From Seriola aureovittata (lineage: Eukaryota; Chordata; Actinopteri; Carangiformes; Carangidae), in contig NC_079366.1 of NCBI RefSeq assembly GCF_021018895.1, positions 29,763,771 to 29,827,770 on the forward strand: a stretch of DNA of 64,000 nt, in the 5' to 3' direction. Positions 1 through 64,000 of the stretch are shown here, piece by piece. Both the position numbers and the translations under genes were made by a program. How positions within the stretch are numbered: position 1 is the stretch's first letter; each line of letters begins with the position of its first letter. A model generated the notes under the pieces. The model was not told the DNA's origin. It made no database searches and was given only the letters and a program-made list of their open reading frames with translations.

Positions 1-269
1 ATTAGTTTCTCATCATATTTATTTAGTCACATTATTTTCTTGTATGTTTATTTAGTATTTTTATAATTTTGTGATCTTTCAACATTAGTTAGGTGGAGCT
101 TTTTACCTCTCCCTGCACGCTATCTGTTTCCTTTGTCATTTTCTGTGTATTTTAAATTGTGCAAAATAATAAATAAAACTAAAATAATTAAATGAATGTA
201 TGCAGAGGATGAAACGTTAAGGTGTCGGGTTCCTAGTTATAAGTGTCACTAACTGCCAGTTTACTGTAC

Positions 270-1420
270 CTTGGCCACGGCGGTCTGGCAGATCTTCCAG
301 ATGATCAGTCTCTCTCCACAAACCATCCAGGCCCAGCCGCTCTCGTTCACCTTCACTGAGATCTGGTCATCAGCTGCAGAGACCAACACACACAGAAATG
401 TTCAGGAAGCGGTAGTTTGAACAGAAAAATCTAATAAAACTGGAAAGAAAGAGGTTTGTTCTTCCTTTACCATCAGCCATCGTCAGAGCCTCCATCACTT
501 TGACAGGTAGCGATGAGCCGAAGGTCTGGACGTCGTAGTTGATTGAATCTGCAGCTGCATGGCTCTGCACTCGGGTGGGCGTCGACCTGGCGGAGGGAGA
601 TTTAGATTAAAGCGGAGCAGACTGAAACTAGTTTGCGGTGCTGTTGAGCTGTAATACACTATATCAAAACTACTTCATTCCAGATGTTTTGAGTCTGGAT
701 CTTTGTCCTCCAGGAGTCCCAGCCTCCTCCCTCCCTCCCTCCCTCTCTCTCTGTGTTTGTTTCCCTCTTCTAAACGTGTGTGTGTGATCTGCTTTGGTTT
801 TGTTTCTTGTGTGTTTGCGTAATCCGTCCTCTTTCCAGGTCTTCATGGAGGAGAGGAGGTCGTGTGGCTCCAAATTATTGGCTGCACCTGGACGTTTCTC
901 GAGAACCTCCCAGATCATATTCTTCATTAATGTTTCCACTCTATGATGTTGTCATAGTGTAAATCCACTCTGTTGTTCTATTCTGTGCAGACTTCATATG
1001 TAGCATGTCTACATTGACCAGGTCCAGATTAAAAACCAACTGGTTTTATGTGGTCTAGATGTGAATAAAAAACAGCCTTAAGATTTGCATCTGGACCAAT
1101 ATGGTCTCAATGCAATAAAAATAGCATTCAAATCTCCCTTTTGTTGCATTTTCACAATCGTAATCAAGGTTTCACAAATCTGAAACTGTGTCTGAAAGAA
1201 TTTTTAACTTCTCTGGGATAATCTAGTCCAAGAAGTAAAACGGTTTTGGATTTGAATATAGTTTTTCATCTGAAACTGTGTTTGCCTCTCACCTCGCCGA
1301 CAGAGGCGTCCTGCGCGGGGAGAACAGGAGACTGTTGGCGGCTCCGGAGACGCTCTTCCTCCCGGTGGTGCGGCCCTGCTGCCGGCGGCCGGAGCTCGGG
1401 GCGGTGCGGGGGCTAAACAT
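270..1420 (-). CDS. nup133: Nucleoporin Nup133, N-terminal three exons (partial)
   Basis: Scaffold subunit of the Nup107-160 (Y) complex of the nuclear pore. Three minus-strand coding exons are visible: 1293-1420 (ATG at 1420), 471-586 and 270-373. They are joined by GT/AG introns in matching phase (128+116+104 nt, 116 codons, ending in phase 0). The peptide has the basic Ser/Arg/Pro-rich unstructured N-terminus of the family. It then contains [20 protein letters not shown] (close to human Nup133 [20 protein letters not shown]) and the first beta-propeller strand with [16 protein letters not shown]. The donor after 270 (AAG|GTACAG) shows that the gene continues left of the window, so the rest of the propeller and the helical C-terminal domain are missing here. 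The family is normally about 1150 residues. The start was chosen because upstream sequence is CpG-rich and the first residues [10 protein letters not shown] match the family start. Sequence 1-269 is intron. The identification is near certain. Confidence 0.93.
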
Positions 1421-1515
1421 GCCTGAAGTGCGGCCGACGGCGGCTCAACGAGGCCGGAAATATGTACGTTTTATGTTTTTAACCGATACGTCTTATCCGC
1501 CACCGCAATACTCTT
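1421..1515 (-). promoter_or_regulatory. CpG-rich 5' end of nup133
   Basis: The sequence upstream of the nup133 ATG is GC- and CpG-rich (the island runs from about 1290 to 1515 including exon 1) and carries a CCGGAA ETS-type hexamer at 1453-1458. This is typical of a TATA-less housekeeping promoter. The transcription start itself cannot be placed. Confidence 0.4.
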
Positions 1516-2151
1516 CTCCAAACAGCGCGCGGTGTAGTCGCGTGAATAAGTCGTCATCATCTAACAAAGCCCCGCCCATTCAAAAAAAACTTTATTAGCA
1601 ACATGAGAAATGTACATCCATAATGGCATTGATAGGTGCAGGGGGGGCATAAAGACCTCAGGTACACTGCTACTGAACACAATGAATCAGAAGTTACATG
1701 ATAAACTGTAAAAAACTGATTAGATTTAATTTAAATAAAACCTGGTATAGTGATGTTTGATTAAAAAGTAAATGACCAGAAAATATATTCAAAACCAGTT
1801 TATGTCAGAATGTAATTTTCTTCTTTGAATTCTGACTTTTATCTCAAAATTCTGAGATTAAAGTCAGAATTAAAAAAACAACAAAAACATATGGCCCTAA
1901 TCCTCTTCCGTAAGAATCTAATTAATGTAATTTTGTTTAGACTACATCATATTTTAGTGTATTTCACACATATTTTCACATTGAGTAAACAAAGTTAACA
2001 ACAAAGTAGGACCCCGGAAAATCCCGTTTTTAAGTTTTCTTCAGAATCAAAGTAATTTATCGGCAGCTGTCACTATATTCAATGGTTCATAGCAAATAGG
2101 AACTACTAATGGCGAATTCGGCCTGCTTGATTTTTCAAATTGTAAAAACAA

Positions 2152-2152
2152 C

Positions 2153-2193
<41 letters not shown>
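2152..2193. repeat. (AAT)n microsatellite
   Basis: About 13 consecutive AAT/ATA units directly read in the sequence, ending at the abrupt change to gcgaatact. Confidence 0.95.
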
Positions 2194-2195
<2 letters not shown>

Positions 2196-2435
2196 CGAAT
2201 ACTAGCAAACTCATATTGAAGTTCACATCGGGTAGACAAAATAACCCTCTAAATTGAAATTTAAATAAAAATCTGGGCTAGTTTTACGAAGTTCAGGTGG
2301 GTTTACGTCTGTTATTGTTGTCAAGCTGATTTTAGTTTTTGACAAGAGTAGAGAGAAGATCAATGCTTGTACTGATGTCTCACTTGCCGTATATTGTTGT
2401 ACACTTTCTAAAAGAAAAAAACGACAACAAAAAGC

Positions 2436-2560
2436 TATGATACTGTAACTACAATAAGCACTTTTACTGTGAAACTGTAACTACGGGAGGTACTTTTACT
2501 GTGAAACTGTGACTACAGGAAGTGCCTTTGCTGTGATACTGTGAATGCTGGAAGTAATTT
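2436..2560. repeat. Imperfect ~38-bp tandem repeat, about 3 copies
   Basis: The phrase (t)actgtgaaactgtaactac followed by a ggaggtactttt-like segment recurs with a period near 38 bases at about 2442, 2478 and 2516. The last copy is degenerate. Confidence 0.6.
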
Positions 2561-3699
2561 TGTTATAAGGAAGTTTTTTTTTTTACTGGGATGCTGTACT
2601 CTTGTACTGTTGGAATATTTTTACCCCGTGGTAGTGGTATTTTTACTTCAATAAAAGTTTACAAATAAACGCCAATCAAATCAAATCAAAGAAGAAGAAG
2701 AAGAAGAGGAGAGGACGTTGGGCGGGAGCAGGTAAGATTACTACAGTGTTCATAATTTCAACTGAAGTGGTTTCAAGTAATGTTTTTTAGATACAAGATG
2801 ACAGTTTGAGTCGGTAAACTAAAGTAGGACGACGAAAGAATATTTCCAGATTGAAAGAGTTACCAATTCAGCGAAGAGTATTTACGACGTTAACTGTCAC
2901 CGTGACAGTAATATTGCTGACGCCATGTTGCGCGGGAATCTCTCTCATGTCTTTACATTCCAAACTTTCTCCGGAAAGTAACGTCTGTTTTTTCCCCCCG
3001 TAAATGTTTATGTCACATTACCATAACCTTAACCTTACCCCTGCCCCTTACCACCTGGCCCAAACCTCACGTGAACACTTACCTGCCCTCTCTGCCCACT
3101 CCTCAGCCATGTAACCCAATGTGTAAGTTTAGCGTTACGTTACAAGGCTCAGTTAGAGAGCATGAATATTTGGTCTGGCAGCATTCAGGGTTATTCACAG
3201 GGATGTTAAAATGGTTAAATTGGTATTTTATTGACTAAACCGAAAAAATAAGAACTGCAATGAAAGACAGAAAAAGTCAACGCGGGAGAGAAAGTGAAAG
3301 TGAAAGTGAACTTTACAGTTCAATATCACAATATAAGTGCTGTTGAACTGTATTGATTTATATAGAGAGATGTTTCTGTTATTTAGGCTACCCCCATTGA
3401 TATGAATTGAGTGGCCAAAATAATAGAAACATCTTTCCTTATAACGCAATACATCATGAATGTAGGATGTATAACAGGACTACAGTATTAGTGTTAGCTA
3501 GGTTTACCTAATGTCAGGCCGAGACTCAAAACAGGACTCAGATGCAGAGATCTTAGATAACAAAAGGCTTTTATTGAATTCAGACCGAGACCTCAGACCG
3601 AGTGAAAAACAAATGGCTATAAACAAAACTAGACACTAAACTCTGAAGTTTGAGAAACAATAAACACTCCAGGAGGAGGAAAAAGCTCTAATCAAAAGA

Positions 3700-3900
3700 A
3701 ACAAATAAATAAACACAAAACGCTCCATAAGGAGGAAAAACCTGACTATATAAAATAACTTGGCTGCAAACAAAAAATCGCTCTTAAAGAGGAATAACCA
3801 AAGGACTATGAATCTAAATTATGGTAAGAAATAACAAACAAAAAATCACTCTCTAACGAGGAAAAACAAAGGGCTATGAATCTAAGCTATGGTAAATTAT
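3700..3900. repeat. Degenerate ~68-bp tandem repeat
   Basis: Two similar units begin at about 3768 and 3836. Each carries caaacaaaaaatc, a c-rich block with gaggaa, and ggctatgaatctaa near its end. A more degenerate relative precedes them. They probably belong to a larger dispersed repeat starting near 3515, but no family could be named. Confidence 0.5.
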
Positions 3901-4264
3901 ATTGTGATCTATTTTGAGTAATGTAATTAAAATATATTTTAACATATCAGTACACAGTAGGTCAAATCTATTTAAACTTGTTATCTTCTTCTGTTTATGT
4001 AAAGTGGAAGTCTCACTTTGTTCCTACTGACATAGGAATTGCTATTGACCTCTCTGTTGTCACAGAACAAAGGTAAATAATAATTCTCACACTGCTAAGA
4101 AAACAATAGGATATAGAACCTTAACTTTAGGACAGAACCATGAAGGCTGAGGCAGGACGAGTGTTACTATAGCATCGTTTTTATTTCATAATCAGTGTGT
4201 ACAATCATGCATCATTTTTCAATTTGAGTTTTACTAATTAACCTCCCAGACTATAAGACAGAAG

Positions 4265-7200
4265 ATGAGTGATTGTGGGGATGAGGAGGAGAAGCGACCA
4301 GTGTCACAAGGACCCATCGATCTGTCTGCGCCGATTCAGGCTTATGATCCATTGCCGCCTGATGAAGTCTTAGATTCACCCGTCAGCCATGAAGCTGGAT
4401 CCTCACACAGACCGTAAGCTCACACTGTTTATGCTGTAAACTTGCTAATTAAAGGCAACTGAGCCTCAGGCTGAAACACAGAAACAGATAACGTCTCTAT
4501 CTACTTATATTTGATATTGTTGATCAGTCCAATAGCAGCAGGGACAAAAGAGTTCTTAAATCTATTAGTTCTGCATCTTGGCAGTTTGTACCTGCGACCG
4601 AACGGAAGCAGTATGAACTCCCTGAACGAAGGGTGGCTCCGATTGGCCAGAATTCTCTGGGCCTTGTTCAGAGCCCTGACCTTATATAGGAAGGGAAGGT
4701 AGGGCTGCAGCTAATGATTATGATCCCAGGTGGAGGTAACTAAGGACTTCAGTATCGATTAAATGTAGTAGAATGTAAGTGTATATGTAAGTTAAAAGGT
4801 TTCAGGCAGATTGTGCAAACGTTGTGTTGATAGAAATTAAAAAGTTAAATGAGAAGTTAAATAACATCCTCAAATAACAGGTTCATGTCTGTACAATAAA
4901 CAGGAAGCTACATTCAGGAGAAGGTTAGCTTAGCTTAGCACAAAGACTGGAAACACTCAGCCTGTCTCTGTCTGAAGGTGATGACATCACATATGAGCAA
5001 CTGTAAATATACTGCAACTAATCAACTCTGTAATTACAGATCTCCTCCTATGCGATTGAAGAGGCGTAAAACTAAATGGCATCGAGCTGTCAGTGATCTC
5101 CTTTGGAAACAGTTCAGGTTTGGATTTTGTCACTTCCTGTTTTATTTTGTAGTTGGTTTCCTTGTGTGTCTTAATGTTTTTACTTCCTGTCTTGGTCCTG
5201 TTTTTCTGTGTGGTGATTGTCTGCCCCGCCCTAATGTGTTTCACCTGTGTTCAATCACCTTTGTGTCTATATAGTCTCTCTGTGCTCCCCTTTGTCTGTC
5301 GGTTCGTCTGTTCATGTCGGCTGTGGTATCCCCTCTGTCTCTGGTTGTTGTTCCTTGTGTGCCCTCGTGCTTAGGTTTCTTGTTTTGTTGGTTCACCCAT
5401 TTTGTAAGTTCTTCAGTTAATAAACTTTTTTGCACCTCATTCCCCTGTGTTTGCTCCATTTGGGTTTACCGTGACACCAACCTCCCTCGCTATAAGATCC
5501 TCAAATAACACGTTCATGTCTGTACAATAAATAGGAAGCTACATTCAGGAAAAGGTTAGCTTAGCTTAGCACAAAGACTGGAAACAAGGGGAAACACTTA
5601 GCCTGTCTCTGTCTGAGGGTGACGAAATCACCTGTCAGCAACTGTAAATATACTGTAACTAATCAACTCTGTAATTACAGGCCTCCTCCTGGTGAACTGT
5701 CAGATGCTCAGTGTGAACAGCTGGCATCAGAACTGACATCCAACCCCTTTTACAAACAGCTGGATCTGAGTAGAAACTCTCTGAAGGAATCAGGAGCAGA
5801 GCTGATTTGTGCTGCACTGGAGAGTCCAGGCTGTAGACTGGAGACCCTCAGGTCAGACTGACTTCATCAGGTCTTTGTAAAATAAGAATATTATGTGGAT
5901 ATTAGTGACTGTTTTCAGACCACACTAATCACAGAGCCCTGTCTCCGATGATAAAAAGGATTGAATGTGGCACAGGAATGTGAACACTGGTGTTAACAAC
6001 CTTCAAACAAAATCAGCTGTTTAATCAATGAGAAGTGAAGGAAAAGACGATGTAACTGAACAGTTTACCAGCTTCACACTTTCTTCTTTATTTAGACTGA
6101 GTGACTGCGTCTTGTCAGAGAGATGTTATGCTTCACTGGTCTCAGCTCTCGAGTCGAGGCAGTCCTCCCTGAGAGAGCTGGACCTGAGTGGAAACAAGCA
6201 CCTGAAGGATTCAGGACTGAAGCTGTTGTCTGCTGGACTAAAGCATCCATTCTGCAGACTGAAGACTCTGAGGTAAGTTGGATTAATGTCAGAGGGTCAG
6301 TGGTTCGATCCCCGGCTCCTCTAGTCTACAGGTTGAAGTGTCCTTGGGAAAGACACTGAACCCCACACTGCCTCAGATGCCTGTTCCATCAGTGTATGAG
6401 TGTGTGTATGGTAGTAGGCCTTATGTGTGCAAGAACGTGCTATATGAATGTGGTTTATAGTGTAAAGACTAGAGAAGCATCTTATAAGTGCAGAGCATTC
6501 GTATGAATTGTTTATCTTTAATGCATTTTGGTTGTTTTGTAGGTGGAAGGGTTTTTGACTGTTAGTAAGTCATATCTCATCACAGTCTCACAGTAGCACA
6601 TTTCATCATCAGTAGAACAACAGAGTCTCAGCTTTTCTTTCTTTACAGACTTGTGTGCTGTGAACTGACGGAGAGCAGCTATGCTTCTCTGCTCTCAGTG
6701 CTTGAGAATAACTTCAGACTGAGAGAGCTGGACCTGAGTGGAAACTGTCTGCAGGATTCAGGAGTGACGAAGCTGTGTGCGGGACTTAGGAGACCATTCC
6801 GTTTCTTGGCGACTCTGAGGTCAGACTGTCTTTATTAGGTCTTTGATATGAATATTAACTAATCATTACAGTGACCCAGTCTAAGAGCAAATGATGCGTA
6901 ATTGTAAAGCTTAAATGACGTAAATTTGATCATCTGTCCTAAGAGGGTCCTTTCAGACGTGTCTGTGTGCAGCCCAAACTTTAGGACAGCATCAACTGTA
7001 CACACCATCTGAACACGTCTGCCTGTTTCTGATTATAAGAATATGAGAGACTGTCTATTAGCTTGTCTGCTGCAGTGTTGGGCCTCTATCAACCCACCTC
7101 CTCTTATACCTCAAGGGAAAGTATTGCTTGTAGGTGGATTAAAACAGTCAGATTCAGATAGAATAGCCTGAATGTGCAGTAGCAGTATGATATGTCTGAT

Positions 7201-9438
7201 CCTCATATGAACCATTACAGGGAACTCTAGGTGTTTGAAATTGAGCAAGAGTTAAACATCTACACTGTCTCCTATAACCTGCTTGCTGTTCTTTGTTCTT
7301 AATTCAGAATTAGCTGCTGCAGTTTGTCAGAGAACAGCTGCAGTTCTCTGGCTTCAGCTCTGAAGTCCAACTCTTGTCGTCTTGAAGAACTGGACCTGAG
7401 TCTCAACCAGCTGCGGGACTCAGGAATAAAGGCGTTGTCTGTTGGACTGGAGAGTCGTGGCTGTAGACTGAAGACTCTGAGGTAGAGAATTTCTTTTCCG
7501 TCTGAGTGAAATTTCAAAACCAGAATTTGCATGTTCAGATCATCCTCTCTCTGCAGGTTGATAAGCTGTGAGTTCTCAGATGAGGGCTGCGCTTCTCTGG
7601 TGTCAGCTCTGAAATCCACGGCCTCTAATCTGACTGAGCTGGATCTCAGTGGGAACCAGCTGCATCACCAAGGAATGACGCTGCTGACTGAATATGTGAA
7701 AAGTTCACATTGTAAACTGCAGACTCTAAGGTCAGTGGAAGGTCAAAGGTTGTGGTAGACAGATTCATTCTGGCCAGCACAGAGTTTACACATTTAGAGG
7801 AGGAAGAAAAGAGAATGGAGATTTAATCATTAGGCAGATGCTTCCCACCTTCAGTATTAACTCTCCTAATTCAAACCCACAGAGTGGACAGGGGACAAAA
7901 CTTGATCACCGCTGACATCAGTACGACACGTGAGTATTGACAAAGAAAACACATTAAAAAACACAAGCAACATTTCAAAAGAAACAAGTTCAAAGCGAGA
8001 GAACACAACCTCAGCCGTCACCCACATTCTTTATATGTGGTTGTGGGCTGACGGGAGACAGTTTATACTGTATCTATAAACTACAGGAGAGACTGGTGCT
8101 GCAGCATCACACCTGCAGCAAACACTGTCACTACTGCTGCTCCTGTAACGAGGAAGCTCATCGACTCAAAATGAACATTTTAGCAAAAATCTAAATTCAT
8201 TTACATACTAATTTGAATTAATATAATATTATATACAGTGTATATGTATGTATATATATATATATATATAAAAATATATAAAATGTTAAAAGTCTTAAAT
8301 TTTATGTGAACACTGCAGAAACGCTGTGCTCCACCGATTGAGGGCAGAGTCTCTGAACTTTTTCTGATCTTCCCTTTTTTTTCATTGGATACACAACAGA
8401 CGCAGCTACTGATTTGTCTGAGGAGGCGGAGGAGAAAGAAGTGGTAGAGGTGAGAGAGCAGAAGTTCACACAAAAATGTTACTCATGCAGCACCAATAAC
8501 ATTGCAGGTGACACAGGTTTGAGGAAGATTAAACATCTTTTCACACCTGGTGGATTGAGGATTTAATGTAATAGGTCGTGACAAACATTAGAGTCTTAAG
8601 CCTGGATTTTAAAGAACTGAGATTTACTTTGGCTCTGTTCAGACCTGGCACTAACATCCGTCTCAGGTGATCTGGTCACAAGTGGACAACTCTGAGTTCA
8701 GGACCCAAGACACATTTAAGATCCAATCACTCAGTCCACATTCAGAGATGGTTGGAGCCACATTGAAGGACCACCTACTCTGCTGAGGTCCTGGTCCCTT
8801 TGAACCACATATATATTTACACACAGTGTTTTACTTGTGGCCCGTCACAATAACAACAATGACTGGTACATGTTTATTTTCTATTTGCTTTTTTACTATT
8901 TCAAGTTGCTAAAACTTGTTTCAGCGCAGTGGAATGATTCACTCAGCTCCTGCTTGTCCCACTCTCTCCCTCCCTCCCTCCCTCCCTCCCTCCCTCCCTC
9001 CCTCTCTCTCTCCCTCACAGCCATCTGAAGATGCAGCTTTCTTTTGACTTTTTTCCCATAACACCTTGCATTTCTTGCAAAAAAAAACACACATATCCGG
9101 GTCATTTTAACAATAATTCCATGTACTTGATTGATCTCTCTATCCTTACATTGTGTTCTCAGGTTTATACTGAAAGGGTATCGAATGTTTTCATTCATAG
9201 CACACAACTACCAGACTAACTCTGTGCATTTCTGAATTACAGGGCGTATCAAGGTCCTCAGGACATCACAGTGCTGGCATATCAGACAGGTAACAATAAA
9301 ATGTTAGGGGGAAAATGTGATCTCAGTGACTTTGATTGTTGGTGTTGGACGGCTGGTTGGAGTTTTTCTGAAACTTCATAGAATAATAATACAATTAATT
9401 TAATGATACAATTTAGTGTCATTTAACATTCTCACACA

Positions 9439-9482
<44 letters not shown>

Positions 9483-10255
9483 GTACAGTATATACTGTAA
9501 CTGCCTGTCATATTAACTGCCTTTAAATCTGCTGTTTTAGGTCTTCAGGTGGTGGTTTGTACACAAGTAAGTGAAGAACATGTATTTTTGGATCTGGGTG
9601 AACTGAACCTTTAAGGATTAAAGAAGCTCCTCACCTCCATCTCTGTGAAGCCTGACATGGCAGAGTGTTGAACTGGTTATCTCTTATTGGCTGTTTGGTT
9701 CTAGGAGATATCTTTCTGTTCACATTAAAACAGATCATTACATCACCTTTATTATTTAGAGATGCCTTTTTTAATGTCTCTTTATTTCATAATGGCATTT
9801 TCATGACTAACTTTTGTTTCCTGTCACTTTTCATGACAGATATGCTGCTGCAACCTGTCTCCAGAGTGCGGACTCCTATATTTTCTTATGTATGGACCTT
9901 AAATGTTTTAATTCACTTTACAGCACACGACTAGAAATAATGTTTTGAAACTAACTCTGTGCATTTCTGAATTACAGGGCGTATCAAGGTCCTCAGGACA
10001 TGACAGTGCTGGCATATCAGACAGGTAACAATAAAATGTTTTCTCTGCTTTGACTGTCAATAAGCTTTATTATTAGTATCAAGTAGACAATTAACAGTAG
10101 CTTCAGTTAATGTTGACATCAAACATCAGGAGGCGGAAAATGTGATCTCAGTGACTTTGATTGTTGGTGTTGGACGGCTGGTTGGAGTTTTTCTGAAACT
10201 TCATAGAATAATAATACAATTAATTTAATGATACAATTTAGTGTCATTTAACATT

Positions 10256-10302
<47 letters not shown>

Positions 10303-11077
10303 GTACAGTATATACTGTAACTGCCTGTCATATTAACTGCCTTTAAATCTGCTGTTTTAGGTCTTCAGGTGGTGGTTTGTACACAAGTAAGTGAAGAACA
10401 TGTATTTTTGGATCTGGGTGAACTGAACCTTTAAGGATTAAAGAAGCTCCTCACCTCCATCTCTGTGAAGCCTGACATGGCAGAGTGTTGAACTGGTTAT
10501 CTCTTATTGGCTGTTTGGTTCTAGGAGATATCTTTCTGTTCACATTAAAACAGATCATTACATCACCTTTATTATTTAGAGATGCCTTTTTTAATGTCTC
10601 TTTATTTCATAATGGCATTTTCATGACTAACTTTTGTTTCCTGTCACTTTTCATGACAGATATGCTGCTGCAACCTGTCTCCAGAGTGCGGACTCCTATA
10701 TTTTCTTATGTATGGACCTTAAATGTTTTAATTCACTTTACAGCACACGACTAGAAATAATGTTTTGAAACTAACTCTGTGCATTTCTGAATTACAGGGC
10801 GTATCAAGGTCCTCAGGACATGACAGTGCTGGCATATCAGACAGGTAACAATAAAATGTTTTCTCTGCTTTGACTGTCAATAAGCTTTATTATTAGTATC
10901 AAGTAGACAATTAACAGTAGCTTCAGTTAATGTTGACATCAAACATCAGGAGGCGGAAAATGTGATCTCAGTGACTTTGATTGTTGGTGTTGGACGGCTG
11001 GTTGGAGTTTTTCTGAAACTTCATAGAATAATAATACAATTAATTTAATGATACAATTTAGTGTCATTTAACATTCT

Positions 11078-11108
<31 letters not shown>

Positions 11109-13193
11109 GTACAATATATACTGTAACTGCCTGTCATATTAACTGCCTTTAAATCTGCTGTTTTAGGTCTTCAGGTGGTGGTTTGTACACAGGTAAGTGA
11201 AGAACATGTATTTTTGGATCTGGGTGAACTGAACCTTTAAGGAATAAAGAAGCTCCTCACCTCCATCTCTGTGAAGCCTGACATGGCAGAGTGTTGAACT
11301 GGTTATCTCTTATTGGCTGTTGTTTGGTTCTAGGAGATTTATTTTTGTGCACATGAAAATAGATGATTACATATAAAAATCCCCTTTTTAAAACGATTTC
11401 ATGATGGCATTTTCTTGACTACCTTTTATTTCCTGTCACTTTTCATGTCAGAAGGGATTCTGCAACATTTCGGTGGCTCACCATCATATTTGGCAGGGAG
11501 ACCAAAAAGAGTTGAGTCTTTCTTACCTGATGACAAAATATATGTAAGGATATTTAATGTTTTTAGTTAGTTTAAGTTATGTTTAGAAAAAACTAATTTT
11601 GTGCCTTTCTGAATCCCAGGAGCTCTCAGGTCATTATGATTCACACGCTAAACCAAAAATACCAACTCACCTTTTCAGTACTCTGGGTAAGTGAAAAAAC
11701 ATACTTTTGGATTTGGGTAAACTGAACCTTTAAAGCTCCTCCAGTATAAAGGTCTGTGTCCATGTGTAGTGTGATTATAGATCAGCTCTAGCTTCTATAT
11801 TAATACTGTGAAAGTATCAAAGCCTCAGTCCACAGAGAAATGCACACAGCCTGTATTCAGAAACTGAGCCTTAAAACCAGCCGTCAGGACTTCTGGAACT
11901 TTGTGATGTCACAACAAAGCAGTCACCAAGCCCCGCCCACCTGGACCCTCCATCCAAACCTTGCAGGATTTGGTTTCTCTGAGTGTTTTTACCTGAAATC
12001 TGCTATATTTTTATTGGATCACTCAGAAAACAGTCAGCCAATCAGAAGAGAGGCTCAGAGCCTCCTCTCTTCTGATTGGCTCACTGACCTGTTGTTACTA
12101 GAGCTCCAGAGAGAAGCCTGAGAGAGGAGATGTAAAACTACACTGAGATGGTTTTTGGTTCCTGGTTCAGTATTGAATTGGCTGCGTGTTAGTAAACTGA
12201 AGGTCCAAGATGGCCGATATTAAATAAATAAATATGATACTATTAAATAAGTAAACACAATAATAAATATGTAATATGTAAGTGAACCAATTCTTTGTGA
12301 CTTTTAATACTAACATTTAACCTTCTTTTGTTGAAGTTTTAATGGAATTAATTTAAATTTGATCTTAGCCAGTACTATTAAAATGGCCTCAATATCTTCT
12401 TATTTCAAAATAGATTTTTTTTTTCAACACCAACTTTTATTTCCTGTCAATTTTCATGACAGCGTCGGGGACACCAGGAAAAACACGGTATCCAAACGCA
12501 GCAAAGACAAAGCTTGAGTCATCTGAGGACAAGAGCGAGGTTATGAAGGTGAGAGTGAAACATTTATGGGTCCATGTTTAAGTTGATGGACACAGCTTCA
12601 AGGCAGATTACAAGCCATATTACTATAAAATCCTTTGCTCCTCAAAGTGAAACATCAAAGCTTAAAGGTGTAATGTGTAAGATCGTGCTACTTGATCCAC
12701 CTCCATAGGGGGCAGCATTTCACCTTTTGCCCCTGTCCAGTTAATCATGTTGTTTTCTCCATGTTCCTTATAATTTGTTATGTGTATGTGCATTTATTGT
12801 TGAGAGTTAAAATTGTTGAGAGCACTGGAACAAATTATGAATGTTATAATTCACTTTACAGCACACGACTAGAAGTAATGTTTTGAAACTAACTCTGTGC
12901 ATTTCTGAATTACAGGGCGTATCAAGGTCCTCAGGACATCACAGTGCTGGCATATCAGACAGGTAACAATAAAATGTTTTCTCTGCTTTGACTGTCAATA
13001 AGCTTTATTATTAGTATCAAGTAGACAATTAACAGCAGCTTCAGTTAATGTTGACATCAAACATCAGAAGGGGGAAAATGTGATCTCAGTGACTTTGATT
13101 GTTGGTGTTGGACGGCTGGTTGGAGTTTTTCTGAAACTTCATAGAATAATAATACAATTAATTTAATGATACAATTTAGTGTCATTTAACATT

Positions 13194-13238
<45 letters not shown>

Positions 13239-15931
13239 GTACAGTATATACTGTAACTGCCTGTCATATTAACTGCCTTTAAATCTGCTGTTTTAGGTCT
13301 TCAGGTGGTGGTTTGTACACAAGTAAGTGAAGAACATGTATTTTTGGATCTGGGTGAACTGAACCTTTAAGGATTAAAGAAGCTCCTCACCTCCATCTCT
13401 GTGAAGCCTGACATGGCAGAGTGTTGAACTGGTTATCTCTTATTGGCTGTTTGGTTCTAGGAGATATCTTTCTGTTCACATTAAAACAGATCATTACATC
13501 ACCTTTATTATTTAGAGATGCCTTTTTTAATGTCTCTTTATTTCATAATGGCATTTTCATGACTAACTTTTGTTTCCTGTCACTTTTCATGACAGATATG
13601 CTGCTGCAACCTGTCTCCAGAGTGGGGTCTCCTACATTTTCTTATGTATGGACCTTAAATGTTTTAATTCACTTTACAGCACACGACTAGAAATAATGTT
13701 TTGAAACTAACTCTGTGCATTTCTGAATTACAGGGCGTATCAAGGTCCTCAGGACATCACAGTGCTGGCATATCAGACAGGTAACAATAAAATGTTTTCT
13801 CTGCTTTGACTGTCAATAAGCTTTATTATTAGTATCAAGTAGACAATTAAGAGGAGCTTCAGTTAATGTTGACATCAAACATCAGGAGGCGGAAAATGTG
13901 ATCTCAGTGACTTTGATTGTTGGTGTTGGACGGCTGGTTGGAGTTTTTCTGAAACTTAATAGAATAATAATAGAATTAATTAGTGCCACGGGTGCTCAGC
14001 TCCGAGTCACTCCTCTACAGCTAGAATAGCTGAGAGGAGTGCCTCAGGGCGGAGCCTCGGGGCATCTATTAATCTTCCGTTTCGGGTTTATTATTCTTCC
14101 GCCAAATTTCGGCGCGTAACTCGTCCCGCAGCTTTGAGAAAACCCTGGTAATATATACATCAAAACGTGCGTCTTGATCCCGAAAGAGGTGCTATGACTT
14201 TTGGTGTTAAAATTCCAATTTTTCCCAAAGTTATTCCCAAAAAACTGGGAATAAATAATGCATTAGAAATGCATTGGAATTTTCTTTAGAAACCCACCTT
14301 TTTTCTACAAAATTGCACCTTTTTTCTGAGTCACCCAGCTCTCTCATACCTGCACGTAGAAATGTGATTCAAACTATAAAATGGAGGAAAACTTCTGCTC
14401 TCTCAAAAAGATAGGAACTTTTTTTACATAACATGTAAACTTTTCAAACTGTGAGCACTCAAAGGAGGAGTGCAAATCACTTTTTCTTCAAAGTTAGAGT
14501 GAAAGCGTCAGTTGGCTAGAGTGCGTGAAGCAGTAAAAAATAACCTTTATTTTTATTTTTAACTCGAGCTCGCGGCCAAACCGTAAAAAGGAGACAAATA
14601 ATTCTTTCTGAAAATGTAGACATAGTTGTTGGGATTCATAAAATGTAACTTTGAAAGGCAGGGTCTGCACAAAATTTAAACAGGGGTGCCGAGTCCGGCA
14701 GCAATACCTGTCTCACTCTCATTGACACCTAATGTAATCGTCTTTTTTTTTCAAAAGAATCTCCCTCTGTCTTCGCACTGAGCTTACGCACTCATTTTAA
14801 GGAATATCTGAATAAAATAGAAACTGTAGAAACTTCTGGCTTCAGTGTCTGTCACGGTGTTTTCGGTTTTTGAAAAGAAGTAACGTTTTTTTCATAATTT
14901 GCAGTTGTTTGAAGCCATGTAGAAGCCAAATTCTGGGCAGATTTTCACATTGCCATGGCAACGGTAGCTCCTGACCTGTGTGCGTGCGCCTAGCAACCAG
15001 ATAACCAACTCTCCAAGCTCTGCTAGCTTTACATTAGCCACATGTTAGGTCTTAAATTACATTTAGTTAGGTCTTAAATATGTAAGTCCATTTACTGCTT
15101 CCTTCGTTGCTTTTCTTTTTGTTTTGTTAAAAGAGTGAATGAAGTTGTGACGGTCTCCGCTGAGACAGAGGAGAGGAGAAGCTACTAGCCCTCTCTCGCT
15201 GTCACTTCTAGTCGTGTTGCTCTTCTCCCCAGTAATGTTAAATTTAGCACAGAAAAAAACATAATAGTGGTAATTTAAATAGCGGTTCAGGGGATTTATT
15301 AACCCTCAGGGGTCCCTCTGTCCTTTTATGGACATTTTCTTCACTTTTCTTTTTTGATTTGCTGATCATTTTGGCTGTGTTACAGCTGAAGGTATGGATT
15401 TCTGCAAGAAAGTGTCTTTTTTTTTACATATTTTTAGAATCTAATGTCAGTTACTGTTACAGGTCTATTATACACTGGTAACACATTTTGTACCCTCTGG
15501 GGTTCCTCGCGTCCAAAAAAGGACACACAAAGAAAATGCTATAAAATCATCATATATCAATATTTTTTTCTGCTTTTTTTGCATAAATCTCTTAAACCAC
15601 TTCAGTTCTGCTCAAACCTACCAAATGTTTATTAGATTTCAGGATTTTAACCCTTTAAATGCCAGTTTGAAGACATGTCGCCTCTTGTTTTATTGTAAAA
15701 AACAACACAGAATATGAGATATTTCCCACATAATACATGATGGAGGGATGTGACATTGTTTTATATCAGAGTCTTTTATATCAAGACATTTCTCAAAACC
15801 AGAATATGATCAGGGTGACTTTTGAACACTGGAAATAAATCATGTACTCATCCCGGCAGTAGCCCCCGTGGCACTCAAAATTTCCCTGGAATTTTCTAGT
15901 TTAATGATACAATTTAGTGTCATTTAACATT

Positions 15932-15990
<59 letters not shown>

Positions 15991-18900
15991 GTACAGTATA
16001 TACTGTAACTGCCTGTCATATTAATTGCCTTTAAATCTGCTGTTTTAGGTCTTCAGGTGGTGGTTTGTACACAGGTAAGTGAAGAACATGTATTTTTGGA
16101 TCTGGGTGAACTGAACCTTTAAGGACTAAAGAAGCTCCTCACCTCCATCTCTGTGAAGCCTGACATGGCAGAGTGTTGAACTGGTTATCTCTTATTGGCT
16201 GTTGTTTGGTTCTAGGAGATTTATTTTTGTGCACATGAAAATAGATGATTACATATAAAAATCCCCTTTTTAAAACGATTTCATGATGGCATTTTCTTGA
16301 CTACCTTTTATTTCCTGTCACTTTTCATGTCAGAAGGGATTCTGCAACATTTCGGTGGCTCACCATCATATTTGGCAGGGAGACCAAAAAGAGTTGAGTC
16401 TTTCTTACCTGATGACAAAATATATGTAAAGATATTTAATGTTTTTAGTTAGTTAATAGCAAATAACTGTTAAATTATGTTTAGAAAAAACTAATTTTGT
16501 GCCTTTCTGAATCCCAGGAGCTCTCAGGTCATTATGATTCACACGCTAAACCAAAAATACCAACTCACCTTTTCAGTACTCTGGGTAAGTGAAAAAACAT
16601 ACTTTTGGATTTGGGTAAACTGAACCTTTAAAGCTCCTCCAGTGTAAAGGTCTGTGTCCATGTGTAGTGTGATTATAGATCAGCTCTAGCTTCTATATTA
16701 ATACTGTGAAAGTATCAAAGCCTCAGTCCACAGAGAAATGCACACAGCCTGTATTCAGAAACTGAGCCTTAAAACCAGCCGTCAGGACTTCTGGAACTTT
16801 GTGATGTCACAACAAAGCAGTCACCAAGCCCCGCCCACCTGGACCCACCATCCAAACCTTGCAGGATTTGGTTTCTCTGAGTGTTTTTTACCTGAAATCT
16901 GCTGTATTTTTATTGGATCACTCAGAAAACAGTCAGCCAATCAGAAGAGAGGCTCAGAGCCTCCTCTCTTCTGATTGGCTCACCGACCTGTTGTTACTAG
17001 AGCTGCAGAGAGAAGCCTGAGAGAGGAGATGTAAAACTACACTGAGATGGTTTTTGGTTCCTGGTTCAGTATTGAATTGGCTGCGTGTTAGTAAACTGAA
17101 GGTCCAAGATGGCCGATATTAAATAAATAAATATGATACTATTAAATAAGTAAACACAATAATAAATATGTAATATGTAAGTGAACCAATTCTTTGTGAC
17201 TTTTAATACTAACATTTAACCTTCTTTTGTTGAAGTTTTAATGGAATTAATTTAAATTTGATCTTAGCCAGTACTATTAAAATGGCCTCAATATCTTCTT
17301 ATTTCAAAATAGATTTTTTTTTTCAACACCAACTTTTATTTCCTGTCAATTTTCATGACAGCGTCGGGGACACCAGGAAAAACACGGTATCCAAACGCAG
17401 CAAAGACGAAGCTTGAGTCATCTGAGGACAAGAGCGAGGTTATGAAGGTGAGAGTGAAACATTTATGGGTCCATGTTTAAGTTGATGGACACAGCTTCAA
17501 GGCAGATTACAAGCCATATTACTATAAAATCCTTTGCTCCTCAAAGTGAAACATCAAAGCTTAAAGGTGTAATGTGTAAGATCGTGCTACTTGATCCACC
17601 TCCATAGGGGGCAGCATTTCACCTTTTGCCCCTGTCCAGTTAATCATGTTGATTTCTCCATGTTCCTTATAATTTGTTATGTGTATGTGCATTTATTGTT
17701 GAGAGTTAAAATTGTTGAGAGCACTGGAACAAATTATGAATGTTATAATTCACTTTACAGCACACGACTAGAAGTAATGTTTTGAAACTAACTCTGTGCA
17801 TTTCTGAATTACAGGGCGTATCAAGGTCCTCAGGACATCACAGTGCTGGCATATCAGACAGGTAACAATAAAATGTTTTCTCTGCTTTGACTGTCAATAA
17901 GCTTTATTATTAGTATCAAGTAGACAATTAACAGCAGCTTCAGTTAATGTTGACATCAAACATCAGGAGGCGGAAAATGTGATCTCAGTGACTTTGATTG
18001 TTGGTGTTGGACGGCTGGTTGGAGTTTTTCTGAAACTTCATAGAATAATAATACAATTAATTTAATGATACAATTTAGTGTCATTTAACATTCTCACACA
18101 CACACACACACACACACACATATGTACAATATATACTGTAACTGCCTGTCATATTAACTGCCTTTAAATCTGCTGTTTTAGGTCTTCAGGCGCTGATTGG
18201 TTCAGAGGTAAGTGAAGAACATGTATCTTTGGATCTGGGTGAACTGAACCTTTAAGGATTAAAGAAGCTCCTCACCTCCATCTCTGTGAAGCCTGACATG
18301 GCAGAGTGTTGAACTGGTTATCTCTTATTGGCTGTTGTTTGGTTCTAGGAGATTTATTTTTGTGCACATGAAAATAGATGATTACATATAAAAATCCCCT
18401 TTTTAAAACGATTTCATGATGGCATTTTCTTGACTACCTTTTATTTCCTGTCACTTTTCATGTCGGAAGGGATTCTGCAACATTTCGGTGGCTCACCATC
18501 ATATTTGGCAGGGAGACCAAAAAGAGTTGAGTCTTTCTTACCTGATGACAAAATATATGTAAGGATATTTAATGTTTTTAGTTAGTTAATAGCAAATAAC
18601 TGTTAAATTATGTTTAGAAAAAACTAATTTTGTGCCTTTCTGAATCCCAGGAGCTCTCAGGTCATTATGATTCACACGCTAAACCAAAAATACCAACTCT
18701 CTTCAGTACTCTGGGTAAGTGAAAAAACATACTTTTGGATTTGGGTAAACTGAACCTTTAAAGCTCCTCCAGTGTAAAGGTCTGTGTCCATGTGTAGTGT
18801 GATTATAGATCAGCTCTAGCTTCTATATTAATACTGTGAAAGTATCAAAGCCTCAGTCCACAGAGAAATGCACACAGCCTGTATTCAGAAACTGAGCCTT

Positions 18901-21900
18901 AAAACCAGCCGTCAGGACTTCTGGAACTTTGTGATGTCACAACAAAGCAGTCACCAAGCCCCGCCCACCTGGACCCACCATCCAAACCTTGCAGGATTTG
19001 GTTTCTCTGAGTGTTTTTACCTGAAATCTGCTATATTTTTATTGGATCACTCAGAAAACAGTGAGCCAATCAGAAGAGAGGCTCAGAGCCTCCTCTCTTC
19101 TGATTGGCTCACTGACCTGTTGTTACTAGAGCTCCAGAGAGAAGCCTGAGAGAGGAGATGTGAAACTACACTGAGATGGTTTTTGGTTCCTGGTTCAGTA
19201 TTGAATTGGCTGCGTGTTAGTAAACTGAAGGTCCAAGATGGCCGATATTAAATGAATAAATATACTATTAAATAAGTAAACACAATAATAAATATGTAAT
19301 ATGTAAGTGAACCAATTCTTTGTGACTTTTAATACTAACATTTAACCTTCTTTTGTTGAAGTTTTAATGGAATTAATTTAAATTTGATCTTAGCCAGTAC
19401 TATTAAAATGGCCTCAATATCTTCTTATTTCAAAATAGATTTTTTTTTTCAACACCAACTTTTATTTCCTGTCAATTTTCATGACAGCGTCGGGGACACC
19501 AGGAAAAACACGGTATCCAAACGCAGCAAAGATGAAGCTTGAGTCATCTGAGGACAAGAGCGAGGTTATGAAGGTGAGAGTGAAACATTTATGGGTCCAT
19601 GTTTAAGTTGATGGACACAGCTTCAAGGCAGATTACAAGCCATATTACTATAAAATCCTTTGCTCCTCAAAGTGAAACATCAAAGCTTAAAGGTGTAATG
19701 TGTAAGATCGTGCTACTTGATCCACCTCCATAGGGGGCAGCATTTCACCTTTTGCCCCTGTCCAGTTAATCATGTTGATTTCTCCATGTTCCTTATAATT
19801 TGTTATGTGTATGTGCATTTATTGTTGAGAGTTAAAACTGTTGAGAGCACTGGAACAAATTTTGAGTACTTGTAATACAAACAGTAGGTTTTTATTTACC
19901 TTTAGGGGACAGTGCATGACACATGGGTGTCAGACTACAGCAGTATGAGGAAGGGATGATGACATCATCACAAAGGCAGAATCAGATAATACGGTTTATT
20001 GCCAGGTAATTTTTTAACTTACAAGATATTTGGCTTGGTGTTTGGTGCAGGATACAATAAACATATTAACAGGAAATAACATTTAAAAGGTAAAATACTG
20101 CAACAGTCAAAAAGAATATGAATATTGAATATTCAAAAAATAAAATTATGAAAAAAAAGCTATGTACTTGAAGTGTTGCCAAAACTCCTGCTGAGCAGGA
20201 TGTGCAAAAGATCACAGTATAGACAGTATGTGTTGTGTGCAGGGATGATACTCAGGTGTTACTGAGATGTGGTTGTTGATGAGGCCAGACGCAGAAGAAA
20301 AGGCAGGTGCTGGTCCTGATACAGACAAACACGTGAGAGGACAATTAGTTTAAATCATACAAGTTATTTATATTCAAACATGTTAGGTCTGCTGTGTGTG
20401 TGTATAATAAATAAAAGGATAGATATGAATATACTTAAATATATACAGCATTATGCAGTGGATCCTGATCCAGCTGGTTCTGGATCAAACAGTTTCTTTG
20501 TCTTACTTGTAAAAGAAAAGTTACTGATACATCCAGCTGGACAGCAGCCGCAGCAACAGGCTGAATTCTACCAAACTGAAAGGTCAACGTCGTACATTTA
20601 TGCCACTTCAAGTGTTTGTCAGTACGGTTTGTCTTTTGCACAAATGACACCTTTCACTACAGACCAACATCAGATGTTACTCACCTGTGTAACAGAAAGG
20701 TTGCAGCTCAGCATCAAACCCAAATCTTTACTCTCAGGAGTCTCCTGAGGTGAAAAACACCAGCATTCACCTGAGTCACCTGACGCCCCTGTATTTGTAT
20801 TTGTATTATTTTTAAAATATTTTTTCACATTTATTGTAAATAATTAAAAAAAATCCATTCACATTTAAGCTACTTGACATTGATTATTTATTTGTGTCTT
20901 GAGAGAAGCATAATTTCAGTTTTAGTCGCAACATGTTTTTCATATAATTCCTGTCACCGTTATATTCAAATGTTTTCTCTGACCTGATATAATAATTATT
21001 TTTAATCTAATTTTGCACCTTTCTGTAATCCAGGGCCCATCACACTTTACACCTGAAGTGTTAAATGAAGGTGGAAACATCTCGTACAGGTAATCAGACC
21101 TTGTCTGTTTTGGAAAGTGACCAAACTTGTTGTTTTATGTTTTTATCATTAAAGGATCATTTTTATCATCTTCTTGAGGTTGCAAATGTCTGCCACACAG
21201 CAGGGTCATGCTAAATTGTTAGCGTGGAGCATCACAGTCCACTGCATGTAGGTGATAAAAGGGCCAAAAACAGACTCAGAATATTAGAGTAGAGGAATGG
21301 CTTCTGATGAGCTCAACCTAGGCGCTGGACATGACGCTGGAAGGTGAAAGGGGAGGAGGAGCGTCGCAGCAGTCTGCCTAAGGGGACAGCTGACAGCAGG
21401 AGAGAGCAGATTTAAAGCTTGACAACGACATGATTGGCTGATTGAGATCGTGGTGAAATATGAGAAAGAGAAACGGTTGTGAATGAAAATGAGGCGTAAA
21501 GATAGTCTTCCTGATTGAATCTACGATAAGCTTCATTTCTCCGTCATACAGGTTCTGGGGCCCATGTCCAGGTGTGTTCCTGTGTGATATGACTAAGCTG
21601 GCGTTTACGATGACTGGGGCGGGGAAGCTGACATACAAGGTCGTCCGCTGGGATGAGGAGCTCCTCCGCTCAGCTGGAAAGACGGCTGCAGGTCTGCTGT
21701 TTGACATCAAGTGTTCTGAGGATGCTGTCTCTCAGCTGCACTTCCCACACTGTGAAACACAACTTGGTAAATATGCACAGTAATGAGAAATAATTAGTTA
21801 AAACCACAGAGTGGAATTAAAAAGAGTTTTTCGTGGTGCTGACGGCTCTTTGTGTTCACAGCATCGCTCTCTGAGGCCCTGTCTGTTGTCCACATCAGTG

Positions 21901-24900
21901 ATGATGGAATGAGCATCCTTAAGCCGCGGGAAATAACAGACACACATGTGATTGTGGACATCCCTCACCTCTCTGCCTTTGGCTTGGTATGGGATATCAT
22001 TAAAAGGTTTCTAAACATCGGGAAACCAATAAGGGGCCAAGTTCTGCTGTTTCGCCAACCGACGTACAAAAGACAAAGCCGAAAACTCAATGTGTTTCTG
22101 CTGCCAGATAACGTCCCGGTGCAGGAGGTAAAAGCTTTAGTAATTACTTTATCAGTCAGTGACACATCACTTCTCTCTATATAGTTCCTGTAAGTTGGTT
22201 ATGCTATAATTAATTTAATATAATTGGGATAATGAAGTCACTGTCTAACAAAAATGTTCCAACGCTCCTGAAGGTGAAAGGGCAACTGGACGAAGCTGAG
22301 TACATTGTGGCTCCTTCCTTCTGTCACCTCATTAGAGGCCAAACGTACAGTCTGGACTGTCCTGAGGCCTATATAGTACCTCCGGTGAGTATGTCAAATA
22401 CAATTGTCTGTTAGTAGTTGATGAAGTAAATGAAATAGGTATCCTGAGTATTATACGAAATTATTGGCAAATGCTTTTCTGATTAGATAGTTTAGTGTAG
22501 TTCCTGTGTGCACTCACACACAATATCCCAATATGCAATAATGTACTGAAATGCACCAATGGTTTTTAAACTAAGAAAGGATTTCTGTGGAGGGGTTTCA
22601 GAGACAAACCCACAGGAGAAATATCACCCAAGCTCCTCCGAGCTGTTTAACTTGTTTTGGGTTATTATTTTTGGTTTTGCAGGTGACAACACTCCACTTG
22701 TCAACCTTGTTTCCAGCAGCAGCAGCAGCAGTTGTTATAGGCTGGTCAGCAGCAAAGAGCAGACAGACAGTCAGCTGGTGAACATAGTGGAGCAGGTGGA
22801 GACCAAAACCAGAGCTATAAGAGAGGGAACACTGGACTGAGATTCATCAGGTGGATGCAAACACAACTCGCAACATCAGTGTTGTTGTGTGTAAAAAAGC
22901 AACTCTTTGCTAACATGTTTTCTATATCAACTTTATAATATGATAATTCTGTGTTGTCATGTTGTAGTTGTGTTGTAGTTATCGACCTCACACAGGAAGG
23001 CTCAGTATCCACTTTTCTTTTCAGCTGTTTTGGTCTCTACCAACTGATAAGAAAAAATAAGTTTGTCTGTCTGCTGTTTGATGCTGAGCAGGTAATGTAC
23101 AGTGGGGTTTTTGAGCTTTTAGTGTCCAACAGCTGTGGGCTGCAGCTGGAAACTGGGTTGATGAAAGCAACACAAATTCATTACGGCAAATAAAATGCAT
23201 TTATTACATTACGAGCAGGAGAGAGAGAAGTTATCTGTAAATGCTAAGCTAAAGAAATTAGCAGATCTGAATAGCATGTAAACCAGTGGTTCTCAAAGTG
23301 GGGTCCGGGGATCCCAAAGGGTCCTTGAGGGGGTTCCCCAGCAAAAAGGAGAATAATTTATTTTCACCGTAATTACATCCATAAGTAACATAATGACAGA
23401 ATGTATCACTATTTCGGTCGTGGGTTCAAACACTTACTTATCAGATGGGGCGTCCTGGGACAAAATCTTATCAATTTGGGGTCCATGTTCTAAATAGTGT
23501 CATTTTAGGTGTCCTTGATGTGAAAAAGTCGAGCCAAAAAGTTTCTAAATCTAGCGACTTATGCTCTAAGAAGAAACCACATGCACCGATTCATTTTGAA
23601 AGAAAAACAGCCAATGAGGAAACTCCAACTCAGTCACACATTCAAGTGACCAATAATGAAATTATGATCACTCAGTCAGTCACAAACATTCACGATTACA
23701 GGTCTGGCCCCGTTATTCTGGTCCAGCCAAAAACAATGAGCTTAAAGAAGCTAAAAAGATCAGTAGAGCTGAGGGGAACTGCAGAGTCAGGTGACCAACA
23801 CCTTTCAGGTTACACAGCCATTTAGTTCATTGTTAATATAAACAAAAAATATATAGAAAATTCTATTAGTACAGCTTTAACTTTATATGGTCACTTAATA
23901 TATGGTGAAGTAACCATGAGACATTGTTAATGATTTACAGTTTGCAGTATTTGACTTCAACTATGGACCAAATTACCACCCGACTTTTGAGATTCGGCTA
24001 ACGGCAAGCGAGCAGTTAGCGATTGTGAAAGTCCGAGACCAAGAGAAGAAACACGTCTGGGAGTATCCTGTTGAACTAACTGGTACAGAAGGCTTGATTA
24101 ATTACTCATTCACACATTTGAACATTCATGACTCTTTTAATTCACACAATTCTTCTTTTGTTCTACGTGTAACAATTGATGTTTGTCACCGGAGCCTTGA
24201 ACAGGGTTATAGATTAGGGTTGCACGGTATACCGGTACCAGTATAGTACCGCGATACTAGAGTTTTGAAAACGGTACTATACCGGCATTTAAAAACAAAC
24301 GGTACTTTTATTTCATTTTATTGAATGCAAATGAATTGGTAAATTGGAGCCTGTCTCTTTAAGCACAGCGAGGCCAGCGAGTGTGACGTAGTTGCCCGAG
24401 AGGATGTAAGCCGCGTCCCACGCGCACTCGCATGTTTAGACTGAGGAGGAGAGAGGAACGACAAGTCGCGTCTTAGACAGACGGAGCGGGTTGAAGAAAA
24501 TACAGTAGATAGAGATGGCAGCTGCAGAAAAGCCCGAACTTGTGGTTAAAATGGGGCCCGAAGTTCGGTGTGGAAATATTTCGGGTTCAAACCGAACGAT
24601 AAAGGCGAGCCACTGAACCCAGAGGCACCGCAGTTCAAGCGGTGCTACAAAGTGTGTCTCGCAGAAGGAGCCAACACTTCAAACCTGTCGAAACATTTAA
24701 AGGACAACCATGCGGACTTGTTCCGAGACTTCAGTCAAGAACGACAGGTGATAATGTTGTTCACCTGTTCACTGCACTGTAATGTCAATGAAAGAAGTAC
24801 AAAGCCCCTCCCAGCCCAGTAGTAAACCTACAGTAGCCTGCATACAGAGAGCTAAAACATGTCCATGGTTAATAAATATATTAAAAAATATATTTTTAAA

Positions 24901-25728
24901 AATTAAATTACATTCTTTAAATATTTAAATAACCCATTAAGGCAATACATAATATAATGAAATATTTTTTACAAAAAGTATCGAAAAGTATCGAAATACA
25001 TATTGGTATCGGTATCGAAACAGAAATTTGGTATCGTGACAACCCTATTATAGATAGATGCTAAATGCTAATGCTTCACTGTCTTGCCATCTGTTTCTGG
25101 TTCAGATTCAAAACCAGCCTCAAGTTCAGCTTCCCAACCCCCAGCCAGTGAACCAGCCTCGCCCCCCGGCCCAGTTGAAGAAGGAGGTGAGATACACTGT
25201 TGAATGACAGTCAGAAAACCTAGTGAATGTTCTCTATGGAGTTTTAAACACGTCTCATCAAGTCTAATTCTTGTCTTAAATCTCTGAATATGCACCTCTC
25301 TAACTCAATTTAATCAATAAATCATGGATCAAATGCAGAGTTCCCCACAAGGATTAAACAACGCTCTGCACTAAATGTTGAAATTGATTTCTAGCCCTCC
25401 AATCAAAGTAACTTATCTTCCAGGTTGTGATCCAAGTGGGAGAAATCTACCAAGCAGAGGGGAGGACGAGGAGGAGCTGTTCTCTGCTCGGGCAGAGTTT
25501 ATTGCCAGAGTGTCCATTTCTGTTCTAAAAGACCTGATGGATCAGCTTCTGCAAAAGAGGGTTATAAACGAAAGGGAAAAGGAGTCGATCCCAGCGTTGC
25601 CCAGAGCAGACAAAGCAGAAGGCCTGATCGACATGGTGCTAAGGAAGGGAAATCCAGCCTGTAGACTTTTGATCGACACCTTCTGTGAGGTGGATCCGTA
25701 TCTTTCTGCACAGCTGGAGTTAAACTGA
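4265..25728 (+). CDS. NLRP1-like sensor without NACHT: LRR - repeated linker - FIIND - CARD
   Basis: Predicted inflammasome-type cytosolic sensor. Exons: 4265-4413, 5681-5851, 6096-6272, 6649-6819, 7308-7481, 7557-7730, 7883-7929, 8400-8449; six cassettes of 3 or 5 small exons from 9243 to 19573 (listed separately); then 21034-21089, 21552-21766, 21862-22127, 22274-22384, 23941-24082, 25106-25186, 25424-25728. Every junction is in phase, giving 1202 codons plus stop. Approximate residues: 1-49 acidic start, 50-339 five ribonuclease-inhibitor-type LRR exons (phase 2 on both sides), 340-371 acidic linker, 372-811 repeated linker, 812-1074 FIIND, 1102-1202 CARD. Family knowledge: NLRP1 and CARD8 FIIND-CARD proteins self-cleave and activate caspase-1. 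The NACHT domain expected before the LRRs is absent; exon 1 (ending CC) joins the first LRR exon in phase. No orthologue symbol is assigned. AATAAA follows at 25921. The exon count relies on hand-placed splice sites. Confidence 0.8.
4867..5700 (+). repeat. Direct duplication of an intron plus start of the first LRR exon
   Basis: Segment 4867-5055 is repeated at 5497-5695. Both copies run from cctcaaataaca, through the ggttagcttagcttagcacaaagactgg phrase, to the acceptor tctgtaattacag. After the acceptor, copy B opens the real LRR exon (cctcctcctgg). Copy A begins the same way (tctcctcctatg) but then loses the LRR frame, so it is a dead partial exon. The space between the copies holds the LTR-like block at 5128-5476. 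Confidence 0.75.
5128..5476 (+). mobile_element. LTR-like or similar dispersed repeat (solo)
   Basis: A 349-bp T-rich block begins TGTCACTTCCTG and ends TTACCGTGACA (TG...CA ends). It has an internal TATA-like tctatatag at 5266-5274 and AATAAA at 5419-5424. That order resembles U3-R-U5 of a solo LTR. No convincing target-site duplication was seen, so another repeat class is possible. Confidence 0.4.
5681..7730 (+). other. LRR-encoding exon block (five exons) of the NLRP1-like gene
   Basis: The five exons (171, 177, 171, 174, 174 bp) each encode about two ribonuclease-inhibitor-type repeats. Each carries the signature LxELDLSxNxLxDSGxxxL and ends in CRLKTLR or a close variant. Each exon begins and ends after the second base of an Arg codon (AG|A or AG|G), which is the standard teleost NLR arrangement and lets exons be gained or lost. 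Family role: ligand- or self-regulation surface. Confidence 0.9.
6281..6470 (+). mobile_element. tRNA-derived SINE relic
   Basis: It lies directly after the second LRR exon. Box-B-like GGTTCGATCCC is at 6302-6312, followed by the fish SINE phrase gtccttgggaaagacactgaacccca and a diverged tail. The exact ends are uncertain. Confidence 0.6.
8958..9018. repeat. (CCCT)n then (CT)n microsatellite
   Basis: About eleven ccct units pass into a short ct run, within the intron before cassette 1. Reading frames across it on both strands are repeat artefacts. Confidence 0.95.
9243..9977 (+). repeat. Exon cassette 1 (3-exon type) of the NLRP1-like gene
   Basis: Exons 9243-9289 (47 bp, phase 0 to 2), 9541-9566 (26 bp, 2 to 1) and 9840-9889 (50 bp, 1 to 0) total 123 bp, 41 codons. 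The peptide is Ser/Gly-rich and starts [16 protein letters not shown]. The first intron lacks about 85 bp that are present in the other cassettes. A (CA)n tract lies at 9431-9479. Confidence 0.8.
9978..10797 (+). repeat. Exon cassette 2 (3-exon type)
   Basis: Exons 9978-10024, 10361-10386 and 10660-10709, with the same lengths and phases as cassette 1. The 820-bp unit is almost identical to the start of cassette 3. The 47-bp exon has His-to-Asp (CAC to GAC) relative to cassettes 1, 4, 5 and 6. Confidence 0.8.
10798..12915 (+). repeat. Exon cassette 3 (5-exon type)
   Basis: Exons 10798-10844 (47), 11167-11192 (26), 11452-11543 (92, phase 1 to 0), 11620-11686 (67, 0 to 1) and 12463-12548 (86, 1 to 0): 318 bp, 106 codons. 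The last three exons replace the 50-bp exon of the short cassette. They encode a Pro/Lys/Ser-rich, low-complexity peptide with [15 protein letters not shown] and an acidic [10 protein letters not shown] end. The fourth intron contains a MITE-like element. Confidence 0.8.
11730..12125 (+). mobile_element. Truncated copy of the TTAA fold-back element (in cassette 3)
   Basis: Starts TTAAAGCTCCTCCAGT and matches the left arm of the complete element at 32211-33048 for over 300 bases. It ends in a hairpin around 12036-12082 (gccaatcagaagagagg and its inverted copy). Equivalent copies sit in cassette 5 (from 16628) and cassette 6 (from 18758). The insertion therefore predates amplification of the long cassette. 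Confidence 0.75.
12916..13733 (+). repeat. Exon cassette 4 (3-exon type)
   Basis: Exons 12916-12962, 13297-13322 and 13596-13645. The 50-bp exon differs from cassettes 1 and 2 at three bases (CGG to GGG, ACT to TCT, ATA to ACA), all amino-acid changing, while the surrounding introns are nearly unchanged. Confidence 0.8.
13981..15900 (+). mobile_element. Helentron/Helitron2-like non-autonomous element
   Basis: The other cassettes read aattaatttaatgat at this place; here about 1.92 kb separates aattaat from tttaatgat. The element opens with (TT)AGTGCCACGGGTGCT. Near its right end it carries the inverted partner gcccccgtggcact (about 15861-15876), followed by a short tail ending TTTTCTAG|T. There is no target duplication and the insertion point lies in a T-run. 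Asymmetric terminal inverted repeats with a CTAG-type end fit the Helentron/Helitron2 group. No Rep/helicase frame is visible, so it is a non-autonomous copy. Confidence 0.6.
16628..17030 (+). mobile_element. Truncated TTAA fold-back element (in cassette 5)
   Basis: Same element as at 11730-12125, at the equivalent intron position and with the same hairpin end. It came in with the cassette duplication. Confidence 0.7.
17815..19860 (+). repeat. Exon cassette 6 (5-exon type, most diverged exons)
   Basis: Exons 17815-17861, 18182-18207, 18467 (or 18470)-18558, 18651-18714 and 19488-19573. The 26-bp exon is heavily changed. The 67-bp exon has lost 3 bases (64 bp, frame kept). The 86-bp exon has ACG to ATG (Thr to Met). 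The acceptor of the 92-bp exon is mutated (cag to cgg), but an AG 3 bases inside keeps the frame. Similarity to the other cassettes ends near 19860. Confidence 0.75.
18758..19160 (+). mobile_element. Truncated TTAA fold-back element (in cassette 6)
   Basis: Third intronic copy of the element at 11730-12125, at the equivalent place in the long cassette. Confidence 0.7.
21034..24082 (+). other. FIIND (ZU5-UPA) domain exons of the NLRP1-like gene
   Basis: Five exons: 21034-21089, 21552-21766, 21862-22127, 22274-22384 and 23941-24082. The ZU5 part opens with FTPEVLNE...[11 protein letters not shown] and carries [11 protein letters not shown]. The third exon has [13 protein letters not shown] and [11 protein letters not shown], which align with the autoproteolysis region of human NLRP1. 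The catalytic His (model H912) and nucleophilic Ser (model S939) are 27 residues apart, as are H1186 and S1213 in human NLRP1. The residue before the Ser is Leu rather than Phe. The UPA part ends with [15 protein letters not shown] and [11 protein letters not shown]. Confidence 0.85.
23283..23345 (+). mobile_element. hAT-type terminal fragment
   Basis: The phrase cagtggttctcaaagtgggg followed by tccgggg resembles the terminus of widespread hAT-family elements. No matching right end was identified in the intron. Confidence 0.4.
24215..25047 (+). mobile_element. hAT transposon relic with 8-bp target-site duplication
   Basis: The element starts TAGGGTTGCACGG and ends GTGACAACCCTA (inverted TAGGGTTG termini). 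It is flanked on both sides by TTATAGAT (24207-24214 and 25048-25055), the 8-bp duplication expected of hAT. Inside, an open frame at 24568-24822 encodes a BED-type zinc-finger start (WKYFGF, then C..C and H...H with [13 protein letters not shown]). The rest of the transposase is missing. It sits in the intron between the last FIIND exon and the linker before the CARD. Confidence 0.85.
25424..25728 (+). other. CARD-encoding last exon of the NLRP1-like gene
   Basis: Entered in phase 1 from 25106-25186, which encodes a Ser/Pro-rich spacer. The exon ends at TGA 25726-25728. The death-fold pattern is clear: [20 protein letters not shown], then a polar loop, [15 protein letters not shown], and [15 protein letters not shown]. 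It is similar to the C-terminal CARD of fish NLRP1 and ASC-like proteins. Family role: recruits caspase-1-type proteases after release from the FIIND. Confidence 0.88.
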
Positions 25729-25920
25729 AACAAAAGTAAGAAACTGTTGGATGAACCTTGCACAGAAGACCAGACTCTAACATCTGGTGCGAGAAAACTG
25801 GAGAAATGTTTACAGCATTTATATCAAACTGTAATGATGCAAAACTCAGGCAGAAGCTAAACACTGTCACATTATGTTTGTTTTTCAACAGATCTTTTAA
25901 AACATTTTTTTACTGTCCTG

Positions 25921-25926
25921 AATAAA
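25921..25926 (+). terminator. Polyadenylation signal AATAAA, NLRP1-like gene
   Basis: The first AATAAA after the stop codon, 193 bases downstream. Confidence 0.6.
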
Positions 25927-26465
25927 GGACTCCACTCATCATGTGGTTTTGTTATAGCATACTGTATATTTTATATGGCACACTTTATGTATCAGTGTAA
26001 ATATATGTACAACTTAAAGTGTTGGTGGGACTTATTCTTACATGAGCTCAACTTGTATCAGTTGTCTGTCTAATTATTTTTTTATAAAAGACATTTTCTA
26101 TTCTAAGATATTTTTCTACGTATTTCTTGAATGTAAAATGTGTCTGTGTAACACATACAGTATATATTGTATTTATGTGCATTATTTAATGTCAAACTGT
26201 TTGTAATTCTTCACTGCACTTTTCAAAGACAGTTACAAAGGCATGTCTGATTTTCTTTTCTTGTTACCTATAGAATATCACTTCATCTTTCACTCCTTAG
26301 AAAAAATTGGCTTTGGGGATTTTTGCTGTCAGGCCATTAAAACTTTGTACATTAATGGAAATAGTTCAACTGAAATGAAACACGGCACGACTCCCAGATT
26401 CGCCACGGATGTCTGATCTCACCTTTCTGTCTTTGCTCTGCACACAAGTTCTTGCAGCCCATATA

Positions 26466-26945
26466 CAGTTAGGCCCAGAAATATTTGGACAGTGACACAA
26501 GTTTTGTTATTTTAGCTGTTTACAAAAACATATTCAGGATACAATTATATACACATAGACTCTCAGCTGTAATTTGAGAGTATTCACATCCAAATTGGAG
26601 CAAGGGTTTAGGAATTACAGCTCTTTAATATGCATCCACCTCTTTTTCAAGGGACCAAAAGTAATTGGACAATTGACTCAGAAAGCTGCAAAAAAAAAAA
26701 CAAGGCTGCATGGGCTCTTCCCTCGTTAACCTGTCACCAATTAAGCAGTTAAAAAGTCTGGAGTTGATTCCAGGTGTGGTGTTTGCATTTGGAAGCTGTT
26801 GCTGTGAACACACAACATGCAGTCAAAGGAGCTCTCAATGGAGGTGAAACAGTTCATCCTGAGGCTGAAGAAAAAGAAGAAATCCATCAGAGAAATAGCA
26901 GAAATGTTAGGAGTGGCCAAATCAACAGTTTCAACATCTTTTCAT
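26466..26945 (+). mobile_element. Tc1/mariner element, 3'-truncated
   Basis: After a TA dinucleotide the 5' terminal repeat begins CAGTTAGGCCCAGAAATATT, typical of a fish Tc1-like family. An ATG at 26817 starts the helix-turn-helix part of the transposase (SKELSMEVKQFILRLKK... IREIAEMLGVAKSTV) and is cut off after about 40 codons. The catalytic DDE region and right terminus are absent. Confidence 0.8.
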
Positions 26946-27289
26946 AATACAGCTATTAATAATATTGGCAAAATGTTTCATCCATAAAAGTAAATTGACG
27001 AACCAAAAACCATCTTTCATTGCCTTCCTGAAGGAAACAGAGAATTATATAGAACTTCTTATGTATGTCTTATAAAATCTTTATGTAATGTATGTTAATT
27101 TACCCCTGGTGCTTCTTTTATTTATTTTCTTTACTGTGCCCCTGTATTCTCACTGTTGCTTTTGTTGTTTGTTTTGTATACTGTCCTCCTTTATACTAAC
27201 TGTTTATCAATCAAAAACAAAACAAAAAACAAACAAAAAAAAATACAGGCGGAAGTAGTCGATCATCGATCGTTCGATAACACGAAACC

Positions 27290-27790
27290 AGGCCTGAGTA
27301 GCAGATCCCTGCGCTACTCGATGGCGGCTGAGCGGGAGGGGGGCGGACGACCACGATGGAGTTGCAAAGACGAGCAGCGGCGTAGATTGAGCTGCGTTAT
27401 AACTTCGTCTTCCTGTGTATAGCAACCAAGGACGGAGAAGCACGGCCCGATATGCAGTGAGTAAACATTTCCAACCGACGGAAGCCGCGGGCCCGGATCG
27501 GTCCCGCTCAAAAAGCCCCGAGCCGCCAGGCCCGCTGCTAGGCGCTAAGTTAGCCGGCTAGCTCCGCTCAGGTACCCGCTGCTAATATGGAAAACTGGCA
27601 GCTTTAGACAGGATTAGTCCACGGCTCCAGTTGTTTCAGGCTTACAGATGATCCAACATCCACATTTAGAGCGTCAGTCTGGGCGTTTACGGCGCTTCTT
27701 TGCCCCAGTAAACACGTTAGCTCGCCGCTTCGCTAGGTAGCTAGCTACTGGGAAGATGCTGCGCCCAGGAGGGTAAAGTTATCATGGACA
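27290..27790 (+). promoter_or_regulatory. CpG island and probable non-coding first exon of taf5l
   Basis: A CpG-rich stretch follows AT-rich spacer. A donor-like CA|GTGAGTAAAC lies at 27456/27457, fitting a non-coding exon 1 that ends there and splices to the acceptor at 27991. The transcription start is not resolvable. Confidence 0.5.
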
Positions 27791-27994
27791 GAATGAACCG
27801 GAGTTTAAGTTCTTTAAAACAGATGCACCGTGTTTTACAACATCCTATCTACCTGTAAACTCCCAGACTTTCACAGTTCGTGCTCCCAATGATCTCTGAC
27901 GAGAGAGAAAGTGACGTGAAGGTGTCTTCTCTGAACGGAAACGTCAGGTGTGTGACGCTGCACGGTTTTTTGTTGTTGTCGTGGTTTTCAGGTC

Positions 27995-29051
27995 ATGAAG
28001 CGGGTTCGCACCGAGCAGATCCAGTATGCCGTGGCTCAGTACCTGAAGAGGAGGCAGTATGTGGACACCGACGGCTCCCTGAAAGGAGCCAAACTGTTCC
28101 AGTCGGCCGAGGAGATGGCTGCCAGCCTCACAGGTGAGCCAGCTGCACAGGTGAAGGTGGTGGAGCACCTGATGCATGTAGCTACACACAGAACATTTTG
28201 GGTTCGGTTGGGTTTCTTTTTCTTTAATTAACAGGTAAATACTGATGTGGATGGGTTGTTATAATTTGGGCTGCTTTTACTACCATCAGGGCAGATTCCA
28301 CCTCCAGGTGTTTCCATTCAGTTATACCTTTAGCACCTGGTCGCAGCTGTTTCTGCCAAAAACCAGAGTCATAACTCAGTCACTTCTGTACACACAGACA
28401 TGATACTCATATTTTCTGATTCAGTGTGACTCACACTTTCTGAGGGTATCGTTTTCTCCGACGTCAATCATGAACAAACGTCCACAATCCTGCTTAGAAA
28501 TCATTTTACTTCCCTTATAACTCCAGAACGTCCCATCATGATTTTACCTTTTACTTCAGTATCTAAGTTAATCCAGGGAAAGTTGTTTGTACATTTAGTT
28601 TCGTTGAACGAACCAACAGGTCATAAATTAGCAGGACTACGAGCTACATTAAAATGCTGCCAACATTTAATGTTCTACTACTAATAATAATGATATTAAT
28701 AATCTATAGTTCCATGAATGTGAAAATCTTCCAACAATAACGGACACAGTTCCAGAGTGAATGATGCTTATGAGATTAACAAAGCTGTTCATTAGCTACC
28801 AAGGATTTTCAGCCACAAGGACAGGAGAGGTGGTAGACAACACGTGTGGAATTTAAATGTATGAAGTGTTTATTTTTATGTATCTCTCTTGTCTTTAAAT
28901 TGGCAAATTCCTTTTGTTGTATGATGTTGGAACAATGATTACAGGACGCGTTTTCTGTAAACGTTTTTAGTGTTGCAGCTCTACAGCGTCTTCCTGAAGG
29001 TTGTTTTGTGATTTCTTTAAAAAGAAGATGAAGAGGAAGAATATTTTACTT

Positions 29052-29111
<60 letters not shown>

Positions 29112-31666
29112 GCAGTGCAGACAGAGTCGGGTTGTGCCAACATCGTCTCTGCTGCTCCCTGCCAGGCGGACCCGCAGCAGTATGAGGCTCAGTACTCCAG
29201 GCTGCGCTCCTTTCTCTCAGGTACGACGTGCACGTCCCTGCAGCTGCCTGTTGTGCCAGTTAAAATATCTGCTCTAAGTTGTTTTGGAAATAGTTATCCA
29301 TCAAATCATGTTTCCTTTTTAGATGCTACATGAGCTTGTTTTTATTGACACAAGGAAATGTTTTATTTCCACGAAATTAGAAACAGAAATATCCTGGGCG
29401 AAGGAGGTGAGCAGCATCCTCTACCCGCTCTTCATCTACCTCCACCTGGACATGGTGCGATGTGGCCTGAAGGGGGCAGTAGACGGTTTCTACAGTCGTT
29501 TCCACAGTGCCTTTCTTCAGGACAGCGAGCAGCGTGCCATCATAGAGCAGCTCCGCCATGTTCTCACCGCTCAGGACGTTGCAGCCAATCCCAAGCTGAG
29601 TGCTTTCCTGGAGCACAAGTATGTGGTTCACCTGACGGAGCCGGCCTACAGCTACCTGCTGCGTTACCTGCAGAGCGAGGACAACAGCGCCCTCTGCAGG
29701 GCCCTCAGCACACACCTGCAGGTGGAGGTCACCGCCTCCAGGCGTACGGACTACCAGCTGTACGGAACTGCCAGTGGGGCGACCGCCACCCCGAACTCCA
29801 CCTCGACCTGGGCGGGAGTGGACGGGGCGGAGGGCGGGGAGGGGGTGGAGGTCCCCGCAGGGATCCCGCAGAGCGAGGCGGCCCTGGACGCTCTGCAGGA
29901 CTGCATCAAGAAAGTCCGCGAGGGCCCCCCCTCGCTCACCACCGTGTGCTTTTACGCCTTCCACCACACGGAGCAGATGCTCAACACCGCCGAGGTCTCG
30001 GCCGACAGCCGGCTGCTGGCCGCCGGCTTCGACAGCTCCACGGTGAAGCTGTGGAGCCTCCGAGCCAGAAAGCTGAAGGCCCGGCCGCATCAGGCCGACG
30101 TGTCGCGCATCCACCTGGCCTGCGACGTGCTGGAGGAGGAGGTGAGGGAGGGATGGATTTGGTTACGGAGCAGTGAACGTGGAAGGAGAGCGGTCGCAGC
30201 AGTGTGACGCCTTCAGATCTCCAGTTCTGTCAGAATAAAAGTTCAGATAAAGAAGAGTTATGAAACAGTTAAAAGGATCAAACCCTCGGATTTGAAAAGC
30301 TTGACCCACAGAAGCTTCATTCACATTATTGATTCCTTTTAAATAATCAATTAATGTATTTGTGAAGTTTAGGGTTTTAACTCCTTCAGAATTTACGGGC
30401 TTCATAATGTGTCTGTTACATGTGAACAGAAGTGATGTCATAACATTACTTATTGTCTGATCAGCATCAGTGTTTCCATTGATTATTTATTTATTTATAT
30501 ACATTAATTAGTTAACTGATTAAAGCTGCAACCATCAGCCAATTAATCAATTCATCAATCCACAGAAAATTAATCTGTGACTTTTTGCTAATTGATGAAT
30601 CACTTTGATTATCTGTAAATGAAAAGAAGCCTGAATTCTTCAATGTGAATAAATGTGATTATCACAATTTTCTGACGGATGAAACAATTAGTTAGAAAAT
30701 AATCAATTAACAGATAATTAATATAATTTGAATAAAAGCTGTAATTGATTAAATTGATATTTTTTTCCCATAATTGAAACTCATTCAAACATTTTCAGGA
30801 GACAGGACGAACCGTGTGGAGTCGGGACAGGTGACGTCAGGTGACTGTTTCTTCTTGTGTCTCCTCAGGTGGACGAGGAGGACGGCTCGGGCAGCGAGGT
30901 AAAGACGCTGCGAGGTCACAGCGGCCCGGTGTTTCGCACGTCCTTCCTGACGGACAGCTCCGGGCTGCTCTCCTGCTCCGAGGACACGACCATACGTTAC
31001 TGGGACCTGGGCAGCTTCACCAACACGGTGCTGTACCAGGGCCACGCCTACCCGGTGTGGGACGTGGACGTCAGCCCCTGCAGCCTTTACTTCGCCAGCG
31101 GCTCCCACGACCGCACCGCCCGCCTCTGGACGTTCTCCCGCACCTACTCGCTGCGGCTCTACGCTGGCCATCTCGCCGACGTCGACTGCGTCAAGTTCCA
31201 CCCCAACTCCAACTACCTGGCCACCGGCTCCACGGACAAAACCGTCCGGCTGTGGAGCACCCAGCAGGGGGCGTCTGTTCGCCTCTTCACTGGCCACCGC
31301 GGCCCGGTGCTGTCGCTCGCCTTCTCACCTAACGGAAAGTACCTGGCGTCTGCCAGCGAGGACCAGCGGGTGAAGCTGTGGGACTTGGCGTCGGGGACGT
31401 TGTTCAAAGACTTGCGGGGACACACGGACAGCGTCACCAGCTTGTCTTTCAGCCCGGACAGCAGCCTAGTGGCGTCGTCGTCTATGGACAACTCAGTCCG
31501 GGTGTGGGACATCCGTAACTCCCACGGCGGGATGCCGGCTGACGGCTCGTCCAGCGAGTTGGTGGGACTTTACACTGGAAACACCAGCAACGTGCTGAAC
31601 GTCCAGTTCATGGCCTGCAACCTGCTGCTGGTGACGGGAACTGCACAAGAGAAAGCAGAGCAGTAG
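27995..31666 (+). CDS. taf5l: TAF5L (PAF65-beta), WD40 subunit of SAGA/PCAF coactivator complexes
   Basis: Nuclear scaffold subunit of SAGA-type histone acetyltransferase complexes. Coding exons: 27995-28133, 29116-29220, 29381-30141 and 30869-31666, in phase, 600 codons (human TAF5L has 589). The N-terminus [20 protein letters not shown] is the LisH-type start shared with the human protein. The middle region carries [13 protein letters not shown] and KRTDYQLY-like sequence of the TAF5 N-terminal domain. WD40 repeats run from about residue 275 to the end, with [37 protein letters not shown] and [11 protein letters not shown]. The last exon holds most of the propeller. The third coding exon could start at 29387 instead of 29381 (two AGs six bases apart, both in frame). 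AATAAA lies at 32091. Neighbouring nup133 agrees with vertebrate synteny. The second coding exon is preceded by a pure CT repeat. Confidence 0.96.
29057..29108 (+). repeat. (CT)n microsatellite acting as polypyrimidine tract
   Basis: About 25 CT units end 7 bases before the acceptor gagcag of taf5l coding exon 2 (29116). Confidence 0.9.
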
Positions 31667-32090
31667 CCACGGACGTTTGTGTTTGTGTTTGGGAGAAAAG
31701 GTTGAATGTCTCCAGGTGTGTGTTTGAGAATGTGGTCACCGTTCAGACTGTGGTTTCCTTCCTTCAATGTCAGCACCTGCCCAGGAGTCAGGTTTTTGTT
31801 TTCCTCATTAGTTATCGTCATAGAAAAGCAGCAAGGTTAAATATGTTTTATTTTTTGTAATCCTTAAGTTTCAGTCTTCAAAAACTGGTTTAGATATTCT
31901 TTTCTAGAGAAATGACCTTCTGTCGCTGGTGGTGTTTTCACATTACCAAAGTGTCTTCACTAGACATCAGTGTTAAAGAATTCCTCAGTTTCTTCTTGTA
32001 GCTGATGATTTAAAAAGCGTAAAGTTCTGGGTCTGGTGCCTTGGTGATCGAAGACTGTTCACTCTGCTGTCATGCACAAGTTTAATTATC

Positions 32091-32096
32091 AATAAA
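32091..32096 (+). terminator. Polyadenylation signal AATAAA, taf5l
   Basis: AATAAA about 425 bases after the taf5l stop, in an AT-rich 3' UTR. Confidence 0.65.
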
Positions 32097-32210
32097 AAAG
32101 CAGCATATGAAATGTGACTATTGGAAAATATTGTTCCTGTTGGATAAAAAGATCGAATCTGCAAAAAATAATTTGTACCTAAATAGAAAATGAAAAAGTT
32201 GAGAAAATAC

Positions 32211-33048
32211 TTAAAGCTCCTCCAGTGTAAAGGTCTGTGTCCATGTGTAGTGTGATTATAGATCAGCTCTAGCTTCTATATTAATACTGTGAAAGTATCA
32301 AAGCCTCAGTCCACAGAGAAATGCACACAGCCTGTATTCAGAAACTGAGCCTTAAAACCAGCCGTCAGGACTTCTGGAACTTTGTGATGTCACAACAAAG
32401 CAGTCACCAAGCCCCGCCCACCTGGACCCACCATCCAAACCTTGCAGGATTTGGTTTCTCTGAGTGTTTTTACCTGAAATCTGCTATATTTTTATTGGCT
32501 CACTCAGAAAACAGTCAGCCAATCAGAAGAGAGGCTCAGAACCTCTTTCTGTGCAGAATGTTATGGAAACTCTCTGCAGTATATTCTGGAGTTGCAGCTG
32601 CTTTATCACTATTTATGTCTCAAGACTGAAGGTACAATGAGAAGAAAAACATCAGTTTCATCCCTGTGTATCTAGCACAGAGAGAAGTCCAGGGTGTGTT
32701 AGCCTAGCTTAGCATAAACACTAGAAACAAAGAGAAACTGCTAACTTCAGAGCCCAGTAACAACAGGAGGTGGTGCAGCATATGTGCTGCTTTAAGATAC
32801 TAAAGTTTAAAGGGTGCTTTTAAGACCAAGAGGCTTGGGGGCGTGGCTGAGAGCGGTGCTTTGTTGTGACATCACAAAGTTCCAGAAGTCCTGACGGCTG
32901 GTTTTAAGGCTCAGTTTCTGAATACAGGCTGTGTGCATTTCTCTGTGGACTGAGGCTTTGATACTTTCACAGTATTAATATAGAAGCTAGAGCTGATCTA
33001 TAATCACACTACACATGGACACAGACCTTTACACTGGAGGAGCTTTAA
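32211..33048. mobile_element. Complete fold-back MITE flanked by TTAA
   Basis: Left arm TTAAAGCTCCTCCAGTGTAA... and right arm ...TTACACTGGAGGAGCTTTAA are inverted copies of each other over more than 200 bases, with a shorter unique centre. TTAA occurs at both edges and may be the target duplication. Truncated relatives occur three times in the NLRP1-like gene. No transposase frame was seen. Confidence 0.8.
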
Positions 33049-34170
33049 ATACGTTGTAAAATGTTAATTTCAAGGTTTTTTAGGATAATTATTCCTCAAA
33101 AAGAAGAAAATCATTGTGAGATAAAATCATTTATTTGGACAGTACAGCTTTGGTAAGATTGTTTCATCTGTGTGACCCTCCATCTCTGCGATGATTAGAT
33201 TTGGCCACGGCCTTATTCATGTGGTAAAACAAGATCAATTACGAAGATGTTTAAGCATCGAAAACGGTTTCTCTCCATCACAGGGAACAAGGTGGAAAAA
33301 GACAAGACAGTGAAAGTTTTAGAGCTCAGTTAAAAGACACAAACGACCGCAAAGAAACAAAGAGTCGTCAGTGTGGAGCTCCTCTATAGGTCCCGTCTCA
33401 ACAGTGAGCGTAGAGGTCCACCGGGGAAACGTCCGGTTCTCCTGATGTCCACGCCGCCGCCAGAGATCACAGACGTAGAAATGAACCCACGGCTGTGAGT
33501 AAATCCACACTCCTCTGCAGACACGTGAGGAATCCGGTGACTGTGCAGCAGGAATGTGGATGTTGTGGGTCAGACTGGCAGGGAGGTGGCACACCCCACC
33601 CCCGTGTTCACTGCTCCGAGGACCGGAGGGAGGGGGAAGATATCCATCATCTGATCATCTGTATCCATGGACGGGTTTATAACGTGTAAGAGATGTTTGT
33701 AGCTGTAGCTCATCTCGGTAGAAGCTGCTGTGGTTTTTCTTCAGGAAAACTCGCACAGAATCAAGGTTATGATTAAAATGCTTTTATTTTGTCAGAACAT
33801 GAGTAAAATGTCCAAAACAAAGATCCCAAAAGGGAATAAAACGCAGACCGGTTTCGACCACTACAGGGTTTTCCTCCGGTGGTGGTTTGTAGTGGTTTTA
33901 TCTGTTTTACATCTCTTAATAATTCATATGATTTAATGTGTTCTTTATTAAATTAAAAAAATTAGTACAACAGGGTAGAAAACCTCAAATATAAATAAAA
34001 ATGAATCCAAACAAAATAAGAAAGTGACTAAACTGAGGAACTAAAACTAAAATAAAATCTAATAAAAGTCTGAATTTAAAGGTTTGTGGGAGAGATTTAA
34101 AAGATGTCACTGGTTCTGTAAACCTGACATCCAGATCCAGCAAAATCCTGGTCTCCTGTAGTCTTGAGCT
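33049..34170. other. Intergenic between taf5l and capn9: no gene recognised
   Basis: AT-rich flanks surround a more GC-rich block at about 33340-33660 that has open frames on both strands but no recognisable protein. The phrase accggtttcgaccactacagg near 33848 resembles tails of dispersed fish repeats. Confidence 0.4.
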
Positions 34171-34318
34171 GGGACCCGGAGGAGCCGGGGGACCCGGAGG
34201 AGCCGGGGGACCCGGGGGATCCGGAGGAGCCGGGGGATCCGGAGGAGCCGGAGGAGCCAGGGGAGCCGGGGGATCCGGAGGAGCCGGGGGAGCCGGGGGA
34301 TCCGGGGGAGCCAGGGGA
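34171..34318. repeat. 9-bp GC-rich minisatellite
   Basis: About sixteen units alternate ccggaggag, ccgggggac/gat and ccaggggag. It lies 400 bases upstream of the capn9 start. Frames through it look collagen-like (GSPGSPGSS, PPAPPDPPAP) but are products of the repeat on both strands. Confidence 0.9.
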
Positions 34319-34718
34319 CCTGCACACTCAGGGGCCACTTATTTCTGCTTTTGATACTTGAAATACGTTTTCCTGATCATGCTTCGTAAAATCTAACCTG
34401 CAGGAGTATTTGTACTTTTACTGAAGTAAATGAGCTGAATATTTCTTCCATGTTGCCGAACCATCGGGAATGAGTTGTCACTGTTTTCTGCAGGCCGAGC
34501 CCAGAGAGAGAGAGAGAGAGAGAGTCAGCAGGGGCGAGGTTCACCGCCGCGGGAGGACAAACCAGTTTCTGTCTGGAGGGTGTGTACCTTCCAGTCCGAC
34601 CGACCTGACAGCCCGTCGCTGCATCACACACACACACAGCAGGACACTCACTCCATCACACGCCGACTCACGTCTCCTTCTGCTCCGCTCAGCTGAGAAG
34701 AAGAAGAAGAAGAAGAAG

Positions 34719-35812
34719 ATGCCCCTCCAGTCCACTCTGTCCGGCCGGGGCTCGACCCGCGCCGTGGACACTCAGGCGGACGGGAAGTCTTTCGAGGAGC
34801 TGAGGCATGAGTGTCTCCAGAGGGGGGTCCTGTTTGAGGATCCGGACTTCCCCGCCGCCGACGACACGCTCTTCTTCAGCCAGAGCGTTCCCGTGCAGAT
34901 TGAATGGAAGAGGCCCAAGGTAAGTAGACGCAGAACGCTTCAGAGGGTTTGACCCGATGCAGCAAACATGTCTCAAGCCGTCCTGGAGTCTGTCCAGTTT
35001 ATCAGTTCATGTGTTGAATCCAGATGAATGAAGACACGCTGTGGTCTGAGGGAGAACTGCTCATCTGATGAGAAGTCGCTCACTCAGACTGGAGCTGTTT
35101 TAAAACTGATCCCAGTGAATATTCAGACCGGCTTCAGTCTCCGAGTCTTAATCTTCAGTGAAGGAAACTGGTTCAGTACGAGCTGAACTAGTGACTGAAT
35201 GAGAGCTGGCAGCATTAACACACAGAGGATCATTTCTGATGTTGTGGTTCAAAATACAGTTTATCTGACGTCAGATTTATTGCTTTTATTATTAAAAACA
35301 AAGGCAATCGAGTATTTTTTTCAGCTGTAGCTGCAAAACCAGTTCTGCAAGGAAACAGTGTAAATAGAGCCAAGTGCAGGGGCAGTTTCCTGTGTGTGAC
35401 TTTATCCCCACACACCTGGCTGTTACCTGCAGTAAAACCGAGGAGCAGTCAAGAACTCTTATCTGTTTGTATTCACTCAGTTTAAATCAAGACATTTGTG
35501 GAGGCTTTCGTGTGTGTTTCATGAGCTGTGATGTCGTCTCCTTTGTCCCTCCCTCCTGAGACACTCAGCAAGTAAAATGGTTCTTTTTTTTAAAGCTCAT
35601 TTCCATCGTCTTTACCTGGTAACTCACCTGACCACAGTAAAACTCACCCGTCACGTTCGTTACAGTTACTATGCATGTCTGTGTTGGGCGTTCCTCAGGG
35701 CGAATGCTTCAGCTGCCTCTGTGTTCCTTGTGTTCCAGTGACTGGGATTTCAGGCTGATTAATATGCCTGGAATGTGAACACACCTATCAAAGGCACTTC
35801 TGTCACCTCTCA

Positions 35813-35861
<49 letters not shown>

Positions 35862-38800
35862 CTTTTTTAATTAACCAACCTGTTCTCTTCCTGTTTCTCG
35901 TCCCCTCTGCAGGAGATCTGTGAAAACCCGAAGTTCATCGTCGGCGGCGCTGACAGGACAGACATTTGTCAGGGACAGCTCGGTAGGTGCTCCACTTATC
36001 TGCGTGCGTCGTTCATACGGACGCATTTCTCACTCATTTACCCATCATGCACCTGTCTGTCACCACAGGGGACTGCTGGCTCCTGGCAGCCATCGCATCC
36101 TTGACCCTCAAAAAAGAGGCGCTGGCCCGAGTCGTCCCCCACGACCAGGACTTCGACCGCAGATACGCCGGCATCTTTCACTTCCAGGTGCGCTGCCCGG
36201 CCGGGCGGAGACGGTGTCTCACCTGCTTCTGTCTTTTTAGCCTCTTCAGTCGTTTCAGTCTGTGTCAACAAGGAGGAAATAAAGATCACAGATTAATGCA
36301 GAATGGGCGGGAATAACTCTGTAGAGCCTGTAGGAGAGAGCAGCACGAGCAGATACTGTAGATTTAAAGATTTAAAGAAAGTGTGTTTAGTGGAACCTCC
36401 CACATCCTCCGTAGACGACATAATGATGAGCTGCAGGTAGAGGATGATTAGTGACCGGCTCTCTGTTGCTCCCTCAGTTCTGGCATCACAACAAATGGCT
36501 GGACGTGGTGGTGGACGACCGGCTGCCGTCGGTGAGGAATCAGCTCATCATGCTTCACTCCGCCTCCAACAACGAGTTCTGGAGCGCCCTCCTGGAGAAA
36601 GCCTACGCCAAGTAAACACGATTAAACACTTAACCTCCTCTCAGACTCGACCCTGTTCTTTATCAGTCATCTCACAGCGAACTGCAGATTCATCATTTTA
36701 TCTGCTCACACAAGGTTTCACGTCACCATCACCTTAAAGCTTTAAGATTAAGTGAGGTACCGGGGCGGCTGTGGTTCAGATCTGACCGTTTGATTCCCAG
36801 CTCATGTTGCTCCTTATAGTCAGACCAGCATGTTGCATGGTGGTTCACTGCCATCAGTGTGTGTGAAGGGTTGAATAAGAGGCAAAGTGTGAAGCATATA
36901 AATGCAGCAATTTATGTTATTTGTTTATTCCAGGCTGCACGGCAGCTACGAGTCCCTGAAGGGCGGCAGCACAATGGAGGCCATGGAGGATTTTACCGGC
37001 GGCGTTGGGGAAATGTATGAAACCAAGAACGCTCCAAGCAACCTGTTCTCGATCATGAAGAAGGCCCTGGACAGAGGCTCCATGATGGGATGCTCTATTG
37101 ATGTAAGGACCTTTATATTTATGACATTTAAATGTATGCTGCATATTTACATCCTCGTGTGAAAGGTTTAGTCAGCTCTTGTGTTTTAAACACGTCTGGG
37201 TGGCTGGTTTTCTCCAGATCTCCAGCTCTGCAGAGTCTGAGGCCAAGACGACCACCGGCCTGGTGAAGGGACACGCATACTCCATCACCGGCCTGGAGGA
37301 GGTGAGTCCCACCACCCACGAGCTGGAGGCCAGGAAACAGCACGGTTTTAATGTTTTTGTATTTCTGACTCAATAAATAAATAATGATGAGTAAAAAAGA
37401 CAGAAAAACATTGTTTAGTTTAATTACTGCTGCTGTGAAATCTCACAAAAAAACCTCAAGGACACATTTATGAAATTGATTTTAAAACCTATTTGCATCA
37501 GAAAAACATACAATGACACAAAAATACAATCTTTGTTTTCAGGCTGCAACCTGTGTTTTTTTTTGTTTTTTGACTTTAACTTGAAAGTTTCAGAAGAAAA
37601 AATGAAAAAATTCTCAAAGAAAATTATATTACACTTTTTTAAAAGGCGCTATTTGAAAATTTTGCTATTGCTAACTAGCCAGCATTAGCATTAGCAGCTG
37701 TTTACTTACTAGTCTTGGCAAGAGCTTCAGCCAATGTTGCGTTTACAACATAAGAGGTTATAATACGTCCTCGGAGCAGCGCTACTTCTTCAAAGCAGAC
37801 CGGACGCTACAGTGACGAGACTGATCGGACTGGGGCTAGCTGGTTAGCATGCTAACTTCAGTAGCAGAAAGGAAATGAAGAAACTCAGCATCAAATTTCA
37901 CTCCTTTACTCACCAAGATCTGTCTCCAGCGTGGAAAACAACCCTTTTGTTTTGCTTCTATTTCTATCACTTCTTTTCTTCTACTGAAGTTAGCATGCTA
38001 GCCAGCTAACTAGCTTGCCCCGGCCCAGTGGGACTGTCTCATCACTTTCCGATACCGAGTCAATGTAGTGTTCAGTCTGCCCTGAAAAAGTATCTGCTCA
38101 GAGGACGTATTATAACTTCTAATCATGTAAACGCAACGATGGCTGAAGCTCTTGCAAAGACTGGTAAGTATACAGCTGCTAATGCTAACGCTGGCTATGT
38201 AGCGATAGCAAAATTTACAGTCACAATAAACAAATACATTCTTTCTAATTTTCAGGTGAATTACAGGGGTCAGAAAGTCCAGCTAATCCGGGTCAGAAAC
38301 CCCTGGGGTCAGGTCGAGTGGAACGGCCCCTGGAGTGACAAGTAAGAATAAAGGGACACAACACATGGGGTAAAAATATAAAGTATACATATGGATGGAC
38401 TATGACGACAATAGGCCCCTGAGCACGGACCATCATCCCTCCTTTAAAAGAGAAAAGTCTTTCAGTGTCTCTTTGCTTTCATTTAGCATCTCTCTTTTCA
38501 TTTTGCAGCTTTTTGTAGTTGTTTTATCTCTCGCGGTAGCCATTTTGTGTCTTTGTGTAGTTGTTTTGCACCTCTTTATGGTTGTTGTTCACGTCGCTTT
38601 TGTCCTTTTTCATCTCTTTGTAGTTGTTTTGCGTCTTTCTGTATTTTATTTTGCATGTCTGTAGTTGTTTTGTGTTTGTATGTTTTCATTTTATGCCTTT
38701 TGTATTTATTTTGTATCTTTTGTAGTTGTGTTTTCTGTAATCATTTGATTGACTTTCCTGCAAGAAATGTAAACCATCACTTCAAGAAACCATTGTCCCC

Positions 38801-41800
38801 CAGAGTAACCCTAATCCCAGATGCCTTCATTGTAATTTTTTTACAAGGCCTTTTAAAATCACACACATAACATCAGTTCCTATAATCCAAATGTAATTTA
38901 CAGCAGATTTAATTCCTTAGATGAAAAACAAATGCCGCCTGCTGGTGTCTGTATCTATGTTTCTGCCTCTTCCTGATTCCTGCGCGTTAATGTCTAACAT
39001 GTTGTTGTGTGTCGTCCGTGTCTCAGCTCCAGAGAGTGGAATTATATCGACACAGCAGAAAAAACTCGCATCCTACAGAACTCGACAGAGGACGGTGAAT
39101 TCTGGTGAGTCCACGTGATGGATCTGATCCAAACTAAAGAAGAGATGTGTTGTTTGTGTGCAGAAGTGCAGATAGTGGAGTAAATATAAAGGGTCATATA
39201 TCTCACACTGATGAGCCCAAACTTTTCACATCAGCTGCCACGTAGAAAGAAAGTGCAGCCTGAGTCCAGGAGCCTCTAATTTGATCTTAATGAGCGAGTT
39301 AAATTTCATTATATTAAATTTCGCTCAGTCAGTAAATCTCTCTCCTGACGGGAAAAGAGATGCTGGGTGTTGTAGTGAAGGTTCAGTGGTCTTGCACCTC
39401 AGTCTGCTCTTATTCAATGAATTACATTCACTTTTCCAAATCTGCAGACGATCATTAATGATCCAAGTTGAAACATTAATGTGAAGGTGAACTCTTGTGA
39501 ATGTGTTGTGTATGGAGCTGACACTGAAGGCGTTTGTGACTCCAGGATGGAGTTTGATGACTTCAAAAGGAACTATGACAAGGTGGAGATCTGCAACATG
39601 ACCCCCGACTCCCTGACCGACAACACAAAGCGCCACTGGGAGGTCAGCATGTTCGAGGGAAACTGGATTCGCGGCTCCACCGCTGGAGGCTGCAGGAACT
39701 ACATCGGTGAGACCGGCTGATGGTTTGATTTGTCGCCTTTTGGCGTTAAAATGTTAAAATGTCGATTTTTTTTTCCTCTAAAAACTCTGTATCTTCAAAT
39801 CCTCAGACACATTTTGGACGAACCCACAGTTCAAGCTGGAGCTGGAGGACGCTGATGATGAGGACGACGTGTGCAGCGTGGTCATCGCCCTCATGCAGAA
39901 GAACAGACGGAAGCTGAGGAAGGAGGGGCTGGACATGGAGACCATCGGCTTCGCAGTGTACGAGGTCAGAAAACTATGAAGCAACTTACAACAGGGTTTA
40001 AAATCTACTGCACGGGAAAGTGTTTCCTGCCACGGAGGAAAGGCAAGTTTCTCAGCCTCTGGGTCAGGACTCCATGTTGTGTTGAACTATTCCCATTCAT
40101 TCAACTCTAATTAAAATAGACTCAGTTCAAAATGCAACTTTATATCCACATTGTGAAAGTAGAACAAACTCTACAAGAAATGTTTATACAATGTTAAGGA
40201 TGTGAAAACATTAACTCAGCGTATAATGAAGAATGAATGAAGAAATTATACCAAAATGGATGAAAGTATACTGAGTTAATGACGAATTATATGTTTGATG
40301 CAATTTTTCCAACTGAAATACAGAGATGCTTCTTTATTTTATTTTATTTTATTTTATATTATTTTATTTTATTTTATTTTATTTTATTTTATTTTATTTT
40401 ATTTTATTTTATTTTATTTTATTTATTTATTTTATTATAACGACATATTTAGTTTATTTAGTCAAACTATATTTTTCTGTAACTGTAATCACAACATACA
40501 GGATGGTGTCATCAGCATAATTCTGGACGTTGCAGCGAAACAATTATTTGTTATATTAGAATAAGTGGCTTAATATTGATCCTTATTGAACAGATTTATC
40601 AACAACTTTACTTGAAGTTATTTGAAACCACAGACTGAACTCTACAGCAAAGATTTGACTTCAATCAGCTGTAAAATCATTGACCAATATATTTTAATCA
40701 ATGGTTTAAAAAGCTGTTAGAGCAGATGAATAATTACTATTTGTCATCATCTGATTTGCTGGTAACTATGTTGTTCTGTTGTAGAATATTGATAACTTCA
40801 GACAACGTTTATGGTTTTGAAGGAGAAGATTTTTCAGGATGAAACATGAAACATGTTGACTATATGTATCAAGAAGTACACAGAGCTGCAAAACAGATGT
40901 GACAGATGTGTAAAAAGTGTGGTCCACTGAATGTCAGCTATTTAAGTGTAAGTCTTTATTTAAGTAGAATAAATTTGTCAGTTGTAATTATGGTTAAATT
41001 GACTGACTGGGCCCTTAAAGATAGTAAATATTAGCTCTAAAAATAAAAATAAAGAGGCAGCTTTTCACCTTTTTCAGTTCACTATAATAATCACACAACT
41101 CCATCTGCTGATGAAGATCATTTACTATGGTCGAAAGCTTCAGGATAGTTACTAAATGGACCCAGGCCTACTTGTGAAATCATCTGAAAACATGTGTGTG
41201 TTAGCCTCGTACTTCACCCGTCAGTCTTTACGAATCATGTTGTGTTTTTATATCTTAATCATCATATTTATCTTTTGTCCATTCAGGCTCCAAATGAGGA
41301 AGACCACCAGGGGAAGGATTTCTTCCGCTACCATGCATCCAAGGCCCGTAGCAGGACCTACATCAACCTGCGGGAGGTGTCAGAGCGCTTTACACTGCCT
41401 CCTGGGAAATACCTGCTGGTCCCCACCACCTTCCAGCCCCACCACGAGGCCGACTTCCTCATCAGGATCTTCTCTGAGAAAAAGGCTGGAGCTTTGTGAG
41501 TCTTCATCTCTGGGCTTTTTCAATCTGATTAAGATAAAGTTCTAAAAGTAACACAGAATAAATGTTAAAAAATTAAAAGCAAAACATTTAAAATACCAAA
41601 TGTCAGAACAAAATATCTGCAAGACTCTCACTCCACGACTTGTGGTTCTGTCGCACAGGGAGATGGGAAGCAACGTTGATGCTGATCTGCCAGACGTAAG
41701 TAGATTGATAATCAATCACCCATTCGGTTGATCGATCAGTCAGGTCTGCTCGTACTGACGCTGTGTTGCTTCCACCAGCCGCCCATGCCCAGCGCTCCAG

Positions 41801-43889
41801 AGGAGGAATCAGACGAGGAGAAAGGCCTGAGGAGACTGTTTGAACAGCTGGCTGGTGCGGTAAGAAAACAAATATATATATAAAAGTAAGAATATGTATC
41901 ATGTTCCTATAAAATAACACTTATCACCAACAATGTTTCCTCCTTCCTCCGCTGCCGTATTCACAAATTTGAACATGTGTTGTTGGTAAAGAGCCACATA
42001 TTTGTTGGTAGAGACCAAACTAGAGCTAAAAGAGTGTGAATGTTGGACTTACATTCATCAGGTGAAAACACCTGTCCAGATCAATGATGATGTTGCCTCC
42101 TGTTTGTTGGACGTATAAATAAACAAGTGTTTGCTAATATTTTACTTTATAAGGTGATAATATGTTACAGGTGTTTGTCTTGCACCTTGTTATAAACTTA
42201 TTCTGCCGCCAAGTGGCTGAAAAAAATGTTAATGCAGCTTTTATATTTTATGATTTGAATAATTTTCTAAAACCAAAATATTTTTCTCGACACGGAGAAA
42301 AATGTGAAATTAAGAATAAACACTGTGAACTGAAAACAGATACTATTATATTATATTGAAATAAAAAGCTAAGAGTCGTAAATGCCCATTTTCTTTGGTA
42401 ACTTATATCTTGCATCGGTCTGGTGCGTGTGCAGGACGAGGCCATCTCTGTCCGGGAGCTTCAGCAGATGCTCAATGGCGTTCTCAGCAGACGTAAGTAA
42501 ATGTTTTAGATGCTGTAAAACCTCTTTATGTCAGTGCTTCATGTGAAATGAACAAATGCTGGTAAAGTTGACATGGATGAAGTTCAATGCGTCGCACGAT
42601 GTGTTATTACAGCTTATGCAGATGATACGCGATTATACCGTTCACTGTTTCCTCACAACATGAGCGTTTCAGATTCACCGCTCAGCTCAATAAAAGACAT
42701 CGGTCTCTGGATATCATGAAGCTTTCTGCTGTTAAAGACAGAAAGGACTAGAGAAGTGTGTAGACTCTAGAGTAGAAGTTACTGGTTCTCTCATTTAGGG
42801 TCTTATTGTTAAAAACTTCAGCTGTGGTGGCGCTAAGTCAGAGAAGATCTTGTGTGGCGTTCACATTTAACCTCCTACATTATTACTGTTATTTAATCAG
42901 GAATGGATGATTGTGTCTGTAAAAAGGATGACATTACATAGCAGTAAACAGAGGATTAAAGTAATAAAATAAAATACTATTTTTAGTATTGATGTATTTT
43001 TGTGCTTTTTCATTGAATTGTATTCTACTGTTTTAATCCTCTGTCCTCAGGAAAAGAGATCAAGTTTGACGGCCTGAGTCTCAGCACCTGCCACAGTATC
43101 ATCAACCTGATGGACGTATCTTTACACACTTCACCGAGTGACTCACTTCAGGCTTGTGATTTCAGGATGCATTTATAAACTTCACTTTGCCTTTCTTTTT
43201 TTTTGCTACCAACACAACTTAAGTTAGAGGTTAAGAGTTTGAAGAAAATGCACTGTAAAACATCACACAGGAATCTAGTGGAATCAACTCACCTTTTTTC
43301 ATTAACTTAATCTAAATATGTAAGTTTTATTCAATTTCAAGTCAGTTCAACTTAAATTTTCTAGTGTTTATTTTCAGACGACTAGAAACGTGAGTTCTCC
43401 TGACTTTGCATTCATCTCTTTCAGAGACAAACAAAATATTCATGGTGGAAACTTTCTGTGTCTTAATACATGATAATTTATGTTTTGTTGCTTCTTCTCA
43501 TAATGTAAGATTCATTTTCATATCTGAAGTTTAATGAACCTGTTTTATCAAGTTCCATCAACTTTCAAAAGCGACTATAATTATTCCACCTAAGTTCAGT
43601 TCTCTCACATTTTTAAGGCAGCAGAGGAACTTGTGCTTTTATGATGAACCAGCTAGAAATGATTGACAGTGTGTGATTTTAAAATAGCTGATAAGTCGAT
43701 TGCAATGAGGCTTTTGAAGTTTTTCCTTGACGCAGTAAAACAGGTGGACAACACGGGGAAGCTGGAGTTCCAAGAGTTCAAGGTGTTCTGGGAGAAGATG
43801 AAGAAGTGGATTGTACGTGTTGGTTCCTGTAGTAAAACTGTAAATCAGCTCTGATGTTGGACGCTTTAAGAGTGTGGTTCAACTTCTGA

Positions 43890-43926
<37 letters not shown>

Positions 43927-45102
43927 GCAGATGCTCTTCCTGTCCTTTGACACCGACCGGTCGGGGAAGATGTCGTCCTACGAGCTTCGCATCGCTCTCA
44001 AAGCTGCAGGTGAGTCGACTGAAAACTTAAGTTTAAATCTTTTAACACGCTTTATCTTAACTGTTTTTTTTATATTTTCATTTCATTTCATTGGCAGACA
44101 TTTCATATAAGACTATTTTCATGTATTAATACATTCATGCACAAGACATGTACTGTTTATAAATGAAGATTTAATATTCTGATATTTGTTTTACATATTG
44201 TACATATACTTGCAGTGCATTCTCAAATACACCAGTTAGAATACCATGTTTAATACACTGTAAAACCTATTTCCCATGTTTGTTCCATATATTTAAGAAT
44301 ACAAGAAAAAGTGGTGAATGAGGATCATTATGTTTAAACACATTCCTAAACAAAAATTAAAAACTACAGTTAATATCAGTATAAAATCTAAGTGCAAATT
44401 GTAAATATATCAGATTTTTCAGTTTTACATGTGATTGTGAAGCAGTTACTTCTCCTTTTATTATTATTTATTCTAATATTGGTGAAAACAGTAAAGGTGA
44501 TAAAAAAACAGTCTTGCAAGAGCTAATAATGGTAGTAGCAGCAAGAGCACTACAGCCAATAAAAATAATATTGATTGGTTTTTGGAAGTGATTTATGGTT
44601 TGGGCGTAGATCTTGTGTGCGGTGGCATTTGTGTTTGAAGGCTAACGCTGCAGCTTTGTTCCTGTGAAGGCATGCAACTGAACAACCAGCTCCTGCAGCT
44701 GGTCGGCTTGAGGTTTGCTGACGACAAATACGACATCGACTTCGACGACTACCTCACCTGCATCGTCCGTCTGGAGAACATGTTCAGTACGTCGAAAAAA
44801 CGTTCAAATAAATTCCTCCACTAGGTTTACAGTAACTACATTAGTGCCTCAAAATCATCATAGTAAAGATTCATTGGTGTTAAATTGTCTCTCTCTCAAC
44901 CAGGAGCTTTTCAGGCTGTGGACAAATTCAAGAGGGGCCGAGTGAGAATGAACATGATGCAGGTAAAACCTCATTCATGTCACACCTGACTCCTGCTGAT
45001 TGTCTGGTTGAACCACGTGTAGCTTGTAATGTTATAGGGCTCATTTTAACTTTGTTTTCTCTTAACCGCACACAGTTCCTGATGTTGTCGATGAACGTGT
45101 GA
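34719..45102 (+). CDS. capn9: Calpain-9, calcium-dependent cysteine protease
   Basis: Cytosolic calpain large subunit, in mammals a digestive-tract form. Twenty exons: 34719-34919, 35913-35982, 36069-36187, 36478-36611, 36934-37102, 37218-37301, 38256-38341, 39027-39104, 39546-39706, 39807-39964, 41287-41495, 41659-41695, 41779-41859, 42435-42492, 43051-43115, 43744-43812, 43931-44009, 44670-44786, 44904-44962, 45076-45102. All are in phase: 686 codons (human CAPN9 690). Catalytic triad: Cys93 in GDCWLLAA, His250 in KGHAYSIT, Asn274 in [11 protein letters not shown]. Next come the C2-like domain ([40 protein letters not shown]) and the penta-EF-hand domain with loops [12 protein letters not shown] and [12 protein letters not shown], both with intact ligand positions. 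The start was chosen because [22 protein letters not shown] matches the family; an in-frame upstream ATG (34470) only adds low-complexity sequence. AATAAA at 45373. Confidence 0.95.
35819..35860 (+). repeat. (CT)n microsatellite in capn9 intron 1
   Basis: About twenty CT units end 50 bases before the acceptor of capn9 exon 2, possibly part of an extended polypyrimidine region. Confidence 0.9.
36758..36905 (+). mobile_element. tRNA-derived SINE relic in a capn9 intron
   Basis: Starts ggggcggctgtggttcag (box-A-like). It has box-B-like gtttgattccc at 36788-36798, followed by a non-tRNA body. It lies just before exon 5. Confidence 0.55.
37657..38217. mobile_element. Fold-back element in capn9 intron 6
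   Basis: Left arm aaaattttgctattgcta... and right arm ...agcgatagcaaaattt are inverted copies over most of 250 bases. Both include gttagcatgctaac-type and ataatacgtcctc-type segments mirrored around about 37920. The right end lies about 40 bases before exon 7. No coding content. Confidence 0.75.
40332..40434. repeat. (TTTTA)n microsatellite in a capn9 intron
   Basis: About twenty ttttatt/attttat pentamer units. Open frames here are repeat artefacts. Confidence 0.95.
42580..42760 (+). mobile_element. LINE reverse-transcriptase remnant in a capn9 intron
   Basis: The frame beginning at about 42610 reads [11 protein letters not shown], the YADD active-site motif of a non-LTR reverse transcriptase. 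It continues to a stop after [11 protein letters not shown]. Upstream sequence is already degenerate. Probably L2- or Rex-like. Confidence 0.65.
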
Positions 45103-45372
45103 GGAGAAGCTGCTGAGAGCAAACAGAAGCCACCAGAAGATCAAAACTCAAGGGACGTCTTTAAGTGCAGTGTCTTGAAAATTCAGACATGTTTTCTTTT
45201 TCATGTTTCAAATGCAAAACAAAGACACATTTTAAATGCCACTCTTTGGGCAAATAATGTGAGATGCTGTCTGAGCTAAGGTTTTGCAGTGGGGGATGGG
45301 TGGTGATCTTTGAATTTTGCTGACTTTTGGACAAAACATTGTTTTATTGTTTCTGCTCTCTGCATGAATGGA

Positions 45373-45378
45373 AATAAA
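45373..45378 (+). terminator. Polyadenylation signal AATAAA, capn9
   Basis: AATAAA 271 bases after the capn9 stop. Confidence 0.65.
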
Positions 45379-45689
45379 TTTTACTATAAATTTGGTCTTT
45401 GATGTAGAGAAACACGATGATTGACAGTTACATTTTATTATTTATCAGTGGCGTTTATCTTCTGAAGTGGGCGTAATTTACTTTTATTTTCATTAAATTC
45501 TGCCACACATTAAACTCTACTACATTTAAGAGGAAAATATTGTACAACAAGCAATTTCTGAGTTACTAAAAACTAGGAAAAAAAAGAAATACAATATGCA
45601 CAGCCATGTACTTGTCTGGTAAAATGCTGCTACAGCCACTGCTATAAGGAAGAGCATTGTCTGCACAGATCGCCATGGTAACAAGCTGC

Positions 45690-45775
45690 TATTGTAAGGT
45701 CTTGTAAAGTGCCTTGAGATAATGTATGTTGTGGTTTGGGGCAATACAAATAAAATTAAATTGAATTGAACTTCC
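45690..45775 (+). mobile_element. SINE/LINE 3' tail fragment
   Basis: The phrase aagtgccttgagataatg followed by ggcaatacaaataaa and attgaattgaa is the common tail of teleost LINE/SINE families. Confidence 0.6.
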
Positions 45776-46439
45776 TCTAATAGAAAGGGACCCTGAACAA
45801 AAAACAATGTAGTAGATATTACAAATCAAATAATAATGAAGACAAAACAATAAAGATAAAATAGTAAAATGCTAAAAGAGAGGAGATGTTTGGAAGTGAG
45901 TTATAAAAGTACAAATAAAATAAATAACAAGAAATAAAGTAAAACAATCCAGAAAATAATCATAGAATAAAAAATCATACCAGTAAAACAGCCTAAAGTA
46001 TATAAATAAATAGAAAGATTAATAAATTAAATCAAATTAATTCTACTTGCAAAACAGGCTATAACATGACAATGTAGAGAATAAACTGTAAAATTGTGAG
46101 TAATGTAAAATAAGTAACAAGCAATAAATGTAATGAGAAATGTAATACTGAGAAATATGAATATGAAACAAAAATTATAAAACATGAAATAATGAGTGAA
46201 TCTGGATCACATGACTTTAACTTAGTTGGTCTGTTTTGGTATGGCTGCTGAGCTAAGGGACAGTTACAATAACTTGTTGCAGCCAGGTAGGTTTTATATA
46301 TATGAAATATAATATATCCTTATATCCTTAACTGAATTATTTATACCCCCAGTAGTGATTAATGCTACTTCACCAATAAACCACAGAAAATACCCAAAAT
46401 AAAAATATTTTTAAGTGCTGTAACATGAGAACAGTCTTT

Positions 46440-46600
46440 AGTGCAAACCTGAGGAAAAAGAGCCGGCTCTGCCCCTTCAGGTAGATGACATCCGTGTTCA
46501 GGGACCAGTCCAGTTTACTGTCCAGGTGTGCACCTAGGTATTTAGGTAAGTGTGCACCACCTCAATGTCAATCCCTCAATATAATTTAGATTTTTTTTAA
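46440..46600 (-). mobile_element. LINE reverse-transcriptase C-terminal fragment
   Basis: The minus strand reads IDIEVVHTYL and then KYLGAHLDSKLDWSLNTDVI and YLKGQSRLFFLR, the conserved segment after the palm of fish LINE ORF2. One frame slip separates the two parts. No other part of the element is recognisable nearby. Confidence 0.75.
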
Positions 46601-47130
46601 GACAATTTCTTAATAAAATTTAACATGTTTATACAAAGCAGAGAAAAGCAACGAACAAACTACTATAAGATTACACAGTACCTAAAAAGAGTTTTTGTAC
46701 ATATTATTAGTGGTAAAACAGCTTAATTCTGCTATATGATGTTCATATTTCATTTGTAAATATCAATGATTTAATATTTAGATTGTTTTCATCGCCATAT
46801 GCAAAATACATTCACTGCCAACACACCAACTGCTCCGCTTTCCGGTCCGGCAGGTGGCGCTAATACATCCATAAACCGGTTTATAACCGCCAGTATATAA
46901 AATAGAGAAAGAACCCAGTCGATTTGGGCTATACCATGTTAAAGTCTATAATGTCGAAGGATTCAACCGCAGTCTAATGTCACATGAACATCATTAATAT
47001 AAACACGTGTATCCATTTTAGATCATTCATTAACAACAACCTAATTATTTAGGCCAAGAATTTAAATTTGTAAAACGATATCTCCGTATTAAAGCTTCTT
47101 ACTATCTTTTTCACACCCCTGTTTTTCTCC
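46601..47130. other. AT-rich intergenic spacer before ltv1
   Basis: No gene or repeat was recognised. It leads into a short GC-richer segment upstream of the ltv1 start. Confidence 0.5.
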
Positions 47131-47321
47131 GGAATGGTCTCTTCCAGTTCTGGTCGCAGCAGCAGCAGCGTGGTGAAGGAGAACCCGGCGTGGAAAAACG
47201 TTAGCGACACTTTCTGGACTTAATTTACGGTTAAACGTTTATAACAGCTGCGTGTAGTTTGAGGTTTGAGCTTCTCTGATTCAGACCTGTCGAAGAAAAC
47301 CGTCAGAGATTCCGCCACAAG
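47131..47321 (+). promoter_or_regulatory. CpG-enriched 5' end of ltv1
   Basis: CpG-enriched sequence between the AT-rich spacer and the ATG at 47322; it must contain the 5' UTR. No TATA box was seen. Confidence 0.4.
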
Positions 47322-50300
47322 ATGGTAAGACGACATTTCTGCTACGTCAAGCTAATGTTGTTAGCTAACTTCAGTCCTGTGTTAGCAATTAAAAGGCAAC
47401 GTACTCGTAGAAAATATTAACTACATGTCTGTTTGTTTTATAGTCACATAATTAAATTCAGACAGTGTTGAATAGAAGTACATTTCACTCCCTTTTCCTC
47501 TTGTTTTTGTAATCGATGGTGTTTGGTAGAAGTAGTACTCAGGTACCACAGTGTAGAAAAACTTATTTAGTGCATCACTTTAATGTTGCAGCAGGTGAAG
47601 GTGAGACTGAGGTGATTTACTTATTTATTTTAGCCTACAATAATACAAGACAATTTACTTTTTATATTACATTTTGTATTACAGGGTATCTGCAGGTTTT
47701 AAAGTCTTAGAAATTATTTAATTAAGTTTCCTTAAAAGAAATTATGAAAACCTTCAATTCACTTAAGTCATAAGTGTCTATTTCCTCCCTCAGTCGGTGA
47801 TATTGTTAATTAGAAATGTTTTATTTCTGTCAGGAGACAGAAACAAACCTATAAACGAAAAGTGTGATTGTTGTCATCTGATAACTGGCAAATGTAGATT
47901 TAATCCATAGCATAACTGTAATTTGTGCCGTAGTAGAAGTACAGTAGCTCCAAGCAGCTGGAGGTTACCTGCCTTGCTGAAGGGCACCTCACTGAGACCC
48001 GGGTTTATCCTGGGGCTCAAACCAGAGACCTTCCTGTCATATCATCACCAGCAATCGCCGCTAACCGCTGCTGTTTGTCTCCTCCAGCCTCATCGAAAGA
48101 AGAAATCGTTCATTGAAAAGAAGAAGGCCGTGACCTTTCACCTCGTCCACAGAAGTCAGAGGGATCCGTTGGCTGCAGATGAGAAAGCACCGCAGCACGT
48201 CCTCCTGCCCGCCACCAAGGTACAGATCAATATGCTGTATCAATAACCTGGATATTAATGTACCTAAGTATCAATAACCAGGATATGAACACACCACAGC
48301 ATCAGTAACCAGTTTTCCTACCTGTCTTGTTGACTGCGTGCGACCGCTCAGGTTTATTTTGCAGCCTCATTAATTTGAACAAACAAATGAAACGTTAGCT
48401 GGCGTTCTGTCTGACGTGACGACTTGACTTGGATTTTGATCTTCTGCAGGTGGAGGTAGAGAAGAGGCGAGAGGAGCAGAGGAACTTTGGCGTTTTCTTC
48501 GACGACGACTACAACTACCTGCAGCACCTGAAGGAGGCGTCGGGCGCCTCTGAGCTGGTGACGGCCGGCCCCTCCTACACCGACAGACGACCTGTTAAAC
48601 TCCGTGATGAAGATGATGATGGTGAAAATGAGGAAGAGGGCGACGCGGACACGGTGTGTCCTGTGAGTTCAGTCAGATTTCCTCTCAGTCAGGTATTTCA
48701 GATTATCAGAACAGGTTTGTTATTTTTGTAAAGTTGGGGAGTGAGAGAGTGAGAGTGAGTTGGTAAAGAGAAAACAACTGACCAATAAAAAAGTGGATGG
48801 CGCCATCTTGTGGTAATCTGTGACCCACACTTACATTTATATTATTTTTTTGTTTGTTTATGAACAGGCAGCCAACATCAACCTGCCGTCCTCGGTGTTC
48901 GCCTCAGAGTTTGAGGAGGACGTGGGACTTCTGAACAAAGCTGCTCCAATCTCAGGTAAACAGCTTCATCATCATCCTCATCATCATCCTCAGGTACCAT
49001 AAAGTAGCTCATGAGCTCTATCGACATCTGCTGGTGACCAAGTGGAACTGCAACAACACAGATTTTTACAAAAACAAACCTACAAAAAAATCATAAATAA
49101 CACAAAATAGTTAAATAAGAAAACGGGGGCAAATTATTTCAGCATCAGACAGTTTGGTTTCCTAGCTGTGATCCACAGACCCCTCAACATGACGGCTGAG
49201 AGTCCAGTACCAGTATAATCAGGGACCAGATCTTGTAGAAACCCTTAATCATACGCTCGGACCTGTATGTCAAATATATTATATCAAAGATAAGTTTACA
49301 CCCCCGGCTGGAGGAGGTTTGCAGTCTATCCATAGATGTCGTCAGTTTGTTGCGTCGTCTTCTTCATCTGTTTTTTGTTTTCCCCTCAGGACCACGTCTG
49401 GACATGGACCCCGACATCGTGGCCGCGCTCGACGAAGACTTCGACTACGACGACCCCGACAACATCCTGGACGACGACTTCATCGTCAGAGCTAACACTG
49501 GGAGCGGAGCGGCGGACGTGGGGTGAGACCTGAACACACAGTTCATCGCTGCCTTGAATTTTTACCTTATTACTGCTGGTCACTTCACATGCAGTAGAAA
49601 TTATATAGATTATTATCCCGATTTAAACAGAAATAATTTATTGTGTGTCATCTTTCAGAATCATACTGAACCTGAACACAGACACTGGACGTGTTTTATG
49701 ACCATATTCTCTCTTTCTTGAGAAATAAAATAGTGTTTAGCAGATAAATAATAAATATGAAATGTCAAAATTGCACAATGATTAATGAACATTATCTTTT
49801 CTTTTCAACCACATTTGAGTTGATTCTGGTAAATTGTTACTTAAAAGAAACGGTCATGTTTTGCAGTAGTACACACAGTCGGTTTCACAGGAAACTTTGA
49901 TTAGATATTGGCAGATTTTTATCAATATTGTGATATAGATTCAGCCAATATCTCCAACAACGGCAGACACAAAATGAAGGGAAATGTTCTTTGATGATCA
50001 GTCAATTAATCAATGAGTCAATCCACAGAAAATTAATGTGCAACTAATTTGCTAATTGAATAATCGGTTTAGGTCGTTTTGGTCGGAGCATTTGAAGATG
50101 TGTCTTTGGTCTGTCAGAGATTTTCTGGTATTTAATAGATTCGGCGGATTAATCGATAAAGAAGATGATGATTAGTTGCAGCCCCTAACTGTGATTTCCT
50201 GTTTGTGTGTCACCTGTGACAGAGGGGACGATGACGATGATGATGATGAGTGGGAGGACACGGACGAGGAGGGCGACTTCGACTCTGAGGGAGGGGTTTC

Positions 50301-52048
50301 GGGCGACGAGGACCTGGGACCGGGCGGCGTCGGCCGAGAGTTTCTGTTCATGGACGAGGAGACGAAGAGTCGGTTCACAGAATACTCGATGACGTCGTCG
50401 GTGATGAGGAGGAACGAGCAGCTCTCGCTGCTGGACGACCGCTTCGAGAAGGTGAAGACAACAAACAACTTCAGCCACAAACCAGTTTTTACATTTGCTT
50501 TTAATTTAATGTGTTTGATTATGTTTTATTTGCACATATAATACATCAACATAAAACCAGAGACAGAAACAGAATAAAAGAGAAATAAAAAGGAAAAACT
50601 TGTGTGTAAATCAGATAAATACAAAGATAATAATTGACAGTCACACAAGGATCAGAAAAATTCACAAACTACAAAAGAAAAAAATTAAAACTGACGCCAG
50701 CGACCATTAATTACACGTCAGTTTCTCTTTAAAACTTTGTGAGGATCATGAGCTTTTACTTCTGTATCTGTCCACTGATATCTGAAGGAATACTGTCTGT
50801 GTGTCGTAATATTTTACTGTTACTGTGAGTTAATAAAGTTTTCTAATCTAAGGCAATCTTACAAATAGAAGAAAGCATAAAATAATTAAGATAAAAAATA
50901 AAGAGAAGAGAGAACAAGCAATAAAAGTAAGATGGTAAAATGTTAAATGAATGATATTTCTCTGCAGTCTTGTGGCTGCATCACAGAGCAGCAACAGGAA
51001 CAATGTGCCAACCACCGGTGTCATCGTCTGTAGCGCACATGTTTATTAACCTTACACGCACGTTGCCATGGTTACTCCCCCATGAGCGGCAAACTCGCAA
51101 CAGACCGTGTCAGCCCCGAGGGACAGACATGGAAAAAACATTGAGATGTGGCTACAACAAAAAGCTGTAGCTGAATTCAGAATAACAAGGTCGCACACAG
51201 CAGCAGCTCAAAGGGTCAAAGCACCGAAACAACAAACATGTAAAACCACCACAGTTGTAGTCCAGCTAGCAGCAGTTGTAGTCCAGCTAGCAGCAGTTGT
51301 AGTCCAGCTAGCAGCAGTTGTAGTCCAGGAAGAAGCAGTTGTAGTCCAGGTAGCAGCAGTTGTAGTCCAGCTAGCGGGAGTTGTAGTCCAGGTAGAAGCA
51401 GTTGTAGTCCAGCTAGCAGCAGTTGTAGTCCAGCAAGCAGCAGTTGTAGTCCAGCTAGCGAGAGTTGTAGTCCAGCTAGTGGGAGTTGTAGTCCAGCTAG
51501 CAGTAGTTGTAGTGCAGCTAGCAGCAGTTGTAGTCCAGCTAGCGGGAGTTGTAGTCCAGGTAGGCAACAGTTGTAGTCCAAGCTGCAGCAGGTGGACCGG
51601 TGCATCTTTGGTAGTTGGACCACATTTGTGGAGGCGAGGTGATTTTTATTTTTGGCACGTTGAAGTGAGACATCGTTACTTCTCACTGTGCGTCTGCAAA
51701 GTCACTTGTGTGTTTGTCGAGCTCCTCACATCTGTTAACAGATGTTTTTTGTTGTCGTTTTAGTTTTACGAACAGTTTGATGACGATGAGATTGGCGCTC
51801 TGGACAACGCCGAGCTGGAGGGCTACATCGAACCGGACAGCGCTCGCCTGGAGGAAGTTATAAAAGACTACTTCAAACAGAAAGAGAAGGAGTGAGTGAA
51901 TGTGAAGTGGATGAACGCTGCATCAGATACTTGTTTTTAGCAGGAAACCGTCGCTTTAAATGAACCTGGTGACTGATCTGTGTCTTGTTCGTGCTTCAGG
52001 TACCAGAGGCCTGATGACCTGGGTCCTAAAGAACTTCCTGTGGTGAGG

Positions 52049-52080
<32 letters not shown>

Positions 52081-54770
52081 AATGGAAACTGTTGTTATCA
52101 AGGCAGCAGAAGAGAAGTGGGACTGTGAAACCATCGTCAGTGAGTGTAACGTCTCTTTGCTGTGTAGTTATGTGTTTATGAGCCGTACCTGCCACAGGAC
52201 GATGTTTCACTCGTCCTACAGGTTTAGATTTGTTTTCCATCTCTTCAGGGTTCAGATTTATTTACACACGTTATCTGAAACAGATCAGTGCTGATGCAGC
52301 CAGACAAACTGCTTCACTCCTTCCTGCAGCTGCTGCACAAAGACGATTGGCTTTTCTTCATTTGGCATAAACAGAATTAACCTTAACTTGACAGGCATAA
52401 TATTCAAGAGAAATAATATTTACAGTATTTATACTTATCCATTATATATAATATTAAATATAACAATAAATGTAATTAAGTAAATACACAGGCTTGCCCT
52501 GTGTAATTAATTATTTTATATATATATATATAAACTTCTACTTATATATATATTTATATTTATTGTTATGCCTGTTAAGTTTCTTTCATAAGTTGAGGGA
52601 GGGAGGGTTTTTGTAGAATAATAATAAATAAAGTAATAAAGTATTTAGATATAAATACAATTCCTTAAAAGTGTACAATCCAGTCATTATCTCTTCTGCA
52701 GCCATGTCACTGTCTTGCTGTTGCTTCTGCACAGAAAATGTAAGAAAGGCGTATAAAATTTTAATATTATATTAATATTGAAGTTATTTTTTCTAAAGCC
52801 GAACAGGAAAGACATCTCCGCCATGTTGGCTAGAGTTTGATCTTTCTGTTTTAGAGCAGTTACACGTAACGGAGACAAATTAATTAGCTTGTTTTTACTG
52901 TAAAAACTTCAGGGTTCATATGTGATAAAATTATTTTAGCTTCAGCAGGAACAACATCTGGATCTGACCCCAGAACAGCCAGTGAGAAGTTAATGAACTG
53001 TAACAAGGAGGAGTGTTGTTTATTTTATCGTCAGTTTCAGTGTAATTGAACCTTCCTCACGTTGGATTAAATAAATCGTAGCACTGTGTTTTCACCTGTT
53101 GGCTGAGAGTTCAACTCTTTATCTGTCACATCTTGGTCAATGGTTGATAGGAAACATCACCACAAGCACTTTGGTCCCTGGGTGTCATTTATTGGAAAGT
53201 GCTGCAGTAATAAAGCGACTGAAAGTCTAAAAACATATAAACTAATGTATAAATTCCAGACCTTAAAGAGTTAAATACAACGTTTGTGTCCTGATTTCTC
53301 AGGTTTTGTGAATTTAAAAGAAGAATATTTTGGTTTCTCTTGGTGAGAAACTAAATCATAGTCTCACTTCTGATTCAGCAACTGCTTTTATTTTGAAATT
53401 TAAACGTTCAAGTGATAAATTTGGTTGTAGTTGTGGCTGAGACGCTGGTGATGTTAACATCTGTTGGTTTTCTTCTCCAGGCACATACTCCAACATATAC
53501 AACAGACCCAAAATCATTCAAGATCCACCAAAGGTTTGTACGTGACACACGTGTGGAATAAGACGCACACACTAAAAACACGGATCACAGGATGAAGGGG
53601 TTAACTGAAAGCCAGGACGCTGCCAGGTGACACAGGAAGTCACTGTCCTGACAGTTGTGGTGTAACAGGTTTGTGGCGATGAACAACCTGCCAATGCACT
53701 TTGCTTCATACCGTCGCCACCTGTGACTCACGGAGGAACAAACAGCAGTGCGGAGAAGGAAGTGGCACAGAGTGTGTAACTAAGATGGCTGTAAAAAGGT
53801 CAAAGTTCACCTCACAAAACACATTTTTTGGCCATAACTCAAGAATTCAGACGTTCATTGATTCTGACTCGGTTTAACTCAGATGGCTTTGATAGTTTTA
53901 TTGATAGTTTTACTCAATGTTCAGACCTTTAAGGACATTTTGAAAGAGTCTAGAGACTCTGTTGACGTTCCCTCCGTAGTCCCACAGACCTCGTCCCACA
54001 ACGTCGTGGTTATAAAACCGTTTCAGTCGTCGTCTGAACGGACCACGTTTCAGTCACTGTTGAAAGCTTGTTCCGTTGTCATGACGACAGAAACAGAAAA
54101 ACATGTAAATGAGAAAAGCTTTATTGTGAAATCAGCTGTATTTAAAATGCTGTATATGGGAGCAGAGAGAGGAGGAGACTAGACTGAATCCGTCCACATA
54201 CTGGGTTCTGATTGGTCCTGCTTCTCTCTGTCCCCCAGTCGAAGCCGATCCGTGTCTCCAGTAAGACGGGCATCCCTCTGGACGTCCTCCCCGGCAGAAG
54301 CCTGACGGCGAAGCAGGCGGAGCGTATGACGATGATCAACGACTCGGACCTTCCTCGCGTCTCCACCCAGCCCCGAGACAGAGCCGAGAGCAGAGAGGAG
54401 AGGAAGGCGAGGAAGCAGGCCGTCAAAGGAGAGCGCAAGGTGAGACACGGAGAGGAGGACGCTGACCAGTTTCTCAGCTTCGTTCAGATTGTAGGATGGA
54501 AAAGATGTTATAATGATCTTTGGGAGAAACACAAGTTTGGCTTAAAGCATCTTTAATCAGATGTTTTTATTCCTTCGTGCCGCTGAGAGTCAGTGACCCG
54601 GTAACAAACAAATGACCACAGATCAAAACACTCAAACAATCTCACCGAACGCCTCCTGGTAACAAACCTGATGTATCTCAGTCCTCGTAGAGCTCCGTTA
54701 AAACTCAGTAATGAGTCTGTTACTGGGGGACTTTCATCACCATGAACACACACACACACTCACACACACA

Positions 54771-54819
<49 letters not shown>

Positions 54820-54820
54820 A

Positions 54821-54885
<65 letters not shown>

Positions 54886-54926
54886 ACACACACACGCACT
54901 CACTCACTCACTCACTCACTCACGCT

Positions 54927-54976
<50 letters not shown>

Positions 54977-55018
54977 CACACACACACTCACACACTCACA
55001 CACACACACACACACACT

Positions 55019-55050
<32 letters not shown>

Positions 55051-55110
55051 CACACACACGCACTCACTCACTCACTCACTCACTCACTCACTCACTCACT
55101 CACTCACGCT

Positions 55111-55146
<36 letters not shown>

Positions 55147-55386
55147 CACACACACACACACACACACACATATATTTGCACCTGATTCATCTTTAGATGC
55201 AAACTGAGGAGGAAAATGTGTCAACCAATGACTTGAAAACATTTGTTCAGTGTTGAATCGTTCCTGTGTGTTCAGGAGAGGAGAGTGGAGAAGAAAGCCA
55301 ACAAGGTGGCGTTCAAGGAAGAGAGAGTGCGACAGGAGAAGCAGATGTTGAACCTGAGGATGAACATTCAAGGCATGAAGCTTTAG
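47322..55386 (+). CDS. ltv1: LTV1, 40S ribosomal subunit biogenesis factor
   Basis: Conserved factor that binds pre-40S particles and is needed for their maturation and export. Exons: 47322-47324 (the ATG alone), 48088-48219, 48450-48662, 48868-48955, 49390-49522, 50223-50451, 51764-51891, 52000-52139, 53481-53533, 54239-54439 and 55276-55386. All are in phase: 476 codons (human LTV1 475). The start MPHRKKKSFIEKKKAVTFHL is nearly the human sequence. Further landmarks are FGVFFDDDYNYLQHLKE, LPSSVFASEFEEDVGLLNKA, FTEYSMTSSVMRRNEQLSLL, FYEQFDDDEIGALDNAELEG and SKTGIPLDVLPGRSLTAKQ, with a basic coiled C-terminus ending GMKL. Several exons encode Asp/Glu runs, also a family feature. Exon 3 has two in-frame donors nine bases apart (after 48653 and after 48662). 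Introns carry large satellites. AATAAA at 55559. Confidence 0.96.
51253..51590. repeat. 21-bp minisatellite, about 16 copies, in ltv1 intron 6
   Basis: Period 21, with the nearly constant core AGTTGTAGTCCAG followed by a variable octamer (ctagcagc, ctagcggg, gtagaagc and others). The period is a multiple of three and stop-free in several frames, which produces long false frames on both strands (51107-51763, 51208-51567, 51216-51686). Confidence 0.95.
54744..55171. repeat. Long compound (CA)n/(CACT)n microsatellite in the last ltv1 intron
   Basis: About 430 bases of CA repeat are interrupted by regular CACT/ACTC blocks, with two similar halves around 54890-54970 and 55060-55150 (cgcactcact... 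cacgctctcacac). This indicates an internal duplication. His/Thr-rich frames are artefacts. Confidence 0.95.
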
Positions 55387-55558
55387 TATCGGAGAGAGGC
55401 GGCGCTCGGCTCGCACAGACTCTTCACGCGCTGATGGCGTGATCAGCCGACACGCCGCGCTTCACCTCAGTGCAGCTGACGGGACGACAAACATCCCCAG
55501 ACAAGAGCGGGCTGATGGGGGTGATGACTTTTCTTCAAAGACAGTTAATTTAACTTTT

Positions 55559-55564
55559 AATAAA
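55559..55564 (+). terminator. Polyadenylation signal AATAAA, ltv1
   Basis: AATAAA 173 bases after the ltv1 stop. Confidence 0.55.
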
Positions 55565-55979
55565 AGGAGAAATCCAGTTTATCTACAGAAAACCAGCTCA
55601 GATCATGTTGCTGTGACAGTTTGAAATCCAGGAACTTTGGTACAAGCTGAAATGTTTCTAATGAAACGCTCTTATCAGATCCTGATTTAAGATCTAGTTT
55701 GTCAACGTTACACCGTCTTTAACCCACAGATAAAGGAAGAGGTGAGAAAATTAAACCCGCTCTCTCGTCTGTACGTGAATAACGAGTTAACAGCTGCACA
55801 AAGATACAAAATCCACCTACAAGCTCCAATTATACGACATGTTTTTTTAATCCACGCTAAAAACCAAAAGGCTGTTTGTTGTTTTTATACTTGGGTTAGA
55901 TAATTACACTTCAGATTAAACAAATGAGTGTTAATGAGTGAACTTCAGAGGGGCTGGTAGGTGGATTTCATTCCCTTTG

Positions 55980-56050
55980 CACAGATGCAGGCCAGCTGTT
56001 TCCAGGCTTTGTGCTAAGCTAAGCTAACCGGCTGCTGGTGGTATCAATCT
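55980..56050. repeat. Dispersed repeat with the ctaagctaagctaacc phrase
   Basis: The segment tttccaggctttgtgctaag followed by ctaagctaacc is the inverted form of the segment at about 4920-4955 and 5555-5585. A weaker relative is near 32700. This is one dispersed family, probably a MITE or SINE. Confidence 0.6.
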
Positions 56051-58537
56051 TCTCATTTAACAGTCAGTGTGAATTTCAAAAAAACATTTGAAAAGGTTTG
56101 TAGAAAAAAAAGTTCATATTTTTCAAAATAAAATATTCAGAAAAATGTTGTTTTGGTTTCTGTATTGAAACCCAGATATTACACCCCGCTCTGCAAACAG
56201 GAAATATCAAGTTTGTTCATGTGTCTTTATTAAAAACTCCTCAGTGTGAGATGTTGATGTCATCAGGCTGCACACAGGAGAGCTGATTGGTCCGACTGGT
56301 TCTGCGTCTCCACGCCGGCGACAGTCAGAGCGGCAGCCATATTGTTTTCAGGTTGTCCGTCCGTCCGATATCTCAGTCACGCCTTGAAGGAGCTTCTTCA
56401 AATGTGGCACAAACATTCAGTCGGGCTCAGTGATGAACTGATTCGATTTTGGTGGCTAAAGGTCAAAAGGTCACGGTGACGTCGCGTTCTTGTGAATGCG
56501 ATATATCAGGATACACTCTCCCAAATTCATTAACAGTTGAACTCAAATGTACGGTGGCCCTGAAGCTCAAAGCACTGCAACTGAAGAAAACACATGCAAA
56601 TAAACAAACGTGTTACAAATTCAGTCATACAACACAAAGTGTGTGTCTCTCTCTCGCTCCAGGAAAAGCTTTATTAGCATGAACAAAAACATGTTTCTGC
56701 CAAAGCAGTTTACAAATTATAATAATATACATATAATGCAATAATAAACGTTGAATATTGATGCAGATTTAGATTTTAAAATAAATACATTTATGTACAA
56801 TCATTTAATATCATTCTGTCTCTCTGTCTCTCTCTCTCTCCCTCCCTGACTTTCCTGTCTGTCTCTCTGTGTTATCTTACGTTGCTGTGCGTTGAAGTGA
56901 TAACATTTTATATCCAACTTCACTATGTCATAAGAACAGTGTAAAAACACTCTGTAACTCAGGAGAGAGAGAGAGAGAGTTTGACCAGGAAACACGAGGA
57001 CAGTGATTCAACTTTCCCTCTTCATGTAAACAAGCATCAGTTGACAGGAAGATTTTATATTTATATTTTATTGTATAAATCACTTCTGGTGTCGGTAAAA
57101 TAATCTGACATTCTTGGTCATTGTGTTTATTCAGTGTAAACGTGTAAAAAGTATAAAGCCATTTGGTGTTTTTTTTGGTGTTTAAACCTAAAAAAAACCA
57201 ATTTTATTGTGATTGATAATTGAACAAAATGCAGTTCGATAAAAAAAATGGATTTAAAAAAAATGAAAAAAACTCCACAGCATTAAAAATATGAGCAGCC
57301 CAAAAGTTTCCAATAAATCCAACCCTGTGAGGCAGAAACTCTCCCAGTCGTCTCTGCCAGGCCAGTTCAGCAGGTCGCAGGTTTCCCTGCAGCAGCTCAC
57401 GACAGAAACTGAGGCGTGGTGAGGCGTGTACGACTGGAGTATTTATGACGCTGCAGGGAGTTTAAAGTCCAGGAGGTAAAAGGTGCTCAGCTTCATTTTA
57501 CAACTTCAACAACAAGTACGAGTCTTAAAGCGACAGTTCAAACTGATGCCAGTAAAAACATCTTCTTATTCACCTGTAGTGTCTTTTAGTGTCGTGTAGA
57601 TCGTTTGGGTTTTTGTTTGTCTCGATCTCGTTTCCACCTCAACAACCGAGTTTAATCAGAATCTTTTTGCATAAACAAATGAGTCCCTCTGAAAACAGTC
57701 TGCTCTGTGTCCAACATTATTTCTGGTAACACTCGGCCTCACTGAGTCAACGTGGTGCCAGAGATCTTAAACCAAGGCTGATAAAAACCAAACCATCTAC
57801 ATGATTAAATGCCACTTGAAACAAGTGAGGAAATGTATTTTGTGTGTATGTTTTTTTGGGTGAACTGTCCATTTAAAAAACTGTACAGAAGACGGATTAA
57901 AATACATAAACAACTGCCAGTTTGAGCCGGTACGGGAAAATAAAATAAAGAACCAACAAAGTCATTATACAACTTCAAATTAAAACGTCCCTGTGGGGTT
58001 ATGAAGCGTCCGGCCACCTGCCTGAGGTGACTGACAGATCACCGCTTTCCTTCCCTGAGACAAACAGCAGCGTCGACAGCTTCTTTACAAACACCTGGAA
58101 GAGAGAGTTGGGGTTATTTGACGAGACAGGTCATGTGTTGTCAGGGTGTTACCTGCAGCAGCAGCAGCGGTACACTGGCAGAGCAATATCTGTTTAAATG
58201 AAACGTCATGAGGAACATTTCCAGCCATCTATCTTATCTCTCTCTCCTGTATTACGCTTCTGGCGTAGGAATACGGTTGAAAAAATGTAGTTCCAAAGGA
58301 AAGTGCTGTTTACATTTAAACGGATATTTTTTCTGCCGGCTCCGCCCACACATCATTGCTGCAGGTAACACACCGACTCTGCGGGACTTCCTCACACAAC
58401 CCCCACGTCAAATAACTCGAACTGTCCCTTTAAAAAGGTTGAATAAATGTGGCAGAGGTTGTTGTTCAGGAGGAGTGTGTGCAGGTCAGCGACCCAGAGC
58501 CAGGCGTTAGTCCCAGACCAAGACTCTGTCAGCTGTT
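56051..58537. other. Convergent intergenic / probable 3' UTR of the minus-strand receptor
   Basis: ltv1 and the ifngr1-like gene converge here. Several minus-strand poly(A) hexamers exist (plus-strand TTTATT at 56670-56675, 57067-57072 and 57203-57208), so the receptor 3' UTR may reach 1-2 kb. A CT microsatellite lies at about 56815-56850. No coding exon was recognised. Confidence 0.4.
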
Positions 58538-61500
58538 TCATCTCTGGGTGTAAACCGAGGTCACGTCTTCGTCACCTGTGTCAGGTATATGGTGTGCTCG
58601 GTCGTATTCTCCCACCCTGTCCTCCTCCTCCTCCTCCTCCTCCTCCTCCATCACAACACACTCTGTTTTCACAGAGTCGTCTGCAGAGTCCTCGTCTGTT
58701 GTATCCAGCTCCTGGCTGCTGTCCTCCAGAAGGTCTCCCTTCCCGTACCCCGCTGTCTGTTGGTCTGATCCGTTGCTCCTGGCGCCGGCGCCGGCGGCGG
58801 CGCCCTGGTGGTCCTCTGGTGTACCGCCCTCGTCCTCTGAGCTGCATGGTTTGTGCTTGACGACCAGTAGAGAAATGTTTTCTGGGTCGGGCTTAAAGAG
58901 ACGCTTGTCACAGGGTTTAAAGGCCTGAGGAGACGGGGACAGAGAACAGCTTTCACAAAGATGGAAAACAGCAGAATCACTAATGATTATTTTATTTTTC
59001 TCCAATCTGACATCTTACCAGAGGTTTGAGGTAAGATGGTTTCTCGTTCAGATAGGCCCTCACTTTACAGATGACAATAGCTGCCAAAATGATTATGATG
59101 ATAAAAACACACAGCAGTATGACGAGTGTTACCGTGTGAGCCTCTGCAATGAAAGAAGAAAAAAAGATTGAGCAAAGGTGTTCTTTTATTTTATTTTATT
59201 TTATTTTATTTTAAAGTCATGTTTGAGCCTTTGTTTGACGGGACAGTGCAGAGTGACACGCAGCGAAGAGTCTGGGGCCGATGGCACAAAACACCTTTCG
59301 ATTCCTACGTTATTTCTTTATTCACCTTTTAAAGGGTTCTTGCATAAAAACATAAAACCCAAGTGTTTTATATCACAAGTTTCAGAACAATCTCAGCTCT
59401 TTCTATAATGAAGCTTCTTCCTGTCGTAGAGCAAACGGATCATTTGGCCCAAATGCTGAAAGCTTAAAGAAATGTTGTGAAATGTTTTCTGCAGAGTCTA
59501 TAGGTTCATACAAATACAGCAATGTGTGAGTAAAATAGTGGATAAAAAATGCCTACAATTACATTTTGTAATATAACTGAGTTGCAGTGTTGTCAGTCCA
59601 AAGTTTAGAGGCTGAGTCACGTATGATCTCACAAGAAAATGAAAGTTTCTACGCAGTGATGTTGCAAAGATATCAATAAGAATGGATAATTAATGAATTA
59701 ATAGAAATAATAACTAATAGAAATAAATTAATAGAAACATCCGTCAACCTCAGAGGGTTCAAGTCCTTAAAATAAACACATAAACAAACACCCTTAAGAC
59801 TTCTCCTTAAAATGTTCACTTCAGTCTCGTCTTCGTCTTAAACTTACCGACTCGCTTAAAGTCCGTTAAAAACAAAGTGACGGATCTTAACTGCAACATG
59901 AGTTTATTGATTCTACGTCACAGAGCTGATCACCAGTCAGTTCAGTGATTATTCAGAAGTGCTCATTTTTCTTCCTCTACCCTTTATGTGTCCACTACCT
60001 ACTACTTCCTGTTAATAGATGTGTCCTTTCCGTTCATTTGCATGTTCAGACATGCAGGTTGATGCACCACACAGGTTACTGAAACCCTCCCAGTCCAGAC
60101 TTACCAGCTGATTCAGTGATGCAGACGGGGGACGTCTTTCTGAACTTGACAGAATTTACACCATTCCTGTCATTCAACTGTCCGTCCAGCGAGACACACT
60201 CGTCCACACCCTCAGGGAATGAGAAATCATATCTGCAAATCTTATCTTTCAGTCCGCAATCTGCAGTCCCCAGATCTCCCTGAAGGTCACACAACACGGA
60301 CAATTAATATCATTACACAATAATATTATTATGATACTGATTACTATTACTGAACATATTCAATCTCCCCAGAGGATGAATCTAGGGCTGAAACAATTAG
60401 TCAATTAACTAATTAGTTCATGGACAGAGAATTTATTGGCTGATTGTCTCAGTTTAATTTTCAGGTCCCCATCCCAGTCGTTCCCAAGCTGTGAACTCGA
60501 TGTGGATGCTTGAAGGTCACTGTACTTACTGTGCTGTTTGAGACTGTGAAGCTGAAGAAGACATTGTTTGTCTTGGTGGCCGTCTTCAGCTCTTCGTAGA
60601 AGTAGAAGGGATTTTGGAAAGTGACTGTGGCCCCAGAGTCGCCTTCAGTCAGACTCACAGGAGGGAAATCTAATTCACCTGCACAGAGAGCTCAAAGTTT
60701 TATCTCACACATTTTAAAACTCAAACCTCAGACTTGAATCAGACTCCAGAACATTAGAATAAACACGTTTGCCTCTACACGACTTACATCTTACATGAGC
60801 CTCCTTGAGCTCATTGAAGCTGAGCGACTGAGAGTTCGCCGGCGTGGACTTCCTGCCTCCCTGAATGGCCGTGACGTTGACAGAGTGGAAGCCTTCGTAG
60901 CGCCGCTCAGATTCCCAGATGAAAGGGCTCAGGTCATACTGATGGTCTGTGGTTTCACTCTCATGGCGCCTTCAATGACAAGACAGAAAAACAGCAGGTT
61001 AATCTACAAGTGACGACACACTAATACAAAGATAATGAAGAATCCGTCAGTCCATCCAAATAAAAAACCCACCACAGACTAGGCCTGTTGTATTAGACTC
61101 ACAATTATTTAATTATGTCGGTTTTTTTGTTCGTTTGTTTTGGAAGATTTTTTAAAATATTCATATTATTGTATTTTATTTTTCAGGTGTTTTTTATAAT
61201 ATATAATTAAATTATTGTATTTTATTTTTCACGTATAAGTGATGTTGCGGTTCAAGGTTTTATTTGTCACATGCCAAGGAACAATGTACAGAAAGCAAAG
61301 CAGTGAAATGAGGGTTGGACTCGGCAGCAGGGCAGAATATGCAAAACTGCAAAAACAAAAATTGATATTTTCAAATATATTGCATTTGGTGACAAATTAA
61401 GATATTCGTTATCATTAAATATCAGCCCAAGCCTATTTTGAAGCTGTCATTACTAAAACAGTCCATGATCATAATTAAAATCTATTAATTTACATTTTCT

Positions 61501-61781
61501 GCTCTTTTCTGTTTCGACTTATTATTATTTACAGCACTTTGTTTTCTTCTGCTGCTGACGCCACCAGCTCAACTCAAACAGACGTTTAACTAACTGCAAA
61601 TTAAATATAGATTAAAAAAAGATAAACAACTGAAATATGAATGAATAATTTGATGTGTCTCACCCCTCAGATGATATGATGAGGACCTTGAAGCTGGTTT
61701 GTGGTTGCTGTTCGCTGTATTCCCACCTGACTGTGGTTTTCAGATTCTGGCAGCTCAAAGTCACGTTTGTTGGAGAAGGAA
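58538..61781 (-). CDS. ifngr1: Interferon-gamma receptor 1-like class II cytokine receptor (5' partial)
   Basis: Single-pass cytokine receptor. Minus-strand exons in transcript order: 61664-61781, 60788-60969, 60530-60678, 60105-60279, 59019-59143 and 58538-58924 (stop at 58538). All are in phase. The first exon gives SPTNVTLSCQNLKTTVRWEY (first fibronectin III domain). The next two carry TDHQYDLSPFIWESERRY and VRCELDFPPVSL, and the fourth has the D2 cysteines (ADCGLKDKICRYDF, DECVSLDG, SPVCI). The fifth encodes the membrane segment VTLVILLCVFIIIIILAAIV and a short juxtamembrane stretch ending YLKPL. The tail is acidic with a nine-Glu run and GEYDRAHHIPD, similar to the IFNGR1 STAT1-docking motif YDKPH. 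The signal-peptide exon (needed in phase 1) was not found to 64000 and may lie outside. Fish have two IFNGR1 paralogues; which one this is cannot be told. Confidence 0.75.
59182..59212. repeat. Short (TTTTA)n microsatellite
   Basis: Six to seven attttatttt-type units in the intron before the cytoplasmic exon of the receptor. Confidence 0.9.
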
Positions 61782-63000
61782 CTGCAAGTAGGAAACAAGA
61801 GAAGCCCCGTGAATAAACAGTAGACAGGTATTATTCAAACCGATAATCATCAGCATCATAACCTGAAACCACGAGACACTGTGACATTTTCTAAACTAAA
61901 CTCTGATTATTCAAGATGTCAGATGTATTGATAATGAAAATATGTTGATTGAGGCCGAACAGTTCGGTCAAATAATACGACGTTTTCTGATTAAAATACT
62001 TGACACAGAGAAAATGGAAAACAACTAAAACGTCTTTTCAAACCTCATGTTATTTTACTTGGTTAATATTATAGCTCTTATTTGGTTAGCATTTTATTGT
62101 TGCATGGCTTTTGAATGTTTATTTGTATTGTGTTTCATTAGATTCCTGTTTAAGACCCTGAAGCTGAAGAAAGAGACAGTGGTGGCATGAATGAAGTGAG
62201 CGGAGGTAAAGTCATTATTATCGTTAGTGCTGCCATTTCCATTTGATATGTAATTGTACTTGTTTTGTCTTTAAGTATTTTAACCGTCGATCTGAGCTTG
62301 TTGAATCGTTGGAACGGCTTTTGGATCTTGTGTTTAAATGTTCAGAGAGCCAACACCACCTTCATGGTAGTTTGTTCATTAGTGATTGATTAAATGATAA
62401 GGGCTCAGATGATGTGGAATAACCCGGAGGCTTTCAGAGTGACTCCGTAAGCAAGAAAAACATGATGATGGAGGCTTTTTTATTTTATTTTATAAGTATT
62501 TGACTCATTTTCTTTAAGTGATATCACGACCAGATACATTGAACCCAATAAACTCCACCTTCACCCAGGCTGACGCTGCTAAATATAAACCCTGCAGGAA
62601 CAAACAACATAGATTTGCGATCATGGCGAAGGCGTGTGAGCCTTCCACTGAACACGCCTTTGTTTGTGATGTGGGACAAAGGGTGAAGCATATGTTAGAC
62701 ACCACGGCATTATCAGTGTGGTGAGAGTTTGTTGGCAGCAACCAGGAAACTAATGCAGGTGGATAAAAACCAGAATTCTGGTTCTTCAGCATTCCAGCAG
62801 CCGTCAGCCCTCGGTTACTGCCTCGCCGGTTTTTAACAGACTGTTCATCAAAGAGCCTCATGAGATGGTTAACGTAGACAACAAAAAACAAACCAAAGAT
62901 GAAATAACTGATCACTGTTCAGGCAGAAAAGGTGTGAAAGGTGTCTCCATAGTGATGACACCTGGTGCTCAAACACCAGCTGTAAACATCACTTCATCCG
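61782..63000. other. Upstream region or first intron of the receptor: nothing recognised
   Basis: AT-rich sequence without a clear signal-peptide exon on the minus strand. The 133-codon minus frame at 62514-62915 lacks splice or homology support. Confidence 0.4.
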
Positions 63001-63600
63001 GTTGGCTGGATGGCTGGTTCATTGGTTGATTTATTGGTTGGTTGGCCGTTTGGTTGGCTAGTTAATTGGTTGGCTGGTTAATTGGTTGGCTGGTTGGTTG
63101 GTTGGTTAATTGGTTGGATGGTTGGTTGGCTGATTAATTGGTTGGTTGGTTGGCTAGTTAATTGGTTGGTTGGTTGGCTAGTTAATTGGTTGGTTGGTTG
63201 GTTAATTGGTTGGTTGGTTGGTTGGTTAATTGGTTGGTTGGGTGGTTAATTGGTTGGTTGGTTGGTTGGTTGGTTGGTTGGTTGGGTGGTTAATTGGTTG
63301 GTTGGTTGGTTGGTTGGTTGGTTGGTTGGTTGGTTGGTTGATTGGTTGGTTGGTTGATTGGTTGTTTGGTTGGTTGGTTGATTGGGTGGTTAATTGGTTG
63401 GTTGGTTTGTTGGTTGGTTGGTTGGTTGGTTGGGTGGTTAATTGGTTGGTTGGGTGGTTAATTGGTTGGTTGGTTGGTTGGTTGGTTAATTGGTTGGTTG
63501 GTTGGGTGGGTGGTTAATTGGTTGGTTGGTTGGGTGGTTGGTTGGTTGGGTGGTTGGTTGGGTGGTTGTTTGGCTGGTTATTGGTTCATTGGTTAATTGG
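63000..63600. repeat. (TTGG)n satellite-like tetranucleotide field
   Basis: About 600 bases of TTGG units interrupted by regular ttaattgg, ggctgg and gggtgg variants. The [12 protein letters not shown] frame on the plus strand and the [12 protein letters not shown] frame on the minus strand are artefacts. Confidence 0.95.
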
Positions 63601-64000
63601 TCTAAAATATCACTGTAAGCTGTTACATTGAGATTTCCTGTTAAATGGAAGTGTGTCCACATACTTTTGACCATGTGGTGTGCAGGTATATCCTTACTAT
63701 AACTTTCCACAGTCTGATTCATCTGAAATTCATCGTGTCAGCTGGTGTAAGTCGTTTATCATGAGCTCTTATCTAATAAACTTGATTGAGGCTGATGATA
63801 AACAGGACTTTGCCTTTCTTTGGAATCTGTAAACACTTCGAACTGTTCCTCGTTCTGACCTTTGCTCTTTGATTGGGGAGTTATCACTGAGTCTGTGAAG
63901 GGTAAGAAACTCCAGAGCATGAGGCGGCTCAGAGACGAGCTCGACAGGGAAATGAGAACTCAGACGATGCTCATCTCCAGACAAGAGAATCTTTTTGTTT
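63601..64000. other. Right window edge: nothing recognised
   Basis: Unique-looking sequence with two short minus-strand open frames (63486-63722, partly satellite, and 63769-63984). Neither has family features or a convincing signal peptide. Confidence 0.4.

Follow-up and report, generated by a model that had tools for sequence, protein, structure and literature searches.

The six exon cassettes at positions 9243 to 19573 of the window (the whole 64,000-nucleotide stretch of DNA analyzed here) are, judged from their sequence, a real and recent tandem amplification of exons encoding the linker that separates the LRR and FIIND regions of a yellowtail kingfish gene that, by its predicted domains, is an inflammasome sensor of the NLRP1/CARD8 type. 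We give about even odds to the reading that crossing-over amplified a fast-changing linker ahead of FIIND and that this linker is probably a protease or degradation tripwire; the anatomy in this reading is firm, and the function is what we infer from it.

When spliced, all 40 exons of the gene model form one open frame of 1,227 codons (Table 1). Pfam searches of the spliced model identified the FIIND (ZU5) (PF13553; E = 4.8e-42), UPA (PF23679; E = 4e-26), and a C-terminal CARD (PF00619; E = 2.7e-16). NACHT had no match in the spliced model or among the Pfam domains precomputed for the three NCBI models, and an N-terminal PYD, as in human NLRP1, had no match in the spliced model; PYD is also described as missing from carp and zebrafish NLRP1 (PMC9978379). 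The predicted FIIND fold resembles rat NLRP1 from the DPP9 complex (7crw; TM 0.74 by target length), a match of rank 22, behind LRR matches. The top PDB sequence match is CARD8 (7jkq; E = 9.7e-15).

Table 1. Features of the gene in window coordinates
Feature	Position	Strand	Description
Whole gene model	4265..25728	+	40 exons, 1227 aa, LRR - linker array - FIIND (ZU5-UPA) - CARD; Seriola aureovittata LOC130166142
Five LRR exons	5681-5851, 6096-6272, 6649-6819, 7308-7481, 7557-7730	+	Splice model, PF13516
N6, between LRR and array	7883-7929	+	Phase 2 to 1, splice model
N7, between LRR and array	8400-8449	+	Phase 1 to 0, splice model
Cassette 1 (S)	9243..9889	+	E1 9243-9289, E2 9541-9566, E3S 9840-9889
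Cassette 2 (S)	9978..10709	+	E1 9978-10024, E2 10361-10386, E3S 10660-10709
Cassette 3 (L)	10798..12548	+	E1 10798-10844, E2 11167-11192, E3L 11452-11543, E4 11620-11686, E5 12463-12548
Cassette 4 (S)	12916..13645	+	E1 12916-12962, E2 13297-13322, E3S 13596-13645
Cassette 5 (L)	13734..17447	+	E1 13734-13780, E2 16049-16074, E3L 16334-16425, E4 16518-16584, E5 17362-17447
Insertion, intron 1 of cassette 5	13982..15899	.	1,918 bp
Cassette 6 (L)	17815..19573	+	E1 17815-17861, E2 18182-18207, E3L 18470-18558, E4 18651-18714, E5 19488-19573
Lost first E3L acceptor AG of cassette 6	18465..18466	+	Now GG; AG in other L copies
FIIND ZU5 part	21034..22127	+	Exons 21034-21089 (F0), 21552-21766, 21862-22127; PF13553
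UPA exons	22274-22384, 23941-24082	+	PF23679
Linker exon	25106-25186	+	Splice model
CARD exon	25424-25728	+	Splice model, PF00619

The cassettes follow one another in phase within this one gene in the order S, S, L, S, L, L. The original prediction of six tandem multi-exon cassettes was borne out by the open 40-exon frame and by a pattern search, which located 23 of the 24 cassette exons; the 24th (cassette 6 E2) fell outside the pattern, was read from the sequence, and was trimmed to 26 nt in the splice model. All six cassettes begin and end in phase 0 in the splice model, as had been proposed. The division into three short and three long cassettes stands, with sizes exact for cassettes 1 to 5: 47 + 26 + 50 = 123 nt (41 codons) in S cassettes 1, 2, and 4 and 47 + 26 + 92 + 67 + 86 = 318 nt (106 codons) in L cassettes 3 and 5. 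However, cassette 6 (L) has 47 + 26 + 89 + 64 + 86 = 312 nt (104 codons), with an E4 of 64 bp instead of the 67 bp of cassettes 3 and 5. The array product comprises residues 398 to 836 of 1,227 (439 aa; 35.8%), matching the expected 440 or so residues and more than a third of the protein. Chance can be ruled out, since copies within the 300-nt repeat families are 83 to 100% identical and one frame stays open over 40 exons.

Pairwise, the S copies differ at 2, 3, and 7 of 640 to 730 aligned sites and the L copies at 16, 20, and 24 of 1,743 to 1,759. The near identity claimed for the introns holds, but not for their CA tracts, which range from 13 to 27 units (about 24, 21, 14, 20, 27, and 13 in cassettes 1 to 6), and intron 1 carries a 90-bp deletion in cassette 1 and the 1,918-bp insertion in cassette 5. 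The latter is probably a transposable element, with no second long match within the window. At the lost E3L acceptor of cassette 6, our model and the NCBI models take an AG 3 nt downstream, in frame.

Nearly all differences between S and L lie in one block, comprising intron 2 from about +126, E3, and some 27 nt at the start of the following intron. Such a single block inside a shared frame fits the pattern expected of crossing-over or conversion. On the acceptor side, the introns leading into E3S, E3L, and E5 show kinship, as do those of E1 and E4 and of E4 and F0; on the donor side, the E4-E5 and E2-E3 introns are similar. L itself consists of two older units, so that the array holds nine phase-0 units. 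Three other candidate kinships were rejected: E3S as a clear full-length relative of E3L was weak (10/500 shuffles reached the same score), E1 did not score above its own shuffles against F0, and E2 scored below the best shuffle against the first LRR exon despite a z of 5.0, which means that a z near 5 alone is weak. The last cassette exon is akin to the exon directly before FIIND in many relatives (71/119 by profile), a count that is not independent because 26 of these proteins (27 nonredundant less P0001, with 55 of 121 anchorable) went into the profile.

In the truncated Seriola dumerili model, which starts inside E3L, the L exons occur once, versus three L sets in kingfish. Its E5 has 10 residues that all three kingfish E5 copies lack, and this common loss indicates that the kingfish copies multiplied or were homogenized after the split from S. 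dumerili. Together with the few differences among S and among L copies, it upholds the original view of the amplification as recent or homogenized. Between the two species, 12/70 linker residues differ for cassettes 3 and 5 and 14/69 for cassette 6, versus 11/215 in FIIND (17 to 20% versus 5%; Fisher p = 0.003 and 0.0004 for the linker excess). The original prediction did not include the identity of the kingfish gene, the nesting of two units within L, the relation of the last cassette exon to the pre-FIIND exon, or the single L set in the S. dumerili model. N6 and N7 outscored 500/500 shuffles against the Xiphias linker, and E1-E3 did not rise above shuffles in Xiphias (79/500 and 154/500 reached the score).

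Other fish FIIND-CARD proteins repeat different modules upstream of FIIND: KIX in Thunnus thynnus, 36-residue units in Acanthopagrus, PYD in Seriola dumerili, a linker part beside one SH3 domain in Melanotaenia, and a linker exon spaced 61 residues in Trachinotus anak. The idea that repeats are confined to this side was refuted by a control on the regions behind the FIIND start of relatives, 26/114 of which beat all 40 shuffles, 22 of these 26 with 12- or 14-residue units.

The linker was originally called low-complexity, a description that its mean 25-residue entropy does not support (3.41 bits, versus 3.28 for the LRR part, 3.62 for FIIND, and 3.55 for CARD); Ser/Gly-rich is the better wording. 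In the AlphaFold model of isoform X13, which is two S cassettes short, residues 391 to 740 have a pLDDT of <50, mostly near 30, and almost no secondary structure, although the low values may partly reflect a shallow linker alignment. The linker thus appears, by indirect signs from model and divergence, to have the tripwire trait of an unstructured, fast-changing stretch N-terminal of FIIND.

The putative autoproteolysis site, His937 and Leu963|Ser964, lies within the ZU5 part of FIIND, and the catalytic His and Ser align with those of CARD8 and NLRP1. Among the 118 aligned sequences, query included, the nucleophile Ser is present in all and the catalytic His in 110, and the query has both; a role of His in FIIND autoproteolysis is described in PMC8081665. 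P1 is Leu963, not Phe (96 Leu and 22 Phe among the 118), and Leu also occupies the position of CARD8 Glu-279, a residue reported to be important for autocleavage (PMC3210808). Phe at P1 and Glu-279 are traits of mammalian members, and P1 is Leu in most aligned fish members too.

Judged from the sequence, an older two-part unit, its A part entering and its B part exiting in phase 0, was duplicated, and divergence of the two copies produced E1-E2-E3 and E4-E5, which together make the L cassette; S fits a cassette from which E4-E5 was lost. L and S then multiplied and were homogenized, with unequal crossing-over or gene conversion between the nearly identical introns as the most likely mechanism, and the frame survived because all unit borders are in phase 0. 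The 439-residue product could serve as a disordered leash ahead of FIIND, whose cleavage or marking for degradation would expose the N-terminal fragment to proteasomal removal, releasing UPA-CARD, as in mammalian NLRP1/CARD8, for which this tripwire logic is described (PMC5142783, PMC7857732, PMC10359095). Additional cassettes would multiply the same bait sites or lengthen the reach, and their number could shift fast via recombination or splicing. Several points argue against a tripwire: Leu both at P1 and at the Glu-279 position, although His and Ser are kept; the place of the proven NLRP1 tripwire, between PYD and NBD, only that of CARD8 lying directly before FIIND; and the rate of the exons, which as a class change no faster than introns between cassettes, along with the repeats of relatives behind FIIND.

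Haplotypes or collapsed repeats placed in tandem by the assembly would be a very improbable source of the array. Assemblers do fail at near-identical tandem copies, and the likely S. lalandi ortholog (P0057) is a model labeled low quality that lacks the linker and the ZU5 part, but the kingfish copies bear private marks: the deletion of cassette 1, the CA lengths, the E3S changes of cassette 4, the insertion of cassette 5, and the E2 burst and lost acceptor of cassette 6. Neutral drift is a real possibility, if a doubtful one: in an unconstrained linker, CA tracts and identical intron blocks would recombine readily and phase-0 units be tolerated at any number, with no function. Exon changes between copies mostly match intron changes, and the repeats gained behind the FIIND start of relatives point the same way. 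Faster exons as a general rule were rejected, with 2/15 cassette pairs at an uncorrected p of <0.05, both involving cassette 6 (3-6, p = 0.026; 4-6, p = 0.0097); the alignment in this test overstates intron-1 change in cassette 1 owing to its deletion, for which the pairwise difference counts are corrected. Against drift stand the 92 bp of E3L, identical in the three L copies, and two exon-confined bursts, both chosen after inspection. Cassette 6 E2 has 6 changes inside 15 bp versus cassette 3 (random placement p of about 1e-5), with no template elsewhere in the window at ≤3 mismatches, and all 3 changes between cassettes 1 and 4 fall within the 50 bp of E3S and are replacements, as are 3 in cassette 4 E3S versus cassette 2.

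The cassettes could instead form a splicing bank, in which donor and acceptor sites that are identical and matched in phase yield many linker lengths and the choice of length is the function, an explanation that we consider improbable. The three public LOC130166142 models examined match the 40-exon model except for splice choices, and their clusters record 16 member sequences. All three include cassettes and none skips them all, in line with the original prediction, these models being predictions and not full-length cDNA. In each of them, one E3L (that of cassette 5, as placed from isoform X5) is spliced from a donor lying 33 nt farther upstream, after 16392, and NCBI protein P0001 equals the spliced model minus 11 aa owing to the alternative donor. 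Isoforms X12 and X13 have 82 and 83 residues fewer, in frame, corresponding to two absent S cassettes and best read as cassette-1 E1 spliced to cassette-3 E2; their one-residue difference fits two acceptors 3 nt apart. Removal of cassettes without a frameshift, as had been proposed, is thus seen in splice models that are themselves predictions. However, the model isoforms may derive from reads mappable to any identical cassette.

If the amplified linker is a tripwire, a host could alter what its inflammasome senses not only by point change and gene duplication but also through bait copy number, which recombination can shift quickly. Kingfish (three L sets) and S. dumerili (one in the model at hand) offer a comparison inside one genus of farmed fish. 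If the amplification is neutral, it would be a clean case of phase-0 units and identical intron blocks inflating a disordered linker. A broader generalization, which we regard as unlikely, is that fish FIIND-CARD is a general "lose front, fire CARD" switch before which lineages repeatedly multiply a module (cassette exons, KIX, PYD, or linker units); the copy number of the bait would then itself evolve under pathogen pressure and might vary between kingfish individuals.

Tandem duplicated exons in general add phase-symmetric units without a frameshift, as in the kingfish array, but are typically mutually exclusive single exons, whereas the kingfish units are multi-exon and in series. Other fish FIIND-CARD proteins belong to the same family and likewise carry repeats upstream of FIIND, with unit sequences that are unrelated in this protein-level comparison. 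With NLRP1, the kingfish protein shares the LRR - FIIND - CARD order, the FIIND fold (7crw), the aligned catalytic His and Ser, and, toward the N terminus, a stretch that is unstructured and evolves fast (PMC5142783). However, the kingfish spliced model lacks PYD and NACHT and has Leu|Ser in place of Phe|Ser, and its expansion arose from amplified exons between LRR and FIIND, whereas the NLRP1 stretch, the proven tripwire, is described between PYD and NBD (PMC5142783). Unlike CARD8, the kingfish protein has an LRR, a repeated linker, Leu at P1, and Leu at the Glu-279 position. It resembles CARD8 in its best PDB sequence match (7jkq) and in the disordered stretch directly ahead of FIIND-CARD, the place where, according to PMC10359095, the CARD8 N-terminus acts as a tripwire directly before FIIND.

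All six cassettes of the kingfish gene (LOC130166142) are genuine and lie where the original prediction had placed its three short (S; exons E1-E2-E3S) and three long (L; E1-E2-E3L-E4-E5) units, in the order S, S, L, S, L, L. A pattern search recovered 23 of the 24 exons with their borders, and the remaining one (cassette 6 E2) deviates from the search pattern and was placed by reading the sequence. AG and GT borders are present on all cassette exons except at the acceptor of cassette 6 E3L. Spliced with the flanking exons, the cassettes yield a 1227-codon frame of 40 exons, in which Pfam identified LRR repeats, FIIND, UPA-FIIND, and CARD but no domain within the 188-residue stretch of cassettes 1 to 3. 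CARD8 and NLRP1 were matches of a PDB sequence search.

The gene is already public under the label "uncharacterised protein," and its NCBI entries are predicted models. Residues 439 to 900, compared with 5.8 billion proteins, gave three matches at E ≤ 0.01, each a Seriola aureovittata LOC130166142 model (the protein search scored 7985 candidates, those sharing most words, with lengths of ~675 to 2147 only). Predicted isoform X5 equals the spliced model apart from 11 residues that one alternative donor leaves out. The same 11 residues are missing from predicted isoforms X12 and X13, in another cassette than in X5, together with a further 82 and 83 residues, respectively, corresponding to two S cassettes. 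By this protein, the window is thus from S. aureovittata or cannot be told apart from that species. The NCBI models begin exon 3 of cassette 6 3 nt late because the first acceptor AG is lost.

Features of the kingfish locus and its surroundings (positions along the window)
Feature	Positions	Location	Remark
Spliced model	4265-25728		
Intron end, apparently duplicated	4860-5045; 5500-5687	Before exon B (5040); before first LRR exon (5681)	By eye
Dispersed repeat	11730-12064	Within E4-E5 intron	
Same repeat, again	32211-32545; 32857-33049	Downstream	One copy inverted
Insertion, 1.9 kb	13982-15899	Intron 1 of cassette 5	Short inverted ends by eye
TAF5-like gene	27965-31664	Adjoins sensor gene	TFIID-NTD2 + WD40
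Match to Caranx melampygus P0010	27965-29230	Part of TAF5-like gene	
Long simple arrays	63000-63601; 54746-55170		GGTT-like and ACAC-like; Tandem Repeats Finder

The acceptor-side introns of E3S, E3L, and E5 are mutually alike, far above shuffles (z, 11 to 24). The intron likenesses between E1 and E4 (z, 7.6) and between E4 and F0, the first exon of the ZU5 part of FIIND (z, 5.6), also exceeded all 200 shuffles; that between E1 and F0 did not. In addition, the donor side of the E2-E3 intron is matched by that of the E4-E5 intron. On these likenesses, we read an L cassette as two older A+B units and an S cassette as one, giving an array of nine units. Differences between S and L are almost confined to one block, which starts near base 126 of intron 2, spans E3, and ends ~27 bases into the following intron, the remainder being common to both at high identity. 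Judged from the sequence, this mosaic is the pattern expected from crossing-over or conversion.

Of the 1743 sites compared between cassettes 3 and 6, 20 differ, and six of these fall inside 15 bp of E2 (five replacements and one silent change, with codons read by hand), a clustering with a P value of ~1e-5 under random placement for a burst chosen after looking. Between cassettes 1 and 4 there are 3 differences in 640 sites; each lies within E3S and is a replacement by hand reading, this burst likewise having been chosen after looking. Across all 15 cassette pairs, exons did not change faster than introns.

When the L cassette plus the FIIND start was used as query, a single one of 77 candidates reached E ≤ 1: S. 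dumerili A0A3B4T643 (307 aa), which begins inside E3L and comprises a single E3L (with the short donor), E4, E5, and FIIND. Since this model is cut at its start, the S. dumerili array is possibly longer than one L set. Ten residues of the S. dumerili E5 are missing from all three kingfish E5 copies, which indicates that these kingfish copies multiplied or were homogenized after the two species split. The linker differs from that of S. dumerili at 12 of 70 residues (cassettes 3 and 5) or 14 of 69 (cassette 6), and FIIND differs at 11 of 215; either reduced constraint or selection can account for the faster linker change. The likely ortholog in Seriola lalandi dorsalis (P0057, LOC111659449; a low-quality model) contains LRR, a reverse-transcriptase stretch, and UPA-CARD, without the linker and ZU5. 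The sensor locus itself is probably conserved, since C. melampygus P0010 continues into TAF5-like sequence and Channa P0028 is also fused to a TFIID-NTD2 domain. In Caranx, the repeats of the pre-FIIND stretch are different from those of the kingfish gene.

Related FIIND-CARD proteins were compared using 120 matches listed of 222, three of the 120 being the kingfish gene itself. The region from the final LRR (or the N terminus) to FIIND was testable in 100 of the 120 matches listed, the rest being too short or too long. Among these 100, 20 had internal repeats above all 40 shuffles (~2.4 expected by chance; 100/41), a count that includes single-gene isoforms several times, two LRR pieces left by the cut (P0032 and P0116), and some weak cases among the remainder. 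P0020 (Thunnus thynnus), of a length outside the limit and given a separate test, contains a repeat of 148 residues and three KIX stretches. Repetition is not peculiar to the pre-FIIND side, because 26 of 114 control regions, from FIIND to the C terminus, were also above shuffles. The units were of 12 or 14 residues in 22 of these 26, and 11 rows were Toxotes isoforms. Units of at least 36 residues occurred in 16 of 18 pre-FIIND cases (LRR pieces dropped) versus 2 of 26 control cases. The 12- or 14-residue tandem repeats behind FIIND in P0029 to P0039 (Toxotes), P0059 (Sander), and P0119 (Semicossyphus) lie, by sequence, in the UPA-CARD linker.

A profile of the last exon before FIIND (E5 in the kingfish gene) was present in 71 of 119 pre-FIIND regions, a number that is not independent because part of the same protein set went into the profile. 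It occurs at least twice in 10 rows: four of the kingfish gene (query included), Trachinotus P0104 and P0106, Xiphias P0005, Channa P0007, Melanotaenia P0042, and S. dumerili P0049, whose match is a partly simple, acidic stretch. Shuffled sequences gave 0 in three rounds. KIX, SH3, occludin-homology, and PYD modules precede FIIND in P0020 and P0022 (Thunnus), P0042 (Melanotaenia), P0098 and P0101 (Acanthopagrus), and P0013 (S. dumerili), and some modules, or the adjoining linker, are repeated. Such varied modules could act as baits, or could stem from genes fused by annotation.

AlphaFold, given isoform X13 (two S cassettes fewer) and 39 sequences, predicted LRR, FIIND, and CARD confidently, with pLDDT values of <50, mostly ~30, for residues 391 to 740 (overall mean pLDDT, 66.4; pTM, 0.45). 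In Foldseek, the LRR matched ribonuclease inhibitor and NLRP proteins, and FIIND matched rat NLRP1 at rank 22. Among 118 aligned FIINDs (the query and 117 of the 120 listed proteins, excluding partial matches and P0057), the nucleophile Ser is present in all 118 and the His in 110, and the residue before the Ser is Leu in 96 and Phe in 22. The query retains His937 and Ser964, with Leu963 before the Ser and a Leu at the CARD8 Glu-279 position; autoproteolysis of the kingfish FIIND is thus a plausible prediction.

None of the titles and abstract openings searched, a set outside which most subscription papers fall, described linker exons amplified in a FIIND protein of fish. In mammals, the N-terminal side, once cut, becomes exposed to the proteasome, and UPA-CARD is thereby freed (as outlined in PMC5142783, PMC7857732, and PMC10359095). 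By analogy, we infer that the kingfish array may serve as a long leash that would present identical peptides three to six times, a putative tripwire whose cutting or degradation would free UPA-CARD. The unusual cleavage motif of the kingfish FIIND and the placement of the array between LRR and FIIND speak against such a role. The tripwire of CARD8, however, also lies directly before FIIND.
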